In this document: piece after piece, positions 1-64,000 of the stretch
Numbering within the stretch: position 1 is the first letter of the stretch
Layout: the number at the start of each line of letters is the position of its first letter
IMG/VR virus record: IMGVR_UViG_3300044641_009805
Span: 214,436 to 278,435 of that record
Length of the DNA stretch: 64,000 nt
Direction: 5' to 3' (one strand)
DNA from: a virus
Position numbers and translations under genes: made by a program
Notes under the pieces: generated by a model
What the model saw: the letters and a program-made list of their open reading frames with translations, nothing else
The model's database searches: none
Told to the model about the DNA's origin: nothing

Positions 1-1091
1 ACGGTCGTCGCAACATTGCGTTGACAACGACTGCTCCGGCAGGGTCTGTTTCATGCCTCACGCAAACGACAAGCGGTATTGAACCAGCTTACCTTCTTTC
101 CTACACACGCCGTAAGAAGATTAACCCTAATGACACCGCATCACGAGTTGATTTTATCGATCAGCTTGGTGATAAGTGGCAGGAGTATAAGGTCTACCAC
201 CACGGTTTCAAGAAGTGGATGGATGCCACAGGAAAGGTAGATGAGCAAATTGCAGAGTCACCCTACTGGAAGGCAACAAGCAATGATGTTGACTGGCCTA
301 TGTCCGTCAAGCTTCAGGCTGCTGCTCAAAAGTGGGTCTGCCATGCAATCTCTAAGACCTGTAACCTTCCTAATGATGTGACAAGAGAAGTTGTTGCTGA
401 CGTTTATATGGCTGCCTGGGAGGCCGGATGCAAGGGTTTCACTGTCTATAGAGATGGATGCCGTACAGGCGTTCTAGTTCAGGATACTCCCAAGGAGACA
501 AAGAAGGTTGATGACAGCCAGCCAGAAACCATGATAGAAAATCATGCTCCAAAGCGACCGAAGGAATTACCATGCGATATTCATCGAATTAACGTAAAGG
601 GTTCTGAAGGTCAGGAATCATATCTTGTCCTGGTCGGCAGGCTTGAAGGAAAGCCATACGAGATCTTCTGTGGCCTATCACATCACGTTGAAGTTCCGAA
701 GAAGGCGAAGGTAGGAAATCTTATCAAGAATGGTAAGAAGGATGGAGTTGCAACATACAATCTTCAGATTCCTGTTGGGGATGACGATAACCTTGTTTTC
801 AAGGACATTGTGGAGTTGTTCTCCAATCCAAATCACGGAGCTTTTACAAGATCCCTCTCGCTTGCTCTACGCCATGGGGTTCCTGTTCAATACGTTGTTG
901 AACAGCTACAAAAAGACAAATACAGTGATATGCAATCTTTCTCTAGAGTCTTGGCCCGCGTTCTAAAAGGATACATTCCTGACGGCGCAAAATCAACGTC
1001 TGACAAGACGTGTCCTGAGTGTGGATCTAACTCTCTAGTTTACAAAGAAGGATGCGTCACATGTAACAGCTGCTCTTGGAGCAAGTGTTGA
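1..1091 (+). CDS. nrdJ: Vitamin B12-dependent (class II) ribonucleotide reductase, C-terminal part
   Basis: Reduces ribonucleotides to deoxyribonucleotides for phage DNA synthesis. The gene is cut by the window edge: the frame is open from base 3 and reads RNIALTTTAPAGSVS, matching the conserved RNR segment RNI-x-L-x-T-x-AP-x-G-(T/S)-(I/V)-S, so the TTG at 21 is internal. The C-terminus has the zinc-ribbon-like CPECGS ... CVTCNSCSWSKC tail typical of NrdJ, which supplies the redox-active cysteines. The middle (residues about 170-330) matches the extra C-terminal domain of bacterial NrdJ. It is followed directly by thyX and tmk, a coherent dNTP-supply cluster. Family call is firm; the upstream part of the protein is not visible. 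Confidence 0.88.
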   Translation, partial: GRRNIALTTTAPAGSVSCLTQTTSGIEPAYLLSYTRRKKINPNDTASRVDFIDQLGDKWQEYKVYHHGFKKWMDATGKVDEQIAESPYWKATSNDVDWPMSVKLQAAAQKWVCHAISKTCNLPNDVTREVVADVYMAAWEAGCKGFTVYRDGCRTGVLVQDTPKETKKVDDSQPETMIENHAPKRPKELPCDIHRINVKGSEGQESYLVLVGRLEGKPYEIFCGLSHHVEVPKKAKVGNLIKNGKKDGVATYNLQIPVGDDDNLVFKDIVELFSNPNHGAFTRSLSLALRHGVPVQYVVEQLQKDKYSDMQSFSRVLARVLKGYIPDGAKSTSDKTCPECGSNSLVYKEGCVTCNSCSWSKC

Positions 1092-1099
1092 GTAGTAAT

Positions 1100-1363
1100 A
1101 TGAAATTAAAAGCCAAAGATCTTCGTAGGATAATAAAAGAAGAATTTTCTAGCACAATTCCTGACTTTATGTTACGTCAAATGGCGGAAAAGTGCTCTGA
1201 GGATCTTAAACGATTGATGATAAATCACATTAAAGTAAAATCACCAGCTGATCGTACTTATATGATTGCTTTAGCTAACAAAGTATCTGAAGACTTGGAA
1301 GAAGAAGTAAAAAAGTTACTCGACGAAAAACTATCGGAGTTTTTGAATAGATCTTCTCATTGA
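1100..1363 (+). CDS. Small protein with N-terminal LRRIIKEE peptide (putative virion protein)
   Basis: 87 residues, mostly helical and charged. The start chosen is ATG 1100, because it places MKLKAKDLRRIIKEE at the N-terminus, matching at least four other proteins in this window (3933, 8044, 9668, 40592). An upstream in-frame start at 1076 would overlap the RNR tail. The peptide contains an IKE site resembling a T4 gp21-type prohead protease site ([IL]-x-E). No known domain is seen. Function inferred only from the shared peptide. Confidence 0.6.
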   Translation: MKLKAKDLRRIIKEEFSSTIPDFMLRQMAEKCSEDLKRLMINHIKVKSPADRTYMIALANKVSEDLEEEVKKLLDEKLSEFLNRSSH

Positions 1364-1370
1364 GAAAAAT

Positions 1371-2030
1371 ATGCCTGCACAAAATAATAAAGTAGAGCTG
1401 ATCGGGTATTACGGATCTGATGAAACCCATGCGCTTTCAGCGTGGACATCAACATCAAGAGATCTGACTGAAGAAAAAAAGAATAGAATACCTTCCTTGT
1501 TGAAGATGTTAGCTGAGAATGAACACCATTCTGTTTTTGAAAAATCTTCAATTCATTTTCTAGTTACCAGCGATGTTGCTTCACACATACACTTAATCAA
1601 GCATAGAATCGGCGTATCAATCAATGCTGAATCAGCTAGGTACAAGGAATTGAAAGATGATAAGTACTATGTTCCTGTTGATTGGGATAATGAAGAAGCG
1701 ATTGCATACGTGATGCATATGGATCATTCTTTACAAAAATATCATGAAACTCTTGAGAGACTTGTGCGAAAAGGTATGTCACGCAAGCGTGCTAAAGAAT
1801 CTGCAAGATTGTATTTGCCTTATGGTAATCAGATCACTGCTGATGTTATGTTCAATTTTAGAAGCTTTTATCATTTTTTGAAGCTTCGGTATTCTGAGCA
1901 TGCTCAATTAGAGATAAGGAATATCGCACAACAGATGTTGGAACTTGTCGTAGCATCCAAAGCATTTCCTGCTACTCTTGAAGCTTTTGGGTTAGTCGTT
2001 AACGGTGAGATCAGAGAACCTTTTTCTTGA
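1371..2030 (+). CDS. thyX: FAD-dependent thymidylate synthase ThyX
   Basis: Methylates dUMP to dTMP using methylene-tetrahydrofolate and FAD/NADPH. The family signature RHRxxSxNExSxRY is present in slightly altered form as KHRIGVSINAESARY near residue 83-97, followed by the usual Y-Y-V-P. The C-terminal half carries the conserved R-x-x-LP-x-x-x-x-T and SEHAQLEIR segment. 219 residues is a normal ThyX length. It sits 7 nt after a small gene and overlaps the reading region of the following thymidylate kinase. A second, ThyA-fold enzyme occurs at 24243, so dTMP synthesis is probably the job of this gene. Confidence 0.93.
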   Translation: MPAQNNKVELIGYYGSDETHALSAWTSTSRDLTEEKKNRIPSLLKMLAENEHHSVFEKSSIHFLVTSDVASHIHLIKHRIGVSINAESARYKELKDDKYYVPVDWDNEEAIAYVMHMDHSLQKYHETLERLVRKGMSRKRAKESARLYLPYGNQITADVMFNFRSFYHFLKLRYSEHAQLEIRNIAQQMLELVVASKAFPATLEAFGLVVNGEIREPFS

Positions 2031-2043
2031 AAGATTAAATCTT

Positions 2044-2625
2044 ATGTCCAAGCTAATAGTAATCGAGGGTCCTGATAGAGTTGGTAAAGCAACTCAAACA
2101 AATTTTCTTTCTAATTTTTTATCATGGAGAGGTTACAAGGTCTTAACGATTGAGGTTCCTATTCGTTCTAATTTTGTTTATCACATCATCTATTGGATGC
2201 TAAGGAATGGGCTAGCAAAAAAGTTTCCAAAATGTTTTCAGTGGTTACAGTATTTTAATAGACAGATTTTTCAATGGTTCAGCTTGAGAAAGCTGGAGAA
2301 AAATTACGATTATATCATAATGGATAGATGGAGTCTATCCACGGTCGTTTATGGTAAAGCAACAGGAGTTCCATCTGAGTTCACTGAAAAATTACATGCT
2401 AGGTTAAGAAGACCTGAGTTCACCTTTTTATTGTTGGGTCCTGCCCACAAACACTCTGCTGAAGACGTGTATGAATCTGATGCTGAGTTGCAAGAGAACG
2501 TGAGAAGAATTTACCTAGAATGGTCAAAAGAGCATCCGGCTTCTTGTAAGGTGATTGACTGCACTCAACCTCGTGAAGTCATTGCAGAAGAGATTAGAAC
2601 CAAATTGAGCGAATTAAATTTTTAA
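2044..2625 (+). CDS. tmk: Thymidylate (dNMP) kinase
   Basis: Phosphorylates dTMP to dTDP. The N-terminus has the P-loop IEGPDRVGKATQ (Tmk form GxDGxGKxTQ), then the mid-protein MDRWSLST (DR-x motif) near residue 96, and a C-terminal LID-like region. 193 residues, normal for the family. ATG 2044 is preferred over an upstream start at 2005 because the conserved Lys-Leu-Ile-Val-Ile-Glu strand begins directly after it. It belongs to the nrdJ-thyX-tmk cluster. A second P-loop kinase is at 18974. Confidence 0.85.
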   Translation: MSKLIVIEGPDRVGKATQTNFLSNFLSWRGYKVLTIEVPIRSNFVYHIIYWMLRNGLAKKFPKCFQWLQYFNRQIFQWFSLRKLEKNYDYIIMDRWSLSTVVYGKATGVPSEFTEKLHARLRRPEFTFLLLGPAHKHSAEDVYESDAELQENVRRIYLEWSKEHPASCKVIDCTQPREVIAEEIRTKLSELNF

Positions 2626-2680
2626 TAGTGATTGTACTATCAAAGATAGATGATTTAAATTTCCATGAAGGACAAAAAAC

Positions 2681-2932
2681 ATGAGCTATAAAATTTCTGA
2701 TGCAGTTGCAATGAGAATGATTCAAATCTTTCAAGAGGCTCTTTTGCTGGGAGTTGATGGTGCTGACCTGATGAGGCAAGTCCGTCTTGTTGTAGATGAG
2801 TCAAATCCTGACACTGTCACTCTAGATCCAAAGTATGAGTTGCAAGTCTCTGAAATGCATAAGAAGTATTTGGCAGAAGCAGAAAGCCTTAAAGACAAGA
2901 AAGATTCTCAAGGTGTGTTAGTCTTTGAATGA
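2681..2932 (+). CDS. Conserved-looking phage hypothetical protein
   Basis: 83 residues, soluble, helical N-terminal half (AMRMIQIFQEALLLGVDGADLM). A Shine-Dalgarno-like AAGGA lies about 10 nt upstream of ATG 2681. No motif that I recognise. It is followed immediately by a tiny membrane peptide and the dUTPase-like gene. Confidence 0.6.
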   Translation: MSYKISDAVAMRMIQIFQEALLLGVDGADLMRQVRLVVDESNPDTVTLDPKYELQVSEMHKKYLAEAESLKDKKDSQGVLVFE

Positions 2933-2933
2933 T

Positions 2934-3014
2934 ATGATGTTTTGGATTTCTATCAATTTAGCTTTGTTCGTGATTTGTTTCAAGTTTTATATTTCTGGTG
3001 AAAGAGACGAATAA
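2934..3014 (+). CDS. 26-residue single-span membrane peptide
   Basis: ATG 2934 opens a frame of 26 codons reading MMFWISINLALFVICFKFY then ISGERDE. It is a hydrophobic segment of about 18 residues followed by a charged tail, and its TAA overlaps the next ATG as TAATG. It sits 1 nt after the preceding stop. Such coupling and composition suggest a real micropeptide, but there is no homology evidence. Confidence 0.4.
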   Translation: MMFWISINLALFVICFKFYISGERDE

Positions 3015-3382
3015 TGTCAGATAAACTTGATGAGATGTGGAAACAGCAAAAGCAATTCATGGATTTACTCAGAGAAAAAAGAGAATTTCCAAGCTTTCCA
3101 GTCGACACTTCGACAAAAGGTGGACAAAAGATATTGAAGTCTATTACTCATGAATGTATGCATGAGTTGTTTGAAGCAAATCTTCTGTTAAAAAATTCGA
3201 AGGATCATCGTGCGACAGATCTACGAGATTTTGATCGCGATAGTTACGTTGAAGAGTTATGTGATGCTCTTCACTACTTTTTTGAAATCGCCATACTTAG
3301 CGGAGTCTCTATTGAAGAGTTATATCAAGCTTACATGAAAAAGGGAGAGATAAACTTCAATAGAGTAGAAAAAGGTTACTAA
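3014..3382 (+). CDS. All-alpha NTP pyrophosphohydrolase (dUTPase/dCTPase-like, MazG superfamily)
   Basis: Likely hydrolyses dUTP and perhaps dCTP to the monophosphate. It shows the dimeric dUTPase pattern: HECMHELFEAN (metal-binding E-x-x-E helix), then LKNSKDHR, DFDRDSYVEELCDALHYF (E-E-x-x-D) and a C-terminal Lys-Gly-x-x-Asn-Phe-x-Arg. 122 residues. In T4 the comparable all-alpha enzyme gp56 destroys dCTP so that hydroxymethyl-dCTP is used instead; that parallel is an inference supported by the ThyA-fold enzyme at 24243. Translationally coupled to the peptide before it. Confidence 0.8.
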   Translation: MSDKLDEMWKQQKQFMDLLREKREFPSFPVDTSTKGGQKILKSITHECMHELFEANLLLKNSKDHRATDLRDFDRDSYVEELCDALHYFFEIAILSGVSIEELYQAYMKKGEINFNRVEKGY

Positions 3383-3478
3383 TTTTTTAGTTTGGTCCTT
3401 TTCAGTTTTTTTTTAATGTTTATCAATATCTCAACGACGGCGCCCAACGTATAAGCCGTTTTAACAAGGAGAATTGAT

Positions 3479-3832
3479 ATGTTGACTTGGTATTACGATT
3501 TACACCGTTCAAACGACATACTAGACGTTTTTAAGACTTTTGAAGATCTTGGGAGACCATTAGAAAAAAAAGTTCAAGATTCTGTAGATGAAACTAGCAT
3601 TAAATTAGAAATGCCAGGTGTGAAGCAATCTGAATTAGACATCACCGTCGAAGGAAGACGTTTAAAAGTAAAAGCTAAATCTAGTAAAACGAACAAAGAA
3701 TATTCTTATTCATACTCTTTAAATTCTGCTGTAGATGAATCTTCGATAACAGCAAAATTAGAAGATGGCTTATTAGAAATAAATCTTCCAAAAAAGCCTG
3801 AATCTGTGCCTAGAAAGATTAAAGTCCACTAA
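3479..3832 (+). CDS. Small heat-shock protein Hsp20
   Basis: ATP-independent holdase chaperone. The alpha-crystallin domain covers residues about 38-117: IKLEMPGVKQSELDITVEGRRL, then the DGLLEINLPKK strand and the I-x-V type C-terminal tail (RKIKVH). 117 residues is short, as in cyanophage Hsp20 proteins. A good ribosome site (AAGGAG) lies 8 nt before ATG 3479, and a terminator follows at 3854, so it may be its own transcription unit. Confidence 0.9.
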   Translation: MLTWYYDLHRSNDILDVFKTFEDLGRPLEKKVQDSVDETSIKLEMPGVKQSELDITVEGRRLKVKAKSSKTNKEYSYSYSLNSAVDESSITAKLEDGLLEINLPKKPESVPRKIKVH

Positions 3833-3853
3833 AATCAGCAAACTTAGAGAGAA

Positions 3854-3886
3854 AAAGGATCGAACTGGTTTCGATCCTTTTTTATT
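3854..3886 (+). terminator. Rho-independent terminator after hsp20
   Basis: Perfect 11-bp stem (AAAGGATCGAA / TTCGATCCTTT), 5-nt loop CTGGT, followed by a T-rich run. Lies 20 nt after the Hsp20 stop and before the next transcription unit at 3933. Confidence 0.85.
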
Positions 3887-3932
3887 TTTGTAAGATTTTG
3901 ATATATATAACGAAGAGTGGAGCCAGCAGAAA

Positions 3933-4454
3933 ATGAAAATAACTCATAATCAGCTTAGAAGAATCATTAAAGAAGAGTATGAAAGAGCAACACCAGTTCA
4001 ACCTGGACAGATAATGTCAGAAGCTAGAGCCATGTATCTGGCTGAAGAGGTCATGAACGAGGGATTTTTTAAGAATGTTTGGGCGGGTCTCACAGGCGCG
4101 GGAAAAGAAGCTGGTAAAAAAGCTGGAGCTGCTAAAGATGTGGTAGTTAAAAAAGCCACAGCTGCAGGACAAGAAATTTCAGCTGCTGCTAAAAGATTTG
4201 CGGAACCAATCGCCGCTGCTGGAAGAACTGCAGTAAAAGCAATAGAAGACATTAAAGACGCAGGCACTCGTGCTGCCGCTGAAAGTGCAGCAGCTGAATT
4301 GAAAGCCGCCTTGGAACCTATGATTAAGAAGCAAGTTGCAGAGCTAATCAAAAATGAAGTCAAGTCAGGAAAAGACGAAGCAGCTGCTAAAGTAGAAGCA
4401 GAAGCAATAGTCATGAATGCTTTAGCAGCTGCTCTGATGGGTATAGGAACTTGA
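3933..4454 (+). CDS. Ala-rich helical protein with N-terminal LRRIIKEE peptide (putative internal virion protein)
   Basis: 173 residues. The N-terminus MKITHNQLRRIIKEEYE is the shared tag. A second [IL]xE-rich stretch (MYLAEEVMNEG) follows near residue 30. The rest is strongly alanine/lysine/glutamate rich and predicted helical (GAGKEAGKKAGAAKDV..., AAAKRFAEPIAAAG), resembling phage internal or scaffold-like proteins. Starts after the 3854 terminator. No enzyme motif. Confidence 0.65.
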   Translation: MKITHNQLRRIIKEEYERATPVQPGQIMSEARAMYLAEEVMNEGFFKNVWAGLTGAGKEAGKKAGAAKDVVVKKATAAGQEISAAAKRFAEPIAAAGRTAVKAIEDIKDAGTRAAAESAAAELKAALEPMIKKQVAELIKNEVKSGKDEAAAKVEAEAIVMNALAAALMGIGT

Positions 4455-4470
4455 GTATTCATTAAGGACA

Positions 4471-5091
4471 ATGAAATCTCTACAAGAAAAATCTAAAGTA
4501 AATCCAGGTTACATAAAAGGGTTATCAGGATCCGAGGCCGCCAAGCGTAAGAAAGAAATTGAGCGCGGTTCTAAAACGGACTCAGATGATCCTTCTGCAT
4601 ATGATGATGACAGATTTCAGACAGATTTTACTTCTAGTGGAGAAAGAAAAAAGACAAAACCATCGAAACACACCAAAGCCTTTAAACGTATGTTTGGTGA
4701 GATGGTTGACGAGTTTGATGATGTTTTAGAAGAAGACTTTGGGTCTGATGGCTTGCTTGAAGAAGACATTGATTTTTTGATCGATCTATCTCTACTTAGA
4801 GAGTTCATAGGCGAGATTTTGAATGAGAAGAAAAAAGGATCAAACGTCACGACAGCCTTAAAAAATAAGGCTGAAAAGTCAGGCGCTCCTATGGGCGCTC
4901 TTCGTGCGATCTATAATAAAGGATTGGCTGCGTGGAGAACTGGCCATCGCCCTGGTGCTTCGCCACATCAGTGGGCGATGGCAAGAGTCAACAGCGTTCT
5001 TGCAGGAGGTCCAGCAAGAAAAGTTGATGCAGCGCAATGGGAAAAGATAAAAAAACATCGCGGTAAAAAAAGAAAGAAAAAGAAAGATTGA
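4471..5091 (+). CDS. Phage protein with DUF5824-like C-terminal domain
   Basis: 206 residues. The acidic, disordered N-terminal half contains an internal copy of the shared peptide (SLLREFIGEILNEKKK, residues about 109-124). Directly after it comes a conserved phage domain with the pattern SGAPMGALRAIYNKGLAAW, RTGHRPGASPHQWAMARVNS and a basic Lys/Arg tail. This domain is widespread in large phages without known function. The position of the peptide just before the folded domain would fit a cleavable pro-region; that is inference. Confidence 0.65.
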   Translation: MKSLQEKSKVNPGYIKGLSGSEAAKRKKEIERGSKTDSDDPSAYDDDRFQTDFTSSGERKKTKPSKHTKAFKRMFGEMVDEFDDVLEEDFGSDGLLEEDIDFLIDLSLLREFIGEILNEKKKGSNVTTALKNKAEKSGAPMGALRAIYNKGLAAWRTGHRPGASPHQWAMARVNSVLAGGPARKVDAAQWEKIKKHRGKKRKKKKD

Positions 5092-5117
5092 AATTTCTCA
5101 AAGCGGCAATGTATAAT
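5088..5117 (+). promoter_or_regulatory. Sigma70-type promoter, -10 seven nt from start codon
   Basis: TTGAAA, 18-nt spacer, TATAAT at 5112-5117, then 7 nt to ATG 5125. Predicts an essentially leaderless mRNA for the 5125 gene. Confidence 0.6.
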
Positions 5118-5124
5118 CAATTAC

Positions 5125-5550
5125 ATGTCGCCTGAAAAAGATCGTTTGCTTCGACAAAGATATCCAAAGATTTTTAAAACGTCTGAACACAGCGATGAAC
5201 CCCTGGACATGTGGGGAATTGAATGTGAAGATGGCTGGTTTGAACTGATTGATACACTTTGTAACAGGATTCAATCTCATATCGAATGGCGCTCGAAGAA
5301 CGCACAAGACGAAGAAGAACTTGAAGATCTCCAAGTAGTAGCACAGCAAGTAAAAGAAAAGTTCGGCGGACTTCGTTTTTACGTTGCAGGTGGAGACGAT
5401 ATTACAGAAGCTTTTATTTCTTTTGCCGAAACGATGTCCTACAAGATTTGTGAGACGTGTGGTCAACCCGGAAGGCAACAAGACGACAGAGGCTGGATAC
5501 ATACTGTCTGTGATCCATGCTTTGAGAAGAGAGCGCGGAGAACAGCATGA
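5125..5550 (+). CDS. Zinc-finger phage hypothetical protein
   Basis: 141 residues. N-terminal MSPEKDRLLRQRYPKIF followed by a W/C-rich ECEDGWFELIDTLC motif, KEKFGGLRFYV in the middle, and a C-terminal four-Cys zinc site (CETCGQPG ... CDPCF). This arrangement recurs in many phage hypotheticals of unknown function. Preceded by a clear TATAAT 7 nt from ATG. Stop overlaps the methyltransferase start (ATGA). Confidence 0.7.
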   Translation: MSPEKDRLLRQRYPKIFKTSEHSDEPLDMWGIECEDGWFELIDTLCNRIQSHIEWRSKNAQDEEELEDLQVVAQQVKEKFGGLRFYVAGGDDITEAFISFAETMSYKICETCGQPGRQQDDRGWIHTVCDPCFEKRARRTA

Positions 5551-6314
5551 AGAAAGTTGAGTTTAAAGATGGACTTGCTATTAATGGCGATTCTTCTTCA
5601 AGAGATACAATTGAAGAAGTTAAAACGTGGCTAGGCGAAGCAGGAGGTGTACCTCTGATCGCAACCGATCCTCCTTATGGTAACATAGTCATGCAGGAAT
5701 GGGATCGAGTAAAAATGACTGACGACCAATACGCCGACCACATGATCCAATGGACACGATTGTGGTCGGAGATTCTACTTCAAGGAGGAGCATTCTATGT
5801 CTGGGGAGGTATTGGACTTCCTGATTTCCGTCCTTTCATCAAGTATCTCACGAGAGTTGAAGATGATAACTTTAAGATGGCCAATCTCATTACCTGGTCA
5901 AAGAAGCGGGCATATGGAGTCCAAAACAACTATCTCTTTACGCGTGAAGAACTCGCATACTTCATCAAGGGAAATCCAAAGAAACCCCTGAAGTTTAATA
6001 TTCCCCTCCTCGAAACGAAGCGCGGATACGCTGGATATAATGAAAAGTATCCAGCCAAGAGTGAGTTCTTTCGTCGAACCAACGTTTGGATGGACATTAA
6101 CGAGATTTTTAAGGGAAAACTTCACCCAACTCAAAAAGCTGCTCGTGTGGTAGAGATTCCTATAGAGGTCCATACAGATCCAGGAGATGTCGTCATTGAC
6201 CCATTCGCGGGTAGTGGTGCTACTGCATTTGCCGCTCGCAAACTTGGTAGAAAATTTATTGTTATCGAAAAAGATGAAGAGATCTTCGGTAAGATGATAG
6301 AGAGGTTACAATGA
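5547..6314 (+). CDS. DNA methyltransferase, beta class (N6-adenine or N4-cytosine)
   Basis: Transfers a methyl group from AdoMet to an exocyclic amino group in DNA. Motif order is that of the beta class: catalytic DPPY (residues 41-44) comes first and the AdoMet-binding DPFAGSGAT motif is near residue 216. The segment LHPTQKAARVVEIPIE before it is also typical. 255 residues, complete. No cognate endonuclease is adjacent (a PD-(D/E)xK protein lies far away at 50762), so self-protection or regulation is more likely than a linked restriction system. Confidence 0.88.
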   Translation: MKKVEFKDGLAINGDSSSRDTIEEVKTWLGEAGGVPLIATDPPYGNIVMQEWDRVKMTDDQYADHMIQWTRLWSEILLQGGAFYVWGGIGLPDFRPFIKYLTRVEDDNFKMANLITWSKKRAYGVQNNYLFTREELAYFIKGNPKKPLKFNIPLLETKRGYAGYNEKYPAKSEFFRRTNVWMDINEIFKGKLHPTQKAARVVEIPIEVHTDPGDVVIDPFAGSGATAFAARKLGRKFIVIEKDEEIFGKMIERLQ

Positions 6315-6559
6315 AAAAACAGTTTAACTCGCAAAAAGAATATTGGGAATCTTTACTTAAAGAATATTCTAAGATCTATTTGAACGCCCAGGACAAGATT
6401 GCTAGATATGAGTCTGTAATGTCTAGAAAATCTTCTAAAAATTGGTCTGATGATAAAAAGAAAAAGTTTCTTAATAGGCTCACGACAGCAAACAAAGAAC
6501 TTAATGAATCTTTTGACATCATTAATCAACTACAAATGAGATTAAATCAATCAGAATAA
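6311..6559 (+). CDS. Coiled-coil hypothetical protein
   Basis: 82 residues, almost entirely charged helix (KEYWESLLKEYSKIYLNAQDK ... KFLNRLTTANKELNE). ATG 6311 overlaps the methyltransferase stop by 4 nt. No recognised family. Confidence 0.6.
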   Translation: MKKQFNSQKEYWESLLKEYSKIYLNAQDKIARYESVMSRKSSKNWSDDKKKKFLNRLTTANKELNESFDIINQLQMRLNQSE

Positions 6560-6585
6560 CACCATCTTAATAAAAGAATTAAATT

Positions 6586-7419
6586 ATGAGATTGGCATGG
6601 GCGACTGATATACATTTAGATTGCGTTGATGATGTTGTTTCAAAGGTGCAAGATCTTGCTGTTCGAGGTGCTGAATGTGAGTCTTTCATATTGTCTGGTG
6701 ATATCACCATAGCACCTCACTTGTTACAACACCTTAGAATCATAGAAAGCATCATACAAAAACCTTTTTATTTCGTACTTGGCAATCACGATTACTATTT
6801 TTCAGATATTCTTTCGGTTAGAAAGAGTGTGGCTGATGCATGTCGATCAATGTCATTCGCCAGATACTTGGCCATGACGCCTTACGTTAGATTGACTCCT
6901 CACGTCGCTTTAGTCGGTCATGATGGATGGTATGACGCGATGAATGGTAACTTCAGAGACAGTGATGTTATCATGAATGATTGGATACGGATTGCAGATT
7001 TTTCTCCTGCAATCCTTCCTTCGTTGGGAGGTAAATCGATAAACAAAGATGTGATAATAAAAATTTCAAGAGCGATATGCAGCGCGTCTGTAAACCATAT
7101 AGCAAATGGAATAAAGGCTGCCATTCGTGACAAAAATGAACACGTCATCGTTGTCTCGCACGTTCCTCCCTTTAAAGAATCCTACAATAGTACGAAGTAC
7201 GGACCAACAAATTCTGCTTCAATTTTGCCGTGGTATACATCTAAAACCTTAGGTGATACGTTGCTATCTGCAGCAAGAGCTTATCCACGTGTTAAGTTCA
7301 CGATTTTATCGGGACACTCTCACAGTCATTATGATGAGTATTTGCTCAACAACTTGAACGTTCGCGTCGGAAATTCTCAATATGGTTCACCACAAATTGC
7401 AGGGATCATCGATATTTAA
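6586..7419 (+). CDS. Calcineurin-like metallophosphoesterase
   Basis: Binuclear-metal phosphoesterase fold: DIHLD (residues 8-12), LSGDIT (GD), VLGNHDYY (GNHD), VVSHVPP and SGHSHSHYD (GHxH). All five metal-binding motifs are present in order, so the protein should be active; substrate unknown. 277 residues, complete. A second, smaller enzyme of the superfamily lies at 13185. Confidence 0.85.
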   Translation: MRLAWATDIHLDCVDDVVSKVQDLAVRGAECESFILSGDITIAPHLLQHLRIIESIIQKPFYFVLGNHDYYFSDILSVRKSVADACRSMSFARYLAMTPYVRLTPHVALVGHDGWYDAMNGNFRDSDVIMNDWIRIADFSPAILPSLGGKSINKDVIIKISRAICSASVNHIANGIKAAIRDKNEHVIVVSHVPPFKESYNSTKYGPTNSASILPWYTSKTLGDTLLSAARAYPRVKFTILSGHSHSHYDEYLLNNLNVRVGNSQYGSPQIAGIIDI

Positions 7420-7438
7420 AGTTAAAGGAGTTTCCTCC

Positions 7439-7969
7439 ATGAAAAGAGCGCTTCTCTTAAACTTTAATGGAGAACCTTTACAATTCATCGATGGTTCTAG
7501 GGCTATTAAGTTGATGTTAAAAGGTAGAGCTGAAGTTGCTTCTGGTATGACAGGAGAGCCTTGCTTTTGGGATGAGATTGTTAACTCTCCGACTCGAGGA
7601 ATTCAACTGCCTGCAGTTTTAAGATTAAAGTATTACGTGAATAAGAGGCAGTATATTAAGCCACCTAGATTTCAAAAGAAAGTTTTATTCAATCGTGATG
7701 CTTGGAAATGTCAATACTGCGGCATTGAGCTCAACTATTCTGGCATAACGGTAGATCACATCTACCCTGCGTCTCGAGGTGGCGCTACTACGTGGAAAAA
7801 TTGCGTTGCAGCATGTCGTTACTGTAACAATAATAAAGGGAATAAGACGCCTGAAGAAGCTGGCATGAAATTATTGAAAGTTCCCGTTGAACCAAACGCG
7901 CTTCATTATTGGGATCTTTCTAAGTCTACTTCATGGCATGATGACTGGTTTTTGTTCGTTGGCGCATAA
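7439..7969 (+). CDS. HNH endonuclease
   Basis: 176 residues with a classical HNH/zinc module: RDAWKCQYCG (C91, C94), TVDHIYPASRGG (D106-H107), WKNCVAACRYCNNNKGNKT (C126, C129). The N-terminal part (KRALLLNFNGEPLQFID) matches a widespread bacterial and phage HNH family. ATG 7439 is chosen because AAAGGAG lies upstream, rather than an upstream frame extension from 7382. It may be a nicking or packaging-associated nuclease or a free-standing homing-type enzyme; context does not decide. Confidence 0.82.
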   Translation: MKRALLLNFNGEPLQFIDGSRAIKLMLKGRAEVASGMTGEPCFWDEIVNSPTRGIQLPAVLRLKYYVNKRQYIKPPRFQKKVLFNRDAWKCQYCGIELNYSGITVDHIYPASRGGATTWKNCVAACRYCNNNKGNKTPEEAGMKLLKVPVEPNALHYWDLSKSTSWHDDWFLFVGA

Positions 7970-8043
7970 ATCTTTATATTCTATTTTCAACAATGATGTA
8001 ATATCTTCTGTTGGATAATAGTTATGACAGGAGTTTTGCATTC

Positions 8044-9108
8044 ATGCGTTTGAAGATAACTGACTTACAACGTATCGTAGAAGAAACGGTACAAGAGAAA
8101 AAAGCAGTGGCAGAATTTTGTTCAGAGATAAAAAGAGTCTTTGGACCGACTGTGATTGTTGCAAATGATGTGGTGGCTTTGTCTGAACAAGCCAACGATC
8201 GTTTGGATGTGCTAGAAAGAACTGGTAGAAGAAACTACATAAAGTTCTCTGCAAACGCAGCTCTCAAAGTAGCTCATCACAAGAATCCAGAAATCAGGAG
8301 ATTGGCTATTAGATTGTTGCCAGAACATCTAGCATGCAAATTTATTAATGATAAGGTTCCTTTTGTTCGAGCCGCCGCCGCGCAAAACTCTCCCGTCAAG
8401 TTAATTGAAGAGACGATCAAAAAATATCCGACAGATGACACCCTACGTGATATCTTAAAACAAAAGCGTCTTACTGAGAGTAAGCCTGCTCTTAAGTCTG
8501 CTGCGTCAAGTCCTGAAGGAGAATCTTTCCTTAGCGACGCATGGTATGATTCAAAAGCCCGTAAATTGATACAAGACTATGGTAGAACCCTGGACACAGG
8601 GTGGGTTTCTGCAGCGGTAAATCAATATTGTTCAGCCGCTAGATCCGTCAATCGCTACAACATAGACTCTTATAAGCTCATGAAAAAAGTTGTAGAGATA
8701 ATGGCTGACAACGAAGAAGAACGCAGAGACAAATTAGAGCTTAATGAATCGTTTAAACATGACGTTCAAGAATCAGATGAGCAGAATGATCAGGTAGAAA
8801 GCTTGTTAGAAACAGCTTCATTACCTAATGAATACATCACAAAAGCTCATGATGTTTTTTCTATGAAAATTACGAAGTTGGTTAAAGATGATGATCTCAA
8901 TGAAGGTATAGCGGAATTTATTTCTGTTCCCTTATCAGGAATGTTACCTCATCAATCTTCTCCCAGATTTACGGATGAAATTGCTTTAGACACGTATGTG
9001 AAGCATTGGAACAATAAGCAAGCGCTTCAAGGAAGCAACTATAGACTTTCTTGGTCGCCACATCCAGAGATTCAAAATAAAGTCAAATTTTATCTGGGGT
9101 CAAAATGA
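8044..9108 (+). CDS. Helical-repeat protein with N-terminal LQRIVEE peptide (putative virion protein)
   Basis: 354 residues from ATG 8044, which has GGAG about 10 nt upstream; a longer start at 8011 would bury the tag. MRLKITDLQRIVEETVQE matches the shared peptide. Residues about 75-140 look like short HEAT/leucine-rich-variant helical repeats (AHHKNPEIRRLAIRLLPEHLA, DKVPFVRAAAAQNSPVKLI). The C-terminal half is unrecognised. It is coupled (ATGA) to the Dps-like gene. Confidence 0.6.
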   Translation: MRLKITDLQRIVEETVQEKKAVAEFCSEIKRVFGPTVIVANDVVALSEQANDRLDVLERTGRRNYIKFSANAALKVAHHKNPEIRRLAIRLLPEHLACKFINDKVPFVRAAAAQNSPVKLIEETIKKYPTDDTLRDILKQKRLTESKPALKSAASSPEGESFLSDAWYDSKARKLIQDYGRTLDTGWVSAAVNQYCSAARSVNRYNIDSYKLMKKVVEIMADNEEERRDKLELNESFKHDVQESDEQNDQVESLLETASLPNEYITKAHDVFSMKITKLVKDDDLNEGIAEFISVPLSGMLPHQSSPRFTDEIALDTYVKHWNNKQALQGSNYRLSWSPHPEIQNKVKFYLGSK

Positions 9109-9665
9109 GCAAGAAAAAAATTACCGAATCTTTACACATGATGTTGACGATCGAACCAAACTTAAACATCATTACAGAAAATATGATGGCTGAGTGGGGA
9201 AATGTTCCTTATTGCCAGCTTTCTGTTGTTTTAGTTCATCTAAAATTTTTGGCAGAACTACACCAGAATCATCACTGGACTTGCATGGGAGATCCATTCT
9301 ACGGCGATCATCTTCTTTTTCAACGATTGTATGAAGGCGTTTCTGCAGAAGTAGATTCAGTTGCTGAAAAAGCTATAGGTCTTGGATCAACTTCCAACGT
9401 CAATATTCAGCTGATTCATTCTCAAATGTTAAAGCTCATTTCTAACGTTGGATCAGGTATGACGATTCCGCAATCGACTGATTTAGCAAAACGCTCAATG
9501 ATTGCAGAGTTGAACTTTTTGAAAGTAATTGATCACGCGATGTCTTCTTTGAATGAGTGTGGAATGTTGTCAAACGGTATCGATAATTTGTTACAAGGCA
9601 TTGCAGACAAACATGAAGGACATGTTTATCTCTTAAAACAACGTTGTTCCAAACAGGCCGTTTAA
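9105..9665 (+). CDS. Dps/ferritin-like protein
   Basis: Four-helix ferritin-like protein, 186 residues. It shows the Dps pattern around the ferroxidase site: LAELHQNHHW (His about 53-57), GDPFYGDHLLF (H69), then EVDSVAEK (D84, E88) and the IGLGS that ends the helix. Dps proteins oxidise Fe(II) with peroxide and protect DNA. It sits between two proteins that carry the putative virion-targeting peptide, so packaging inside the virion is possible. Its own N-terminus (KKKITESLHMML) resembles that peptide only weakly. Confidence 0.7.
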   Translation: MSKKKITESLHMMLTIEPNLNIITENMMAEWGNVPYCQLSVVLVHLKFLAELHQNHHWTCMGDPFYGDHLLFQRLYEGVSAEVDSVAEKAIGLGSTSNVNIQLIHSQMLKLISNVGSGMTIPQSTDLAKRSMIAELNFLKVIDHAMSSLNECGMLSNGIDNLLQGIADKHEGHVYLLKQRCSKQAV

Positions 9666-9667
9666 AC

Positions 9668-10228
9668 ATGAAAATTAAATTTGAACAGTTAAGAAGAATC
9701 ATAAAAGAAGAAATTACTCTTGCAAAATCAGGCGAAAATCAAAGATTTTTACATGGACCTGACGATGAAGGTGCAATGGTAAAATCTAGTTTGTCAGCCA
9801 TGATGAATATGGCTTCTGATATTCAAGATGTCATGGCAGACGATGATCAACTCCCGGGTTGGGTTCAAGATCATCTTTCTGTTGCTCATGAAAATCTGCA
9901 ACAGGTTCATGGTTATTTGATGGGAACATTGAAGCAAGAATCTAGATCTAGTAATCAGAAAAAAAATATTTCAGAGTCTATTTCTAAGATTACGACAAGA
10001 GAAATTAAAGAATGGTCGAAAGGCAATTGGGGATTCATTTCTGAGACATCTCAATCTGTTGACCCCGATCGAATTAGAGAAGTTTGGGAAGACCTAGGCG
10101 GGTACAATGGCTCTAAAGTTACAGTTGAAGATATAGCTTTAGAATTGAGAGTTCTTCCAACGGATGTTAACATGAATGGAACAGGCCTTGTGGTTCTTGA
10201 TGGTGTTGTACAAAGAGAGTCATTCTAA
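9668..10228 (+). CDS. Protein with N-terminal LRRIIKEE peptide (putative virion protein)
   Basis: 186 residues. ATG 9668 begins MKIKFEQLRRIIKEEIT, one of the clearest copies of the shared tag. The segment from about residue 36 (MVKSSLSAMMNMASDIQDVM ... WVQDHLSVAHENLQQVH) is a helical domain. No catalytic motif. Directly downstream of the Dps-like gene. Confidence 0.6.
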   Translation: MKIKFEQLRRIIKEEITLAKSGENQRFLHGPDDEGAMVKSSLSAMMNMASDIQDVMADDDQLPGWVQDHLSVAHENLQQVHGYLMGTLKQESRSSNQKKNISESISKITTREIKEWSKGNWGFISETSQSVDPDRIREVWEDLGGYNGSKVTVEDIALELRVLPTDVNMNGTGLVVLDGVVQRESF

Positions 10229-10245
10229 CATTCTGGAATCGACGT

Positions 10246-11499
10246 ATGGGTGGTAATACTAAGGCTATAGATCGTGAGACTGGAGAAGTTGTAAACTTCT
10301 TTGGTCGTCCTGGGTATGCAGACAAAATAGATCTTAAAAAATTAGATCGCTCTTCTCTAAAAAGATCTATCATTACTGCTTTAAAAAATTTGGATTCGTC
10401 GTATGAGAATGAATTTGGCGTTCCTATTTGGGATCGTTCGCAACGAAATTCATTACTCTCATCCGGTGAGGCGTTTAACGGATCTTCTGAACATCTATTC
10501 AACGATAAAATAACGGATAAAGAATTCACAAAATTTAAGCCTTCGGTAGGCGATATTGACTTGACAGTTCCTGCTGAAAAAATAGAAACTATATTTGATC
10601 TACTAGCTTCTCTTGAAGGAAAAGAAGTGGTACCTGGGAAAATTTGGTATGTAGGACAAAATAGAAAAAAGTACGGAGGAGATCAAATAAATGCTTTGTT
10701 TGCGTACAGGCAAACAAAAGACGCAGACCCAGTATTCGTTCAAGTTGATTTTGAATCAGTAGACTATGCTGGGGGGCGTCCGGATTCATTTGCGAAATTT
10801 GGACATTCTTCGGCTTGGGAAGACGTAAAAGAGGGCGTAAAAGGCGTGTTCCACAAATATTTGTTGAGATCTCTAACGACAAAATCAACTCTAAATGATG
10901 CAGTCATTCTTGCCAAGAATAGCCCAGTATACCCACCAGAAAAAATAAAGATTAAGAAGAAATCTGATCCAATTAAGCTGCTCTCGTTTTCTGTTTCGCA
11001 AGGGTTGAGAACCACTGTGGAGTTGCAGAAATACCCTGACGATCCTAATATTCCGAAAGAACTAATCGGTCAACCTGTTAAATTAGGAGATTCTTTCGTT
11101 TATAGAGAACTATCAACAGCAGAATCAAGCTACGTAAAAAATATAGACGAAATATTTACGTTGTTGTTTGGTAAGGTTCCTTCGTCGTCAGATGACATGA
11201 CAAAATTGCAATCTTTTTCTGGTATACTTTCGTTAATGAAAATGTATATGTCAGATGATGACATAGAAAATATCTACGAAGATTTTGTTAATGAAAAGCT
11301 ATTTTCTCCTGAAGCTCAAGGATTAGATTTGACAAGTGCAGAAGTAGATAAATCTTCGAAGCTCGCCGCCGTAGGAAGATTTAGAAAAGAGTTTCCGTTT
11401 TTGGCAGAACCAGATGCGACCATGGTGCAATCTTATTATTCTTCGTATAAGATAAGAGAATCTATATCCAGGTATATACGCATCTTATTCGGTCGATAA
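10246..11499 (+). CDS. Pol beta-like nucleotidyltransferase protein
   Basis: 417 residues. A Gly-Ser plus D-x-D arrangement typical of the Pol beta nucleotidyltransferase superfamily is visible: NGSSEHLF near residue 79, then VGDIDLTVP near 102. Another acidic strand (FVQVDFES) near residue 165 could supply the third carboxylate. The C-terminal 20 residues (KIRESISRYIRILFGR) resemble the shared amphipathic peptide, here at the C-terminus. It abuts the ligase-adenylyltransferase gene with no gap. Substrate unknown; the superfamily call is moderate. Confidence 0.5.
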   Translation: MGGNTKAIDRETGEVVNFFGRPGYADKIDLKKLDRSSLKRSIITALKNLDSSYENEFGVPIWDRSQRNSLLSSGEAFNGSSEHLFNDKITDKEFTKFKPSVGDIDLTVPAEKIETIFDLLASLEGKEVVPGKIWYVGQNRKKYGGDQINALFAYRQTKDADPVFVQVDFESVDYAGGRPDSFAKFGHSSAWEDVKEGVKGVFHKYLLRSLTTKSTLNDAVILAKNSPVYPPEKIKIKKKSDPIKLLSFSVSQGLRTTVELQKYPDDPNIPKELIGQPVKLGDSFVYRELSTAESSYVKNIDEIFTLLFGKVPSSSDDMTKLQSFSGILSLMKMYMSDDDIENIYEDFVNEKLFSPEAQGLDLTSAEVDKSSKLAAVGRFRKEFPFLAEPDATMVQSYYSSYKIRESISRYIRILFGR

Positions 11500-13185
11500 A
11501 TGTTAGATATTTCAATTCTAGAACTAAAAAAAGCAGTCAAGACTCCGAAGGCTGCCTCTAATTTTATCAGAAAGCATATCAAGGTTGTCGAGAAAATCGA
11601 CGGAACGAAACTTACCTTGATACGCAATGATGCGCAATTTGACCCAAATGACTATACAAAAAACTGGATTATTTCGTATAAGGGAAACATCATTTATTCT
11701 ACGGAATTTTCTGGATTGGAAAAGAGAGATAAAGACATTAAAACGTCTGGGCTAGGTACGTCTCAATATAAATTTGTGTATGATCATTTGAAAAGAGTCC
11801 ATGAAGGAACTGCTTCAATTCCTCTCAATACAGAATTTTTTATAGAATTTGTTCAAAATAAACCTACTGTAACTAGAGATTATGCGAAGAAACACGGCAT
11901 GTTCTTGGTCGGATTTGGGCCGGCAGTGTATGCATCATCTAAAGGGCAAATCTATTCTTCATCCACATTTGTTGATGATCCTGCTAAGTTAGAAGAGTAC
12001 AGAGAAATATTACAGTTAAATTCTTTTCCATTACTCTACGAAGGTAATTTGTCTTCTAGGACGGAGATATTCGATAATAGCGAATATCTTGATCCAAGGC
12101 TTAGAGAATTATTCTCACAGAATCTAGAGACAGTGGATTTTTCAAATCCGCAAGAGATTCTTGACGGAGTTGTTAGTTCTTTTCAAGCTTTGGAGTCCTC
12201 GTTAGGAGGACAATCAGAAGGAGTTGTCATCACCGTCGAAGGTGATGACATGTCTGAGAAGCAGCTATATAAAGTTTTAGCAGCCGATCAACACAACAAA
12301 GAAGTAAGAGAGAAAAAGAAATCTAGGTATAAGGGCACCCCGCAAGAAGAAGCAGCGTATTGGGAAGACATCAACGCTACTACTGATCTAATTCTGGACG
12401 AATTGCAGATTGATGCTAGGGATTCTCGACCTGAAGAAGCGTTGAAAGACTTGTCGGCAAGAGTTTATGAGATGTCTGAAGAAGACATAGGAGCATATCA
12501 TCCTGTTAAAACTCTTTTAAATAAGCAAGAAGATTTAATGCTGACTGCTAAAACCAGATTGTTCGTTTTAGGTCATAGACTCAAAAAGATAGCTGTCATT
12601 CCTATGGCTGCAAAACCTTTTCACAGAGGTCATCAAGCGTTATTGGATGCAGCAGAAGCAGACGGAAATGAATTAATTCTAGTGTATGTATCTACGGGGG
12701 GAAGAGACGAAATAAGTTCTTCTGACATGGTCCCGTTGTGGAAAAACTACTACTTGCCAGCCATACAAGAGACGTATGGAGATAAGGTCGCCATCAGGTT
12801 CACAAAAGGAATTTCTCCCATGTATGAACTGAGATCTGCAATCTCCAACCTAGTCAGACAATCAGAAGAAACAGTAGTGACTCTTTATGGAGATCCAGAA
12901 GATGCTGCCCGCCGCGTCGACGATATAATCAATAACGAAAAAAACGTGGTTGATCTAACGAGAAAAGTCGTGGCAGGATCGGTACCCAGAGAATCTTCCG
13001 GCGGAATTTCTGGCACAAAAATGAGAGAATTTTTGTCGACTGGACAAAGAGAACAGTTCATGAAGAATTTGCCTGATTTTTTGAACGAAGATTCAAAACT
13101 AGCAATTTGGAATTCTTTGTCAAAAAGTAAAGTTTCGCAAAGTGAAAATCTATTGAAATCATATGTAAGATTAATTCTTGCATAA
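11500..13185 (+). CDS. Fusion of ATP-dependent ligase-like domain with NMN adenylyltransferase-like domain
   Basis: 561 residues. The N-terminal half has nucleotidyl-transferase/ligase motifs: motif I EKIDGTKL (K32, the likely adenylated lysine), a motif III-like EFFIEFVQNK, motif IV SEGVVITVEG near residue 243, and motif V LYKVLA. The C-terminal half has the cytidylyltransferase fold: AVIPMAAKPFHRGH (HxGH near residue 374), GDPEDAARR and ISGTKMREFL (near 503), as in NMN adenylyltransferases. The last residues LLKSYVRLILA resemble the shared peptide. It lies between a Pol beta-like transferase and a phosphoesterase, suggesting nucleic-acid end repair linked to NAD or adenylate chemistry; that role is inference. 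Confidence 0.65.
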   Translation: MLDISILELKKAVKTPKAASNFIRKHIKVVEKIDGTKLTLIRNDAQFDPNDYTKNWIISYKGNIIYSTEFSGLEKRDKDIKTSGLGTSQYKFVYDHLKRVHEGTASIPLNTEFFIEFVQNKPTVTRDYAKKHGMFLVGFGPAVYASSKGQIYSSSTFVDDPAKLEEYREILQLNSFPLLYEGNLSSRTEIFDNSEYLDPRLRELFSQNLETVDFSNPQEILDGVVSSFQALESSLGGQSEGVVITVEGDDMSEKQLYKVLAADQHNKEVREKKKSRYKGTPQEEAAYWEDINATTDLILDELQIDARDSRPEEALKDLSARVYEMSEEDIGAYHPVKTLLNKQEDLMLTAKTRLFVLGHRLKKIAVIPMAAKPFHRGHQALLDAAEADGNELILVYVSTGGRDEISSSDMVPLWKNYYLPAIQETYGDKVAIRFTKGISPMYELRSAISNLVRQSEETVVTLYGDPEDAARRVDDIINNEKNVVDLTRKVVAGSVPRESSGGISGTKMREFLSTGQREQFMKNLPDFLNEDSKLAIWNSLSKSKVSQSENLLKSYVRLILA

Positions 13186-13742
13186 TGAGAATTTTTTTTA
13201 GTTCTGACACTCACTACTTTCATGCGAACATCATAAAATATTGTGATAGACCTTTTAAAACTGTCGATGAAATGAATGAATTCATGATAGACGCGTGGAA
13301 TTCATTCGTAGATGAAGATGATTTAACTTTTCATCTTGGCGATTTTTCGTTGTTGCGTCCCGTGGACTCCGATCAACTAAGAGATGTAATAACCAGATTA
13401 AAAGGTAAGAAAATTCTCGTTAAAGGTAACCATGACAAAGATAGTGACTCGTTTTTTTTAGATGCAGGGTTTAAAAAAGTATACGATTCTATCAACGTAG
13501 CAGGCGTTTTGCTTGTCCATTATCCGTTGCACGAAGCTTTTTCTAGAAAAGTAAAAGATTCTCATTGGGGTGAAGTGTCTCACGTAATACATGGACATTC
13601 ACACGATAAAAAAAATCCTAATCTAGAAAATCATTACAATGTAGCCGTAGACAGGCATGAATTTTGTCCTGTTTCTTTGCAACAAGCAGTTCCTGAAAAT
13701 TTGCAAAAGAATTTCTTTTTAGAAGCAGTTAAGCTTTTTTGA
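13185..13742 (+). CDS. Small metallophosphoesterase
   Basis: 185 residues. Motifs in order: SDTHYFH (D-x-H), FHLGDFS (GD), KGNHDKD (GNHD), VHYPLHE and IHGHSHDK (GHxH). ATG overlaps the TAA of the ligase fusion (TAATG), so the two proteins are co-translated. Could remove phosphates from nucleic-acid ends or nucleotides produced by its neighbours (inference). Confidence 0.8.
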   Translation: MRIFFSSDTHYFHANIIKYCDRPFKTVDEMNEFMIDAWNSFVDEDDLTFHLGDFSLLRPVDSDQLRDVITRLKGKKILVKGNHDKDSDSFFLDAGFKKVYDSINVAGVLLVHYPLHEAFSRKVKDSHWGEVSHVIHGHSHDKKNPNLENHYNVAVDRHEFCPVSLQQAVPENLQKNFFLEAVKLF

Positions 13743-13783
13743 ACAAAGTAAAAAAGTTTTCATAATATATCGTATGAAATAAT

Positions 13784-14851
13784 ATGCAACGTTCATTGTG
13801 CTTCGATGATGTACTGCTCGTCCCTCAACTTTCAGACATAGAGTCTAGATCGCATGTAGATCTTTCAGTGCCGGGATTTGACTCCGCTTTTGCTAGCTTA
13901 ACCGACAAACACGAACAATTAAAGTGTCCCATTGTCGGTTCTCCTATGGACACAGTAATAAGTCCTCAGTCGGCGGCTGTCATTGCAAAGCTTGGAGGCT
14001 TCGGAGTTTTGCATCGATACTGTTCAATCGATGATTCTAAAAAGATGTTTCTTGAAACGGCTAAACTATTGCTTGATGATTGTGACAATAGTTCTTCAGC
14101 TTTTATCCCGAACTTGATGGTGGCTGTTGGTGCGACGGGTGATTATCTTGAAAGAGCAGGTGAACTATACGACGTGGGTTGTAGGGCTTTCTGCGTTGAT
14201 GTTGCGCATGGTCACCACACAAATGTTAAAAATGCTCTAAATAAGCTAAGAGTAAAATTTGGTAAAAAAATTCACATAATGACTGGCAACGTTGCAACTT
14301 TGGAAGCCTTCAATGATCTTGCTGACTGGGGTGCTGATTCCATACGTACCGGTGTCGGAGGAGGATCCATGTGTACAACGAGAATTCGCACGGGACATGG
14401 AGTTCCAACGCTGCAATCAATCATCGATTGTGCAAAATCCGACAGGGACGTTTACATTGTAGCAGATGGTGGAATTAGGAACAGCGGCGATGCAGTGAAA
14501 GCTCTAGCTGCTGGAGCGGACATGGTGATGCTAGGATCAGTTCTTGCTGGACATGATGAATCCCCAGGAGCAATCATTACAAAAGACAACCAACGTTACA
14601 AGAAGTTTCGCGGAATGGCTTCAAGAGAAGCGCAATTGGAATGGAGAGGTAAGGTGTCCGTTGCTGAAGGAGAGTCAACGTTGATCCCTTACAGAGGTTC
14701 TCTTCAAGATACTTTGACAGACCTGCTTGAAGGCATTAAATCAGGTCTGTCATATTCAGGCGCTAAAAGTATTAGAGAGTTTAGAAGCAAAGCTAAATTT
14801 TTAGGTATCACTTCAAATGCTGTCAAAGAAAATGGTCCTCACGGAAAGTGA
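13784..14851 (+). CDS. IMP dehydrogenase / GMP reductase family enzyme
   Basis: 355-residue TIM barrel acting on purine monophosphates. N-terminal [14 protein letters not shown] is the family start; [17 protein letters not shown] (catalytic Cys near residue 196) and [27 protein letters not shown] follow. No CBS insert is present, and the stretch from FRGMAS to IPYRG is short without the Arg-Tyr flap of IMPDH, which favours GMP reductase; the C-terminal barrel end ([13 protein letters not shown]) is shared by both. Phage use would be purine-pool remodelling. Family certain, exact reaction uncertain. Confidence 0.85.
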
Positions 14852-14853
14852 TT

Positions 14854-15324
14854 TCACTTTTTCTTTTTCTTCTTTTTTCCGTGAAATGGAACGCCTGCTT
14901 GCTTTGACATCCAATTTGCTGCGGCCCAAGGATTCGTAGCCCAACTATCAACTTTTTTTGCTTTTTCTGTTGCGGTTACTGCGCCTTTCAATATTTTTTT
15001 TGCTGTTGATTTAGAAGGTCCTTTTTTTGCTTCTGTCATTGCACATGTGCATGGCCCTTCTAACTCTAAAGGCATCATACCGCACATAGGGCAAACTGAA
15101 GCTTGTTCGCATGAACATTGATCGGCAGGCATTCCACACATTCCACACATTTCAGATTCCATTCCACCGCAACCACAATCTGACTCGACTGATTGCGACA
15201 TCATGCCACACTCTTCGCATGGCATTCCTGCTTCTCTTGTGTCCATCACACCCGTTGGTGCGTTACCTGCGTAACTTCCTATGGGTTCTCCAAATGTTTC
15301 TGCTAGATAGTCTTTTGCTCTCAT
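14854..15324 (-). CDS. Cys-rich, Lys-tailed phage protein
   Basis: 156 residues. The central part has repeated Cys pairs (CEECGMM, CGCGGM, MCGMCGMPADQCSCEQ, CPMCGMM), probably binding zinc, and the C-terminus ends in seven lysines. Start ATG 15324 is preferred over 15384, because a TATATTTAT element sits 4 nt upstream of it, as seen before other genes here. It runs against the neighbouring genes and ends 2 nt from the IMPDH/GMPR stop. Function unknown. Confidence 0.6.
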   Translation of the reverse strand: MRAKDYLAETFGEPIGSYAGNAPTGVMDTREAGMPCEECGMMSQSVESDCGCGGMESEMCGMCGMPADQCSCEQASVCPMCGMMPLELEGPCTCAMTEAKKGPSKSTAKKILKGAVTATEKAKKVDSWATNPWAAANWMSKQAGVPFHGKKKKKKK

Positions 15325-15328
15325 GTCG

Positions 15329-15337
15329 ATAAATATA
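15329..15337 (-). promoter_or_regulatory. TATATTTAT element 4 nt before the start codon
   Basis: Minus-strand TATATTTAT followed by CGAC and ATG 15324. Taken as a -10 (TATATT) it leaves 7 nt to the start codon. The same arrangement precedes 46842, 61293 and 49941. Confidence 0.5.
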
Positions 15338-15383
15338 CCTTCTTCCAAGAAATATTGAAGTGCAAATTTAAACTTCTTTAACA

Positions 15384-15389
15384 TACAAT
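15384..15389 (+). promoter_or_regulatory. -10 element before dnaE
   Basis: TACAAT (5/6 to TATAAT) ends 7 nt before ATG 15397. No strong -35 is seen. Confidence 0.35.
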
Positions 15390-15396
15390 AGTTCTG

Positions 15397-18300
15397 ATGA
15401 CGAGAGACAATAAAACAGCTTCACCTACCAGATTCGTGGGTCTTCATGCGCATTCTACATTTTCGCAGTACGATGGTCTCGATTATCCTCAAGAGCACAT
15501 TGATTACGTGCTAGAAAATGGCATGGACGCTTGGTCGTTGACTGACCATGGTAACATGAATGGATTCTGTCACGCTTTTCTTCATGCCGAAAAGATGAAA
15601 AAGTCAGGAAAGAACTTTAAGTTTATCCCTGGCTGCGAGATGTACGTTCATCCTGATCTTACCCAGTGGAAAAAAGATCTGGAAGCGTCCAAGGTAAAAC
15701 CTGCAAAGGACGAGTCCATCATTACTCCTATCACCGCGGTCGTTGATGGCGATGACGAGACGACAGACGTTGGTACGGATGAAGCAGCTTTGACTGTTGA
15801 GAACGAGGACGAGACGAAGTCAGGTAAATACAATGATCCCGTCAAGCGTCGTCATCATCTAGTCGTTCTACCAAAAACCTCAGTAGGCCTTCAACGTCTG
15901 TTCCACCTGGTATCCAGGGGATACATGGAAGGATTTTATCGATTCCCTCGAATCGATTATTCGATGCTAAAAGAAGCAGCAAAAGGTGATCATCTCATGA
16001 TCAGCACAGCTTGTTTAGGTGGTCCTTTGGCTTTCGACGCTTTCGAACAGCTTCAAAAAGTTCCGTTCGAAGAATTGAAACACCAATTGCTTAACGACAG
16101 ATCACTTTTGGATCGTATCATTGCTACGATGAGTAACACTTACGACAAGTTAGTTGATGCCGTCGGTCGCGATAACGTATGTCTTGAACTACAATTCAAC
16201 AAGCTCCCTGCTCAGCATCTTGTTAATCGAGCTCTCATTGAGTTTTCCAAACGAAATTCCCTGCGCGATAGAGTGGTGGTTACTTGCGACTCGCACTATT
16301 CACGACCAGAAAACTGGAAAGAACGAGAGATTTATAAGAAGCTAGGTTGGCTTAACTATCAAAACTTTGATCCAAGCTTGTTGCCTAAGTCTAAGGACGA
16401 TTTAAAATGCGAATTGTATCCCAAAAATGCCAAGCAGGTGTGGGAATCTTATTTGTCTACGACGGAAGGCATGGATTTCTATGACGATGAATTTGTTAAG
16501 GACGCGATTGAAAGAACCCATGATATCGTTCATAACGAATTAGGTGACATTCAGCCTGACAAGACAATGAAGCTTCCTTCTTACGTGATCCCTGAGGGAA
16601 CCACGGAAGATAAGGCACTCGTGGTTGCGTGTAAAAATGGATTGAAGTGGAGAGGTCTAGACTCAAGACAAGACTACATCGACAGAATCAAATATGAGCT
16701 AGGCATCATCAAAGGTAAGAAGTTCTCTAGGTACTTCTTGACGATGAAGGCTATCATGGATATTGCTCGTGAGCATATGTTGATCGGACCAGGTCGTGGA
16801 TCAGCTGCTGGTTCACTTGTAGCCTATGTTCTTGGAATTACGAATTTGGATCCAATTGAATATGATCTTTCTTTTGAAAGATTTTTGAATCCTTCTAGAA
16901 CAGGTGCCCCTGATATTGACTCTGACATCTCTGATCGAGATTTATTGATTGAACTTCTTAGAAAGAATCTTGGCGAAAGGAACGTCATTCCTATCTCCAA
17001 CTACAACACCTTCAGGTTAAAGAGCCTCATTAAAGATATTGCTCGATTCTACAGTATCCCTTTTGAGGAAGTCAACGCTGCTCTTGCTCCTGTCGAGGAT
17101 GATGTCAAGAAGGAGGTCTTTAAACCAGGAACAGACAAGAACTTGTTCGTTCTTACATACGAAGACGCCATCAAATATTCAAAGTCTCTACAAGACTTCA
17201 TTGCTGCACACCCCGAGGTGGCCGAACCAATTGAGATTTTATTCAAGCAAAACCGTTCTTTGGGCCGCCACGCCGGTGGCGTCATCGTATCAGAAGATGT
17301 CGCCGAAAGAATGCCTCTAATCCTTGCTCGCGGTGAGGCCCAGACACCTTGGGTCGAAGGCATGAACTATAAACATCTCGAAGAATTTGGGTGGATCAAG
17401 TTCGATCTGCTAGGTCTTGAAACCTTGCGTATCATCGAACGATGCATCGGCCTAATCCTCGAGCGCCGGGAAGGTGTAAAAAATCCTGATTTTAAGCAAA
17501 TTCGAGCGTGGTTTGATAAGCATATGGATCCGAAGAACATTGATCTGAACGATCAAAAAGTCTACGAATATGTTTACCACGAAGGTAGGTTCGCAGGTAT
17601 CTTCCAGCTAACACAAACAGGTGCTCAGCGGCTGTTTACGAAGGCTAAACCACGTAGCATCATCGACATTGCCACTCTTACTTCGATCTATCGTCCTGGT
17701 CCTCTTGCGGCTAACGTGGATAAACTTTATATTGATGCAAAGAATAATCCTGACAAGATTGATTATCAACATCCGTTGATCAAAAAAGTCCTCGAGTCTA
17801 CATACGGTTGTATCATCTTTCAAGAGCAGACCATGAGGTTATGTTCTGTGGTGGCGGGATTCCCTGAGGCTGAGACTGACACCATCCGTCGTAACATTAT
17901 GAAGCGCAGCGCGTCTAAGAAAGACGATGCTGCAGCGGATGCGAGGAAAGCAAAAGAAGAGTTCGTGTTAGGTGCTGTGAAGAATGGCGTAAACGAGAAG
18001 GTCGCATCTGAACTATACGATAAGATTCTATTCTTCTCTGGATACGGCTTTAATGCCTCGCATGCCGTGTCTTATGCAATTGATTCTTACTATTGCGCTT
18101 GGCTCTTGACTTATTATGAAGAGGAATGGCTATGCGCATATCTCGAATCGATGTCAGGAAACGACGAGAAACGAGCCAAAGCTTTTTCAGAAGTAAAAGC
18201 GCTAGGATATAAGATCGTTCCAATTGACGTAAACTACGCGACAAAGAGCTGGACAATCTTGGAAGGTAAACGATTCATGCCAAGCTTCTTGTCTTGCAAG

Positions 18301-18981
18301 GGAATTGGAGAGGCTGCTATCGATGAAATCGTCGAGAACAGACCTTACAAGAGTGTCGAAGAGATGTTGTGGAATGATGATGGTTCATGGAAACATTCCA
18401 AATTTAACAAGCGAGCTTTTGAAGGTCTCATCTCCATCAGAGCGTTTGACTCTCTTGACTGCGTAGGTGAAGGAAAAACATTTAACAGCTACAAACAGAT
18501 GCATCACATCTTGATTGATAAAGGTGCCGATATCAAGAAAACTTCAAAGAAAAATCCTACTCTCGGTATGGAAAACTTTCGAAATCTTTTGATAGAAACA
18601 AATGACATGGATGAGTGGACTCGTGGGGAGTTGGTTGACAACAGCGTGAAATATCTTGGATCATTCAACTCTAACATTTTAGTTTCTCAAGAACTGATTG
18701 CAAAGCTAGAATCTAAAGGTGTCAAATCCATCGACCTCATCGAGCAAACTGACGTTTATTGGTTCATTATTTCTGACGTAAAAGAAAAAAAGACGAAGAA
18801 CGGAAAGCCATACTTGCTTCTGACGGCAATAGGCCTTGAAGGCCAAACCCGTCGGATCTTTTGTTGGGGATGGGATGGCCGAACTGAGTTGCCGAAGTAC
18901 TCCACATGCATAGCAGAAATTACTGTCGATAATTACGGTAATAAAACTTTTATGAGCAAGGTTAAGGTAATCGATGAATAA
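15397..18981 (+). CDS. dnaE: DNA polymerase III alpha subunit (DnaE-type replicative polymerase)
   Basis: 1194-residue C-family polymerase, the likely phage replicase. The PHP domain starts at residue 8 (FVGLHAHSTFSQYDG) and keeps H-x-H, SLTDHGNMNG and GCEMYVH, so its metal site looks intact, unlike E. coli DnaE. An acidic insertion (residues about 90-140) interrupts PHP. The palm has GPGRGSAAGSL (about 464) and catalytic PDIDSD (about 505); LGRHAGGVIVS and FDLLGLETL with the third Asp follow, then the finger segment QEQTMRLC. A C-terminal OB-like region starts near 1110 (WFIISDVKEKK). Complete, no frameshift. Confidence 0.95.
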   Translation: MTRDNKTASPTRFVGLHAHSTFSQYDGLDYPQEHIDYVLENGMDAWSLTDHGNMNGFCHAFLHAEKMKKSGKNFKFIPGCEMYVHPDLTQWKKDLEASKVKPAKDESIITPITAVVDGDDETTDVGTDEAALTVENEDETKSGKYNDPVKRRHHLVVLPKTSVGLQRLFHLVSRGYMEGFYRFPRIDYSMLKEAAKGDHLMISTACLGGPLAFDAFEQLQKVPFEELKHQLLNDRSLLDRIIATMSNTYDKLVDAVGRDNVCLELQFNKLPAQHLVNRALIEFSKRNSLRDRVVVTCDSHYSRPENWKEREIYKKLGWLNYQNFDPSLLPKSKDDLKCELYPKNAKQVWESYLSTTEGMDFYDDEFVKDAIERTHDIVHNELGDIQPDKTMKLPSYVIPEGTTEDKALVVACKNGLKWRGLDSRQDYIDRIKYELGIIKGKKFSRYFLTMKAIMDIAREHMLIGPGRGSAAGSLVAYVLGITNLDPIEYDLSFERFLNPSRTGAPDIDSDISDRDLLIELLRKNLGERNVIPISNYNTFRLKSLIKDIARFYSIPFEEVNAALAPVEDDVKKEVFKPGTDKNLFVLTYEDAIKYSKSLQDFIAAHPEVAEPIEILFKQNRSLGRHAGGVIVSEDVAERMPLILARGEAQTPWVEGMNYKHLEEFGWIKFDLLGLETLRIIERCIGLILERREGVKNPDFKQIRAWFDKHMDPKNIDLNDQKVYEYVYHEGRFAGIFQLTQTGAQRLFTKAKPRSIIDIATLTSIYRPGPLAANVDKLYIDAKNNPDKIDYQHPLIKKVLESTYGCIIFQEQTMRLCSVVAGFPEAETDTIRRNIMKRSASKKDDAAADARKAKEEFVLGAVKNGVNEKVASELYDKILFFSGYGFNASHAVSYAIDSYYCAWLLTYYEEEWLCAYLESMSGNDEKRAKAFSEVKALGYKIVPIDVNYATKSWTILEGKRFMPSFLSCKGIGEAAIDEIVENRPYKSVEEMLWNDDGSWKHSKFNKRAFEGLISIRAFDSLDCVGEGKTFNSYKQMHHILIDKGADIKKTSKKNPTLGMENFRNLLIETNDMDEWTRGELVDNSVKYLGSFNSNILVSQELIAKLESKGVKSIDLIEQTDVYWFIISDVKEKKTKNGKPYLLLTAIGLEGQTRRIFCWGWDGRTELPKYSTCIAEITVDNYGNKTFMSKVKVIDE

Positions 18982-19507
18982 CATGCATACTGTCGTAATT
19001 TTTGAAGGATGTGATAAAGTTGGTAAGACTGAAATGGCTCGTGAGCTTTCGCGACGAATGGAGATTCCATATTTCAAGAATAAATCAGAATGGAAAGCGT
19101 TTAGCTCAGATCCAGATTATTTCGTGAAGGCTCTTCGATACGGAGACCCTTACTTCTACACTTTTCTTCGAGACACCAAGACGTCTGTTATTCTTGATCG
19201 ATCGTACCCTTCAGAGTGGGTGTATTCAAGAGTTTACGATAGAAAGACCGATCATGATGCTCTGTCTCATATTGATTTTCTTGCAGCTTCTTTTGGCGTT
19301 AAGATAGTCATTCCGTATAGGACTTCTTATTCTGGTCTAAAAGACGATATTCATAACATAGGCGAATATCATCTACAAAAATTGTCAGACATGTATGAAG
19401 AATTTGCAAAGTGGACCAAATGTGACGTACTACGCTTTTGCATTGATTCTGAAAACCTAGAATGGGAAATGGAGACCATTCGTAAATTCTTGAAAAAGGA
19501 GGCATGA
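18974..19507 (+). CDS. P-loop deoxynucleotide kinase (thymidylate kinase-like)
   Basis: 177 residues. Walker A FEGCDKVGKTEMA at residues 9-21 and LDRSYPSEWVYSRV (DR motif) place it with thymidylate or dNMP kinases. Overlaps the dnaE stop by 8 nt. As a second kinase besides 2044, it might act on a modified nucleotide such as hydroxymethyl-dCMP, like T4 gp1; the sequence does not prove this. Confidence 0.75.
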   Translation: MNNMHTVVIFEGCDKVGKTEMARELSRRMEIPYFKNKSEWKAFSSDPDYFVKALRYGDPYFYTFLRDTKTSVILDRSYPSEWVYSRVYDRKTDHDALSHIDFLAASFGVKIVIPYRTSYSGLKDDIHNIGEYHLQKLSDMYEEFAKWTKCDVLRFCIDSENLEWEMETIRKFLKKEA

Positions 19508-20532
19508 TGCGCATCGGAATTAGTTATTGGGGTTTTTGTGAGCCTTTTGGAGCATCAGGAGAAGCAAAAACGCCTGATGGTCATCGGTATGGTCGTCCTA
19601 TTTTTGTGAACGCAGCTGTCGCATCAGGACATCAGATTTATGCGTTACAAAAGCGTAGAGAAGTTGTGCCATATAAAAACATCAATTATGATGAGGGATT
19701 TCCTGACATAGATGTTTTATTTGTTGAGTGGCGATGGCCAACTTATAAAAATTCAGGAGAAAATCCTGCCGAACCTGATCTGCTCAGGCAAAATGAGCTT
19801 CTTCGGCACTATCACGGAAAGATTCCTGTCGTTATTTGGGATTGTGATTATAAGGTGACACCAGAAGATGAGCTAGCATGGCCTAAAGCTATAATTGCAG
19901 ATCCCGCATTTGAACCAAGATATTTGACCAGAAAAAGAGAAAGATTGATGTTTTGGACAGATTGGCAATTTTTGCTGCAACCGTCCAACGTGTCTTTTGA
20001 ATATGGCTATGTGGGAAACAATTATGAAAGACCAGAAGCATTTTATCAGTACTATTCCTCACCATCAAGAGAGCTAAGAAATCTGGGAATACAGACGACG
20101 GTTCATGGTAATTGGTTAGAAGTTTCTCCTGAGAGAGAACATCCTACATCATTGATAAAACAGCATCCCTTCGTTTCATTCGCTCAACGCTTGAATTTTC
20201 ATGATTCAATGAAAAGGTTGAATTCTTTTATCTGCGCAACACACATAACCAAGCCAGAATACGCCAAACGTGGGTTTGCGTCTCCTCGTTACTTAGAAAA
20301 TATGGCTGTGGGCACGCCTGCTTTGGTCCCATCAGAGTTTTTGATCCCAAACTTATTAGGAAGTGAGTGGACAGTATCGACGTCAGAACAAGTAATTGCT
20401 CAAGTTAAATACATCAGCAAACTTTCTTATGAATTCAGGGTTTCTTTAGTCAAAGAACAAATGACGATTTTGAAAAATAAGAATGTATTTTCTGTAAGCG
20501 ACGTAATAGATTTCTTGGAGACACTCGTATGA
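19504..20532 (+). CDS. GT-B-type glycosyltransferase-like protein
   Basis: 342 residues. The C-terminal half has the pattern of a GT-B nucleotide-sugar binding domain: FASPRYLENMAVGTPALVP resembles EAMACGTPV of GT4/GT1 enzymes, and the N-terminal half reads as a Rossmann-like domain (MRIGISYWGF). A strong ribosome site (AAGGAGG) lies just upstream. Immediately followed by a sugar-nucleotide epimerase, and near a hydroxymethylase-like ThyA homologue, so it may glycosylate DNA bases or a virion/host surface; both are inferences. Confidence 0.55.
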   Translation: MMRIGISYWGFCEPFGASGEAKTPDGHRYGRPIFVNAAVASGHQIYALQKRREVVPYKNINYDEGFPDIDVLFVEWRWPTYKNSGENPAEPDLLRQNELLRHYHGKIPVVIWDCDYKVTPEDELAWPKAIIADPAFEPRYLTRKRERLMFWTDWQFLLQPSNVSFEYGYVGNNYERPEAFYQYYSSPSRELRNLGIQTTVHGNWLEVSPEREHPTSLIKQHPFVSFAQRLNFHDSMKRLNSFICATHITKPEYAKRGFASPRYLENMAVGTPALVPSEFLIPNLLGSEWTVSTSEQVIAQVKYISKLSYEFRVSLVKEQMTILKNKNVFSVSDVIDFLETLV

Positions 20533-21530
20533 TGAAAAAAGATAAGGTTCTAATCACAGGCGTAGCTGGACTTCTTGGGGCAAATTTTTCTAGATATCTG
20601 TTGTCCAGAGGTTATGATGTCGTTGGGATTGATGATTTAAGCGGCGGATATCTAGATTCTGTTCCAAAAGAAATGACATTCTACGACGTAGACTTGGTAG
20701 ATCGTCATAAAACAGAAGAGGTATTTGCAAAAGAAAAACCTGATTATGTTTTCCATTTTGCTGCGTACGCAGCAGAAGGATTGAGTCCTTTCATTAGAAA
20801 TTACAACTACACAAACAACGTGTTAGCTTCCGCTAATGTAATTAATGCTTGTGTAAATCATGATATCAAAAAGATTGTTTTTACCTCATCGATGGCGGTA
20901 TATGGAGTAGGCAATCCACCCTTTACAGAAGATCAGCTACCAACCCCAGAGGATCCTTACGGTATTGCGAAATATGCAGTAGAGATGGATCTCAAACTTG
21001 CACATGAAATGTTTGGACTAAGATACAGCATTGTTCGCCCGCACAACGTTGTTGGCATTTATCAAAATATTTGGGATAGGTATCGAAACGTTATAGGCAT
21101 TTGGATTCGTAAAGCTCTTGTTGGAGAACCGCTGACTATCTTTGGAGACGGTACACAAAAACGTGCTTTTTCAGACATCAAGTTCTATATGGCTCCTTTT
21201 GAAAAGCTTATGACGTCTTTTGACGGTGAAACTTTCAACATAGGAGCTGATAAAGATTTCACAATTAACGAAGCTTGCGATCTCGTGATGGACGTTGCAG
21301 CTGAGCTTGGAGTTAAAGCGACCAAGGTTCATTTAGAAAAACGCAATGAAGTGCACACTGCATACTGCGATCACAGTAAAGCTCATAAGCTGTTAGGGTT
21401 TAAAGATGAAACTAATCTTAGAGATATGATTAAAGAAATGTTTGTCTGGGCTATGAAGCAGCCTGATAGACAAATAAAGAACATGGATTATGAGATTGAA
21501 AAGAACATGTACTCTTTTTGGAAGAAATGA
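20529..21530 (+). CDS. NAD-dependent sugar-nucleotide epimerase/dehydratase (extended SDR)
   Basis: 333 residues. Nucleotide-binding ITGVAGLLGANF (G-x-x-G-x-x-G), IDDLSGG, and catalytic S-x(10+)-Y-x-x-x-K seen as SSMAVYG ... YGIAKY. The rest matches UDP-glucose 4-epimerase-like enzymes (RPHNVVGIYQ, GDGTQKRAFS, FNIGADK). Its ATGA overlap with the glycosyltransferase suggests it makes the donor sugar. Another SDR lies at 23278. Confidence 0.85.
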   Translation: MMKKDKVLITGVAGLLGANFSRYLLSRGYDVVGIDDLSGGYLDSVPKEMTFYDVDLVDRHKTEEVFAKEKPDYVFHFAAYAAEGLSPFIRNYNYTNNVLASANVINACVNHDIKKIVFTSSMAVYGVGNPPFTEDQLPTPEDPYGIAKYAVEMDLKLAHEMFGLRYSIVRPHNVVGIYQNIWDRYRNVIGIWIRKALVGEPLTIFGDGTQKRAFSDIKFYMAPFEKLMTSFDGETFNIGADKDFTINEACDLVMDVAAELGVKATKVHLEKRNEVHTAYCDHSKAHKLLGFKDETNLRDMIKEMFVWAMKQPDRQIKNMDYEIEKNMYSFWKK

Positions 21531-22315
21531 TTATGACTTTTCCTGAAAAATTAGCTGATAGAGAAAAATACATTTTTGATCAAGTTTTAGCTGGCAATTT
21601 TGATGCAGAATGGGTTCCTCTCGAATTTTCTTCAGGAGGAAGAACCATTAAATTCAATGTGATGAATGATGCATTGAAAATTGACGGCATAAGAGTTAAT
21701 GTATCTGCAGAACTTCAGCAAAAGTTAGCAGATGTATTTAATGCGTCTTTATTGACAACACATATCGCTGACTTAATGTTTATCAATGCCACGCACCGAG
21801 TAGAGCCCTGTCCTATGACGATATCTTCGACAGTCGATTCTATGATTAAACACAGCAAAATGGTCGATGGAAAAGTTGGGTTTAATGTGACAGGATTAGT
21901 AGCTTCTCCTGGAAAGCATTGGATTTTAGATAAGAAACTAGACTTAAATCCTAGAAGAGCTTGTAACTATGGGTGGCATTTCGTTGGTACGAACTACAAG
22001 GGTATAAAAGGTCACCCAACTGGATCTAAGCAGAACAAGCTAAATGGATCGACGATGTCAGTGATCCAGCCGAATGCAACTGCCCATGATATGAAACATT
22101 CTGATTATTCTCAAATTTGTCAGCTTGTTTCTCAAGCTTGTTGGATCGACGGTGTCATACACCGTTTATCTGACGTTCTGCAAGATCCAACGAATTGTGA
22201 TCTTGCTACCGCTAATGGTCCTTTAAGTTTTGTTAGACAACCTGGTACGTCTCCTTTTGTCGGAACTTCTGTTATGTTTCCTGTAAAAATTACTTCGCAA
22301 GGAGGAATTGTATGA
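21527..22315 (+). CDS. Conserved phage protein of unknown function
   Basis: 262 residues; ATG 21527 overlaps the epimerase stop. Contains FMVN-rich beta segments and the string VGFNVTGLVASPGKHWILDKKL, then NYGWHFVG, MKHSDYSQICQLV. I recall similar proteins in other large phages, but no function. No transmembrane segment or catalytic motif is visible. Confidence 0.6.
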   Translation: MIMTFPEKLADREKYIFDQVLAGNFDAEWVPLEFSSGGRTIKFNVMNDALKIDGIRVNVSAELQQKLADVFNASLLTTHIADLMFINATHRVEPCPMTISSTVDSMIKHSKMVDGKVGFNVTGLVASPGKHWILDKKLDLNPRRACNYGWHFVGTNYKGIKGHPTGSKQNKLNGSTMSVIQPNATAHDMKHSDYSQICQLVSQACWIDGVIHRLSDVLQDPTNCDLATANGPLSFVRQPGTSPFVGTSVMFPVKITSQGGIV

Positions 22316-22500
22316 CGTATGAATACGAATGCAAAGCTTGCAATCATCAGTTTGAAGCGGAACAATCAATCAAAGATCCACCATTAACAAACTGCCCTCG
22401 TTGTAAGACTGACTTTTTAAGAAGGCTTATAAGCAAATCAACATTTGTTTTGAAGGGCTCTGGGTGGGCTGCTGATAACTATTCTTCAAAATCTTCTTAG
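22312..22500 (+). CDS. FmdB-type zinc-ribbon protein
   Basis: 62 residues: YEYECKACNHQFEAEQSI, then CPRCKTDFLRRLIS, the CxxC...CxxC zinc ribbon of the FmdB/CxxC_CxxC_SSSS family, ending in the F-x-LKGSGWAADNY segment also typical of that family. Often annotated as putative regulatory proteins. ATGA overlap with the preceding gene. Confidence 0.8.
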   Translation: MTYEYECKACNHQFEAEQSIKDPPLTNCPRCKTDFLRRLISKSTFVLKGSGWAADNYSSKSS

Positions 22501-23225
22501 TAAGTAGGTAGCGTGTGTTGTCTCAGCGGACAATCACTTTTGTTGCGAGATGATCTAGAAGCAGGATGCCCAGGTTTCAAGAGGTTGTGTAAGTCTTCTC
22601 CTTCTTTGCTAGCAAAGACTGATTTGACTTCGCCTGTTTCACTATTAAAGATAATAGTATACCCGCCTCTGGACATATCTAGAGGCTTTTTTATAGTGTT
22701 CATATAATCGAACCTACCTGCTTTACTCATCTCCCTATCAAACCAAGCTTCAAGCACAAAGTTAGAGACAGAAACGGGCGTGCCATTGACATCAATCTCA
22801 TACGAGTCTCCTTGAACGGGGTCGCACAATTCCAATGCTACGAAAGTATGATCTCCTCTATTCGACCAAAGATTGACGTAGGGATTGTAGAATGTTTCAA
22901 GTATTTCGTGAGATAGGACGACCGAAACAGCGTGAGTTCCCTTCAACGTAGTTCCGCCATGCTTCAATAACGGGTCCGTAAAAACTCTACACCAAACTCT
23001 TCCGTCAGGATCTTGCGTATGGTATCCAAGAGCACCAGCAACATCTGGAGAGTTAATAAGAACAACGGGGAATCCATCATTACCACCTACCTTTATCTCC
23101 CATGGCATCCTTTCCAGGAGCGGGGCTGCTTGTTGCGTTAACTGTATTTTGCAGGCTTCAACCATGAGGTTCAAATCTGCTTCGGAAACGTTGGTCGATT
23201 TATTGATGACATTAAACGTTCTCAT
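22497..23225 (-). CDS. Putative zincin-like phage protein
   Basis: 242 residues on the minus strand, tail to tail with the zinc-ribbon gene (4-nt overlap). It contains VVLSHEILETFYNPYVNLW, an HExxE motif in a helix, followed by ELCDPVQGDSYEI and VSNFVLEAWFD, a combination seen in a family of phage virion-associated hypotheticals. HExxE may bind zinc; proteolytic activity is unproven. Confidence 0.6.
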   Translation of the reverse strand: MRTFNVINKSTNVSEADLNLMVEACKIQLTQQAAPLLERMPWEIKVGGNDGFPVVLINSPDVAGALGYHTQDPDGRVWCRVFTDPLLKHGGTTLKGTHAVSVVLSHEILETFYNPYVNLWSNRGDHTFVALELCDPVQGDSYEIDVNGTPVSVSNFVLEAWFDREMSKAGRFDYMNTIKKPLDMSRGGYTIIFNSETGEVKSVFASKEGEDLHNLLKPGHPASRSSRNKSDCPLRQHTLPTY

Positions 23226-23229
23226 AATT

Positions 23230-23238
23230 GTAAATATG
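23230..23238 (-). promoter_or_regulatory. CATATTTAC element 4 nt before the start codon
   Basis: Minus-strand CATATTTAC, AATT, ATG 23225; a variant of the TATATTTAT element found before 15324, 46842 and 61293. Confidence 0.4.
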
Positions 23239-23277
23239 AAACAAGCTTGTTTATAATTTAAAAAGGTGTATAATCAT

Positions 23278-24246
23278 ATGAGAATTTTATTGACGGGTGG
23301 TGCGGGCTTCATAGGCAGTAACGTCGCAAAAAGGTTGTTGGCAGAAAATATAGAGTTTGACATCGTTGACGATCTATCGAACGGTCACATGTCGTTTGTT
23401 GATCCTTCGCTGCTGGATCGTAACATTACGATTGCCAGCTTCGACTCCGAAACAATCTTAGCAAAGATAAGGTCTGGATTGTACGATGTTGTTATACACT
23501 TGGCGGCCGTCCCGCGTGTGAGTTATTCCGTCGATTTTCCCCTTGAGTCTCACAACGCAAACGTGACAGCAACAATGAAATTGATTGATGCTTGTCGAGG
23601 AAAGATTAAACGTTTTGTCTTTGCATCCTCGTCCTCTGTTTATGGAGGTGCTGACCAGCTACCAACTCCTCCTGATACCGCAAAGAATCCTAAATCACCT
23701 TACGCTTTGCAAAAATCTATAATTGAAGATTATTTGAAGATGTATTACGATCTTTATGGGTTCGATTCAGTCAGCCTAAGGTTCTTTAACGTCTTTGGTC
23801 CAAATCAATTAGGAAATTCTCCTTATTCCACAGCGGTTTCTGCGTGGGTTAATGCAATTATGAAGGGGACTTCGATGCGTTCTGACGGAGACGGAACGCA
23901 ATCTCGCGACATGTGTTATGTTGATAATGTTGCCGATGCATGCGTAAGAGCAGCAAAGGCAAATTTCCCATTAAAGTCTGAAACTTTAAATGTGGCTTGT
24001 GGCGACAGGACAACAAATAGAGAAATTTTGCAATTTTTGTTGAAAAAATTTCCTGATGCGAAATACCATGATGCTCCTTGGAGACCTGGCGATGTCATGC
24101 ACACTCAAGCTGATATTTCTAGGACAAAAGAAGTTTTAGGTTACACTCCCCTGGTGTATTTTTGGGAAGGATTGGAAAAAACAATCCAGTGGTATCAGGA
24201 CAATTGGGAACTAATTAAAACGTTGAGTGATAAAGAGAATATATGA
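23278..24246 (+). CDS. NAD-dependent sugar-nucleotide epimerase (extended SDR)
   Basis: 322 residues from ATG 23278 (RILLTGGAGFIGSN, the dinucleotide site). DDLSNG, HLAAVPRV, SSSSVYGG and PYALQKSI (Y-x-x-x-K) are all present, as are FNVFGPNQ and GDGTQSRDMCYVDNVADA, so it is UDP-glucose 4-epimerase-like. TATAAT motifs lie at 23252 and 23269. It is ATGA-linked to the ThyA-fold gene, tying sugar-nucleotide and pyrimidine modification genes into one operon. Confidence 0.88.
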   Translation: MRILLTGGAGFIGSNVAKRLLAENIEFDIVDDLSNGHMSFVDPSLLDRNITIASFDSETILAKIRSGLYDVVIHLAAVPRVSYSVDFPLESHNANVTATMKLIDACRGKIKRFVFASSSSVYGGADQLPTPPDTAKNPKSPYALQKSIIEDYLKMYYDLYGFDSVSLRFFNVFGPNQLGNSPYSTAVSAWVNAIMKGTSMRSDGDGTQSRDMCYVDNVADACVRAAKANFPLKSETLNVACGDRTTNREILQFLLKKFPDAKYHDAPWRPGDVMHTQADISRTKEVLGYTPLVYFWEGLEKTIQWYQDNWELIKTLSDKENI

Positions 24247-25241
24247 AAGTTTTTTCTAGCTTCACTGAAGCCTACTATGATCTGCTTCTAGACGTCTACA
24301 AGCATCCTGACTTTGTTTCTTCTCCTCGAGGGCAGAAGATCAGAGAAAAGTTGGGCGTATCATTCAGGATTTCTAATCCTCTTGATAGATTACCGTATGT
24401 AGAGCAAAGAGACTTTAGCTTATCATATTTTGTTGCAGAGTCTTTGTGGTATCTTTCTGGAAACGATTCCACTGAATGGATATCGAATTATTCTTCTTTT
24501 TGGAAGAACATTTCTGATGATGGCACTACAGCTAACAGCGCTTACGGCGCCAGGATTTTTAATCCTCATTCAAGAATTGCTGGTCAAATCGATCCTTCTT
24601 GGACACAATGGGATTACATCTTGAATGAACTGACGACAGATCCAGATTCTCGCCGAGCCGTCGTTCATATTAGATCTCCTCAGGATTCTATCCTAGCCTC
24701 AAAGGACGTTCCTTGCACTTTGTCTTTGCAGTTTTTTTTGCGTAACGATCAGGTTCACATGATAGTCTCTATGAGATCATCTGATCTCATCTTAGGAATT
24801 GCGTATGATGTTCCTGCATTCACGTTGTTTCAAGAGTTGTTGGCTAATCAATTATCGGATAGGCTGAACAGGTCTATAAGCGTTGGTGAGTATACTCACG
24901 TAAGCAATTCTTTGCATATTTATGAAAAGCATTTTGGAATGGTAGAAGAAATTCTAAAAAAACGAGAGTTTTTTAGTTTAGAAATGCCGAAGCTACCAAA
25001 GGGTAAACTACCTTTAGAATATATTTTGGAGCAAGAATCCAAGTGCAGAAATTGTCAGACTATTGATGAATTAAAACAGTTGGCTTCTAATCTCAATGCT
25101 GGTTCTGAATATTGGAATGATTGGTGCAAGATTTTAATTTCGCATAGAGCAAATAAGTTAAAAGGTGTTGATTCTGAAAACTTTAAGTTAGTCCTCTTGA
25201 AATCAACGGAATTTAACGGCTATAAATTTTTTAACAAATAA
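24243..25241 (+). CDS. ThyA-fold enzyme, probably deoxycytidylate hydroxymethylase rather than thymidylate synthase
   Basis: 332 residues of the thymidylate synthase superfamily: DPDSRRAVV (phosphate-binding Arg pair), catalytic Cys in VPCTLSLQFF (about residue 158), SMRSSDLILGIAYDV, and SLHIY near the C-terminal half. The residue equal to E. coli ThyA Asn177 is Asp here (GIAYD instead of GLPFN, about residue 189). In T4 dCMP hydroxymethylase this position is Asp and selects cytosine. With ThyX at 1371 already present, a hydroxymethylase role fits. Experimental proof is lacking; a ThyA with unusual specificity remains possible. Confidence 0.75.
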   Translation: MKVFSSFTEAYYDLLLDVYKHPDFVSSPRGQKIREKLGVSFRISNPLDRLPYVEQRDFSLSYFVAESLWYLSGNDSTEWISNYSSFWKNISDDGTTANSAYGARIFNPHSRIAGQIDPSWTQWDYILNELTTDPDSRRAVVHIRSPQDSILASKDVPCTLSLQFFLRNDQVHMIVSMRSSDLILGIAYDVPAFTLFQELLANQLSDRLNRSISVGEYTHVSNSLHIYEKHFGMVEEILKKREFFSLEMPKLPKGKLPLEYILEQESKCRNCQTIDELKQLASNLNAGSEYWNDWCKILISHRANKLKGVDSENFKLVLLKSTEFNGYKFFNK

Positions 25242-25247
25242 GGTGTT

Positions 25248-25811
25248 ATGTCAAATCCTCAATTCATACTCTATACGGGTCCAATGTTTTCTAGCAAAAC
25301 AACCGGACTGCTGTCTTCAATAGATCGTTTTAAATACCAAAACAAACGAGTAGCTGTGTTTAAGCCGCGCTTAGATGATAGATACAGTGAAGAGTATATT
25401 TGTACTCATAGCGGGTGGAAAGTACCTGCCATTTGCATAAAAGAAGGAACCGACATACTTGAAAAATTGTCAGAGATGAATGAAAATCCTCATGTCGTGG
25501 CTGTTGATGAAGCATTCATGATACCAGGTATTTCGAAAGTTTTAGTCTGGCTTTATAGAAGTGGATATTCGATAGTGGTATCGTCATTAGATCTATCAGC
25601 CAGCGGAAAACCGTTCAATGAAATTGAAAAAATGCTGCCTTGGGCAACCCAGGTGGAAAAACGGACGGCGGTCTGTACAGTCTGCAGCAAAGATGCTCAT
25701 TACACATACAAAAAGCAGATTGGAGGAAATGAAATAGAGGTCGGCGGAGCTGAACTTTATGAACCAAGATGTTTAAAGTGTCATCCAGTAATATTTGATC
25801 CGGCTAGCTGA
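25248..25811 (+). CDS. tdk: Thymidine kinase (type II)
   Basis: 187 residues. P-loop YTGPMFSSKTTGLL (residues 9-22), FKPRLDDRYSE, VAVDEAFMI (Walker B with catalytic Glu), SSLDLSASGKPF (lasso start), and structural zinc cysteines CTVCSK ... CLKC. Salvages thymidine and deoxyuridine. Within the nucleotide operon. Confidence 0.93.
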   Translation: MSNPQFILYTGPMFSSKTTGLLSSIDRFKYQNKRVAVFKPRLDDRYSEEYICTHSGWKVPAICIKEGTDILEKLSEMNENPHVVAVDEAFMIPGISKVLVWLYRSGYSIVVSSLDLSASGKPFNEIEKMLPWATQVEKRTAVCTVCSKDAHYTYKKQIGGNEIEVGGAELYEPRCLKCHPVIFDPAS

Positions 25812-25812
25812 A

Positions 25813-26253
25813 ATGATTGATAGGAAAAAATTAAAGCTTTCTGTTTTCATGCAAATGTGCAGGGACCTGTCTGTTCTTTCATATGATCCGAAATACAAGG
25901 TAGCTTCAATTATTATCACTCCAGACTTTAGAGAAGTTTGTGCTATCGGGTATAACGGAGGATACAAAGGCGGGCCTAACGAGAGAAGTTCTTTAGACCA
26001 CGGTAACTCAGGATTTCTCCATGCCGAAGAAAATGCTCTTTTTCATCTTTGCAAGCCTTATGAACTTCGATCTGGACTAATCATGCTATGTACTCATAAG
26101 CCTTGCTCAATGTGTGCCCGTCGCATCGTGAATAGTGGAATTCAAAATGTTGTCTATGAAGTCGATTATTTAGATAAAGAGTCTGCTACAGATGAGATAT
26201 TCAAGAATAGCAATACTTCTTGTAAAAAGTATGAAGATATAATTTCTTTATAA
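25813..26253 (+). CDS. dCMP deaminase-family enzyme
   Basis: 146 residues from ATG 25813. Zinc-deaminase motifs HAEEN (H70, E72) and PCSMC (C98, C101). Preceded by the dCMP deaminase-like GYNGGYKGGPNER segment. Probably converts dCMP to dUMP for ThyX. An upstream start at 25795 would overlap tdk and is less likely. Confidence 0.85.
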   Translation: MIDRKKLKLSVFMQMCRDLSVLSYDPKYKVASIIITPDFREVCAIGYNGGYKGGPNERSSLDHGNSGFLHAEENALFHLCKPYELRSGLIMLCTHKPCSMCARRIVNSGIQNVVYEVDYLDKESATDEIFKNSNTSCKKYEDIISL

Positions 26254-26307
26254 ATTCCGAACGTGGACTAAACGGCATGATAATTACTATGTAGTTTGGG
26301 TAGATTC

Positions 26308-26652
26308 ATGAAAAAATTAACAGAAAAAGAAGTAGTAAGACTTTTACGAGAAGAGTGGAATAAAAAAATAGAGTCTTTCCTCCCTGAAAAAGACAAATTA
26401 GAAAAGAAAGACAAGAAAAAAGCTGACACTGATTTGTCTGTAGAATTTCCACTCAAAGGAGAAAAAGAGATTGTTATATCTCCTGAATTCAAGGTGAAAA
26501 GTAAAAAAGGAACGGGGCAGGGTCTTTTGTACACTGTTTCAAACGTGAATCCAACCAGCAAAACCATCACTTTAACTCACCAAAAAGAAGATGGCGTGGC
26601 AGAAACAACGGTAACTTTTGATGAATTTGTAAAAGAATTCGAGAGGCAGTAA
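26308..26652 (+). CDS. Small protein with N-terminal VVRLLREE peptide (putative virion protein)
   Basis: 114 residues. MKKLTEKEVVRLLREEWNKK is a variant of the shared peptide with an LRE site. Then a Lys/Glu-rich linker and a beta-rich C-terminal domain (GLLYTVSNVNPTSKTITLTH). The preceding gene ends 55 nt upstream. No known domain. Confidence 0.6.
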   Translation: MKKLTEKEVVRLLREEWNKKIESFLPEKDKLEKKDKKKADTDLSVEFPLKGEKEIVISPEFKVKSKKGTGQGLLYTVSNVNPTSKTITLTHQKEDGVAETTVTFDEFVKEFERQ

Positions 26653-26656
26653 TCAA

Positions 26657-27385
26657 ATGAACAAGCTTATAGATCCTCAAAAAATAGACTCGTTATTAAA
26701 AAAAGCTGTTAAGGACAGCATCTCCAAAAAAGCGCCATCTATTGGTTTAACGCCTCAAGCAGATCAGATAAATGAATCTTACGTTGCTGAGCCCAAGGTT
26801 TTTAAACAAGTAACTGAGTTTGTTACTCAAAAAACCAAAGATGCTCATTATGATCTCTACAAGGGCTACGTCGAATCATTCAACAAAGTATCTGCTGAAC
26901 TCGACACTTCAAAACGTGGAGATGCTAACCCTCGTCACTCATCGTATAAATCTCTGAAAAAAGATGAGGTTTATAACCTAAACGCGATTTGGCTTCACGA
27001 GTTATACTTCTCGAATTGTTTCGACCCACATTCTGAGATCACGATGGACTCTTTGTCTTATTTACGATTGGAACGAGATTTCGGCACATTTGAAGACTGG
27101 CAAAGAGATTTCATAGCGTGTTCAAACTCAGCAGGAGTTGGTTGGGCTGTTTGCGGATATCACATGTTTTTGCAGCGATATGTGAATACTTTCGTCGGAA
27201 GTCATGATGCGAATGTCATGTTGGGTATATACCCAGTGATCGTTCTAGACGTTTGGGAACATGCTTATCGTGATTACTTGAACGACAAACAGAGCTATAT
27301 AGTTTCTCAAATGAGAGAAATTAATTGGAATGTGGTTGAAGAAAGAGTTAAGAAAGCCGAGCAAATTGCGCAGGTATTAAAATGA
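26657..27385 (+). CDS. Fe/Mn superoxide dismutase-like protein
   Basis: 242 residues. The SOD fold is clear: HYDLYKGYVESFN matches the first-ligand helix, WLHELYFSNCFDP the second, and LDVWEHAYRDYLN the C-terminal pair. All four metal ligands are present (H64, H114, D198, H202), as is GVGW before them and INWNVVEERV at the end. It dismutates superoxide if active. An N-terminal extension of about 45 residues (DSLLKKAVKDSISKK) is unusual for SOD and resembles the shared peptide loosely. It is flanked by tag-bearing proteins, so it may be packaged in virions (inference). Confidence 0.82.
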   Translation: MNKLIDPQKIDSLLKKAVKDSISKKAPSIGLTPQADQINESYVAEPKVFKQVTEFVTQKTKDAHYDLYKGYVESFNKVSAELDTSKRGDANPRHSSYKSLKKDEVYNLNAIWLHELYFSNCFDPHSEITMDSLSYLRLERDFGTFEDWQRDFIACSNSAGVGWAVCGYHMFLQRYVNTFVGSHDANVMLGIYPVIVLDVWEHAYRDYLNDKQSYIVSQMREINWNVVEERVKKAEQIAQVLK

Positions 27386-27924
27386 AAATTCATTTAAAAG
27401 AGTTGAAAAAGATTATTAAAGATAGCGTATCTCATTTGCTCGAGGAGAAAAGCAAATCTTCTAAAGTAGAATCGGAAGACTCTTTAGACTCGCAAATAGA
27501 CTCTTACTTCGCCAAATATGAAAAAGAAGCGACCTCTGTTAAAAAAGAAGGATTTGATTTCAAAATCATGACGAGAAATTTTCTGTTAGAAGCAGAAGAT
27601 GACAAAGCAGGCAAAGATGATAAAGCTCAAGAAGCTCCATCTGATCTTACGATCGATGATATAGATCTAGAATCCTTTACAAACAGCGTAGTTCGTTTAA
27701 TTGATAACTACGATTCTCTTTTAGAGGTAAGAGACACTGTGGTTCGTAGAGCCGTAAATTTCTTATCAAAGAGTTATGATTCGAGCGTCATACAATCATT
27801 TAAAGAAATATTAGAAGAACAGTATGATATAGAAGTTGGCAAGAATCAATCAGAAGAAAAATTTTCGAAATTCCCAGCACCACCAGCCGATAGAGCTATG
27901 GGACCATCTGGAGGTGGTGCTTGA
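27382..27924 (+). CDS. Protein with N-terminal LKKIIKDS peptide (putative virion protein)
   Basis: 180 residues. MKIHLKELKKIIKDSVSHLLEE is a shared-peptide variant, with LLE as a possible cleavage site. The rest is acidic and helical, with an RLIDNYDSLLEVRDTV domain and a Gly/Pro tail. ATGA-coupled to the SOD gene. No recognised family. Confidence 0.6.
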   Translation: MKIHLKELKKIIKDSVSHLLEEKSKSSKVESEDSLDSQIDSYFAKYEKEATSVKKEGFDFKIMTRNFLLEAEDDKAGKDDKAQEAPSDLTIDDIDLESFTNSVVRLIDNYDSLLEVRDTVVRRAVNFLSKSYDSSVIQSFKEILEEQYDIEVGKNQSEEKFSKFPAPPADRAMGPSGGGA

Positions 27925-28259
27925 TCAGAACTGACATTTTGCATGATAGAAAATGCATTCATGTTAAATTGAAGAAAGATGTTCATCTACGTCTAAGAGA
28001 AAAATTATTCGCTTACCAGTTGTCTATACAATCTGTTTTTGATGAATTTGCGATGTTGATTGTTACGGAGGATCGAAAAGCAATAAAAATGCTGGAAGAT
28101 CTTGCGCTAAAAAGAGCTCAGGCTGAATTAGAAAAACCAATTAGGAAATTTACAGGAAGTCGTGAACGTATTGATGAACTAGATCATAACACGCTGTATA
28201 ATATGATCAATGCAGAAGACAAAAGAGGAAAGCGAAAAAAAGAAGATGAGTCTGCTTGA
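27921..28259 (+). CDS. Ribbon-helix-helix-like phage protein
   Basis: 112 residues with a TTG start overlapping the previous TGA. IHVKLKKDVHLRLREKLFAYQLSIQSVFDEF has the strand-helix-helix rhythm of RHH DNA-binding phage proteins, followed by a charged helix. Could be a small transcription regulator; moderate confidence only. Confidence 0.5.
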   Translation: MIRTDILHDRKCIHVKLKKDVHLRLREKLFAYQLSIQSVFDEFAMLIVTEDRKAIKMLEDLALKRAQAELEKPIRKFTGSRERIDELDHNTLYNMINAEDKRGKRKKEDESA

Positions 28260-28500
28260 AGAGATTATCGATGTCGCAATAGGGTCTTCTCGAGTCATGT
28301 CAACCGTCGTCAATAACATGTTGGTGTTGACCAATGAGATAAAAAGCATCAAAGAATCTTTGTCGACTCTTACTAAAGCGTTACACGTTCATCAAATTGC
28401 TATCTCTGAACTGATGGAAAACTTAACGCAAGATTCTATTAGAGAAAATTTTGAAGACGTAGGTCAAATAAAAAATGCGAGAAAAGACAAACCAAATTGA
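28246..28500 (+). CDS. Coiled-coil hypothetical protein
   Basis: 84 residues from ATG 28246 (overlaps the previous gene by 14 nt). Long amphipathic helix with heptad-like pattern (NNMLVLTNEIKSIKESLSTLT). No TM or known domain. Sits in front of a likely lysis cassette. Confidence 0.55.
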   Translation: MSLLEEIIDVAIGSSRVMSTVVNNMLVLTNEIKSIKESLSTLTKALHVHQIAISELMENLTQDSIRENFEDVGQIKNARKDKPN

Positions 28501-28501
28501 T

Positions 28502-28885
28502 ATGAGCAAGTTATTACCTTTTTTGAAAAAAAATTGGAGATATTTTGCGATTGCGATTTTTACTATTTTAGTGTTGTTATTCTTGCAAAAAGATAGAATC
28601 TCTTTAACGCAACAACTTCAATCTACTCGAACAGCGTACGAAGAAAGAATCAGTCAGATTGAAAATGCAAGAAAAGAAGAACGCAGACAAAATGATGAAG
28701 CGTTGTCACAACTAAAGAAAAAGCTTGTTGATGTCCAAAAACAGTATGACGATGCAAAAGTAGAATTAGAAAAAAAGAAAAAAGAAGAAATAAAAGATCT
28801 TGTCGAAAAGTACTCAGACGACCCAGAAGAGCTAGCAAAGAAGCTTTCTGAAGTTACGGGATTTAAGATAATTCTTCCGGAGTAA
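28502..28885 (+). CDS. Membrane-anchored coiled coil, i-spanin-like
   Basis: 127 residues from ATG 28502. One N-terminal transmembrane segment (YFAIAIFTILVLLFL), then a long periplasmic-type coiled coil rich in K/E/Q and a short C-terminal tail. This is the architecture of Rz-type inner-membrane spanins. An in-frame start at 28475 would add nine residues. It is followed by a signal-peptide protein and a two-TM protein, together resembling a lysis module; lysozyme is separate at 49108. Confidence 0.5.
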   Translation: MSKLLPFLKKNWRYFAIAIFTILVLLFLQKDRISLTQQLQSTRTAYEERISQIENARKEERRQNDEALSQLKKKLVDVQKQYDDAKVELEKKKKEEIKDLVEKYSDDPEELAKKLSEVTGFKIILPE

Positions 28886-28887
28886 AT

Positions 28888-29418
28888 ATGAAAAAAATTA
28901 TACCGTTGTTCTTATCTGCATTTATATTCACGATTTCTTCTTGGGCTGTTTCTGATGAAAAGAAAGGTCCTAATGTTGAACTGTCTAAAGTTGTCAAAGA
29001 CGTTGTTCCTGAGATGCCTAGTTCTGAAAAAGACTTGACAGCAATTTCTCCTATGCGAAAATCTCAGTTTGCTCCTTTTACTGGTGTCTTGCTGTCTCCG
29101 ATGGCTATTGCGACGATCATCTCTGAAATAAAGTTTCAACAAGAAAAGATTGATATTGAAGTAAAGAAAGCAGTAGAAACAACGACGGCAGAATTTGCAT
29201 ACAAACAGCAAATCTTTGAAAATAGATGTACAGCAGATAAAAAATTGTTAGAAGTCAGCGTAGAAGAAAAGAAAAAGCAAATTGAATTGTTAGACTCTAC
29301 CATCAAAGCAGAAATAGAATCAAGACCAAATCCAGTCATGTGGTCTTTATTGGGCCTTGCTGCAGGCGTTGTCGTAACAACAACAACAGCTTCTATAATA
29401 ACAGCCGTTTCTAATTGA
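28888..29418 (+). CDS. Signal-peptide protein with C-terminal membrane segment
   Basis: 176 residues. N-terminal signal peptide (MKKIIPLFLSAFIFTISSWA), a central helix (VSVEEKKKQIELLDSTIKAE) and a C-terminal hydrophobic segment (WSLLGLAAGVVVTTTTASII). No lipobox, so not a classical o-spanin. Probably acts in the envelope with its neighbours, for example in lysis. Confidence 0.55.
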   Translation: MKKIIPLFLSAFIFTISSWAVSDEKKGPNVELSKVVKDVVPEMPSSEKDLTAISPMRKSQFAPFTGVLLSPMAIATIISEIKFQQEKIDIEVKKAVETTTAEFAYKQQIFENRCTADKKLLEVSVEEKKKQIELLDSTIKAEIESRPNPVMWSLLGLAAGVVVTTTTASIITAVSN

Positions 29419-29429
29419 GGAAAATTACA

Positions 29430-29777
29430 ATGAGAAGAAATAACAGCATCCCGCCTCCTACTCTTGAACCGTTTATGGCAAAACCAGTAAAAATTGTTGA
29501 GAATGAAGAAAAGAAATCTTCCGCTATCCCGTGGTGGTGGATGAGGAACGACAAAGGTCGTAAATCAGTGAGCGTGACATTCGCGTCAATTTCATTTTTA
29601 GTGACAACTTTAGTCTATCTTGTTGCAGCTTTTGAAAAATTAGGACCGGTATCCTTTAGACCTTTTGACGTAGGGGCGTGCATGGCTTATTTCTTGCCAG
29701 CTTTAAGCTTGTATTTTGGTAGAAGGTTAACTGAGGCAAAGTATTCTTCCACGCCTGAAACAAAATCTGATCAGTAA
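29430..29777 (+). CDS. Two-TM phage membrane protein, holin candidate
   Basis: 115 residues from ATG 29430. Cytoplasmic N-terminus with WWWMRNDKGRKSVSV, first TM (FASISFLVTTLVYLVAAF), loop, second TM (CMAYFLPALSLYFGRRL) ending in basic residues. Similar small proteins occur in marine phages. Holin function is inferred from size, topology and location beside spanin-like genes. Confidence 0.5.
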   Translation: MRRNNSIPPPTLEPFMAKPVKIVENEEKKSSAIPWWWMRNDKGRKSVSVTFASISFLVTTLVYLVAAFEKLGPVSFRPFDVGACMAYFLPALSLYFGRRLTEAKYSSTPETKSDQ

Positions 29778-29812
29778 ATTAGGAAATAACGTTATAGTTA
29801 TCGAAGTATATT

Positions 29813-30763
29813 ATGAACTCGATTGTCATAACAGAATCTGCTTTGAGAGAGTTTTTGAGAGAGATGTTAGATTCTCCGTCGACGAATAGTCATTTAGATG
29901 GAAATATGCCTGTTAGAATAAGTCCCGTTGTAGCTCCTGATGCTGCCGAGGTCAATTCTGCTAATTCTAATTTCACACCTCAAAATAAAGTCGAGTTGTT
30001 ATCTGCTTTGCGCACAATATGCAACGTAGAAGACGATCAAGTTCCCGCTGTTTACATAGCTGTAAAAGATGCGCTAGAGAAGCAAGGTGAAGAGATGAAG
30101 AATACCCAAGTTGAATCAACTATTCGTGCTACGGTTAGAAAACTATTATCTGAAATTTCAGCATCAGAAAAACGCCAAATGGCTGCCGACAAGTTGTGGA
30201 GTGAACTACCCAAAGTAGATCCTTCTACTTATCCACAAGTAACGAAGGTAGATCCAGGGGTTTCTAGTAAATCAGGAACTCCAGCAGAACAAAAAGCAAA
30301 ATTTGAAAAGAATAAATCGCAGCTTCAAAAAACATTTTCAACTATGAAAATGTCAGACTTAGAAGATGAAGCAGAATCAGAACCGACAGGACGTAAGAAT
30401 GTCATGATGACAGACGTTGGTGGTTCCTCATTTAAAGAGATTGCAAAAGAGCTAGGATTTGCTGCAGAATCTGGTGCAAAACAAGCCGTTGAGAAAGCTT
30501 TAGAAAAAGCTAAACTTGTGACTAAGATGGATTTATTCGATCCTGACACTTTAGAGATTTTAGTTCTACAATCAATGTCAGATTATATCGACGTTTTATC
30601 TTCGACTGGGGAACTTACACCTCAAGAAGTAAAGATGCTGAAAGATAATCCAGCTATAGTTAGAACGCTCGACGGATTTAGAGAATTTTTAGATAAAGAT
30701 TTAAGAAAAGCTAAAAAGACGCTTGAGACAGCAAAAAACGAATCTAGATTGCGTGGACGTTGA
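29813..30763 (+). CDS. Protein with N-terminal ALREFLREML peptide (putative virion protein)
   Basis: 316 residues. Shared-peptide variant near the N-terminus (ESALREFLREML, site LRE), and a second amphipathic copy near residue 105 (TIRATVRKLLSEIS). The C-terminal half is helical with no catalytic motif. Followed by the nitrilase gene with a 2-nt gap. Confidence 0.55.
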   Translation: MNSIVITESALREFLREMLDSPSTNSHLDGNMPVRISPVVAPDAAEVNSANSNFTPQNKVELLSALRTICNVEDDQVPAVYIAVKDALEKQGEEMKNTQVESTIRATVRKLLSEISASEKRQMAADKLWSELPKVDPSTYPQVTKVDPGVSSKSGTPAEQKAKFEKNKSQLQKTFSTMKMSDLEDEAESEPTGRKNVMMTDVGGSSFKEIAKELGFAAESGAKQAVEKALEKAKLVTKMDLFDPDTLEILVLQSMSDYIDVLSSTGELTPQEVKMLKDNPAIVRTLDGFREFLDKDLRKAKKTLETAKNESRLRGR

Positions 30764-30765
30764 AA

Positions 30766-31521
30766 ATGTTTAATGCTACCATAGCCGCTGCAGTACAATT
30801 CGAACCGAAGATTCTTGACGTACAAAAGAATCTTTCTACTGCTCGTTATCTTGCTCATGAAGCCGCAGCAAAAGGAGCGAGCGTAGTGGTACTACCAGAA
30901 TTGTGCATCAGCGGTTATGTATTGCGCAATAAACAAGAAGCTTCTCAATGTGCGCAAACTAGAGATGGTTACCAAACTGAAGCATTTCTGCCAATAGCTA
31001 AACAGTACAATTGTCACATCGTGGTCGGATACGTAGAATTGAATGAAGGAAAGCTGTATAATTCAGCTGTAGTCGTAGGTCCAAATGGCGTTAGCGCTAA
31101 TTTTCAAAAACACAATCTTTGGGCTAACGATTATTTGTGGGCAGAGTCTTCAGAAGCATTTAATCCCGTTGTTATAACAAGAGCTGGTCGACTTGGCGCT
31201 TTGATCTGTAGAGATGCTATGAATGTCTATAGAGAAAGTTACAAGTTTTACAAAGAAGATCAAAAATTCTATAGAAAAGGGTCGGTTGATACTATAGCAT
31301 TATTGACAAACTGGGGTGGGAATGTAGGTCATCCGGATCATACATGGGTAGAACTTGCCGAACAAACGAATGCAAATATCATCGTTTCTAATCGTGTTGG
31401 AAAAGAAAGAGATTTGACATTCAAAGGCGGTTCTTGTATAGTTACTCGCAACAAACAAGTCTACACACATGGTTCCAGCTTTTTGAACGAAGCCGTCGTT
31501 GGTGGTATAATTGAACTATGA
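30766..31521 (+). CDS. Carbon-nitrogen hydrolase (nitrilase superfamily)
   Basis: 251 residues from ATG 30766. Catalytic Glu-Lys-Cys triad: E45 in VVLPELCISGY, K115 in FQKHNLW, C148 in ALICRDAMN. Hydrolyses a non-peptide C-N bond (amide, carbamoyl or nitrile); the substrate cannot be deduced. Related to predicted amidases such as N-carbamoylputrescine amidase. Ending IVTRNKQVYTHGS is family-typical. Unusual phage cargo. Confidence 0.88.
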   Translation: MFNATIAAAVQFEPKILDVQKNLSTARYLAHEAAAKGASVVVLPELCISGYVLRNKQEASQCAQTRDGYQTEAFLPIAKQYNCHIVVGYVELNEGKLYNSAVVVGPNGVSANFQKHNLWANDYLWAESSEAFNPVVITRAGRLGALICRDAMNVYRESYKFYKEDQKFYRKGSVDTIALLTNWGGNVGHPDHTWVELAEQTNANIIVSNRVGKERDLTFKGGSCIVTRNKQVYTHGSSFLNEAVVGGIIEL

Positions 31522-31898
31522 AGCTTGTAGAAATCAACCGAAATTTTATACGCGATTCTTTCAGATCGATCGTCGATGCCCCGGTTAAGGTTGTAAAGAA
31601 TGTTGATAAACCAATCATAGCGATTGAAAAATGGTCCTTTCTTGATGACGGAAATTCTTATGTAAAGAAGTTTTTCTTTGAAAGCCTACAAGATAGAAAC
31701 AGATTTGTAACATCTCTATTAAGTTACGAGTCAGAGTCTGGTCATCATGCTAGATTAAGAATAGACAAAAAAATAGTTTTTGTAGAACTAGAAACTCTAG
31801 AAAAGAACAAAACGACAGAGCTAGACAAAGCTTACAGCAGATATGCGGATTTAATTTGTAAAGACATAGCGTATAATCCGCTGTATGAAAGAGAATGA
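31518..31898 (+). CDS. Pterin-carbinolamine dehydratase-like fold protein
   Basis: 126 residues. The pattern W-x-F ... KKFFFESLQDRNRFVTSLL ... ESGHHARLRID ... VFVELETLEKNKTTELDKAY recalls the alpha/beta PCD fold, with HH at the position of the PCD His-His pair. Similar phage proteins are often labelled PCD-like. Enzymatic activity is not established. Overlaps both neighbours. Confidence 0.4.
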   Translation: MKLVEINRNFIRDSFRSIVDAPVKVVKNVDKPIIAIEKWSFLDDGNSYVKKFFFESLQDRNRFVTSLLSYESESGHHARLRIDKKIVFVELETLEKNKTTELDKAYSRYADLICKDIAYNPLYERE

Positions 31899-32265
31899 TT
31901 CTAGAATTTTAGTCAGCAAAGAACTTGAAGGTCAGATACCTGACATAGAAGGATCTTTGTCTGATTATTTGTTTTCAGCTGTTTGCATTTATCTTAAAGA
32001 TTCTAATGCTTCATTGGAGCTAGATGGCCCCATTACATCATTTTCTATTTCCAATGAAGTTAGTATTAACATGAAAATGCAAATTGATAAAGCTTTTCAT
32101 ATAATGAAGTTGAAAAGCTTTTTAAAGTTTGATGATGTCAACTTTGTTTTAAAAGACAACTTAATAAAATTGAACGGTCATTATGCAGTTCAACAAGTGA
32201 AAATGTTAGACATCAACGTTGAAGATCAAGAGTGCAATCTAGAATTAAGCATTAAATCTGTTTAA
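31885..32265 (+). CDS. Hypothetical protein
   Basis: 126 residues, mixed alpha/beta, no motif that I recognise. Overlaps the PCD-like gene by 14 nt. The C-terminal half (VKMLDINVEDQECNLELSIKS) is a beta-hairpin-like stretch. Confidence 0.5.
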   Translation: MKENDSRILVSKELEGQIPDIEGSLSDYLFSAVCIYLKDSNASLELDGPITSFSISNEVSINMKMQIDKAFHIMKLKSFLKFDDVNFVLKDNLIKLNGHYAVQQVKMLDINVEDQECNLELSIKSV

Positions 32266-32314
32266 TGATTGATTCAAGCGTCTAATATATAGTTATACCA
32301 GGAGTCACGTCACA

Positions 32315-32482
32315 ATGGAACGAGATGAACAAGATATAAATTTTGACAAATTTATGGATGATATTCTCATTAAAGAGTCAAAGAAAAAGCAGGAATTAGT
32401 TGAAGAAACTCCGCAACGTAAATATGTAAAAAAGTATACAGAGCGTGCTTCAAATCGCATTAGATTTTCTAAGGTGTTATGA
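32315..32482 (+). CDS. 55-residue charged protein with tag-like peptide
   Basis: Short gene starting at ATG 32315 with AGGAG about 12 nt upstream, ending in a TGA that overlaps ATG 32479 (ATGA). Translation: MERDEQDINFDKFMDDILIK then ESKKKQELVEETPQRK and a basic tail. DKFMDDILIKES resembles the shared amphipathic peptide. The good ribosome site and coupling support a real gene. Confidence 0.55.
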   Translation: MERDEQDINFDKFMDDILIKESKKKQELVEETPQRKYVKKYTERASNRIRFSKVL

Positions 32483-32979
32483 TGTCTAATCGTCCTACTA
32501 TAAAATCTGGAGAAACGCTTAGCAGTTTTTTATCTGAGATTATTAAAGAATCTTATTCTGAAAAGATAAGACTGTCTGAGAAAAAAGATGCGGAAGCTTT
32601 ATCAACAGGAGATATTTCTGTCGAGGACGTGGTCGATAAGTTGAACGTAATTCGATCAGGAAAATCTTTTAAGGATGAAGAAGTTCTAGCAAATATGCAA
32701 AAATACTTAGAAGATCTTGACAAGCCAGAAAAAACAGCGCTTCTTGCATTTTTAAAGGGCATATCTGAAATAGTTACTGCAGGTGTATCAGGAGCCAAAG
32801 CGTTTGAACCAACAGACACTCCTTCTAAAGTGAAGATGAAAAAGAAGTCATCTGAAAAGCAAAAGGTTTCTGTCACGCCGAATGTGATAAAAAAGCCAGA
32901 GTCTGAAGAGACTACAAAGTCTTCTAGTCCTTCAGAAGATACTTCTCCTCCTGCCCCGATTGAACCCAAGAAGAAATAG
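32479..32979 (+). CDS. Protein with N-terminal FLSEIIKES peptide and Pro/Ser-rich tail
   Basis: 166 residues. Near the N-terminus TLSSFLSEIIKESYSEK, a shared-peptide variant with an IKE site. A helical middle (FKDEEVLANMQKYLEDLD) precedes a disordered Lys/Ser/Pro-rich tail. Possible small virion or scaffold protein. No known family. Confidence 0.55.
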   Translation: MMSNRPTIKSGETLSSFLSEIIKESYSEKIRLSEKKDAEALSTGDISVEDVVDKLNVIRSGKSFKDEEVLANMQKYLEDLDKPEKTALLAFLKGISEIVTAGVSGAKAFEPTDTPSKVKMKKKSSEKQKVSVTPNVIKKPESEETTKSSSPSEDTSPPAPIEPKKK

Positions 32980-32988
32980 TATTATAAT
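32960..32988 (+). promoter_or_regulatory. Sigma70-type promoter
   Basis: TTGAAC, 17-nt spacer, TATAAT at 32983-32988; 9 nt to ATG 32998. Lies partly inside the preceding gene's end. Confidence 0.65.
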
Positions 32989-32997
32989 TCAATCATT

Positions 32998-33207
32998 ATG
33001 GAAGAAGTTAGGCGAATACATTTACATGATGGTGAAGTGCTTGAAGTCTCTATGAGACCAGGATTTCTTGAAAGAATCTCTTCACATTTTCAGCTAGCTA
33101 AAGCTGAAAACGTAACAGATGATCACATACGTATGTACATATTTGATGTATTTAAAAATGCGATAGACAAGGCTGAAAATGAAGGATTCAGAGAAAATTC
33201 TGCTTGA
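32998..33207 (+). CDS. Small hypothetical protein
   Basis: 69 residues, charged, no motif (EEVRRIHLHDGEVLEVSMRP). A clear promoter (TTGAAC-17-TATAAT) ends 9 nt upstream. Overlaps the next gene by 29 nt. Confidence 0.55.
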   Translation: MEEVRRIHLHDGEVLEVSMRPGFLERISSHFQLAKAENVTDDHIRMYIFDVFKNAIDKAENEGFRENSA

Positions 33208-33451
33208 ATATGTTACTTTAATACTTGAAAAAAAGATTAGAGAAGCCGACATATCTGACGGTCAAAAGGCCAAATGGGGATCAAGAAAACACATCTCAGA
33301 TCTCAAGCGCCGTTTGAAAGAAGCTGAGTACTGGCGTGACAAGCAAAAGAAGGGCTCTGAAAAAAGAGCCCATTATAGAAATGTTGTTAATGACATCAAA
33401 CGTCAGTTAAAAGCTGCTATAAAAAAAGAAAAAGTTGAAGACGAAAAGTAA
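33179..33451 (+). CDS. Helical basic protein with N-terminal LLEYVTLILEKK peptide
   Basis: 90 residues. KILLEYVTLILEKKIRE is close to LLREYVRRIL of the 35182 protein. The rest is a Lys/Arg-rich helix (SDLKRRLKEAEYWRDKQKKG) that could bind DNA or act as a scaffold. It ends inside a long palindrome shared with the convergent gene. Confidence 0.55.
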   Translation: MKDSEKILLEYVTLILEKKIREADISDGQKAKWGSRKHISDLKRRLKEAEYWRDKQKKGSEKRAHYRNVVNDIKRQLKAAIKKEKVEDEK

Positions 33452-33468
33452 TTTTTACTTTTCGTCTT
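33438..33468. terminator. Bidirectional terminator formed by the ends of two convergent genes
   Basis: Perfect 14-bp stem (AAGACGAAAAGTAA / TTACTTTTCGTCTT) with a 3-nt centre. Both stop codons (TAA) lie in the stem, so both proteins end in Asp-Glu-Lys. T-rich sequence follows the stem on the plus strand and A-rich precedes it. Confidence 0.7.
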
Positions 33469-34480
33469 TTACAATTTCGTCTTTCTTAACTTTGCCGCTT
33501 TCAGGCTGCTGAGAGTTGATTAAACTTAGAATTTTTTCTTTTCCTGCGACGGAAACCACGATTCTTCCACCTTGCGTCGTCGCAACTATCGAGATAATAT
33601 CTTTTGTAGCAAAAAACAACGAATTATTCTCATACCACACAATGCCTACTGCATCTCCCACTGCGGCTTTGATAGCTTCAGCATTGATTATTTTGTAGAT
33701 GTTTTCCGGCGTGTAATCTTGCAAGTCGTTTTTCTTGAATTCATCCGACCATTTCTTTAGAAGATTTGCGAATTGTTTTTGACCAAATTCTGTCAAATCG
33801 CTGATGTCTGAAATACCCATTCTTACGAGTTTTAGTACGAATGGAGTGCTAGTAAGCAACTTTCCTTTTGCTGAACCCATCTTGATTCCAGCGGTTTTAG
33901 ACCCAGCTTTAACGTGCCAAGGTTCATTATTGATTGTTACATCATATAAAGAATTGCTTTTTTCACCAGTACTTGTGTTTTCAAACATCAGACGAATCAC
34001 AATTTCGCCTGCTCCAATTTGCATACCACCAGCTTTAGGATTAGTCGACAATCTTGCTACATCACGCAAAACTTCAGGCACATTTATTGACGTATTAGCA
34101 GGCGCCGCAGCCAGCTTAAATAAAGAAGCCTCTAGCTTCGCTGGATCTTTTTTTGAAAGTAGAATCTTAAGCTCGTCTCTTAGTACGTTTGTGCTTTCTA
34201 CAATTCCCTTTAGTTTTTCAGAAACTGCTGGGTCGATACGATCTATGCCTTGTAACAAATTTTCATAATCTTGGGATTCTTTCGCGGAAGGCTTTGACCC
34301 TTGCTCTACTGGAGATGTCCGATCTTTAGTTGTCGCCTTTAAAATAGAAGTTTTAATTTTCTTTGCGACTTTATCAGGAACTTCGAATTCTTCGTCATTA
34401 ATAGTGACTTTTACTTCAAGCAATTGTTTTACGTACTCTCTAAGCAATGTTACGCTGCTTTTTCTATTGTTATATGGCAT
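33455..34480 (-). CDS. 341-residue protein with N-terminal LLREYVKQLLEV peptide (putative virion protein)
   Basis: Minus-strand gene in an otherwise plus-strand region. N-terminal SVTLLREYVKQLLEVKV matches the shared peptide and has LLE as a possible [IL]xE site. The central part is a mixed alpha/beta domain (LYDVTINNEPWHVKAGSKTAGIKMG). No catalytic motif recognised. Confidence 0.55.
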   Translation of the reverse strand: MPYNNRKSSVTLLREYVKQLLEVKVTINDEEFEVPDKVAKKIKTSILKATTKDRTSPVEQGSKPSAKESQDYENLLQGIDRIDPAVSEKLKGIVESTNVLRDELKILLSKKDPAKLEASLFKLAAAPANTSINVPEVLRDVARLSTNPKAGGMQIGAGEIVIRLMFENTSTGEKSNSLYDVTINNEPWHVKAGSKTAGIKMGSAKGKLLTSTPFVLKLVRMGISDISDLTEFGQKQFANLLKKWSDEFKKNDLQDYTPENIYKIINAEAIKAAVGDAVGIVWYENNSLFFATKDIISIVATTQGGRIVVSVAGKEKILSLINSQQPESGKVKKDEIVKDEK

Positions 34481-34534
34481 ATCTAGATCTAATAATCCTA
34501 TATTTATCTACTTAACAGGATAAATTTAGAATTT

Positions 34535-34954
34535 ATGGTACCAACAAGATTTTCATGCGGAGCTGTAGTTTATAGAAAGCAACCTACTTGCACGCAAATC
34601 TTATTGGTGAAGCAGTCTACAAATGATGAAGCTTGGGGAATTCCGAAAGGCCACATGGAGTATGGCGAAACATACGTAGAGACAGCTGTTAGAGAAACCT
34701 TTGAAGAGGCTGGAATTGACATAAAAATAATCACGCAATTACCCCACGTGTTCATAACAAGAAAAAAATATAAAAAAATTGTGATACCTTTCCTAGCAAT
34801 ACAAACATGTGATCGTGAGCCGAGCAGCGGTCATGAAGCTTCAGAAGTCGTAGAAGCAAGATGGTTCGATATAAAAAAGTTGCCTCCGTTGTGCTCGTAT
34901 CAGCGTCCTATCTTCGATGCAGCTCTTTTGATGTTGGAGATGGGAAATGGATGA
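34535..34954 (+). CDS. NUDIX hydrolase
   Basis: 139 residues with a full Nudix box, GHMEYGETYVETAVRETFEEAGI (residues 39-61 by position; key Gly, Glu, Arg-Glu-x-x-Glu-Glu all present). Hydrolyses nucleoside diphosphate-X compounds; substrate unknown. The preceding KQSTNDEAWGIPKG is typical of diadenosine-polyphosphate or mRNA-cap-like Nudix enzymes. Adjacent to a divergent gene, with the promoter likely in 34481-34534. Confidence 0.88.
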   Translation: MVPTRFSCGAVVYRKQPTCTQILLVKQSTNDEAWGIPKGHMEYGETYVETAVRETFEEAGIDIKIITQLPHVFITRKKYKKIVIPFLAIQTCDREPSSGHEASEVVEARWFDIKKLPPLCSYQRPIFDAALLMLEMGNG

Positions 34955-35195
34955 AAAGAAGCTAGAGCAAATTTTGTTAGAAATACGTAGTTATGCTATG
35001 AACGTGAAAGATTGGCAGACTATAAAAAAGGAAATTTTAAAATCCTTGCCTCCATCTGACAGGAAGTTTTTTTCTACAAGAGATCCATACACCAAACAGC
35101 AGACGTTAAATGAATTTGAACGTACGGTTGTAGAAAAATGGGAGAAATTAACGAGCGTTAAACTGATAATTAAGAGTCGTGATGCAAGAAAATAA
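34947..35195 (+). CDS. Small helical hypothetical protein
   Basis: 82 residues, charged helices, no motif. Overlaps the Nudix gene by 8 nt and the next gene by 14 nt, indicating translational coupling. Confidence 0.5.
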   Translation: MDEKKLEQILLEIRSYAMNVKDWQTIKKEILKSLPPSDRKFFSTRDPYTKQQTLNEFERTVVEKWEKLTSVKLIIKSRDARK

Positions 35196-36072
35196 ATTAT
35201 TAAGAGAGTACGTTCGACGAATTCTAACAGAAGAGATGTCAGGCGACTATTCGGCGTCCTACATGTCAGGTGGTAGTACCTTTGGTGGCACAGCCATAAA
35301 GACAGCATTCGTAGATCCCGTTACTGATATTTTCAAGATATTGAAAGGTAGAGCAAAAGAATTATTCTCAGGAGTAAAAAGACTCGCCCGCGTGTCTCTT
35401 AGCGGAGGGTTGGGTCTCTTGACAGCTGGCGCTTGGGAACCGAATTATCAAGCCGCCAAAGACGCGTACAACAATGAAATATCGAAGATAAGAAGTGAGT
35501 ATGAAGGTGCAAGATCGGCCGGTATAAAAGCTTTGTTGGCTAGCGATTTAGTCGCAATCGGTTTTTTATATAACCCAGCGGCCGTGATGACGGCAAAAGC
35601 CGCATTAGAAAATATAAGAAAAAGTAACTCTGTCTTGTTAGAGCGTGAGGAAGACGCAGGAAAAAAGCAAAAATTACCGCAGGTTCCTGCTGAGCTGGTC
35701 GAAAAAGCTCATGCAGCCGTCGATAGATATTTCGGTAAGATCAAAAATGATCTTTCAAAAGTTAAATCTGCAAAGAACTTGCAACAGCTGAATGCACCGA
35801 AAGAGACAATAGACAAGATGTCAGCTGAGCTGTCGGAAAAACCTGAAGCAGAGAAAAAGCAAGCGGAAGAAAAGATTTTAGAAGCTGGCAAACATCAAAT
35901 TTTCATGACTTCAATCAAAACTTTGAAGCAAGAAAGAGATAAGATAGTTGGTCAGATGAAGGAAAAAGGGATTTCAACTTCTGATATAATGTCTAAAGAA
36001 GGATTGCCTGCCAGGTACTCTGAAGAAATAAAGAAAATTGCTGCGATGATCGGCATCAACGCCAAAGAATAA
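35182..36072 (+). CDS. Protein with N-terminal LLREYVRRILTEEM peptide (putative virion protein)
   Basis: 296 residues; ATG 35182 gives MQENKLLREYVRRILTEEMS. The tag holds an LTE site. A Gly-rich stretch (SASYMSGGSTFGGTA) and an alpha-helical body with a hydrophobic segment (ALLASDLVAIGFLYNPAAVM) follow. Similar Gly/Ala stretches occur in the 3933 protein. Function unknown. Confidence 0.55.
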   Translation: MQENKLLREYVRRILTEEMSGDYSASYMSGGSTFGGTAIKTAFVDPVTDIFKILKGRAKELFSGVKRLARVSLSGGLGLLTAGAWEPNYQAAKDAYNNEISKIRSEYEGARSAGIKALLASDLVAIGFLYNPAAVMTAKAALENIRKSNSVLLEREEDAGKKQKLPQVPAELVEKAHAAVDRYFGKIKNDLSKVKSAKNLQQLNAPKETIDKMSAELSEKPEAEKKQAEEKILEAGKHQIFMTSIKTLKQERDKIVGQMKEKGISTSDIMSKEGLPARYSEEIKKIAAMIGINAKE

Positions 36073-36076
36073 TTGA

Positions 36077-36105
36077 TTGAACAAGGATTTTTTTTAGATT
36101 ATAAT
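36077..36105 (+). promoter_or_regulatory. Sigma70-type promoter with -10 six nt from start
   Basis: TTGAAC, 17-nt spacer, TATAAT at 36100-36105, then exactly 6 nt to ATG 36112: the predicted first transcribed base is the A of the start codon. Confidence 0.7.
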
Positions 36106-36111
36106 CATTGT

Positions 36112-36408
36112 ATGTCTAAAAAAAATGCTTCTCAAAAAAATTACAACGTAGAAACGATGCAGCCAGATGAGATTAACTCTCTGCGCACTCTAGTTAAAGA
36201 GTTTATCCACAAGATCGAATCTATTGATAATGAGATAGAGCTCTTAAAAGGAGATCGAAAAGAGATCATTGAAGAGTACTCTGAAAAGCTAGATATGAAA
36301 ACTTTGCAATCTGCTCTTAAGGTCGTCAAGATCCAACAAGCAGTTGCGCATAAAGATACGTTTGATCTATTTCTTGAGGCATTGACGGGCGTAGAAAAAT
36401 CAACTTGA
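36112..36408 (+). CDS. GapR/DUF2312-like nucleoid protein
   Basis: 98 residues. The helical pattern LRTLVKEFIHKIESIDNEIE, LKGDRKEIIEEYSEKLDMKTL, QSALKVVKIQQAV, DTFDLFLEALTGV matches the order of the GapR (DUF2312) DNA-binding helices: coiled-coil pair, a D-x-K-x-L turn, then a D-x-x-L-x-x-Y/F-L helix. GapR binds overtwisted DNA ahead of replication forks. Leaderless start from a strong promoter suggests high, early expression (inference). Confidence 0.55.
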   Translation: MSKKNASQKNYNVETMQPDEINSLRTLVKEFIHKIESIDNEIELLKGDRKEIIEEYSEKLDMKTLQSALKVVKIQQAVAHKDTFDLFLEALTGVEKST

Positions 36409-36419
36409 AGGAAACAACA

Positions 36420-36776
36420 ATGGATAACTCTAGAGAAGCTTTGCTGAAACCAAAAAAGACTTTTACCTTAAAATTATCGCTTGCTGAGCTGATCCATCTA
36501 AGGGATCTTTTTAGTATTTCTTTGCCTGTTGATTTAAAAACAACAGTGAGCCAATCTCTTGCGATTGGGCAAGGAAGGCAAATCGTAGAAACGAAGCTGT
36601 GGAATAAAATTGTGAATCTTTGTAAAGAAGGCAGTGTTCCGTTGGAAGAAGAATCTCCAGACTTTATAATCACCGTGACAGCTCCTCCTGAGTTAGGAGT
36701 CTTTGAAGTTGCTTCTGATTATGATCAATCCTCTGAACCAGCACCTGATTCAGAAGACGATGCAGATGATGAGTAG
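36420..36776 (+). CDS. Hypothetical protein
   Basis: 118 residues from ATG 36420 (AAGGA 8 nt upstream). Contains a helical core (FTLKLSLAELIHLRDLFSIS) and an acidic tail (SEPAPDSEDDADDE). No recognised family. Confidence 0.55.
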   Translation: MDNSREALLKPKKTFTLKLSLAELIHLRDLFSISLPVDLKTTVSQSLAIGQGRQIVETKLWNKIVNLCKEGSVPLEEESPDFIITVTAPPELGVFEVASDYDQSSEPAPDSEDDADDE

Positions 36777-36786
36777 CTAAGAGGGA

Positions 36787-37206
36787 ATGATGACATCACG
36801 TTCTTATAGAGTTGGGCAGATTCTTTACGTCTTAACCAACAAAGAAACGAAAATTTATCCTCTACAAATTGTAGAAGAGATAATAAAAAGAACAGTCTCA
36901 GGAGAATCCATTTCGTATATTGCGAAGGTTGGGAAAAACGCAAGAACAATTTCTTTATCTGATGTTGACGGAGAGCTCTATGAAGACATAGAAGACTTAC
37001 GTAGAGATCTCACTCATCGTGTGATGAATACCGTGAATAACATCATAGATTCTTCTGCTTTAAAGGCCGAAGAGTGGTATCCACGTTCTGAAGTTCATTC
37101 TCCTATAATTGATCCGTTGCAGCAGCGAGAAGAAAAAGCTGTGGTGGTTCTTCCTGATGGAAAAGTTGCAAATTTGAAATTATCCAACAACGTAAACGAA
37201 GAATAA
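36787..37206 (+). CDS. Hypothetical phage protein
   Basis: 139 residues. N-terminal beta-rich domain ([25 protein letters not shown]) resembling a small SH3/KOW barrel, then a helical part and an acidic tail. Start ATG 36787 or the next codon. Function unknown. Confidence 0.5.
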
Positions 37207-37211
37207 AGGAA

Positions 37212-38456
37212 ATGATAATGGAAGCAAGATTCGATGGAATCGTTCGTAACTATTCAGAAAAAGATGTTGATAGATTAACAGGCACGGTTACGTTACAACA
37301 CACGTTAGCTACGATAGGTGCTAATAAGCTTCGAAAATTAATATGCGAGCAACCTTATGTCTCTGCATTAGGAGCTCTTACAGGTAATCAAGCCGTTCAA
37401 CAGGTAAAAGCAGGGCTCAAAGCCATTTATTTGTCAGGTTGGCAGGTTGCAGCAGATGCCAATCTAGCAGGTGAAATGTATCCGGATCAGAGTCTTTATC
37501 CCGTTAATAGTGTTCCTTCAGTCGTTAGAAGAATTAATAATGCTCTTCAACGTGCCGATCAAATTGATCATGCCGAAGGCAAATCTGGTACAGATTGGTT
37601 CGCTCCAATTGTGGCCGATGCCGAGGCCGGATTTGGCGGTCCTCTTAACGTCTTTGAACTCACGAAAGCAATGATTGAAGCCGGCGCTGCCGGTGTACAT
37701 TTCGAGGATCAGTTAGCATCAGAAAAGAAGTGTGGCCACATGGGTGGTAAGGTTCTGGTTCCTACATCACATTTCATTCGTACGTTAACAGCAGCCCGCC
37801 TCGCTGCAGACGTTATGGGTGTTCCCACGGTGATCATTGCCAGGACAGACGCTGATTCTGCAAATCTTATCACCAGCGATGTTGATCCTTACGATCACGA
37901 TTACATCGAAGCGACGAAAGAAAGAACTCCAGAGGGTTTTCATTATCTGTGTAGAACAGGACTTGAGAGGTCAGTCGCCCGTGGACTAGCGTATGCTCCA
38001 TATGCCGATTTACTTTGGATGGAAACATCGACTCCTGATCTTGATCAAGCAAAACAATTTGCCGAAGCTATTCACGAGAAGTTTCCAGGAAAACCTCTCG
38101 CTTACAACTGTTCACCTTCTTTTAACTGGAAGAAGAATCTGGACGACTCGACTATCGCCAAGTTTCAAAGAGAGCTAGGAGCCATGGGCTATAAGTTTCA
38201 GTTTGTTACCTTGGCAGGATTTCATACCCTCAACCATTCTATGTATCAATTAGCCCATGGATATAAAGATCATGGCATGGCGGCTTATTCAAAACTACAA
38301 CAGGCGGAATTTGATGCAGAAAAAATCGGCTACACGGCCACGAAGCACCAACGAGAGGTTGGGACGGGTTATTTCGATGCTGTGTCTCAGGTTATCTCCG
38401 CCGGCAATTCTTCAACTTTGGCGTTGCATGGTTCTACCGAAGAAGAACAATTTTAA
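37212..38456 (+). CDS. aceA: Isocitrate lyase
   Basis: Cleaves isocitrate to glyoxylate and succinate, the entry step of the glyoxylate shunt. 414 residues, full length, with signature [10 protein letters not shown] (catalytic Cys about 174), Mg-binding ADAEAGFGG, and [28 protein letters not shown] and the C-terminal GSTEEEQF that mirrors bacterial AceA (GSTEESQF). No malate synthase is seen in this window. An AaceA-type auxiliary metabolic gene in a phage is unusual. It sits between hypotheticals in a plus-strand run, and its codons look like its neighbours'. Confidence 0.95.
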
Positions 38457-38501
38457 AAAAAATCTCAGTTGAATTTTTATTTATTGTCAGGAGGCGTAGT
38501 T

Positions 38502-38735
38502 ATGCGCGACCTGACACCGAACGAACTAGGTGTTATGTTATTTAATATCAAGGGCGACCTTGAGATTATTGCTGGCACCTTATCTAATTGGAGAATGAAG
38601 GGATTAGGTCAAAATGGCATGGTCCCTCTTTCTGTTATTGCTGCTGAGACAAAAATAAATGCCACGATAACAGAAGTTGAAGATTTAATTCAAATATTAG
38701 CAAAGGTATCTAATAATTTGATTGATAGATATTAG
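38502..38735 (+). CDS. Small hypothetical protein
   Basis: 77 residues from ATG 38502, with AGGAGG about 8 nt upstream. Two amphipathic helices (NIKGDLEIIAGTLSNWRM, VIAAETKINATITEVEDLIQIL). No motif. Confidence 0.55.
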   Translation: MRDLTPNELGVMLFNIKGDLEIIAGTLSNWRMKGLGQNGMVPLSVIAAETKINATITEVEDLIQILAKVSNNLIDRY

Positions 38736-38744
38736 TCAAAACTT

Positions 38745-39008
38745 ATGACAAAGAATAAGCTGAAGCGGTTAATTTTCGATTTTATTATGGAATCAAGAGT
38801 AGCCGCTTCGGCTTCTTATATGAAAAAGGAAGAAGTGAGACAGTCTCTTCAAGATTTGATCTCTCAAAAAGTCGCCGCAGGAGAAATATCCGATCAAGAA
38901 TCTCTTGACGAATGGTTTGCAACGGCTGAGATGTCTCTTAAAGCTTTAAAAATGGTTCCGTTGATTGTTTACCAGACGACGTCTACAAAAAAGGTCAAGC
39001 GTCGATGA
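38745..39008 (+). CDS. Protein with N-terminal LKRLIFDFIMES peptide (putative virion protein)
   Basis: 87 residues. MTKNKLKRLIFDFIMESR is a divergent shared-peptide copy with an IME site. Helical remainder. Stop overlaps the next gene (ATGA). Confidence 0.5.
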   Translation: MTKNKLKRLIFDFIMESRVAASASYMKKEEVRQSLQDLISQKVAAGEISDQESLDEWFATAEMSLKALKMVPLIVYQTTSTKKVKRR

Positions 39009-39193
39009 AGATGAGCCTTGTTGAAGGTGTAGATTACACGATAGAAAACAACAAGATGGTTTTTACAAAAGATTTTCTTTTGAGGCGTGGGTATTGTTGC
39101 AATTCTCGTTGTCGAAATTGTCCATACTCTAAAGAGATTCGTTCAGGAGATTCACGAGATGAATCTTCTGTGCAAATCGTCAAAAGTTCATGA
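39005..39193 (+). CDS. DUF5522-type Cys-rich protein
   Basis: 62 residues. VEGVDYTIENNKMVFTKDFL then RRGYCCNSRCRNCPYS gives the conserved D-Y-x-I-E-N-x-x-x-V-F-T ... RG-Y-CC-x-x-x-CR-x-CPY pattern of DUF5522. Likely a small metal-binding protein. Its stop TGA (39191) doubles as part of the promoter for 39206. Confidence 0.75.
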   Translation: MKMSLVEGVDYTIENNKMVFTKDFLLRRGYCCNSRCRNCPYSKEIRSGDSRDESSVQIVKSS

Positions 39194-39199
39194 TACCAT
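39191..39199 (+). promoter_or_regulatory. Extended -10 element fused with a stop codon
   Basis: TGATACCAT followed by 6 nt and ATG 39206. The TGA of this element is the stop codon of the 39005 gene. The same 9-mer occurs at 52932 and 57404. Confidence 0.55.
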
Positions 39200-39205
39200 G
39201 TTGGT

Positions 39206-39787
39206 ATGGGTATCGGTAAGATTGAGCTGTCTAAAGCAAATTCCATTGCAAACGCTGTTCTTAGTCACATCATGCCGTCAATCGACCGCGGTGAAATTGC
39301 TGGATCTATTCGCAGGCAAAAAGACGTCGTCGGCGACATTGAGATCGTAGCCATCTCAACGCAACGAGACCGTTTGTTGTCGTTGCTGTCGGATGTCGGC
39401 CAACACATCAAACCTGGAGTTCCTGGTGCGGTTCCTTGGTCTCCAAAAGCCTCCGCAAAGTATCTTCGGGTTCGCTTACAGGAAGGCATGAATCTAGATC
39501 TTTTCATGGCATCACCAGAGAACTGGGGTGGTCTTTTTCTCATGCGAACTGGCTCAGGCGCGGGTCTTGATGGCAATTCCTTCAATGGCTTCACTCCTGG
39601 AATCTTTTCAAGATGGAAGAAGCTCTCTGGTGGTGGCCGCATGACCGACTGCATGCCGACGATGCCGACAGGCGAACAACTATGGATTCCTGAGGAAAAA
39701 GATTTCTTTGATTTGCTTGAAATGAACTTTGTGCCACCGGCAGAAAGAACCGGTCGCCAAGTCATCAAGAAATACATTCGCGGTTGA
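39206..39787 (+). CDS. DNA polymerase X-like nucleotidyltransferase
   Basis: 193 residues. GEIAGSIRRQKDVVGDIEIVAI matches the family X pattern G-S-x-R-R-x-x-x-x-x-G-D-x-D/E, and NLDLFMASPENWG gives the third acidic residue, with a LRTGS-type thumb. No 8-kDa domain is seen, so it is shorter than standard Pol X. It could fill DNA gaps in repair, fitting the nuclease at 41126. Leaderless promoter at 39191. Confidence 0.75.
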   Translation: MGIGKIELSKANSIANAVLSHIMPSIDRGEIAGSIRRQKDVVGDIEIVAISTQRDRLLSLLSDVGQHIKPGVPGAVPWSPKASAKYLRVRLQEGMNLDLFMASPENWGGLFLMRTGSGAGLDGNSFNGFTPGIFSRWKKLSGGGRMTDCMPTMPTGEQLWIPEEKDFFDLLEMNFVPPAERTGRQVIKKYIRG

Positions 39788-39819
39788 TTTTGAAGAATTC
39801 TCGAATATTTACTACCGTC

Positions 39820-40563
39820 ATGAAAATAATCATTTTTGATTTAGACGGTACGTTGGCAGAAAGCAAATCACGAATAACATCAGGTATGGCTGATGCCTTT
39901 CGGCGTTTGCTCGCTTCTTACGATGTTGCTGTCATTTCAGGCGGCGCGTGGCCACAATTTGAATCGCAATTAGTTAATCAGCTTGGGTTGACGCCTGAAT
40001 TGTCACATCGTTTGCATTTGTTCCCAACATCGGGTACAAGTTTCTACAATAATCATGACGGAAAAAAGTGGATGCAGGTTTACTGCGAAGACCTTACAGA
40101 CAAAGAAGTAAAAAAGATCATGTCTGCCTTCAAGAAGATCCTGTCAAACCCAGGAGTAAGCATGCCCAAACGATTTTGGGGCGATCAGATCGAAAATCGT
40201 GGAACGCAAATCACATTCTCTGCCATGGGCCAGTTGGCTCCTGTAGCCGAGAAAAAGAAATGGGATCCGAATTTCTTCAAACGTCTCATTCTCATCGATC
40301 AGCTTCGGCAACTCTTGCCAGAATTTGACCTTAGAGCAGGTGGTTCCACTTCCATCGACGTGACAAGAAAAGGAATCGACAAGGCATACGGAATTTCTCA
40401 AATCGAGAAACATCTAGGGTTTTCCAAAGAAGACATGTTGTTCATTGGAGATGCGCTATTCCCGGGAGGAAATGACTATGCGGTGAAAACCACAGGAGTT
40501 CAGTGCATAGAAACCACCGGACCTGAACTCACGGCACAAATTATTGAACAATTGCTTGCATGA
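39820..40563 (+). CDS. HAD-superfamily phosphatase, phosphomannomutase-like
   Basis: 247 residues from ATG 39820. HAD motif I FDLDGTLAES (D7, D9), a serine/Gly motif II (VISGGA), ENRGTQITFSAMG in the cap domain, and DVTRKGIDKAYG (Lys) with FIGDAL(F)PGGND (motif IV). Matches HAD-IIB proteins related to eukaryotic-type phosphomannomutase. Could phosphorylate or isomerise sugars for the epimerase/glycosyltransferase set (inference). Confidence 0.82.
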   Translation: MKIIIFDLDGTLAESKSRITSGMADAFRRLLASYDVAVISGGAWPQFESQLVNQLGLTPELSHRLHLFPTSGTSFYNNHDGKKWMQVYCEDLTDKEVKKIMSAFKKILSNPGVSMPKRFWGDQIENRGTQITFSAMGQLAPVAEKKKWDPNFFKRLILIDQLRQLLPEFDLRAGGSTSIDVTRKGIDKAYGISQIEKHLGFSKEDMLFIGDALFPGGNDYAVKTTGVQCIETTGPELTAQIIEQLLA

Positions 40564-40591
40564 TTATAATTAACTACATTCAAGAGGCAAC

Positions 40592-41083
40592 ATGAAGATA
40601 CGTTTGGGCGATCTAAAGAGGATTATTCGTGAAACAGTCGAAAGCGTTGCGACAGCCGGTTCGAACGATTCCAAAACAGCATATAAAGAATTTTTGGCTT
40701 TAGAAAAATCGTTAAGAGGCCCATCTGCTGCACCTCTTGTCGTGCTTTTTTTCAAATTTTTTGGAGGCACTCCTGAAGATCTTCAAGAGATCTATGGTTT
40801 TTCGGGCGGCAACTATGGCAAATTCTTTGCTGCTGTTGAAAAAGACCCTAGCAATCGAAACACAGCACAGCAAATAAGCTCAGTTTTTGAACTTCTTAAA
40901 TTAGGAATGACTGCCGAGCAACTTTCAGCCGACGCTAAAAAGTATGATGAAGGCCGTAAACGTTTTCAGGAAAAATATGAACGTGACCCAATGTACGCCA
41001 GCTCGACGAAGGTAGTTGTAGATCAGATGACAGGTATGCCCGTTTCAAGCGAAGAAGTAGATCAAGGTAGACTAGGTACCTGA
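40592..41083 (+). CDS. Protein with N-terminal LKRIIRETVES peptide (putative virion protein)
   Basis: 163 residues. MKIRLGDLKRIIRETVES is a clean shared-peptide copy with an IRE site. AGAGG is upstream of ATG 40592, and TATAAT at 40565 gives a short leader. The rest is helical; no domain seen. Confidence 0.6.
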   Translation: MKIRLGDLKRIIRETVESVATAGSNDSKTAYKEFLALEKSLRGPSAAPLVVLFFKFFGGTPEDLQEIYGFSGGNYGKFFAAVEKDPSNRNTAQQISSVFELLKLGMTAEQLSADAKKYDEGRKRFQEKYERDPMYASSTKVVVDQMTGMPVSSEEVDQGRLGT

Positions 41084-41110
41084 TCTTTTGTGCAATGTTG
41101 TAAAGACTCA

Positions 41111-41119
41111 TGATATGAT
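41111..41119 (+). promoter_or_regulatory. Extended -10 element, 6 nt from start
   Basis: TGATATGAT (TATGAT, 5/6) then 6 nt to ATG 41126. Predicts a leaderless mRNA. Confidence 0.55.
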
Positions 41120-41125
41120 GGTCTC

Positions 41126-41953
41126 ATGACCATCCTCTGCATCGACTTTATGAACGTCGCCCATCGTGCTCGCAGCGGATTTACCTCCGGCGAGCACGCT
41201 GTCATTTACAACTTCTTTCGTCAGTTCAGGGCACTCGTCGATCAATTCAAGCCCAACCGCGTTTACCTCGCCCTCGAAGGCAGGCCTGTGCATCGCCATG
41301 AGGCGATGACGGAGTACAAGGCCAATCGAATCGTGGAGGAAAACGACCCACGCCATGAGGACCTCATGAAGTTCTTTCGACAAAAAGACCGCATTGTGGA
41401 ACTCCTCTCCACATACTTCCCTGTCTCTCTCGTTCGACATCCAACTTCGGAGGCCGACGACACGATCTACAACCTGATCCGTACATCATCCACAGCCGTT
41501 CCTTGGATCGTAGTATCGTCGGACACTGACTTCATCCAAGCCCTACAAGAATTCCCGCATATTTCTTTGTATAATCCGGTCAAAAAGATTTTCGTGAATT
41601 CTCCTGACCATCCTTATGTCACCTGGAAGGCTTTGCGAGGCGATTCATCCGACAACATCCCCGGCATCCCTGGCGTCGGTGATAAGACTGCTGAGAAACT
41701 AGCTTGCGATCCTGAACTCTTGTCGGAGTTCTTGTCAGACAAGACGAAGGCGGAGATTTTCCAACGAAATTACAACCTTATTTCTTTTCGAGAATGGAAT
41801 GACGAGGAAAAGATGAAGATGTCATCTTCATCTCCCATTCGAGATTGGGACATCGTAAAAACGACTTTTACTGATATGGGCTTCCATTCTATCACTAAGG
41901 AAGGATCTTGGCAAAAATTCTTAAATACCTTTGAAAGCCTGTGGGGTAGTTGA
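41126..41953 (+). CDS. 5'-3' exonuclease / flap endonuclease (T4 RNase H, T5 exonuclease family)
   Basis: 275 residues. N-terminal CIDFMNVAHRA (metal D), YLALEGRPVHRHE, SEADDTIYN, SSDTDFIQAL (acidic cluster), and RGDSSDNIPGIPGVGDKTAEKL (helix-3-turn-helix, about residue 172). Removes RNA primers and flaps during replication and would pair with DnaE and the Pol X-like protein. Confidence 0.9.
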   Translation: MTILCIDFMNVAHRARSGFTSGEHAVIYNFFRQFRALVDQFKPNRVYLALEGRPVHRHEAMTEYKANRIVEENDPRHEDLMKFFRQKDRIVELLSTYFPVSLVRHPTSEADDTIYNLIRTSSTAVPWIVVSSDTDFIQALQEFPHISLYNPVKKIFVNSPDHPYVTWKALRGDSSDNIPGIPGVGDKTAEKLACDPELLSEFLSDKTKAEIFQRNYNLISFREWNDEEKMKMSSSSPIRDWDIVKTTFTDMGFHSITKEGSWQKFLNTFESLWGS

Positions 41954-41966
41954 TACGTATGACTTG

Positions 41967-42254
41967 ATGAAACAATCTCTTGTGATTATTTCTTTTTTCT
42001 TACAGGGCTGTTATTCTCTCGGGTTAATCGAGTTGGATAACAGCCCAACTCGTGTTCATCCTTTGCCTGTCAAAGCTGCCATAAAAGATAGCTCTGTGAG
42101 TGTGTCTATACCTTTGAAGGTACAGAAAAAACCCACTGGCGGATTTAGATCAATAGTAGATTTAAATTTTGATGTTAGGCTCAGCGAGCTGGATGGATTC
42201 GATGTCCCGGTTGTTCCGAACGGAGTGGTTGTCGGTCCAAAAATTCGTTGGTAA
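41967..42254 (+). CDS. Small lipoprotein
   Basis: 95 residues from ATG 41967. Signal peptide with lipobox (IISFFLQGC), so acylated at Cys and sent to the envelope. The mature part (SPTRVHPLPVKAAIKDSSVSV) is unrecognised. TGATACGTA ending 7 nt from the start may be a promoter, overlapping the TGA stop of the nuclease gene. First of several secreted proteins. Confidence 0.6.
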   Translation: MKQSLVIISFFLQGCYSLGLIELDNSPTRVHPLPVKAAIKDSSVSVSIPLKVQKKPTGGFRSIVDLNFDVRLSELDGFDVPVVPNGVVVGPKIRW

Positions 42255-42507
42255 TTTTTGTGATCCACCCAGTTCCAGTCCATCCAATTTCGCCTTGGGG
42301 ACCTAGTAGCAAGCAAGAGCTATGTTCCCATTCTGGTTGCAATTTTTGTTTGTTTGAGTCATCGAATCGTTGTACTTCGATGATCATTAATATTGATTCT
42401 GGACCTACTTCTGCAACGACAGTAATAGGCGTTTTACCATCCGACCACAGTAACAGTTTCCTTTCTTCTTGAAGATTCGGAACGACCATGTCTCCTACGG
42501 ATAGCAT
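42181..42507 (-). CDS. SH3-like barrel protein related to the KPGDL array
   Basis: 108 residues on the minus strand: LSVGDMVVPNLQEE at the start, ILMIIEVQRF in the middle, CLLLGPQGEIGWTGTGWITKI at the end. The last part copies the G-x-IGW signature of the 54-64 kb array. It overlaps the 3' end of the convergent lipoprotein gene by 74 nt. Confidence 0.55.
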   Translation of the reverse strand: MLSVGDMVVPNLQEERKLLLWSDGKTPITVVAEVGPESILMIIEVQRFDDSNKQKLQPEWEHSSCLLLGPQGEIGWTGTGWITKITNEFLDRQPLRSEQPGHRIHPAR

Positions 42508-42511
42508 GTTG

Positions 42512-42520
42512 ATAAAATAT
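42512..42520 (-). promoter_or_regulatory. AT-rich element 4 nt before the start codon
   Basis: Minus-strand ATATTTTAT, GTTG complement CAAC, ATG 42507; a variant of the TATATTTAT element. Confidence 0.35.
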
Positions 42521-42579
42521 TCTTATTTTCTTTTTAGTTCAATTTAATTATGTAAAGTTATTAACGTTGGGAGTCAATT

Positions 42580-43122
42580 ATGCTTTCTACTGAAGGATAC
42601 GATAAATTACTTGAGGAAATAAATGAAGAATTTCCGGACTTTAAGATCTTAAAAAAGTCAGAGTCTACGTTGATGAAAACAATAGGAAAGTTATTGAAGA
42701 TTATATCTTTTGGTAAGATGACAACTTTCATGGATTCTTTTATCACGACGATCGGTACAACAGTGTACGTTCCTGATTCTTGGGATGCTAGATCTGTTTC
42801 ATCAAAAGCTATAACTATGCGTCATGAAAGAGTACACATGCGTCAAGCTCGTGATTTTGGAAGGATCGCATTTTCTTTGCTCTATCTGTTTTTACCTGTA
42901 CCTTTGATCTTTGCATACTTCAGGATGAAGTTTGAAAAAGAGGCATATGAAGAAAGCCTAAAAGCAGCGTATGAATATTATGGGACCAAACTTTTTACTC
43001 AAGCGCTGAAGGATGACATAGTTCAACACTTTACTTCTGCCGAGTACATGTGGATGTGGCCTTGGAAAAAGTCGATAGAAGAATGGTATGACAGCGTGGT
43101 CGAAGGTATTACAAAAAAGTAA
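42580..43122 (+). CDS. Putative HExxH metallopeptidase with a membrane segment
   Basis: 180 residues. MRHERVHMRQARDFG (HExxH, H82-E83-H86), followed by a hydrophobic helix (FSLLYLFLPVPLIFAYFRM) and FEKEAYEES, where the Glu may be the third zinc ligand. Resembles membrane-linked zinc peptidases. No signal peptide. Function in the phage cycle unknown. Confidence 0.6.
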   Translation: MLSTEGYDKLLEEINEEFPDFKILKKSESTLMKTIGKLLKIISFGKMTTFMDSFITTIGTTVYVPDSWDARSVSSKAITMRHERVHMRQARDFGRIAFSLLYLFLPVPLIFAYFRMKFEKEAYEESLKAAYEYYGTKLFTQALKDDIVQHFTSAEYMWMWPWKKSIEEWYDSVVEGITKK

Positions 43123-43159
43123 TATCAACAAAAATTCTTTTATGAATTTTTAAATCGAC

Positions 43160-43216
43160 GAGGGGCAAGCGAATAGCTATTAATAAGGCTGGAGCTCAGC
43201 CCCTCCGGCCAGGAGG
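43160..43216 (+). promoter_or_regulatory. mRNA leader with hairpin covering the ribosome site
   Basis: CCTCC (43202-43206) pairs with GGAGG (43212-43216), the Shine-Dalgarno for ATG 43222, around the loop GGCCA. A competing pairing, GAGGGGC (43160-43166) with GCCCCTC (43199-43205), would free the ribosome site. A further GGCTG/CAGCC hairpin lies at 43187-43201. This is a candidate translational switch for the secreted protease. Confidence 0.45.
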
Positions 43217-43221
43217 TCCTG

Positions 43222-43959
43222 ATGAAAACTTTCAGGAACCTATTGCAATTTAGTTTGCTATCATTTGTGGTCGGGTGTTGCGCTGGGGGATCGATACCAT
43301 TAAAACCAGAGCCTGAGCCGCAAGAATTGCCTAAAAATGTCGTAGCAAACGACAGGCAAAAAACCGTGGAATACTTGCTGCATTCCACGGTGGCCTTTGT
43401 CGATAACGCAGGTCCATTCATTATACCAACCTGCGCAGGCGTTTGGATATCAAAAACGTTGATTTTGACTGCAAATCATTGTGTGGACGAAAAACCACCG
43501 AATTTTCAGTACATAGTTCAAGGAGACTTGGCTGACAAAAAGTTGAGAGAAGCTCTCTTGTTAGCCACTGACAAAAAAACTGATCTTGCTCTTCTGATCT
43601 CAAACCCAGAAGATTTGCCTGATCACAGCGTTGCCAAACTGAGTGAAGATCCGATTATGGTAGGCGATCCTATGCATATTGTCGGTCACACCTCTGGTTA
43701 CCCCTGGACTTATTCAAACGGATTCGTGTCTGCTATAAGAGACAGCATGTTCGGTCCGTCGGCATTCGATGTTAAGGTTATCCAAATATCAGCTCCGGTG
43801 TGGATGGGGAACAGCGGCGGCGGAGCCTTTGATTCCAATGGTCAATTAATCGGAATCTGCTCATGGATTTCCAAGAACGGTCCGCAATTGACATTTTTTA
43901 TACACAGAGATGTCGTAAAATCATTCTTACGTCAAGAGTCTTTTAAGAAGATGCCTTAA
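43222..43959 (+). CDS. Trypsin-like serine protease lipoprotein
   Basis: 245 residues. Lipobox signal peptide (SLLSFVVGC, Cys19), then catalytic triad: H86 in ILTANHCVDE, D121 in KKTDLALL, S198 in GNSGGGAFD. Family S1-type exposed in the periplasm or outer membrane. Phages rarely encode secreted trypsin-like lipoproteins; it might act on host envelope proteins or other phages' receptors (inference). Leader can hide its ribosome site. Confidence 0.85.
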   Translation: MKTFRNLLQFSLLSFVVGCCAGGSIPLKPEPEPQELPKNVVANDRQKTVEYLLHSTVAFVDNAGPFIIPTCAGVWISKTLILTANHCVDEKPPNFQYIVQGDLADKKLREALLLATDKKTDLALLISNPEDLPDHSVAKLSEDPIMVGDPMHIVGHTSGYPWTYSNGFVSAIRDSMFGPSAFDVKVIQISAPVWMGNSGGGAFDSNGQLIGICSWISKNGPQLTFFIHRDVVKSFLRQESFKKMP

Positions 43960-44242
43960 TGTTTGGCAACTTTTGATGTAGGCTAAAGCTATAAAATTGT
44001 TCCACGGTGTCGTCGAATAGATCGACGACACCATTTTCATTAATTTTCACCACAGTTCCTTCGTGGACTTTGGTCGTCCCGCTCAAGGTTCTCTCAAAGA
44101 ACACCTTTCCCTTGATGGGAACGACGAACTTGCCGTCGACGATTGCGTCAGGCAGCTTTGACAGATCGACTTTCACCTTCTTCTGCCGCGGCGCTCTTTT
44201 CTCTGTCTTCTCTGGTTGCTCCATCATTTTTCTTTTTATCAT
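43943..44242 (-). CDS. Small basic protein, function unknown
   Basis: 99 residues on the minus strand, N-terminal Lys/Arg-rich (MEQPEKTEKRAPRQKKVKVD), then a beta-rich part (FERTLSGTTKVHEGTVVKIN). It overlaps the 3' end of the protease gene by 17 nt, and the 5' part overlaps the glycosylase gene by 79-95 nt in another frame. Starts at 44242, 44227 and 44224 are all possible. Confidence 0.5.
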   Translation of the reverse strand: MIKRKMMEQPEKTEKRAPRQKKVKVDLSKLPDAIVDGKFVVPIKGKVFFERTLSGTTKVHEGTVVKINENGVVDLFDDTVEQFYSFSLHQKLPNIKASS

Positions 44243-44648
44243 GTTTTATTCTCCAATGCCAATATTTTGTCAGAGCGTGGTCCTTTGGTGCCACGTCGCC
44301 CATGTCGTTCTTGCAGAAGATCTCCCAGGCTCTTGACCCATACTCTCCTATGCCTGGAAGACTTCGCACATCTTGCCATTCTTCAAGGTAACTAGAAGCT
44401 AGTTTCTTTAGCAAAGAAGACCTTCTATTTTTAAATCCCAAAGGATAGATCACTGACTGTAGATCTGCCTCGGTTGCAGCCACAATTGAAGCAGCATCCG
44501 GCCACCTCATGAAAAATTCTGGCAAAATTTTTTCTACTTGCTTCCTAGACGTACAATTCAACATGACACAAGAAACCAATATTTTCCATTTATCTGGCCA
44601 TAGATCTTCTTGTATTAAGCCGAAAGGACTCCTCGGCGGCAAAAACAT
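44148..44648 (-). CDS. MBD4-like HhH-GPD DNA glycosylase
   Basis: 166 residues on the minus strand. Resembles the catalytic domain of eukaryotic MBD4: WPDKWKILVSCVMLNCTSRKQVEK, then the helix-hairpin-helix LPGIGEYGSRAWEIFC (about 97-112) and VAPKDHALTKYWHW with the catalytic Asp (D123). MBD4 excises T and 5-hydroxymethyluracil opposite G. The tail after residue 135 is not conserved and overlaps another gene. In a phage that may carry hydroxymethylcytosine, this would repair its deamination product (inference). Confidence 0.75.
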   Translation of the reverse strand: MFLPPRSPFGLIQEDLWPDKWKILVSCVMLNCTSRKQVEKILPEFFMRWPDAASIVAATEADLQSVIYPLGFKNRRSSLLKKLASSYLEEWQDVRSLPGIGEYGSRAWEIFCKNDMGDVAPKDHALTKYWHWRIKHDKKKNDGATREDREKSAAAEEGESRSVKAA

Positions 44649-44687
44649 AAGATTTATGTATCTTCATTGCCACCAAGTGTTCAATGT

Positions 44688-44716
44688 TTGAACAATCAAA
44701 GTTTTTACAATAAATT
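44688..44716 (+). promoter_or_regulatory. Promoter with -10 six nt from start
   Basis: TTGAAC, 17-nt spacer, TAAATT at 44711-44716 (4/6), 6 nt to ATG 44723. Confidence 0.5.
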
Positions 44717-44722
44717 ATTAGT

Positions 44723-45145
44723 ATGCGTTTTCCAAAAACAATTTCTTTAGTAGTCATTTCAGCTTTTTTCGTAACATCTTGCGTTGATGTTGCGCCTTCT
44801 CCTTCTTCGAGCAGTAAGTGTGCCGATGACAAATGTCTGTCTCCACAAGAGGAACCTCCACCTTCGTCTACAGATGACAGCACATCAATTGCAGCTGAAG
44901 AATGTTTGTGGTGCCTCGGGGCGGCTTCAGAAGTATGCCTCGATGAGAATGAAGATTGCCTCTCGTCAATGAGTTGTAAAGCCTGGAAAGATTGCACGGA
45001 ATCTTGCGTGGTCAGCGATGCCGGAGAAAATTGTTACAATACTTGTGATGAGTCTATCCAAACGCTTTTCACGCCGAGCAAAGTAAAAACTTGCAATTGT
45101 GACATTTGTTACGCACAATGTTTTAACATGTGTCCTCAGCAGTAG
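44723..45145 (+). CDS. Cys-rich lipoprotein
   Basis: 140 residues. Lipobox signal peptide (AFFVTSC), Ser/Pro-rich spacer, then a domain with many Cys pairs (ECLWCLGAASEVC, CLSSMSCKAWKDC, CNCDICYAQC). Such Cys-rich secreted lipoproteins are frequent in Myxococcota and other deltaproteobacteria-like bacteria, suggesting host origin. Function unknown. Confidence 0.7.
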   Translation: MRFPKTISLVVISAFFVTSCVDVAPSPSSSSKCADDKCLSPQEEPPPSSTDDSTSIAAEECLWCLGAASEVCLDENEDCLSSMSCKAWKDCTESCVVSDAGENCYNTCDESIQTLFTPSKVKTCNCDICYAQCFNMCPQQ

Positions 45146-45151
45146 TATACT
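45122..45151 (+). promoter_or_regulatory. Promoter before the FGE-like gene
   Basis: TTTAAC, 18-nt spacer, TATACT at 45146-45151, 7 nt to ATG 45159. Confidence 0.45.
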
Positions 45152-45158
45152 TAGTAAT

Positions 45159-46031
45159 ATGCTATTAGCCATAGCATATCTCCTTTCTGGAGAGATGTTG
45201 TCGAACCGCCAGTCGACAAATGTCTCTCCAGGTTTTTTTAGTGGAATTTGGTGGTCGTATGAGGCAATTTCATACGACTTGGTTCCATTGCTCGTCTCTG
45301 ATTCAGGATGCCCTGAAGACATGCTTCCTGTTTCAGGAGCCATGTTGGATGATGGTGGATTAGGAAGTTGGAACAACAACTCTATCGAGTCTCTACAGAA
45401 GACCACATGCACGAAGTGGATAGAGAGGAAGTACCCCGAACGTTGCGCGTCTTTTGATCGTGATAAATGGCTTGAAGTATCGAACCGCTTTCCTCGCAAA
45501 CCGATGTCGTTCTGCATTGATAAGTACGAATGGCCCAACAAGAAGGGTGCATACCCATGGGTCATGATCACGTGGGGCGAATCTCAAAAGTTATGTGAAT
45601 CCGTCGGTAAACGTCTATGTGCCGAGGATGAATGGACCTTTGCCTGCGAAGGTGAGGAGGCCACTCCTTTCCCTTACGGTTATACACGTAATTCTCAAGA
45701 ATGTAACTTGGACAATCCATGGAAGAGATATTCACAAAAATTCCTGTCCCGGCGTGGGTCACAAGAATGTTCACGAGAGTTGAAGCGATTGTGGCAGGGA
45801 CGTCGCAGCGGGTCTGCACCTCAATGTGCCTCTTCTTTCGGCATCGAGGACATGAATGGGTCTGTAGATGAATGGACTGTCGGAACGATAAAGAGTCAGT
45901 ATCCTTACTCTTCAGTTCTCAAAGGAGGGTATTGGGGGACTGTTAGAACTAGATGTCGTCCCGCCACTCGCAATCATGGTCCCGGTCACACCTTTTATCA
46001 ACAAGGATTCAGGTGTTGCAAAGATTTGTGA
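45159..46031 (+). CDS. Formylglycine-generating-enzyme-like (SUMF1/FGE) domain protein
   Basis: 290 residues from ATG 45159. The FGE-sulfatase domain is recognisable from CPEDMLPV, FCIDKYEWPNKKG, TWGESQKLCESVGKRLCAEDEW, FPYGYT, MNGSVDEWT and the C-terminal GGYWGTVRTRCRPATRNHG ... QGFRCC. Secreted copies are common in myxobacteria, so recent host capture is likely. True FGE catalytic cysteines are not obvious; it may be a binding or display domain. Its TGA also serves the promoter at 46029. Confidence 0.8.
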   Translation: MLLAIAYLLSGEMLSNRQSTNVSPGFFSGIWWSYEAISYDLVPLLVSDSGCPEDMLPVSGAMLDDGGLGSWNNNSIESLQKTTCTKWIERKYPERCASFDRDKWLEVSNRFPRKPMSFCIDKYEWPNKKGAYPWVMITWGESQKLCESVGKRLCAEDEWTFACEGEEATPFPYGYTRNSQECNLDNPWKRYSQKFLSRRGSQECSRELKRLWQGRRSGSAPQCASSFGIEDMNGSVDEWTVGTIKSQYPYSSVLKGGYWGTVRTRCRPATRNHGPGHTFYQQGFRCCKDL

Positions 46032-46037
46032 TATATA
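46029..46037 (+). promoter_or_regulatory. Extended -10 fused with a stop codon
   Basis: TGATATATA, 6 nt, then GTG 46044. The TGA is the stop codon of the FGE-like gene. Confidence 0.5.
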
Positions 46038-46043
46038 GATCAC

Positions 46044-46232
46044 GTGAAGTTAGTTGCGTCTATAAAAGAAGTAATTGCTCTCGATGAAGAGTTATCCGTA
46101 GGATGTCTTGTCAAATCTTCTGCAGACGAAAACGCAACCGGAATGGTTATTGAGTTTTTATCTGCAGAAGAAATTTTGATTCTTTGGAGCATTCCTCCAA
46201 AAAGAAACTACACGAGTAGAGAGATTTGGTAG
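46044..46232 (+). CDS. Small SH3-like protein
   Basis: 62 residues with a GTG start. ELSVGCLVKSSADENATGMVIEFLSAEEILILWS has the rhythm of an SH3-like barrel like the KPGDL proteins (V-G-x-L-V ... G-x-V-I). Leaderless promoter directly upstream. Function unknown. Confidence 0.5.
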   Translation: MKLVASIKEVIALDEELSVGCLVKSSADENATGMVIEFLSAEEILILWSIPPKRNYTSREIW

Positions 46233-46233
46233 C

Positions 46234-46842
46234 TTATTTATTGGCTTTTTTTCTGCGAGATTCTTTAAGCCTGTTCACAGTTTCTGAAACGTGAGCTGCT
46301 TCGTCAGGTCTTCTTTTCTTTCTGCCCACTGCTTTCTTTGGGACCTCACTAATTTCTTCAAAGCGAACTTGTTGAGATTGTTCTTCTCTTTGCTTTTCAA
46401 GAAGCTCATTTTCTGCTTTCTTTGCTTCCAACTCTGCTTTTTTTGCCTCTTCTATCATACGCTTGTTGCTGTTCAGCACGTCATGAGTGGTCTTTAACAA
46501 CTTCACGCTAGATTCTAGAGCATTGGCCTCGCCTCTCTTCACATTGTATTGCGCAGTCTTATCGGTTAAAAATTTTTTGATAACATCGTGTGACTTGGAT
46601 GAGATGCTCATTGATGCCTTGACGAACTCTGACGCCAACTTGCCTTCTTTCACGCTTGCTTCAAGTTCTTGTTTGTTCTTTTCCATGAATTCGCTATGAA
46701 CCTTGACAAGTTCAGTCATTGCGGCTACTCCACCGATGGAGATCTTTATCTCTTCCCTTTTTTTCTCAAGGGCATCATCTGTCTTTACTCCTAGGTCCTG
46801 AATGATCGTTAGAGAATGATCCAAATTTTCTGTTTTGCTCAT
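46234..46842 (-). CDS. Coiled-coil protein with basic C-terminus
   Basis: 202 residues, minus strand. Long helical coiled coil (KTTHDVLNSNKRMIEEAKKAELEAKK) ending in Lys/Arg-rich residues. It lies downstream of the tail-fibre gene on the same strand and may be a scaffold or virion accessory protein. No known domain. Confidence 0.6.
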   Translation of the reverse strand: MSKTENLDHSLTIIQDLGVKTDDALEKKREEIKISIGGVAAMTELVKVHSEFMEKNKQELEASVKEGKLASEFVKASMSISSKSHDVIKKFLTDKTAQYNVKRGEANALESSVKLLKTTHDVLNSNKRMIEEAKKAELEAKKAENELLEKQREEQSQQVRFEEISEVPKKAVGRKKRRPDEAAHVSETVNRLKESRRKKANK

Positions 46843-46846
46843 ACCA

Positions 46847-46855
46847 CTAAATATA
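46847..46855 (-). promoter_or_regulatory. TATATTTAG element 4 nt before the start codon
   Basis: Minus-strand TATATTTAG, TGGT, ATG 46842. The 4-nt spacing matches that before 61293 and 15324. Confidence 0.5.
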
Positions 46856-46856
46856 T

Positions 46857-46891
46857 CAAAAAAAATTGGGGACCCCTTTCGAGGTCCCCAA
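46857..46891 (-). terminator. Rho-independent terminator after the tail-fibre gene
   Basis: On the minus strand: TTGGGGACC, 8-nt loop, GGTCCCCAA (9-bp perfect stem), then a run of eight T. Lies 38 nt beyond the tail-fibre stop codon. Confidence 0.85.
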
Positions 46892-46928
46892 CGCTCACCT
46901 TATTTTAAATTCAGGGAGCTTGCCGATT

Positions 46929-48938
46929 TCAGGCTGCGCTGCGGATCACGACTGTGATTACGTCGTCAGCCATGAGGCCGCTGGCGATATTGGAGTCGAG
47001 GTCGACAGTTGTCGTTGTGAGACCAGAGAGATCGCGGCTTGGAGAGAGAAGGACGCCGTTGAGGTAAACGTCGACCAACTTGTGTTCTGCTGCCGTGAGT
47101 GTGCCGATCGAGCTGAAGGTGAGTGTGTTACCTGCGACGTTTGCCACGCTGAGGTCACCCTTAGCTGCAGAACCACCACCGATCATGTCGAAGAGTTCGA
47201 CGAGGGCTCCAACAACTGATGTTGCTGTGAACTTGGCGTCGAAGTCGCCCTTCTCGGCGGATGACATGAGGTCGATTTCTTCGGCATTTGCGCCGAGGGT
47301 CAAGGAATCTGCTGCTGCGACCGTGAGTGCTGCTGTTGAGCTGAGTTCTGCACCAGCTGCTGTTGCCACGAATGAACCGCTGAGCGATCCTTCGATGCCA
47401 CCGAGCTTGATCTCAGACATCCACATTGCTGCGAGCTTCGCATTAGCGAATACGTCGCTGTTTCCTGCGTCGACGTCTGCGTCAGAGACTTCCTTTGCGA
47501 GGACGAAGTCACCAGAAGCAGGCTTTGCGCCGAAGGCGAGATCGTCATATGCCTGGTCGCCATGGAGCACAAGGCCACGTGGAGAGAGGTTAGAGTTTCC
47601 GCCTGTGTTGAGGTGGATGAGTGCATCCTTCACCTTGAGGTTCTCGGTGTCGATGTATGTCATCGAGCCCTGGATCGTGAGATCACCTTGGACTGTGACG
47701 TCGCCTGAGAAAGAAGCGCTGACGGCATAGAACATGTCGCCCTTGACTTCCATGTTGTTTGCAACTTCGACGCTGGAGGCGACGCTGTTGATCGACTTGA
47801 ATGTGATCACTGTTGCGTCGGCACCGTCGATGATGTCGTTTCCACCGACCTTGAGGTCTTGTGAGATCTCAAGAGCGCCGGTCACGTAGAGCTTGGATCC
47901 ATCGAACCAGAGGTCTGCCTCGTCCTGGATCTCTCCGCCTGCGCCGACGAGATAGAGGTGCATTGGCTCGTCGCCATCGATCTTGATCTCGTTTGCTGTG
48001 ATGCCTGCGTTGAAGTCAGCAGCTGCATTGTCGACCGTGAGGCCATTAGAGAGCGTTGCTGCCTGTGCAACCGTGAGCGAACCAGAAACGCCGAGGTCAG
48101 AAGCCATGTAGACTGCTGATGCGAAGTCTGCGACGCCTGCTACTTCAAGTGCACCGTTGAGGTCAGAGAGACCTGCAACTTCGAGTGAACCTGCGTCGAG
48201 TGCTCCTGCTACAGATGCAGAACCTGAGACGCCGAGAGCAGCTGCCATATAGACGTCTGCCTTGAAGTCTGCAACGCCGTCGACGTTGAGCGTGCTGTCG
48301 AAGTCGACTGCACCGGTGATGCCCATAGAGCCTGTGACTTCGAGACGATCGCCTGACACCGTGAGGCCATCATTCATTGTTGCAGGTCCTGCAACCGTGA
48401 GTGAACCAGAAACGCCGAGGTCAGAAGCCGCGTAGACTGCTGAAGCGAAGTCTGCCACGCCAGCAACCTCGAGGGCGCCGTTGAGGTCAGAGAGACCTGC
48501 CACTGTGAGCGAGCCGCTGACGCCAAGATCCGAAGCCATGTAGGCTGCAGAAGCGAAGTCAGCTACTCCGGCTACTTCAAGTGCGCCGTTGAGGTCTGCA
48601 AGACCTGCTACAACGAGCGAACCAGAAACGCCGAGATCAGAAGCCATGAAGACTGCTGAATCGAAGTCTGCCACGCCAGCGACGTCCATTGCACCCTGGA
48701 AGCTTGCGCCTGTTCCAGTTACGTGCAATGCAGCGTAGATGTCAGCGAGGTCTTGCGAACCGCTGAGTGCATCGTACCAACGCTCACCACCGATGATCTT
48801 GTTGATCTGCGAGCGGAGTGCGTCGAGGTCGCCTACGAGTGTCTGCTTGTTTGCGAGTTCCCCAGCGCCTGTTCCCATCGTATCGTTAAATGCTAATGAA
48901 CCACTGATCTGTGATTGCTGAACGAATGTTCTTGCCAT
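46929..48938 (-). CDS. Repeat-rich tail fibre / virion appendage protein
   Basis: 669 residues. N-terminal head (FVQQSQISGSLAFNDTMGT ... GGERWYDAL), then about five degenerate copies of a Ser/Gly/Ala-rich unit (SDLGVSGSLTVAGLSDLNG with LEVAGVADFASA), then a T4-like fibre segment (VQGDLTIQGSMTYIDTENLK), and a C-terminal beta domain (VDVYLNGVLLSPSRDLSG). The pattern is typical of trimeric fibre shafts in marine T4-like phages. Higher G+C than its neighbours. AAAGGA lies before ATG 48938. Confidence 0.8.
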   Translation of the reverse strand: MARTFVQQSQISGSLAFNDTMGTGAGELANKQTLVGDLDALRSQINKIIGGERWYDALSGSQDLADIYAALHVTGTGASFQGAMDVAGVADFDSAVFMASDLGVSGSLVVAGLADLNGALEVAGVADFASAAYMASDLGVSGSLTVAGLSDLNGALEVAGVADFASAVYAASDLGVSGSLTVAGPATMNDGLTVSGDRLEVTGSMGITGAVDFDSTLNVDGVADFKADVYMAAALGVSGSASVAGALDAGSLEVAGLSDLNGALEVAGVADFASAVYMASDLGVSGSLTVAQAATLSNGLTVDNAAADFNAGITANEIKIDGDEPMHLYLVGAGGEIQDEADLWFDGSKLYVTGALEISQDLKVGGNDIIDGADATVITFKSINSVASSVEVANNMEVKGDMFYAVSASFSGDVTVQGDLTIQGSMTYIDTENLKVKDALIHLNTGGNSNLSPRGLVLHGDQAYDDLAFGAKPASGDFVLAKEVSDADVDAGNSDVFANAKLAAMWMSEIKLGGIEGSLSGSFVATAAGAELSSTAALTVAAADSLTLGANAEEIDLMSSAEKGDFDAKFTATSVVGALVELFDMIGGGSAAKGDLSVANVAGNTLTFSSIGTLTAAEHKLVDVYLNGVLLSPSRDLSGLTTTTVDLDSNIASGLMADDVITVVIRSAA
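48050..48690 (-). repeat. In-gene shaft repeats of the tail fibre
   Basis: About five imperfect copies of a roughly 35-codon unit containing LGVSGS, some with near-identical DNA. Coding repeat, likely prone to recombination and length change. Confidence 0.75.
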
Positions 48939-48994
48939 AACTTATATCATCCTTTGTTGCGGACCCAGCAGGGTCCTTAGTTGTACGTACTTGT

Positions 48995-49021
48995 CATATG
49001 GGAAGCTCATCTTCCCATATG
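48995..49021. promoter_or_regulatory. Perfect 11-bp inverted repeat between lysozyme and tail-fibre genes
   Basis: CATATGGGAAG, 5-nt loop CTCAT, CTTCCCATATG. No T-run follows on either strand, so terminator, operator or processing site remain open. A second hairpin (GGACCC/GGGTCC) lies at 48961-48976. Confidence 0.5.
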
Positions 49022-49107
49022 AATATTTATGTTCGCTACTGAATTTTTGCGAAAAATTGATTTTAATTTTTTACAAAATTCCTCATGAATTTTATATTGT
49101 TTGATTT

Positions 49108-49875
49108 TTATCCAACCACCTTTGCAAGCGCAGCTAGCCATGAAGGAGCAATTCCTATCTTTGGGTCCGCGCCTGTCGGTACGTTGTATTTTTTTGAGAA
49201 ATCTTCAATTCCTTTTCTTGTGGCTGGTCCCATAATCCCGTCGATTACTCCTGGATACAAGCCAAGCATTTTCAGCCTGGTTTGAGTATCCATGATTGTT
49301 TCTCTCGTCCACGACACGATTGTTGGTACTTCGTGCGGATCGACAGGAACAAACGGAATTTTGTTGAATAATTCTCCTTCAGCGGTTCGTCTTGCCAAAA
49401 GACCTTTATTCGTTCTCAGTTCGCCACCAATTCTTACTTTACTCCAATCTAATAATCTTTCTGCAACAGCATTGTAATTTCCTGCGTTCAACGCTCTACA
49501 CGCTCCTGAAGTTTTGAAAACGCCTGTACCGCAGTTAAATCCAAACGATACGAGCGCATCAAATTGATTCTGATTGAGAGGAACCCTGATATCTCGATTG
49601 AGCGCTGTTTCCACGTTGACTATGTCTCTTGCAAGGAACTCTAGCGCCTCCTCTCTAGATATCAAAAGTTCTGAATAAGGATGAGATCTATCTTTGGATT
49701 TTAACAACGCCTTAACTTTTTCGTTAGGTATCGTACTAAACGAATCGTGCGGAGTTATTAAATGCCCAATTCCGATAGTCCACAATCCTCCAACGTCCAT
49801 GTACGGTTGTAACACGACGCCTTCCCACCTAGAGATAAATTCCAGACCATTTTTTGAGGTTTTTAGGTTGTTCAT
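49108..49875 (-). CDS. T4-type lysozyme (GH24) with peptidoglycan-binding domain
   Basis: 255 residues from ATG 49875, which has GAGGAGG about 8 nt upstream; a longer start at 49890 is less likely. The catalytic pattern ISRWEGV (E18), YMDVGG (D27) and WTIGIGH (T33) keeps the T4 lysozyme spacing (9 and 6). The C-terminus (about 185-240) is a PG_binding_1 domain (TRLKMLGLYPGVIDGIMGPAT). Endolysin or tail lysozyme; location near the tail fibre allows either. Confidence 0.9.
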   Translation of the reverse strand: MNNLKTSKNGLEFISRWEGVVLQPYMDVGGLWTIGIGHLITPHDSFSTIPNEKVKALLKSKDRSHPYSELLISREEALEFLARDIVNVETALNRDIRVPLNQNQFDALVSFGFNCGTGVFKTSGACRALNAGNYNAVAERLLDWSKVRIGGELRTNKGLLARRTAEGELFNKIPFVPVDPHEVPTIVSWTRETIMDTQTRLKMLGLYPGVIDGIMGPATRKGIEDFSKKYNVPTGADPKIGIAPSWLAALAKVVG

Positions 49876-49928
49876 GACAAACCTCCTCAAAAATAACTAT
49901 AATTCACTTGCGAATTTTTGCCGATTTC

Positions 49929-49934
49929 TATATT
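49929..49934 (+). promoter_or_regulatory. -10 TATATT, 6 nt from start
   Basis: TATATT, then 6 nt (TATAAT) and ATG 49941; also reads TATATTTAT plus 3 nt. Confidence 0.45.
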
Positions 49935-49940
49935 TATAAT

Positions 49941-50138
49941 ATGGAACTCGGTGACCTCGCCTGGGATTACACCGATGCGTACGAAAACGTAAGCGGTGCT
50001 TCTTCGCTTCTTAACAGGAGCATGGTGATAATTTTGTCTTATCCAAAACCTCCTACGACCTGTAAGTCCGCCAGGGTTCTTACGTTTGAAGGCGTAGTGA
50101 AGAATGTCCCTATTGAATTTCTTTTACCTTTGTGGTGA
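49941..50138 (+). CDS. KPGDL-family small protein
   Basis: 65 residues, start ATG 49941 (MELGDLAWDYTDAY). E-L-G-D-L at the N-terminus and VIILSY strand match the array family further downstream. Leaderless promoter. Confidence 0.5.
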   Translation: MELGDLAWDYTDAYENVSGASSLLNRSMVIILSYPKPPTTCKSARVLTFEGVVKNVPIEFLLPLW

Positions 50139-50146
50139 GATGATTT

Positions 50147-50494
50147 ATGACGCCCCGTAAAAAATGTTCCAACGTGGTTCCAAACACCTTCATAATTTGT
50201 GGAGAAAATGGAAATTATTGTTCTGAAGAGTGTTATAATGAACGACAGAAAAAAATCGATAAAAAAAAATCTAAGTTCAGGTCTGGAGACTTGGCTATCA
50301 TCGCGTATGATCTAGTTCCATATTGGTCTTCTGATACAGGTATAGGACATCCTACCGGTTACTTTTCTTTTGGTGACATAGTGACGACAGTTTTTCTTTC
50401 AAGAAAGTCGGGAGCTAATTATTGGTACGTCACCTCCGCGATTGGCAATGGGTTCGTTTACGAAATAAACATGCTGCACGTTCATGAAATTTGA
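50147..50494 (+). CDS. Zinc-knuckle plus KPGDL-like protein
   Basis: 115 residues. N-terminal Cys cluster (CSNVV, CGENGNYCSEEC) probably binds zinc; then KFRSGDLAIIAYDLVPYW and FGDIVTTVF, SH3-like strands as in the array. Function unknown. Confidence 0.5.
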   Translation: MTPRKKCSNVVPNTFIICGENGNYCSEECYNERQKKIDKKKSKFRSGDLAIIAYDLVPYWSSDTGIGHPTGYFSFGDIVTTVFLSRKSGANYWYVTSAIGNGFVYEINMLHVHEI

Positions 50495-50504
50495 ATTGTC
50501 GTCG

Positions 50505-50513
50505 TGTTATAAA
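50505..50513 (+). promoter_or_regulatory. Extended -10, 7 nt from GTG start
   Basis: TGTTATAAA (TATAAA), 7 nt, GTG 50521. Confidence 0.4.
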
Positions 50514-50520
50514 TGATCGT

Positions 50521-50751
50521 GTGACACTATCTAAACGAAATCAAGAAATTGTTCGTCAGGCAGCGAGAGAAGCAGGAGACCACTTAAAAGGTCGTCTTCC
50601 TCCGTGCAAGTTCTTGAAGCAGCGTAATTCTTACGCTCATATTTGGGAAAGGTTAAAGGCGAGGCTTGGCAGATCTTACAAAGATTGCGATGACCTAGAG
50701 CTTGACAAGATTCTTTCCTTGATCGAATACTATCGAAACAACCCTTGTTGA
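50521..50751 (+). CDS. Small basic helical protein
   Basis: 76 residues, GTG start 50521. Basic helices (QEIVRQAAREAGDHLKG, SYAHIWERLKARLGRSYKD) suggest nucleic-acid contact. No family recognised. Confidence 0.5.
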   Translation: MTLSKRNQEIVRQAAREAGDHLKGRLPPCKFLKQRNSYAHIWERLKARLGRSYKDCDDLELDKILSLIEYYRNNPC

Positions 50752-50761
50752 AGAATAAACC

Positions 50762-51472
50762 ATGGACGCTTTGATCTCAAGAATCGAGAAAACTTTTTCT
50801 AACAAAAAAATTCGACCGACTGAAGAATTGTTGGCTTACGCAAAAGCCTGCGATGAATTTGCCATGCATAAATTAACGGATGATGAGCTTCAATCGGCGC
50901 TATGCGAATACTTGGATATGTCTGCGTTGCGTATCCGCGCATTGTCAGAAGTTCTTGATAGAGCAAAAGAACCTGCGTTGTCAGAGATTGTGACGGAATC
51001 AATCAACATGCTCGTGGATTCTTTCATTAGAAAAATGGGCCTTTGTGAAGAAGGGTTTTCTGTCTCTTCTGAAAAAAATGTAAGGCTTTCTTCAGGAATC
51101 TATCGAAAACCAGATGTCGGCATTTGGAAAAATGACAAACTGAAGTTGATTATCGAATGCAAGACCTCTCTAGGACGTCGAAGAAAAGAATGGCAGGACG
51201 ACTTTGAAAAAAGAGTTGTTGAGTTCTCTTCTGTCGGCTTGCCTGCAACTTCTGTCATGCTATTCGTGGGTACTGACACGACGTGGAAAGGATTTCCTTC
51301 TGGTGATAAAAGAATCAATGAAACGTGGTTCTCTCTTTGTCCTGTTGGCACCTGGTATGGAGGAGGAAAAGCAGGTGAGACCACCATGTCTTCTAAACAA
51401 CATTCAAACGTCGTAAAAAAGTTTAAAACTGCAATTTTTTCTTCCATCGTTGAAAAAAGTGAATTTATGTGA
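50762..51472 (+). CDS. PD-(D/E)xK restriction-endonuclease-like protein
   Basis: 236 residues. RKPDVGIWKNDKLKLIIECKTSLG gives the nuclease core PD (117-118) and E-x-K (E132, K134) on adjacent strands, followed by WQDDFEKR. A helical N-terminal domain (DELQSALCEYLDMS) precedes it. Resembles type II restriction-like nucleases; whether it cuts host DNA, and whether the methyltransferase at 5547 protects the phage, is open. Confidence 0.65.
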   Translation: MDALISRIEKTFSNKKIRPTEELLAYAKACDEFAMHKLTDDELQSALCEYLDMSALRIRALSEVLDRAKEPALSEIVTESINMLVDSFIRKMGLCEEGFSVSSEKNVRLSSGIYRKPDVGIWKNDKLKLIIECKTSLGRRRKEWQDDFEKRVVEFSSVGLPATSVMLFVGTDTTWKGFPSGDKRINETWFSLCPVGTWYGGGKAGETTMSSKQHSNVVKKFKTAIFSSIVEKSEFM

Positions 51473-51491
51473 ATAAATTCTATTTGCTAAA

Positions 51492-51692
51492 ATGAAAAAG
51501 CTCAATCAAGTTCTCGTCGAAAGAGATGAATTAAAAGCAAAGTTGAATAACTTAGTAAATCTGTTAAAAGAAGCGACTGAATCCGTGAATGTAGCTATCA
51601 ACGTGGAGTTAGAATATGCAGACTATGATTCAGTCGAAAAATTGAAGGTTTTGAAAAAAAAGATAGAGCTAGAGGTAAAAAATTGCGAGTAG
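51492..51692 (+). CDS. Coiled-coil hypothetical protein
   Basis: 66 residues, heptad-rich (LVERDELKAKLNNLVNLLKEA). Ends overlapping the next gene by 10 nt. Confidence 0.5.
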   Translation: MKKLNQVLVERDELKAKLNNLVNLLKEATESVNVAINVELEYADYDSVEKLKVLKKKIELEVKNCE

Positions 51693-51913
51693 CCACACCA
51701 GTTCCTTTTATTTTCATCGTAGACAAAGATGGAAATGCAGTCGATATTTTTGCTGCAGATTCAAAACTCGATTACATTCATGATATAGTAAGGATCCTTA
51801 ACAAAAATCAAACTGAAGACGCTCCTCATGTTCCTTGGTTGTATAATGGATCTACCATGGCGCCACTGATCTCTTCAGCACCTCTTACAATCATTAACGA
51901 AACGTTACATTAA
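51683..51913 (+). CDS. Small hypothetical protein
   Basis: 76 residues with a TTG start overlapping the preceding gene. FIFIVDKDGNAVDIFAADSKL suggests a beta-alpha unit. No family recognised. Confidence 0.4.
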   Translation: MRVATPVPFIFIVDKDGNAVDIFAADSKLDYIHDIVRILNKNQTEDAPHVPWLYNGSTMAPLISSAPLTIINETLH

Positions 51914-51968
51914 ATTTAAATAGAAAACAAATTCATGTGATTTATTCAGAGGCAAATAATTAAATTAT

Positions 51969-52217
51969 GTGAATCATGATCCGATTGATATCGGAGATAT
52001 AGTCGTATTCAAAAGCGACAATCCTGCTTTTAAAATGGGATATGTTTTATGGGCAGGTCCAGATTATGAAGAAACTTCGCTAGAAGTGAAATCTATCATG
52101 CGCCCAGGCGATATTATGTTAGTGTTGTACTTCAGCAAAGAACGTAATAACGTTTTTTTAATGTTACATGATGGGACCACCGGATGGTCAAAAACTACAG
52201 TATTAGAAAAGCTTTGA
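51969..52217 (+). CDS. KPGDL-family SH3-like protein
   Basis: 82 residues, GTG start. IDIGDIVVFKSDN and a second MRPGDIMLVLYF strand, then DGTTGWSKTTVLEKL match the array pattern (G-D-x-V ... G-W ... L-E-x-L). Unknown function. Confidence 0.5.
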   Translation: MNHDPIDIGDIVVFKSDNPAFKMGYVLWAGPDYEETSLEVKSIMRPGDIMLVLYFSKERNNVFLMLHDGTTGWSKTTVLEKL

Positions 52218-52236
52218 GTAACAGGTGATTGCCGAA

Positions 52237-52476
52237 ATGAAACCTGGAGATCTTGTGATGATAGATCCAATGTGGTTTGGATATGATAATATCCTACCGC
52301 AATGGACAGATTCATTGTTCATCATAATAGACGTTTTCAAAGAAAAAAAGAGAATAGCTGATTACAAGCGAATGATCTGCAAAGTTCTCACACCAGAATG
52401 CACGCTTTGCGAATTTTACGATTATGAATTAGTGCTTGCAGAGACAGAAAATTATAGAAAAAACGTGTTATTATAA
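52237..52476 (+). CDS. KPGDL-family SH3-like protein
   Basis: 79 residues from ATG 52237, MKPGDLVMIDPMWFGYD, then LFIIIDVFKEKK and CKVLTPECTL strands. Clear family member, outside the main array. Confidence 0.6.
   Translation: MKPGDLVMIDPMWFGYDNILPQWTDSLFIIIDVFKEKKRIADYKRMICKVLTPECTLCEFYDYELVLAETENYRKNVLL
52466..52474 (+). promoter_or_regulatory. Extended -10, 5 nt from start
   Basis: TGTTATTAT, 5 nt, ATG 52480. Overlaps the end of the preceding gene. Confidence 0.4.
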
Positions 52477-52479
52477 TAC

Positions 52480-52890
52480 ATGAATCGAACACTGATCGTC
52501 ATGACGATTTTGGCTTTCGGATTTTCTGCTTTTTTTAGGAAGCTAGCTGTTGATAAATTGCATCCTTATTACATGCAGATCATTTCAGCAGGCGTTTATC
52601 TTACTATGGCTCCCGTATGGTACAATTTGGCTCCTAAAAATGCGACTATGGATGCTCAGGGAACTTTTTATGCAATAATCACTACATGCGTGCACGTCTG
52701 TGGCGCTGTCATGTTCGGAATGTTACTAAAATCTTCTAATTCAACAGGATCTCTATCGGTCATGGTGTCAGCGGCTCCCATAGTCACTGTCTTGTTGTCT
52801 ATCATCTTCCTTGAAGAAGAATTCCAACTGAAACATTTCGTTGCGACCTTGTTAACCTTGTCTGGTTTGACGCTTTTTAATATGAAGTAA
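52480..52890 (+). CDS. EamA/DMT-type membrane transporter (half-size)
   Basis: 136 residues, four to five hydrophobic helices (TILAFGFSAFF, IISAGVYLTMAPVW, VMVSAAPIVTVLLSIIFLEEEF, HFVATLLTLSGLTLF). The repeat-half pattern S-x-x-P-I-V-x-x-L-x-x-x-x-L-x-E-E matches DMT/EamA transporters. Small drug or metabolite exporters of this size form dimers. Phage role unknown. Confidence 0.65.
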   Translation: MNRTLIVMTILAFGFSAFFRKLAVDKLHPYYMQIISAGVYLTMAPVWYNLAPKNATMDAQGTFYAIITTCVHVCGAVMFGMLLKSSNSTGSLSVMVSAAPIVTVLLSIIFLEEEFQLKHFVATLLTLSGLTLFNMK

Positions 52891-52931
52891 ATTTGTTTGA
52901 GAATTTTTACGTGCAATTCTCTCGTCGTGGA

Positions 52932-52940
52932 TGATACCAT
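52932..52940 (+). promoter_or_regulatory. Extended -10, 6 nt from start
   Basis: TGATACCAT, 6 nt, ATG 52947. Same 9-mer as at 39191 and 57404. Confidence 0.55.
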
Positions 52941-52946
52941 ACTGAT

Positions 52947-53195
52947 ATGAAGTTCCTCGATGCCTACATTGCAGACATTCCTATGGGTTCCTTGATGTAC
53001 CCAAGTGCGGATGCGCGTAACAATTGCAAGGGTGGAAACTACTACCTCGAGGATCTCATGCGGTTTGTTGGCGATTCAGAGATCTTTCCTGCTGTCGTCA
53101 TCCCAGGAAAGTATGAGACTTTCGTCCAGGTTCTCACACCGACCGGCATCCACACCATGAGCAAATTCTCCATGGTTTCTTACGAGAAAACATGA
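52947..53195 (+). CDS. KPGDL-family SH3-like protein
   Basis: 82 residues, first gene of the dense array. DIPMGSLMYPSADAR at the start, PAVVIPGKYE and FVQVLTPTGIHT strands. GT-rich end SKFSMVSYE is family-like. Overlaps the next gene by 4 nt. Confidence 0.55.
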   Translation: MKFLDAYIADIPMGSLMYPSADARNNCKGGNYYLEDLMRFVGDSEIFPAVVIPGKYETFVQVLTPTGIHTMSKFSMVSYEKT

Positions 53196-53404
53196 AGGTT
53201 CAAGTTGGAGATCTCGTCACCTACGAATGGGCGACCAACCTTTCATTTCATGGGCTGGTTCTCGGTGTCAAGGATTCGTCTGATTTACACGGCAAACATT
53301 CGATCCTATATTCTTTCGAACTGCTAGAAGAAAACGAAAAAAGATTTTGGTACGATGTATGGGAAGGAGTAGACGAGGGCAAGATCATAGTCCATAATCG
53401 ATAG
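53192..53404 (+). CDS. KPGDL-family SH3-like protein
   Basis: 70 residues. MKVQVGDLVTYEWATNLSFH, GLVLGVK, FELLEENEKRFWYDVWE. Coupled to neighbours. Confidence 0.6.
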   Translation: MKVQVGDLVTYEWATNLSFHGLVLGVKDSSDLHGKHSILYSFELLEENEKRFWYDVWEGVDEGKIIVHNR

Positions 53405-53408
53405 CGTC

Positions 53409-53603
53409 ATGAATTCTTTTGCGGTAGGTGATCTGGTCACACTCAACATCCACTCATCATGGATCAAGGGTGACTTGTGCCCTATTTTACTCGTCATAGG
53501 ATTCGGTAAGACTGTCAAACTCAGAAAGCCCACTTGCAAGTTGCTCTTACCAGACGGAACGGTAAAGACGTATTTTAGTCGCCACGTGAAAAAATTACTA
53601 TGA
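53409..53603 (+). CDS. KPGDL-family SH3-like protein
   Basis: 64 residues. MNSFAVGDLVTLNIHSSW, PILLVIGFG, CKLLLPDGTVKTYFSRHV. Next gene starts inside its last codon. Confidence 0.6.
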   Translation: MNSFAVGDLVTLNIHSSWIKGDLCPILLVIGFGKTVKLRKPTCKLLLPDGTVKTYFSRHVKKLL

Positions 53604-53788
53604 AACCAGGTGATTTGGTCATAGGTCGTCAGGAGGGTAGAAAAGGAAAACCTCTCACTGGAATACTCCTATACGAATCTCCCCGAACCAACTGGTGGGG
53701 TGACCAACAACACCGATGGTGGTTCGTCCTGTGTCAGGATGGAATGATCGTGGAAGAGACCGAGAACTACATGGACGTCGTCGAATGA
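53600..53788 (+). CDS. KPGDL-family SH3-like protein
   Basis: 62 residues. MKPGDLVIGRQEGRKG, GILLYES, WFVLCQDG. Archetypal start signature. Confidence 0.65.
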   Translation: MKPGDLVIGRQEGRKGKPLTGILLYESPRTNWWGDQQHRWWFVLCQDGMIVEETENYMDVVE

Positions 53789-53979
53789 AGCGATCACCCA
53801 CGACATGGAGGGAACCTCTCCTTCCCGGTGAACTCGTAAAGTTCTCTGATGAACCTCAGGTTTACGTGGTCATTCGAACCTTCTTCTCCGATCGATTCCT
53901 CGACAACATCGTAGAGGTCCTCACACCCGATGGAAAAACACACCAGTTCTACGAGGACTACATGGATCGAGTCAGGTGA
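53785..53979 (+). CDS. KPGDL-family SH3-like protein
   Basis: 64 residues from ATG 53785 (ATGA overlap). LLPGELVKFSDEPQVYVVIRT, VEVLTPDGKTHQFYEDYM. A longer frame from 53716 is not needed. Confidence 0.6.
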   Translation: MKRSPTTWREPLLPGELVKFSDEPQVYVVIRTFFSDRFLDNIVEVLTPDGKTHQFYEDYMDRVR

Positions 53980-54065
53980 TCACGTTGTCAATCCAGTATC
54001 GATCTTCAAACATATTTATGATTGTCTGCGAATAATTTTGATTTGTTCGCACAGGAGATTTTTTT

Positions 54066-54869
54066 ATGGCCATTAAATTAACAGGATCCGGTGGGTCCAT
54101 CAAATTAACAGGTACAGGTGGAAGTCTAAAGGTTATTCCGTCAGTCGGCGGTGGAGGGACAATAGACCCAGGTTCTTTTCCCGACCTCGTCGCATGGTAT
54201 AAAGCTGGCTCGTTGGCTTTGAGCAATGGTGCAACTGTTACCAACTGGTCCGATGACTCTCCAAATAACAACGACTTGAACAGTTACGAGAGTGCTCCGA
54301 TATACAACTCATCCGACGCCTTATTGAATGGTATGCCTTCAGTGACCTACGATGGCAATGACTCAAATTATCGATCCAATCCCACAGGACTACCAGTTGG
54401 TTCTTCTGCATGCACAGCATACATTGTAGCATATTGGGATGGTGCATCGGGATGTCAGGGATTGTTCGGCTGGGGTGCAAATGCCTATACAGGAAGTAGA
54501 ATTTCTTTCGGGCAGTGCAATGGACTTTTGCAAGCAGAATCACAAGGCATGGGATCGGTCACACGTAGCATCTCAGCTAACACTCCTTTCATTTATTCTT
54601 TTCCGTATGTTGCGGGTGCAAACTATTCGGCATCCACAACATATCTAAACGGAGTTGGTCTCACAGGCGAAATACCAGGGTTCCCAGGGGTTCCAAATAT
54701 AATCAATCCCGTGTCGGAAATTGCGATTGGACGACCGCCTACGGTAGCTGTCGAACGATGGACCGGTGCTGTTGCAGAGGCTCTTATCTTCAACACGACA
54801 CACGATGCTTCTACTCGTCAAAGCATCGAAAATTATCTAGCGAACAAATATGGAATTACGCTAGCATAA
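54066..54869 (+). CDS. Lectin-like (concanavalin/LamG-type) virion or adhesin protein
   Basis: 267 residues. N-terminal Gly-rich repeats (LTGSGGSIKLTGTGGSLK), then a jelly-roll domain with W-x-D-x-S-x-N-x-N-x-L (WSDDSPNNNDL), GMPSVTYDG, and RWTGAVAEALIF ... ENYLANKYGI, as seen in LamG-like phage and bacterial proteins. May bind sugars on the host. CAGGAG and a TGCGAA/TTCGCA hairpin precede ATG 54066. Confidence 0.65.
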   Translation: MAIKLTGSGGSIKLTGTGGSLKVIPSVGGGGTIDPGSFPDLVAWYKAGSLALSNGATVTNWSDDSPNNNDLNSYESAPIYNSSDALLNGMPSVTYDGNDSNYRSNPTGLPVGSSACTAYIVAYWDGASGCQGLFGWGANAYTGSRISFGQCNGLLQAESQGMGSVTRSISANTPFIYSFPYVAGANYSASTTYLNGVGLTGEIPGFPGVPNIINPVSEIAIGRPPTVAVERWTGAVAEALIFNTTHDASTRQSIENYLANKYGITLA

Positions 54870-54954
54870 TTTGCGTATGAATTAATTCAAATTTTCGACC
54901 AGGAATTAAACGCTCCCGGTCGTTTTTCATCCCGTGAAATCCCCTCACATCCCA

Positions 54955-54963
54955 TGATATACT
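54955..54963 (+). promoter_or_regulatory. Extended -10, 6 nt from start
   Basis: TGATATACT (TATACT, 5/6), 6 nt, ATG 54970. Confidence 0.55.
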
Positions 54964-54969
54964 GATCCC

Positions 54970-55221
54970 ATGGACCTCAGGGTTGGCAACATGGTGACCA
55001 CACCAAGCTACGTGGATCTCTGCACCGATCCATCCCTCTATTATTCCTCCACGATCTTCAGCAGGTATCAGCTCGGAATCGTTGTGGAACTCCTGGAGAC
55101 TCCCGACGCCATCGGCCGAGAGCAGATCACCTATGCAAAGGTTCTCTCCTCCACCGGTCACATTGGTTGGTGTGTGGCCCGTTTCCTTATCCCTGCATCC
55201 CAATATCGTCGAGGATCATGA
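54970..55221 (+). CDS. KPGDL-family SH3-like protein
   Basis: 83 residues. MDLRVGNMVTTPSY, LGIVVELLET, AKVLSSTGHIGWCVARFLI. Carries the full G-x-IGW element. Confidence 0.65.
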   Translation: MDLRVGNMVTTPSYVDLCTDPSLYYSSTIFSRYQLGIVVELLETPDAIGREQITYAKVLSSTGHIGWCVARFLIPASQYRRGS

Positions 55222-55424
55222 AACCAGGATCTCTCATCGTAGTCCCTCCGCGTTCATACGTGAATTTCTACCCGGATCTTCGCTATGGAAACTCCACACG
55301 AATCACGGAAAACCAAGCCATGTTGGTACTTCCAGGTTATTCCGATGGTGGTTGGGTAAAGGTTCTCCTGGCGGATCAAAGAATCGGTTACATCTGTGCC
55401 ATCGGCATGAAGGAGGTTCAATAG
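55218..55424 (+). CDS. KPGDL-family SH3-like protein
   Basis: 68 residues. MKPGSLIVVPPRSYV, NQAMLVLPGY, WVKVLLADQRIGYICAIGMKEVQ. Confidence 0.65.
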   Translation: MKPGSLIVVPPRSYVNFYPDLRYGNSTRITENQAMLVLPGYSDGGWVKVLLADQRIGYICAIGMKEVQ

Positions 55425-55624
55425 TGAACCCACCATTCAACCCGGGTTCCATGGTGAAACTCACGAAGTACCGCACCTCACCCTACTACGATCAACCACT
55501 CCTCATCATCGATGTTGAATTCAAGTACACCATGTACTTCTGCCGGTGTCTCGTTCCAACAACAGCCATGGTTCACACCTTCGATTCCAAGGATCTCCAG
55601 GAAATTCACCCATGTATCCAGTAG
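55424..55624 (+). CDS. KPGDL-family SH3-like protein
   Basis: 66 residues with a GTG start at 55424 overlapping the previous TAG. FNPGSMVKLTKYRT, PLLIIDVEF, CRCLVPTTAMVHTFDSKDL. Confidence 0.6.
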   Translation: MNPPFNPGSMVKLTKYRTSPYYDQPLLIIDVEFKYTMYFCRCLVPTTAMVHTFDSKDLQEIHPCIQ

Positions 55625-55821
55625 GAACCTTGATCAGGGTTTGTAACACCGGTGGTGCCATACCCTACATCGAAATCTTCAACAATCGAATCGATTCATC
55701 CCTGGTTATTCCCTATGGTTCACTCGGAATCATAACAGAACAACACTCATACCGTTCCCAGGTGGCATTTCCCAACGCCCACGGGTGGATCCCCAACGAA
55801 TTCCTTGAAATCATTCGGTGA
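55612..55821 (+). CDS. KPGDL-family SH3-like protein
   Basis: 69 residues from ATG 55612. MYPVGTLIRVCNTGG, LGIITEQHSY, FPNAHGWIPNEFLEIIR. Confidence 0.6.
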   Translation: MYPVGTLIRVCNTGGAIPYIEIFNNRIDSSLVIPYGSLGIITEQHSYRSQVAFPNAHGWIPNEFLEIIR

Positions 55822-55854
55822 AAACCCACTAAAAATGTATTAGTATACAACACC

Positions 55855-56142
55855 ATGGCCATCTATCGAGTCTCATTCCTCACCGATCTCCTGGTGGAAT
55901 GTGAAAATGAAAAAGAAGCCGAGATGATCGGATTCAAACACCTCACCGATGAGGTTGATAACCGAGGATCCGAGGTTTTCTCAATCAAACTCCTAGAATC
56001 TCCGGATCAGGTTCGCAGGTGGGAAAGAGGTTCCTTACCATGGAGGGATACCCAACGAGATCTCCGCGGTGAACGTGAAAAACCTGTGGAACAAATCCTC
56101 AGAGAGGCACAAAATGGCAATCTACCAAAAACACCAGGTTGA
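55855..56142 (+). CDS. Small protein of a duplicated gene pair (copy A, first gene)
   Basis: 95 residues: YRVSFLTDLLVECENEKEAE, RGSLPWRDTQRDLRGE. Closely similar to the 59600 gene (YRVTFHTEILVDC; RGSLPWRSTERHLE). Not an SH3 family member; unknown role. Confidence 0.65.
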   Translation: MAIYRVSFLTDLLVECENEKEAEMIGFKHLTDEVDNRGSEVFSIKLLESPDQVRRWERGSLPWRDTQRDLRGEREKPVEQILREAQNGNLPKTPG

Positions 56143-56398
56143 AACATGGATACCCCTGGATGAACACCTAAAAAATCCCGTTAATTTCCCTAGAGGAATT
56201 ACCTCAGGATTTTTGGTGGTATTTACTCCACCTCCCCAGGATGAAAGGTTGTACCCACTTCGCCCCGGAAATCCAATACTTTTCCTAGGTGAAATCCCAG
56301 GGATGAAGGGCCATGGGATCTTCGTGGGGAACGATGGATTGGTTCGATTCGGGTATCACACCCATGATTTTCGGGTTATTCCCATGGAGGAACTGTGA
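56114..56398 (+). CDS. Small protein of a duplicated gene pair (copy A, second gene)
   Basis: 94 residues from ATG 56114. IPLDEHLKNPVNFPRGITSG, FLGEIPGMKGHGIF and HDFRVIPMEEL are nearly the same as in the 59845 protein. Start chosen to match that paralogue. Unknown function. Confidence 0.65.
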   Translation: MAIYQKHQVETWIPLDEHLKNPVNFPRGITSGFLVVFTPPPQDERLYPLRPGNPILFLGEIPGMKGHGIFVGNDGLVRFGYHTHDFRVIPMEEL

Positions 56399-56631
56399 AA
56401 ATCGGTGATCTCTTTCGCAGGAATCGATACCAAACAACCGGTGTATCAATCTTCAGGGAAAACTCCACCCTGGACTTCGATTGGATCGCGTTGGTTCTCA
56501 AAATAACTCCACCGTCCTACTCCACAACCCACTACACCACCATCGAGGCCCTCGTTACACCCGATAACCTGGTGATGAGGGCACTCCTCTTGAATGATGA
56601 GATGGAAGAAATTCTCGAGGTTCTCAGGTGA
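56395..56631 (+). CDS. KPGDL-family SH3-like protein
   Basis: 78 residues, GTG start overlapping the previous stop. MKIGDLFRRNRYQTTG, WIALVLKITPPSY, ALVTPDNLVMRALLL. Confidence 0.6.
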   Translation: MKIGDLFRRNRYQTTGVSIFRENSTLDFDWIALVLKITPPSYSTTHYTTIEALVTPDNLVMRALLLNDEMEEILEVLR

Positions 56632-56867
56632 AAATCGGTTCTTTGATTCGAAACAAACCCACCTCTCCCGGTGAATATCAACACCAACTATTCGATAACG
56701 TTTGTGGTGATTGGTTCGGAATCGTAATCGATTTCATCCCCAAGCACCGTGGTTCCAAGTACAACCAACTCAAGGTTCTCTTCACCTCCCACGGTGGTGT
56801 GATTGGAAAATCCTGGTTGATGGATGGTGAAATCTCGGATGACATAGAGGTTCTCAGTGAAACCTGA
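56628..56867 (+). CDS. KPGDL-family SH3-like protein
   Basis: 79 residues, GTG start. MKIGSLIRNKPTSPGEY, FGIVIDFIPKHRG, LKVLFTSHGGVIGKSWLMD. Confidence 0.6.
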   Translation: MKIGSLIRNKPTSPGEYQHQLFDNVCGDWFGIVIDFIPKHRGSKYNQLKVLFTSHGGVIGKSWLMDGEISDDIEVLSET

Positions 56868-57063
56868 TCCACTTCCCATCGGAACACTTCTCCTACCCAA
56901 CGATTACCAGGTTCGCAACGGAAATCCAACATCAGGATTGATTCTCGAGGTTCTCATCGATGAGAGGTGGAACACGGTTAACTACCTCGTTCACCTATCC
57001 AATGGAATCACCCGTAGAATTGGTGATGATGTTATCCGCGATTTGTTCGAGGTGGTGTTGTGA
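56857..57063 (+). CDS. KPGDL-family SH3-like protein
   Basis: 68 residues, GTG start, 11-nt overlap. PLPIGTLLLPNDYQV, SGLILEVLIDERW, YLVHLSNGITRRIGDDVI. Confidence 0.55.
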   Translation: MKPDPLPIGTLLLPNDYQVRNGNPTSGLILEVLIDERWNTVNYLVHLSNGITRRIGDDVIRDLFEVVL

Positions 57064-57236
57064 AGAGGGGAGATCTGATACGATTTCACATCAATGGTGA
57101 GTTTCCCAACGAAACCCTCGCGGTTATCATCTCCCAGGAAACCAACGGGTGGTTCGATATCATGTGGGCCCACAACGGAACCACATCACGATTCTCTGTT
57201 GATTTCATCTCTCGGATGTTCGAGGTGGTTCATTGA
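57060..57236 (+). CDS. KPGDL-family SH3-like protein (58 residues)
   Basis: GTG start overlapping the previous TGA. Translation begins MKRGDLIRFHINGEFP, then TLAVIISQETNGWF, FDIMWAHNGTTSRFSVDFI. Too short for many callers, but it has the family pattern and exact coupling. Confidence 0.6.
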   Translation: MKRGDLIRFHINGEFPNETLAVIISQETNGWFDIMWAHNGTTSRFSVDFISRMFEVVH

Positions 57237-57406
57237 GCCCCGGTGATCTCGTTATTTTCTACGAAGATCCCAACCTTGTTCTCGAGGTACACAAACACCT
57301 CAACATTGTTATCCTCTTCAACCCCAGGCTCCAAACCATGGATCGTTGGGGATACAATTGGATCAGTAAAAACTTCACCGTGGTGAAAAACCCACATTCC
57401 ACATGA
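57233..57406 (+). CDS. KPGDL-family SH3-like protein (57 residues, TTG start)
   Basis: TTG 57233 overlaps the TGA before it. Translation MSPGDLVIFYEDPNLVLEV, IVILFNPRLQT, WISKNFTVV. Its TGA is also the first bases of the promoter for 57419. Confidence 0.6.
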   Translation: MSPGDLVIFYEDPNLVLEVHKHLNIVILFNPRLQTMDRWGYNWISKNFTVVKNPHST

Positions 57407-57412
57407 TACCAT
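57404..57412 (+). promoter_or_regulatory. Extended -10 fused with a stop codon
   Basis: TGATACCAT, 6 nt, ATG 57419. TGA is the stop codon of the 57233 gene. Confidence 0.55.
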
Positions 57413-57418
57413 ATAACC

Positions 57419-57592
57419 ATGGTTCCTGGTTCCCTTCTCATCTCAATCGAACCTCACCACCATGTTCCACCCGGTATCGCCCTTCTCCTCTCCGAATCCC
57501 CCACCGGAGCATGTGAAATCATGTGGAACAATGGAACCACCTCCATCTACTCCTACTTCTTCCTCAAAAGGAACTTCAAGGTTCTCCAATGA
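57419..57592 (+). CDS. KPGDL-family SH3-like protein (57 residues)
   Basis: MVPGSLLISIEPHHHV, IALLLSESPTG, CEIMWNNGTTSIYSYFFLKRN. Leaderless promoter upstream. Ends in the repeated TTCTCCAATGAAACCCGG junction. Confidence 0.6.
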   Translation: MVPGSLLISIEPHHHVPPGIALLLSESPTGACEIMWNNGTTSIYSYFFLKRNFKVLQ

Positions 57593-57795
57593 AACCCGGT
57601 GATCTGGTTCAAACCAAATACAACATGCACTTCTTCTCCACCGCATCTCGGGTAAACGATCAACTCCCCGATGAACTACTTCACAAAGGAACCACCGGGA
57701 TCATCATCTCTCCTCCCAACGGAACCTGGATCAGGTGGATGGTTAATGGTAGGATTGGTTGGGGAAACTGGAACATGATGGAGGTTCTCCAATGA
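57589..57795 (+). CDS. KPGDL-family SH3-like protein
   Basis: 68 residues from ATG 57589. MKPGDLVQTKYNMHFFS, TGIIISPPNGTW, WMVNGRIGWGNWNMMEVLQ: one of the clearest full-length copies. Confidence 0.7.
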   Translation: MKPGDLVQTKYNMHFFSTASRVNDQLPDELLHKGTTGIIISPPNGTWIRWMVNGRIGWGNWNMMEVLQ

Positions 57796-57980
57796 AACCC
57801 GGTGATCTTCTCTTCATCAAACCTGGTACCCAGGTTCCACCCAACGGCAGGTATTCCCGTGGAATCATTCTGGATTCTCCATCCTCCCACGGTCTCATCA
57901 CCGTTGGGTGGCACGATGGGAAGATCAACAGTGAGATCATCACCAACATCAACCAGTACTACACGGTGATTCCCCAATGA
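57792..57980 (+). CDS. KPGDL-family SH3-like protein
   Basis: 62 residues. MKPGDLLFIKPGTQV, RGIILDSPSS, ITVGWHDGKINSEII. Its start DNA is nearly identical to that at 57589. Confidence 0.7.
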   Translation: MKPGDLLFIKPGTQVPPNGRYSRGIILDSPSSHGLITVGWHDGKINSEIITNINQYYTVIPQ

Positions 57981-58213
57981 AAAACCTCAACAAAGGTGAT
58001 CTCATAATCATCTGTGCTCCTAGCCACTCCTACCCCAACTCCTGGGTTCGAGGCCAGGATCCACACCGATACTCCGTGGATACTCCGGTGATCTACCTCT
58101 CCGAATTCAAGGAGAAGCACGGAGGTAATAACCCTCGGGTCTTCTTCAACGTTCTCACCCCGGATGGGGAACACAACATCTTCTCCGGGTACTGCAAGGA
58201 GGTTCCACAGTGA
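57977..58213 (+). CDS. KPGDL-family SH3-like protein
   Basis: 78 residues. KNLNKGDLIIICAPSHSYP, PVIYLSEFKEKH, FNVLTPDGEHNIFSGYC. Confidence 0.65.
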   Translation: MKNLNKGDLIIICAPSHSYPNSWVRGQDPHRYSVDTPVIYLSEFKEKHGGNNPRVFFNVLTPDGEHNIFSGYCKEVPQ

Positions 58214-58302
58214 TCTTCGGTGTGTTTGGAACCCTTGGGCTCATCCTACTCGCATCGGTACTCATCACGGTGGTGGTATACGGATCCTCCAGGGATGATT
58301 AA
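58210..58302 (+). CDS. 30-residue membrane peptide within the array
   Basis: GTG 58210 (overlaps the previous TGA) to TAA. Translation MIFGVFGTLGLILLASVLIT then VVVYGSSRDD: one transmembrane helix and a charged tail. The exact overlap supports translation; no homologue known to me. Confidence 0.4.
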   Translation: MIFGVFGTLGLILLASVLITVVVYGSSRDD

Positions 58303-58304
58303 CG

Positions 58305-58493
58305 GTGAAACCCGGTTCACTCGTTGGTTGGAAATCCCGATTCCAAATGGATCTTCCCGGTGATGTTGGGATCATCCTCGAACACATCCCCTATGAATTC
58401 CGTGGAAATGATCCGTTCCCCCACTGGAAGGTATTGTTTCCAGAACGTGGAGTTCTTCACTGCCGAGAATCGGATCTCCAGGAGGTTGAGTGA
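58305..58493 (+). CDS. KPGDL-family SH3-like protein
   Basis: 62 residues, GTG start. MKPGSLVGWKSRFQM, VGIILEHIPYEF, WKVLFPERGVLHCRESDLQEVE. Confidence 0.65.
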   Translation: MKPGSLVGWKSRFQMDLPGDVGIILEHIPYEFRGNDPFPHWKVLFPERGVLHCRESDLQEVE

Positions 58494-58696
58494 GAGTTGG
58501 TGATCTCGTTCTCTACTACAACTCCGATAGGATTCCCCTCCCCCTCCTCGGAATCATTCTCCAAGAAAAGTTCTTGGATCTCCAAGAACTCAACCTCATC
58601 ACGGTGGATCATCGTTTGTTCTCGGTTCTACTGAGCAACGGATCCGAGAAAATCATACCGGATTCCTACCTCAGGCACCTCAACGAAGTGGAGTGA
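58490..58696 (+). CDS. KPGDL-family SH3-like protein
   Basis: 68 residues, GTG start. MRVGDLVLYYNSDRI, LLGIILQEKFL, FSVLLSNGSEKIIPDSYL. Confidence 0.65.
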   Translation: MRVGDLVLYYNSDRIPLPLLGIILQEKFLDLQELNLITVDHRLFSVLLSNGSEKIIPDSYLRHLNEVE

Positions 58697-58716
58697 AAAT
58701 CCCCACCTCGATAGGA

Positions 58717-58722
58717 TAGGAT
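58717..58722 (+). promoter_or_regulatory. -10-like TAGGAT, 6 nt from start
   Basis: TAGGAT (4/6), 6 nt, ATG 58729. TAGGAT also precedes 61393 (7 nt) and 63952 (7 nt). Confidence 0.4.
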
Positions 58723-58728
58723 AACATC

Positions 58729-59229
58729 ATGGCAACGAAGAAATCCTCCAGTTCCACCAAGAAATCCACCGAGAAAAAGAACTTCGTGTTGAAGTTCCAC
58801 ACATCCCTCGATGGAGAGAATAACTCCTGGGATTCACCTATGTTCTACAGTGAATCCGGGCAAGGTTGGGTGGCCGATATCGGAAGTGCAACTCGATATT
58901 CCGAGAGCGGTGCGGATGGGATCATCCTGGAACTTCTCAAGGTGGAAAAGATCGCATCCGAGTTGATCGATGTGAACGAGAAACCGGATAACCTCTTCTC
59001 ACTTCACACGGTGTTCCTCAATGTGAACAACATCCCGCAGATCATCAACAAGGTTCCCCAGTTCATCGGTGATACCTACCACCTCATTCCCTCCCACGAG
59101 AACTGGAGTGAGGAGGATCTGGTGGATATGTTGAAGGAGGATCGTTTCACGGTTCTATGGGATCCGGTTGGAAGTTTTGTTCCTGAGGATAACGAGAGTT
59201 GGTTGAATGGTTTGATGGGTAAATCATGA
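58729..59229 (+). CDS. Hypothetical protein with Ser/Lys-rich N-terminus
   Basis: 166 residues. N-terminal KKSSSSTKKSTEKKN, then a folded alpha/beta domain (FVLKFHTSLDGENNS, GWVADIGSATRYSESGADGII). Not an array paralogue. Its own leaderless promoter. Next gene overlaps by 4 nt. Confidence 0.55.
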   Translation: MATKKSSSSTKKSTEKKNFVLKFHTSLDGENNSWDSPMFYSESGQGWVADIGSATRYSESGADGIILELLKVEKIASELIDVNEKPDNLFSLHTVFLNVNNIPQIINKVPQFIGDTYHLIPSHENWSEEDLVDMLKEDRFTVLWDPVGSFVPEDNESWLNGLMGKS

Positions 59230-59408
59230 AGAAATCAGGAATGAGGGATGAACTACTTCAGGTTTGCATGGATTTCATCCGTGAGAATGGTATCAGTTGT
59301 TCCGAGGTTATCTACCAATCGGATCGGATCATCCTAAACTCCCAGGATTTCATCAAGAGGATCTGTGATGTGGTAGGTTACTATGAAGTGGAGGAGGATG
59401 AGAAGTGA
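59226..59408 (+). CDS. Small helical hypothetical protein
   Basis: 60 residues (MRDELLQVCMDFIRENGISC, DFIKRICDVVGYY). ATGA overlap with the previous gene. No family. Confidence 0.5.
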   Translation: MKKSGMRDELLQVCMDFIRENGISCSEVIYQSDRIILNSQDFIKRICDVVGYYEVEEDEK

Positions 59409-59590
59409 ACCTCCCTCGAATTCGAAGTGGATTTCGTTTGTTGTTGAGAAGTTCCACCGGGTTCTTCACCTCCTTCCCCAACTGGAACCTGATGGGTATC
59501 AGGGCCCGGCAGGTTGGAATATGTTTACGTGCCATTCGAAGTGGATTTTTTGATGAACCTCCGGTGAAAAACCCAACCGGTGGAGGATAG
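59405..59590 (+). CDS. Doubtful short ORF
   Basis: 61 codons, GTG start overlapping the previous TGA (GTGA). The product (LPRIRSGFRLLLRSSTGFF) is Arg/Ser-rich and does not look like the neighbours; GGATTT-type repeats are visible. It could be a real coupled gene or mere open frame. Confidence 0.25.
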   Translation: MNLPRIRSGFRLLLRSSTGFFTSFPNWNLMGIRARQVGICLRAIRSGFFDEPPVKNPTGGG

Positions 59591-59593
59591 TAT
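59588..59593 (+). promoter_or_regulatory. -10-like TAGTAT, 6 nt from start
   Basis: TAGTAT, 6 nt, ATG 59600; the paralogue at 55855 also has TAGTAT, 8 nt from its ATG. Confidence 0.4.
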
Positions 59594-59599
59594 TGAATC

Positions 59600-59842
59600 A
59601 TGTTGTACCGAGTAACATTTCACACCGAGATCCTTGTGGATTGTGTTGATCCTCACGAGGCCGAGAGTATCGGTTTCCGGAACCTATCCGAGGAGATTCG
59701 AGGTTCATCGGTGTACAAGGTTGAGAAGATCGATTCGGTGGATCAACTTCACCGGGAGGAACGTGGATCCTTACCATGGAGATCCACCGAGAGGCACCTT
59801 GAACCTGAACTTCGGGTAGAGGAAATCCTAGGAGGAAAGTGA
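59600..59842 (+). CDS. Small protein of a duplicated gene pair (copy B, first gene)
   Basis: 80 residues: YRVTFHTEILVDCVDPHEAE, RGSLPWRSTERHLEPE. Paralogue of the 55855 gene; shorter by 15 residues. Confidence 0.65.
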   Translation: MLYRVTFHTEILVDCVDPHEAESIGFRNLSEEIRGSSVYKVEKIDSVDQLHREERGSLPWRSTERHLEPELRVEEILGGK

Positions 59843-59844
59843 AC

Positions 59845-60117
59845 ATGACCTACCAACGTGAACAATTTGAAGGTTGGTTACCACTGGATGAACACCTAAA
59901 AAATCCTGTTAATTTCCCGGTTGGAATAACCTCCGGATTTCTTGTGATTTATTCTGCCCCACCTGGAAATGGGATGTGGAAAACAGGAGATCCGGTGTTA
60001 TTCCTTGGAGAAATTCCAGGTATGAAGGGCCATGGGATATTTTCCGGGATGGATGGTGTGGTTCGTTGGGGATCCCATACATTTGATTTTCGGGTGATTC
60101 CGGAGGAGGAACTATAG
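59845..60117 (+). CDS. Small protein of a duplicated gene pair (copy B, second gene)
   Basis: 90 residues from ATG 59845 (matching the start of the paralogue 56114 better than GTG 59839). LPLDEHLKNPVNFPVGITSG, FLGEIPGMKGHGIF, FRVIPEEEL. Confidence 0.65.
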   Translation: MTYQREQFEGWLPLDEHLKNPVNFPVGITSGFLVIYSAPPGNGMWKTGDPVLFLGEIPGMKGHGIFSGMDGVVRWGSHTFDFRVIPEEEL

Positions 60118-60119
60118 AG

Positions 60120-60500
60120 ATGGGTACAAATTATTACCTTAGAAAAGAATCACCTTCCAAATGTGTAACCTGTAAACACGATCCGGAGGAGGAGGTTCTT
60201 CACATCGGAAAATCCTCCTTCGGTTGGTGTTTCTCCCTACACATCATCCCCGAGATGGGTATCAATTCCCTGGAGGATTGGATCACCGAGTGGGGTAAAC
60301 CCAATACCAAAATCCTAAACGAATACGATGAGGAGGTTCTCCCCGAGGATATGATCAAAATCATCACCACTCGAGGCCCAGGGAGGTGGTGCCCGGAGGG
60401 AATGGAACTTCAACGCCATGCTCCATACCACAAGGAAAATCCAGGAACGGTTCGTGAGGGGCCAGGCTCCTATGATTTAATTCTCGGCGATTTTAGCTAG
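60120..60500 (+). CDS. Conserved phage protein, GTNYYL family
   Basis: 126 residues. MGTNYYLRKESPSKC, CVTCKHD (zinc-like Cys), LHIGKSSFGWCFSLHIIPE and SLEDWITEW. This HIGKSSxGWCF family is common in phages; its function is unknown. Ends 2 nt from the convergent nuclease gene. Confidence 0.75.
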   Translation: MGTNYYLRKESPSKCVTCKHDPEEEVLHIGKSSFGWCFSLHIIPEMGINSLEDWITEWGKPNTKILNEYDEEVLPEDMIKIITTRGPGRWCPEGMELQRHAPYHKENPGTVREGPGSYDLILGDFS

Positions 60501-60501
60501 T

Positions 60502-61293
60502 TTAAACTTCCTGTTGGAGTTTTTTTAATTTTTTCTTTTCCCACCCTAATCTCTGCTTTTCTTTCATCATTGCCCTGAACTCAGGATCATCCCACCTTTT
60601 CTTTCTGGATTCAATAACCTTGAATCGATATTCAGGATCCTCCCACATCTTCTTGCTAGATTCACTCATCTTTTCTCTGTATTCAGGATCTTCCCATACT
60701 TTCTTCATGGTTTCAGAAATCTTTTCTTGGTATTCAGGATCTTCCTTAAATTTCTTTTGAGTTTCACGCATTTTTTCTTTGAACTCAGGATCCTCCCACA
60801 TCTTTTTTCTAGATTCACTAATTTTGGATTGATATTCAGGATCCTCCCACATCTTTTTACTATTCTCACTCATCTTTTCTCTATGCTCAGGATTCTCCCA
60901 CATTTTCTTACTTATTTCCTGAAGTTTTTTTCTTTCTTCAGGATCTTCACACCTTTTTTTATGTGATTCACTCATCTTTTCTTTATGTACATCCGCATGT
61001 TTGTAACCTGAGCTACCTTCCCCTCCAACGGTAAGATTTGCTCCACCATTTCCATGGTGAACATATGTTTGAAGTTCCTGAATGAGTTGTATCTCTTTAT
61101 CTAGAGATTCCTGTTCGTTATAGGTTTCAAACACAACTTCTCTAATGATCCCATGTTTCTTTTTAATGTTGGTGTGAAGAAGATTTCTTTCTAGATCTTT
61201 AATCCTCTTCGTTATTCCCTTCCCAACATAAAATGGTTTCCCATCATCCTTCCGATAATCAACATACACGAAGAATTTCTTCTCAGTTTCCAT
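60502..61293 (-). CDS. GIY-YIG homing endonuclease with eight NUMOD3-like repeats
   Basis: 263 residues, minus strand. The GIY-YIG nuclease core is at the N-terminus: FFVYVDYRKD (GIY-like), FYVGKGITKR (YIG-like, with Arg) and a later Asn-Asn-Gly region (GNGGANLTVGGEG). Residues 105-240 are eight tandem 17-residue units of the NUMOD3 type (EKMSESSKKMWEDPEYR), which bind DNA. Mobile selfish element inserted into the array on the opposite strand. TATATTTAT promoter before the start. Confidence 0.85.
   Translation of the reverse strand: METEKKFFVYVDYRKDDGKPFYVGKGITKRIKDLERNLLHTNIKKKHGIIREVVFETYNEQESLDKEIQLIQELQTYVHHGNGGANLTVGGEGSSGYKHADVHKEKMSESHKKRCEDPEERKKLQEISKKMWENPEHREKMSENSKKMWEDPEYQSKISESRKKMWEDPEFKEKMRETQKKFKEDPEYQEKISETMKKVWEDPEYREKMSESSKKMWEDPEYRFKVIESRKKRWDDPEFRAMMKEKQRLGWEKKKLKKLQQEV
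60574..60981 (-). repeat. Eight tandem 51-bp NUMOD3-coding units
   Basis: Eight 17-residue repeats (K-x-S-E-x-x-K-K-x-W-E-D-P-E-Y/F). Coding repeat, not CRISPR. Confidence 0.85.
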
Positions 61294-61297
61294 ACCA

Positions 61298-61306
61298 ATA
61301 AATATA
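61298..61306 (-). promoter_or_regulatory. TATATTTAT element 4 nt before the start codon
   Basis: Minus-strand TATATTTAT, TGGT, ATG 61293. Confidence 0.5.
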
Positions 61307-61379
61307 CTCTAAATACCTAAAAAGGTAACAAAAACCATGGTTTTTGATAGGTTTTGTGTAAATTTAAGGGATCATAGAG

Positions 61380-61385
61380 TAGGAT
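61380..61385 (+). promoter_or_regulatory. -10-like TAGGAT, 7 nt from start
   Basis: TAGGAT, 7 nt, ATG 61393. Confidence 0.4.
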
Positions 61386-61392
61386 AAAATTT

Positions 61393-61569
61393 ATGAAATT
61401 TAAGATTTTTGGCATGGTTCTATGGAAGGAAAAACCTGGAGTTATTTCTTCCGGTTCCTCATGGTGCCTTGTGTATGGTGGGTGTTACCTACACGTTTGT
61501 GATTCCCTCCCACAACTCCTACTGGAACTCATCACCGAGTTCAGGAGCGAAAAACACATGGTGGGGTAA
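61393..61569 (+). CDS. 58-residue Cys-containing small protein
   Basis: ATG 61393, frame with GVISSGSSWCLVYGGCYLHV and a helix (LPQLLLELITEFRSEK). An overlapping frame from 61409 is open but less protein-like. Preceded by a TAGGAT -10. Unknown function. Confidence 0.45.
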   Translation: MKFKIFGMVLWKEKPGVISSGSSWCLVYGGCYLHVCDSLPQLLLELITEFRSEKHMVG

Positions 61570-61592
61570 CCGTGAAATTCCCCACCGCGGGA

Positions 61593-61601
61593 TGATATAC
61601 T
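61593..61601 (+). promoter_or_regulatory. Extended -10, 6 nt from start
   Basis: TGATATACT, 6 nt, ATG 61608; same 9-mer as at 54955. Confidence 0.55.
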
Positions 61602-61607
61602 TGAAAC

Positions 61608-61826
61608 ATGCTTCCCGGTAATCTTGTCAAAAACCTGTGCTTCACCCACCTCTATTCCACGGTGAAACAGGTTCACAGAGGACTTCCGGAGGATGTGATT
61701 CCAATCGATTCTCTACTCACCATTCTCACCCCACCCAACGGAACACTGATCAAGGTACTGTACCGTGGGAAGATTGGATGGGTAAACACTAACTTCCTGG
61801 AGGCAATCTACAATGAAACCCGGTGA
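61608..61826 (+). CDS. KPGDL-family SH3-like protein
   Basis: 72 residues. MLPGNLVKNLCFTHLYS, ILTPPNGTLIKVLYRGKIGW then VNTNFLEAI. Array restarts here after the nuclease insertion. Confidence 0.65.
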   Translation: MLPGNLVKNLCFTHLYSTVKQVHRGLPEDVIPIDSLLTILTPPNGTLIKVLYRGKIGWVNTNFLEAIYNETR

Positions 61827-62007
61827 TTTGATTGAGTTCCGCAAATGGGGTTCCGGAACCTCCATGTGGCACACCTACATCGGAATGGTACTGGAAACTC
61901 CAATCATCTTCAACCACGAACACTGGTGTACCATTCTTCACAACGGTGAGGTTCGAAAGGAAATGGTAACACCCAACTGGTATGTTTTAAGCAATGATCC
62001 CCGGTAA
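61813..62007 (+). CDS. KPGDL-family SH3-like protein
   Basis: 64 residues. MKPGDLIEFRKWGSG, IGMVLETPIIF, CTILHNGEVRKEMV. 14-nt overlap. Confidence 0.65.
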   Translation: MKPGDLIEFRKWGSGTSMWHTYIGMVLETPIIFNHEHWCTILHNGEVRKEMVTPNWYVLSNDPR

Positions 62008-62212
62008 AATATACCTCTCCGATTCCTGCACCGTTTGGAACTCCCCTTCCACACAATCCCCTGAAATCATGGTGGATCACCTGGAATACAACGAAATAGT
62101 TCTTCTGCTCTCCCTCCACGGAGATGAACTCCAGGTTTTAACACCCCGAGAAAAAATAGGTTGGATTTCCCCCCGATCCGATGGAAAGGCCCGATTACGT
62201 GAGAATCGGTGA
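61994..62212 (+). CDS. KPGDL-family SH3-like protein
   Basis: 72 residues. MIPGKIYLSDSCTVW, IVLLLSLHGDELQVLTPREK then IGWISPRSD. Confidence 0.6.
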   Translation: MIPGKIYLSDSCTVWNSPSTQSPEIMVDHLEYNEIVLLLSLHGDELQVLTPREKIGWISPRSDGKARLRENR

Positions 62213-62414
62213 TATTGTAACCAACAATTCCCCAGGAAGTTCCTCCAAGTTATTCTCATCCCCACTCGGATCGGTTCCTCCTGGAACCAGGAAATACCAC
62301 GGGCTTCTAACCGGAATCGGTTTGGTTGTTGATGTTCATCGTTCCGATGTTAAGGTTATCTGTGGTGAAAATATTGGTTGGTGTTATGTAGGAAACGTGA
62401 AGGTGGTGGAATGA
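62199..62414 (+). CDS. KPGDL-family SH3-like protein
   Basis: 71 residues from GTG 62199 (MRIGDIVTNNSPG), matching the family N-terminus better than ATG 62181. GLVVDVHRSDVKVICGENIGW. Confidence 0.6.
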   Translation: MRIGDIVTNNSPGSSSKLFSSPLGSVPPGTRKYHGLLTGIGLVVDVHRSDVKVICGENIGWCYVGNVKVVE

Positions 62415-62620
62415 AGGATATTCAACTCGGAGATCTGGTTTTTATCATCGGTTCCCTATACATTCACCCTCAAACCCCGGTAATCATCTCCGATATTTTC
62501 CAACCTCCTTATTCCTCCACACCATGGTACGTGGTTCTCAATCCACTCACCGGTGAGAAACTGGAATATCAGGAACACAACATCTCAACCACACCACCCA
62601 TCGGAACACTTCCCAAATGA
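62411..62620 (+). CDS. KPGDL-family SH3-like protein
   Basis: 69 residues. KDIQLGDLVFIIGSLYIHP, PVIISDIFQPPYSS, YVVLNPLTGEKLEYQEHN. Confidence 0.6.
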   Translation: MKDIQLGDLVFIIGSLYIHPQTPVIISDIFQPPYSSTPWYVVLNPLTGEKLEYQEHNISTTPPIGTLPK

Positions 62621-62841
62621 TCCCCGGTGATCTTCTCCGTGCCCGGAGTAAAATCAGGGTTGGATTGGTTCGGATCTACACCGATGATCAATGTGATTCA
62701 TGGGAAACACACGTGAAAAAGGGTGAAACCTTCGTTCTACTGGATGAACACCAGAACTCATGGAAACAGGATGTTTGTAAGGTTCTATTTCCCCGTGGAG
62801 TTCGTTGGGTTTACCGGCTGGATGTGGAGGTGGTGGAGTGA
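62617..62841 (+). CDS. KPGDL-family SH3-like protein
   Basis: 74 residues. MIPGDLLRARSKIRVGLVRI, GETFVLLDEHQNSW, CKVLFPRGVRWVYRLDVEVVE. Confidence 0.65.
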   Translation: MIPGDLLRARSKIRVGLVRIYTDDQCDSWETHVKKGETFVLLDEHQNSWKQDVCKVLFPRGVRWVYRLDVEVVE

Positions 62842-63023
62842 GAAACGATGATATCCTCAGTGTGAATCAGGTGGTACCTGGATCCCTGGTTCTTCACCGT
62901 TACAACCCTGAGATCGGTGTGGTTCTCCGCGTTTCCTGGAACATGGTTGAGATTCTACTCGGAAACTCCACCGTGAGGTGGGAGATGAATGGATTCAGGA
63001 ATATCTTTAGGAATCTCCAGTGA
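62838..63023 (+). CDS. KPGDL-family SH3-like protein
   Basis: 61 residues, GTG start 62838. QVVPGSLVLHRYNPEIGVVL, VEILLGNSTVRWEM. GTGA overlap with the previous stop. Confidence 0.6.
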   Translation: MRNDDILSVNQVVPGSLVLHRYNPEIGVVLRVSWNMVEILLGNSTVRWEMNGFRNIFRNLQ

Positions 63024-63211
63024 AACGAGGAACCCTGGTTAGATTCAACGTTTACCCCTATTCCTCATGGGGATTGGGGATTCTCCTCGGTGAGAAACCG
63101 TTTGTGGATAGAGAAGGTAGGAATCACCGTGGATTTTATGATGTTTTAACCCAGTGTGGGGTTAAACTCGTTTCCGATGAGTTCTTCGAGAGGTTGAGCT
63201 GGGATGTTTAA
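63020..63211 (+). CDS. KPGDL-family SH3-like protein
   Basis: 63 residues, GTG start. MKRGTLVRFNVYPYSSW, LGILLGEKPF, YDVLTQCGVKLVSDEFFERL. Confidence 0.65.
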   Translation: MKRGTLVRFNVYPYSSWGLGILLGEKPFVDREGRNHRGFYDVLTQCGVKLVSDEFFERLSWDV

Positions 63212-63410
63212 CACCGGTGATCTGGTTCTAATCACCGCGGATTTTCTGGAACCACATGAACCCCGTGTGGGGATATTCTGGAGCGATAAGGTTCCACTGG
63301 ATGAATGGGGAGATCAGGTTGCAGGTGAGTGTGATTGTATCGTTTTCTGGAACGAAGATTTCATTCCTTTCATATGGGAAAACCTAACACTCCTCTCGGA
63401 GGCACCATGA
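63204..63410 (+). CDS. KPGDL-family SH3-like protein
   Basis: 68 residues. MFNTGDLVLITADFLEP, RVGIFWSDKVPL, CDCIVFWNEDFIPFIWENL. Confidence 0.6.
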   Translation: MFNTGDLVLITADFLEPHEPRVGIFWSDKVPLDEWGDQVAGECDCIVFWNEDFIPFIWENLTLLSEAP

Positions 63411-63655
63411 AACCCGGTGATTTGGTTGGTGTGAAGGATGGTGATAAAGGTAACACCTACTGGTTATACCATCCTGAATCCCCAATTACCATTAACCTCA
63501 TCCCCACCGATATTCGGTTTGGATTCTCGGATACCGGTTTGATATTGAAAACCCATATGAACAATGGGATGTACCCTTACGCAACCTTCCTCAAGATTCT
63601 CACCCCTCGGGGAATCGGTTGGGCAAATGAGAATTGGGTGGAGGTTCTCAAGTGA
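63407..63655 (+). CDS. KPGDL-family SH3-like protein
   Basis: 82 residues from ATG 63407. MKPGDLVGVKDGDKGNTYW, DTGLILKTHMNNG, LKILTPRGIGWANENWVEVL. Confidence 0.65.
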   Translation: MKPGDLVGVKDGDKGNTYWLYHPESPITINLIPTDIRFGFSDTGLILKTHMNNGMYPYATFLKILTPRGIGWANENWVEVLK

Positions 63656-63918
63656 AACCCGGATCACAAGTTCGTTTAATTCCTGAGTTAGAAGGTAACG
63701 ATTGTTCTCTTCCCCTATGGGATGATCCACCTGATTTCACTTCAATCTATAGGAAGAACCACACCGGGAGGTTCCGTTACTCCGAGGTGGGAGTGATTCT
63801 TGAACAAAGATACATTCTCAATGATGTTCATGATTCTCTACCCACCAGTTTTTGGGTGAAGGTGTTGTGCCCCGGTGGGATTGGTTGGATAAAGAGATGT
63901 GATCTGGAGTTGGTGTGA
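63652..63918 (+). CDS. KPGDL-family SH3-like protein
   Basis: 88 residues, GTG start. MKPGSQVRLIPELEG, EVGVILEQRYIL, WVKVLCPGGIGWIKRCDLEL. Confidence 0.65.
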   Translation: MKPGSQVRLIPELEGNDCSLPLWDDPPDFTSIYRKNHTGRFRYSEVGVILEQRYILNDVHDSLPTSFWVKVLCPGGIGWIKRCDLELV

Positions 63919-63938
63919 AAAGTTGAAACCTGGTGTGT

Positions 63939-63944
63939 TAGGAT
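63939..63944 (+). promoter_or_regulatory. -10-like TAGGAT, 7 nt from start
   Basis: TAGGAT, 7 nt, ATG 63952. Confidence 0.4.
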
Positions 63945-63951
63945 TGAATCT

Positions 63952-64000
63952 ATGAAACCCGGTAATCTGGTTCGAGTTACCAACACCCTAACCCCTCTCT
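63952..64000 (+). CDS. KPGDL-family protein, start only
   Basis: ATG 63952: MKPGNLVRVTNTLTPL, running off the window edge. Array continues beyond this window. Confidence 0.55.
   Translation, partial: MKPGNLVRVTNTLTPL

Follow-up and report, generated by a model that had tools for sequence, protein, structure and literature searches.

Layout and extent of the array

The record of a 278-kb jumbo tailed phage (G000) carries altogether about 57 small genes for predicted SH3/Tudor-type array proteins, of which 33 complete members, and one cut at its end, lie in the window, the 64,000-nucleotide stretch of that record analysed here. The interval 52947-64000 contains 31 of the complete members (57-88 aa) and the cut member at 63952; the other two are found at 51969 and 52237. 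The tandem array of about 35 small paralogous genes that an earlier note had described in this interval is real, and larger than noted, as its members span the record ends. Its members stand, but the unbroken run of gene after gene does not, as the array is split into four blocks (52947-53979, 54970-55821, 56395-58696 and 61608-64000) with unrelated genes between them. A member profile recovers every window member in a profile search and finds 24 further members at record positions 1-5718 (locus L005), and the array therefore continues across the record ends. These ends, as given, are not joinable in one frame, so a short gap or a sequence error is possible.

All these window members are on the plus strand. 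Ahead of the blocks lie a GTG-initiated chain head (51969..52217; profile E 1e-7, 72% aa to its orthologue in the related phage G026) and a member opening with MKPGDLV (52237..52476). Block 1 begins with a chain head with a divergent start (52947..53195; 91% aa in G025), followed by a member with a 4-nt overlap that is weak without the start word (53192..53404), a third member (53409..53603), and two with 4-nt overlaps, one starting MKPGDLV (53600..53788) and one closing the block (53785..53979). Block 2 comprises its head (54970..55221), an MKPGSLI member (55218..55424) and members with overlaps of 1 nt (55424..55624) and 13 nt (55612..55821). Block 3 opens with a GTG start (56395..56631) and continues with four members whose G026 proteins are identical (56628..56867, 57060..57236 and the TTG-initiated 57233..57406, each with a 4-nt overlap, and 56857..57063 with an 11-nt overlap). 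A compact member, predicted to be Tudor/NdhS-like (57419..57592), then precedes three members with 4-nt overlaps: an IGW type (57589..57795), an MKPGDLL member (57792..57980) and 57977..58213. The block ends with an MKPGSLV member common to G001, G002, G026 and G027 (58305..58493) and a last member with a 4-nt overlap (58490..58696).

Block 4 is headed by an IGW-type member (61608..61826) whose C-terminal NETR arises where the next start word is read out of frame. It is followed by two members with 14-nt overlaps, one opening with MKPGDLI (61813..62007) and one of IGW type that is missing from G026 (61994..62212), and by a further IGW-type member (62181..62414). Four members with 4-nt overlaps come next: 62411..62620; 62617..62841, missing from G026 and found in G002; and two with GTG starts, of which one has moved in G002 (62838..63023) and the other is missing from G026 and has other neighbours in its G002 copy (63020..63211). 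The remainder consists of a member with an 8-nt overlap (63204..63410), an IGW-type member predicted to be SH3-like (63407..63655), another IGW type with a GTG start and a 4-nt overlap (63652..63918), and the cut member MKPGNLVRVTNTLTPL (63952..64000), after which the array resumes at record position 1.

Besides 51969 and 52237, which held up, the earlier note had listed three scattered members outside the array. A probable one on the minus strand (42181..42507, VGDMVVP...GEIGW) matches the profile weakly (E 0.07), while two plus-strand genes fit the motif at non-significant scores: a possible degenerate member (46044..46232, E 6.5) and a possible member starting MELGDLAW (49941..50138; E 6.1 for ORF 49908, E 0.46 for its G026 homologue). 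Between the blocks lie a gene for a virion-structural protein (54066, phrog_10356), two paralogous pairs unrelated to the array family (55855/56114 and 59600/59845), further unrelated genes (58729, 59226 and 60120) and a homing endonuclease on the minus strand (60502), so array membership is not exclusive. A lysozyme gene (49108) lies in or near the array. Neither Rfam families nor tRNAs were found in the window.

Family matches exceed chance. With the start word and the last five residues stripped, 35 of the 57 held-out members still reach E<1 (Z=5000), compared with 0-2 of 843 small ORFs and 0-6 of 1140 shuffles; 7 of 57 become unrecognisable once the start word is removed. The search of other phages that the earlier note had suggested was productive: scans recovered more than 100 viral contigs with such genes, mostly in arrays, and about 2,000 members running on one strand in each (2012/2013 across all loci). 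These form an open pool, in which 1907 members fall into 1410 clusters at 60% identity, 1068 of them singletons. Among cultured phages, tblastn with three natural members gave no match, and an artificial consensus query gave weak single matches in Acinetobacter podoviruses, with no arrays. The two matches in bacterial genomes are both in marine MAGs and are probably viral contigs.

Gene junctions and predicted fold

Most members open with a near-identical 15-17-nt word that encodes the first strand (M-K-x-G-D-L). This shared start word, ATGAAAnnnGGTGAT, contains TGA in both other frames, so the preceding gene stops within the word itself and overlaps the next one by 4 or 14 nt. Commonly, a Shine-Dalgarno sequence precedes it in the last codons of the upstream gene (E-V), as at 57579..57608 on the plus strand (ATGAAACCCGGTGATCTG), and an SD-like sequence lies upstream of 1332 of 2013 members; together with the TGAs, this makes the typical overlap exactly 4 or 14 nt. 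Both the reuse of the start word and the chaining by ATGA, GTGA or TTGA had been noted from the sequence and were borne out: the exact word ATGAAACCCGGTGATYT occurs four times in the genome and never in the reversed control, and 17 junctions in the window are exact 4-nt overlaps, others overlapping by 8-14 nt. Over 1282 junctions from all loci, in part loci picked by junction patterns, the register is -14 in 760 and -4 in 264, and in a control restricted to loci found by the start word alone these registers account for 43% and 35%. A C-terminus of the NESR type accompanies the -14 register (602/760) and is nearly absent from the -4 register (1/264). Furthermore, the Gly4 codon is GGT in 86% of cases, against 31% elsewhere, and still in 70-75% where no upstream gene requires the stop; common descent or initiation context could also underlie this bias. 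Terminator-like and sigma-70-like sites show no excess over shuffles, and a repeated promoter-like motif is found before block heads only.

AF2 models of the members at 63407 (target 1, pLDDT 89.4) and 57419 (target 2, pLDDT 86.6) are both SH3/Tudor-like barrels, with top Foldseek matches in the PDB to SH3 (probability 0.99) and Tudor/NdhS/PsaE (probability 1.0) at E-values of 0.04-0.05. Nearly all matches of the family profile in the PDB are SH3 chains (best 9e-4), and the profiles of two member subgroups match each other. Models, profile comparison and PDB searches thus agree on a small all-beta barrel of SH3/Tudor type as the predicted fold. This is in line with the single SH3-like family proposed earlier: the two predicted folds do not differ in kind, and a shared family was found. 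Pfam SH3_3 (PF08239) gave no significant match (best E 0.02, in 2 members), SH3_YKFC_2nd matched at E 0.006, and the remaining families were hit by scattered single members. As these weak matches are spread over many families, no one named family covers the array proteins, and the named families of Pfam, PHROGs and NCBIfam were rejected. Member surfaces are diverse (pI quartiles 4.9-9.0), a spread that rejects the uniform charge of a DNA mimic or of a protein binding nucleic acids, and neither a charge nor a site is common to the members.

Exchange of single genes and its interpretation

Exchange at gene boundaries is general among phages. The core of G000 is 92-99.5% identical to that of G026, with one unbroken 20-kb block near the array, whereas the array itself is broken into many blocks and 26 of 51 G026 members have no G000 partner. 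The core genes on either side are conserved and keep their order; array genes are gained, lost, replaced and reordered singly between related phages. For example, the MKPGSLI member at 55218 has been singly replaced relative to G026, with a dS of 2.41 between neighbours at 0.08 (54970) and 0.07 (55424). Gene order is shuffled in G002 and in loci L053 and L097, and L097 also contains a few duplicate copies. Ends of blastn match blocks fall at start words in 45 of 63 cases in this clade (19% expected, p 3e-19) and in 154 of 203 on other contigs (22% expected, p 2e-60), figures that resolve the crossover no finer than the ~40-nt junction word, which, being shared, draws the ends towards itself. 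Comparison of these sequences points to whole-gene gain, loss and exchange as the source of array diversity.

The earlier note had read the array as an expansion by duplication under strong diversifying pressure, and neither part was supported. Within the genome, 1 of 1540 paralogue pairs reaches 50% identity; when all loci are compared, 22 of the 1907 members find a partner at 60% identity or more inside their own locus, and 831 find one in another locus. Pooled dN/dS over orthologues is 0.17-0.41, which places individual array genes under purifying selection. Such scarcity of close paralogues, combined with these ratios, argues for non-redundant cassettes exchanged gene by gene, not for recent tandem duplication or positive selection. 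Tandem duplication followed by fast divergence under positive selection is accordingly very improbable, even with a single family, a common start word, a tandem layout and the few L097 duplicates in its favour: close relatives sit in other genomes, and omega is far below 1.

We favour, at a probability of roughly 60%, a hypervariable cassette array in a jumbo phage in which each gene would encode one small SH3/Tudor protein, is exchanged singly and belongs to a repertoire of host-targeting binders. We infer this host-targeting function; a putative role as inhibitors of the host or its defences is plausible. Each protein would be a single domain that binds nucleic acids or a protein of the host or of a rival phage, and each would pay off in certain hosts or under certain conditions. 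Translational coupling would co-express them, and selection on the phage population would keep or drop them. As to how genes move, the phage encodes RecA/UvsX, and general homologous recombination, with this enzyme acting on the shared junction word, would be the route, because any crossover between two words preserves frame, stop, ribosome site and coupling. The fuller version, in which a coding start word doubles as start, all-frame stop and crossover site, and phages of aquatic habitats reshuffle single-fold binders from an open pool, gene by gene, as an adaptable host-targeting arsenal with no recombinase, is tentative, at somewhat short of even odds.

Integron-like or other recombinase-driven cassettes, or a diversity-generating retroelement, would also account for cassettes of one gene each, for the conservation of the word at their boundaries and for their reordering one by one, and yet this is the least probable account. 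The boundary is coding sequence and not an attC-like site, and the records of G000, G002 and G026, which may be incomplete, contain no tyrosine recombinase (PF00589; 14/14 controls detected), serine resolvase (controls detected) or reverse transcriptase (PF00078; controls detected), although a host or other enzyme could act. That the genes are accessory parts of the virion or replisome, such as decoration, tail or polymerase-associated SH3 subunits tuning one phage machine, is unlikely. The virion-structural gene at 54066 and the lysozyme at 49108 would fit, as would the small SH3-fold gene that a passage of Iyer 2021 (PMC7824862) places beside jumbo-phage DNA polymerases, but array genes turn over between phages whose cores are 92-99% identical and whose flanks are colinear and conserved, and they number dozens of non-redundant copies that share neither charge nor site. 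Less likely still is near-neutral filler, with short coupled genes, mostly dispensable, piling up where the genome tolerates them and padding it for headful packaging. Turnover is high, and in S-PM2 the analogous ORFanage, with its 33 small ORFs, disappeared under laboratory conditions, and plaques were larger (PMC4503421); against this stand the low orthologue dN/dS, the conserved fold and the retention of one of each kind instead of duplicates.

If the cassette reading is true, one fold in one architecture would account for many of the small genes that uncultured viruses carry without a name, and a simple rule would allow single genes to pass between phages with the operon kept intact. The open pool of small binding domains would supply new host-protein binders, possibly counter-defence factors, and the role of phage ‘ORFan islands’ would become directly testable by gene-by-gene assays.

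Comparison with known systems

We found no description of such an array system in the literature, and the earlier note had likewise named none. Integron arrays gain, lose and reorder single-gene cassettes, and the likeness to our array is one of analogy only: no integrase was found, spacing is not attC-like, and overlaps of 4 or 14 nt between most genes leave no intergenic room for an attC site. Bacterial SH3 (SH3_3, PF08239), Tudor, KOW and CarD-RID small barrels share the overall fold, as judged by Foldseek and weak profile matches, but the array proteins are stand-alone phage proteins of 57-95 aa in arrays.

In T4-type PeSL shuffling, promoter/stem-loop elements lie between the shuffled genes (Arbiol 2010; Comeau 2014, as cited in PMC4503421). 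There too, short regulatory repeats, placed between the small accessory genes that large myoviruses carry, bring about the shuffling; judged by that description, the PeSL is a promoter/stem-loop, whereas the array word is coding, forming a gene start and the previous gene's end, and the array genes are of a single fold. Bacillus phage G, in which zinc-ribbon proteins have expanded to about 35 (Iyer 2021, PMC7824862), offers a very large single-family set in a jumbo phage; the fold differs, the passage concerned describes no tandem cassettes or exchange, and the array here has about 57 members. The ORFanage of Synechococcus phage S-PM2, an exchange hotspot of 33 small chained ORFs whose order varies in metagenomes (PMC4503421), was rejected as the same family, its ORFs giving no significant match to any of three family profiles, and it differs further in that -4 is its commonest overlap. 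It resembles the array in its small chained ORFs, its many 4-nt overlaps, its variable gene order and its nature as an exchange hotspot.

An array of small barrel genes across the record ends

The virus record (278,435 bp, with the window as its final 64 kb) represents a tailed phage by gene content, encoding a major head protein, portal, terminase, tail sheath stabiliser, DNA polymerase and PhoH. Inspection of ORFs and start sites in the window identified 33 small plus-strand genes, all complete, at 51969-63918, with one additional member cut by the window end; they are grouped in four blocks with unrelated genes between, except for two that lie just upstream of the blocks. A profile built from window members located 24 further members at record positions 1-5718, so that the array spans the record ends and totals approximately 57 members. 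Contigs of the related phages G001 and G025 likewise end inside the array.

The members form one family despite extensive divergence, with a median within-genome pairwise identity of 27% (at least 50% in 1 of 1540 pairs), a single glycine common to all members and the pattern MxxGDLV...G.hL...(IG)W...LEV. Held-out members, stripped of the start word (the near-identical first 15-17 nt of most members) and the last five residues, still scored E<1 in 35/57 cases, a level reached by 0-2 of 843 small ORFs. The compact and IGW subgroup profiles match each other at 98.7% probability, although three rows are common to both. AlphaFold2 predicts all-beta barrels for an IGW member (63407-63652, pLDDT 89.4) and a compact member (57419-57589, 86.6), which Foldseek relates to Abl and other SH3 domains (probability 0.99) and to PHF1/PHF19 Tudor, NdhS and PsaE (probability 1.0), respectively, with modest E-values (0.04-0.05) that we put down to the barrels being so small. 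Moreover, nearly all matches of the IGW-group profile to PDB sequences are SH3 domains (best 9e-4), and named Pfam families were matched weakly (SH3_3, YKFC SH3b2, KOW, YccV; CarD-RID at 1e-5 in one member). Structure prediction shows an SH3/Tudor-like barrel fold.

Several other genes accompany the family. A two-gene unit without match in Pfam or PHROG is present twice within the array (55855-56398 and 59600-60117; second gene 73-75% identical in DNA), a half-length EamA-like transporter gene sits between members (52480-52890), and a homing-endonuclease-like gene (phrog_314; 60502-61293, minus strand), also within the array, contains a 51-nt internal tandem repeat and matches several places in the related phage G002. 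An AAA ATPase gene and a cupin/cysteine-dioxygenase-like gene follow the array (5764-6762 and 6807-7154 of L005, the stretch from record position 1 onward). Distant from it, three weak family members occupy the minus strand of another stretch (L007, 9378-10135). In the window, a structural protein (46929-48938, minus strand) carries long degenerate internal repeats (VAGLADLNGALEVAG...).

Junctions between genes

The genes share a junction design in which one member's end typically overlaps the next start. Window members often end GAGGTTCTCCA, followed immediately by ATGA or GTGA, and GAGGT in the last codons encodes Glu-Val while also being readable as the next gene's Shine-Dalgarno sequence. 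Genes in other contigs typically end in E-V-(I/L)-N-E-S-R-stop, which is the ATGAAAGTNGGTGA of the following gene in another frame. Both alternative frames of the ATGAAAnnnGGTGAT start word contain TGA (A-TGA and GG-TGA-T); whichever of the two an upstream gene is read in, it therefore terminates with an overlap of 4 or 14 nt. Across 169 oriented loci, 2012 of 2013 members share one orientation, exact overlaps are 14 nt in 760 and 4 nt in 264 of 1282 junctions, and the Gly4 codon is GGT in 86% vs 31% elsewhere, remaining so in 70-75% where no upstream gene needs the stop. The 14- and 4-nt overlaps make up 43% and 35% in loci found by start word alone, and 10% and 54% in the phage under study.

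Several block-head genes (54970, 55855, 57419, 58729, 59600, 61608 and L005 868) share an upstream motif, GTGAAA-(A/T)(C/T)CC followed after approximately 17 nt by GATATACT/GATACCAT, whose end lies 6-8 nt upstream of the ATG. It appears promoter-like, would yield nearly leaderless mRNAs and, in a narrow search, was almost confined to the array.

One-gene turnover

Comparison with related phages shows that the array turns over gene by gene. Long core stretches are 92-99.5% identical to G026, one of them an unbroken 20-kb block close to the array, yet a G026 partner at ≥55% is missing for 8 of the 32 window members compared, and 26 of the 51 G026 members lack one in the phage under study; some of the missing genes are single (61994, 62617 and 63020 are absent from G026). 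In G002, the core is ~70% identical, yet individual array genes reach 83-96% identity and stand in another order. Adjacent array genes have unlike histories, with dS to G026 of 0.08 (54970), 2.41 (55218) and 0.07 (55424), and zero for five consecutive genes. Furthermore, matching blocks end at start words far above expectation, both in this phage's comparisons and independently in other contigs.

IMG/VR was scanned by pattern three times, which returned >100 contigs, most carrying arrays, in a setting that two marine MAG matches suggest is aquatic. Among 25 records tested, the phage under study ranks first by number of members at E≤0.01 (51), although the profile was built from this same phage. 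The pool of array genes is open: 1907 members fall into 1410 clusters at 60% identity, and paralogues at ≥60% within a locus are rare (22/1907), whereas close relatives in other loci are common (831/1907, some probably from the same virus assembled twice).

Exchange, function and precedents

Gene exchange may proceed by recombination between junction words through the phage's RecA/UvsX, whose gene is present, since searches of this phage, G002 and G026 for an integrase, resolvase or reverse transcriptase found none. Pooled dN/dS of 0.17-0.41 shows purifying selection, the genes being constrained without gene-wide positive selection. The array could conceivably be filler, or its proteins part of the virion or replisome; the genes' accessory distribution, the lack of a conserved polar site in a binding fold, the proteins' diverse charge and the keeping of one of each kind suggest instead that the array encodes a binder repertoire aimed at host targets that vary.

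Open-library searches found no description of such an array, although one may exist elsewhere. The S-PM2 ORFanage was tested as the same family, and its proteins differ from the array proteins. The closest precedents are gene exchange in the variable regions of T4-like phages and this ORFanage; for copy number, the nearest is the zinc-ribbon expansion of phage G.
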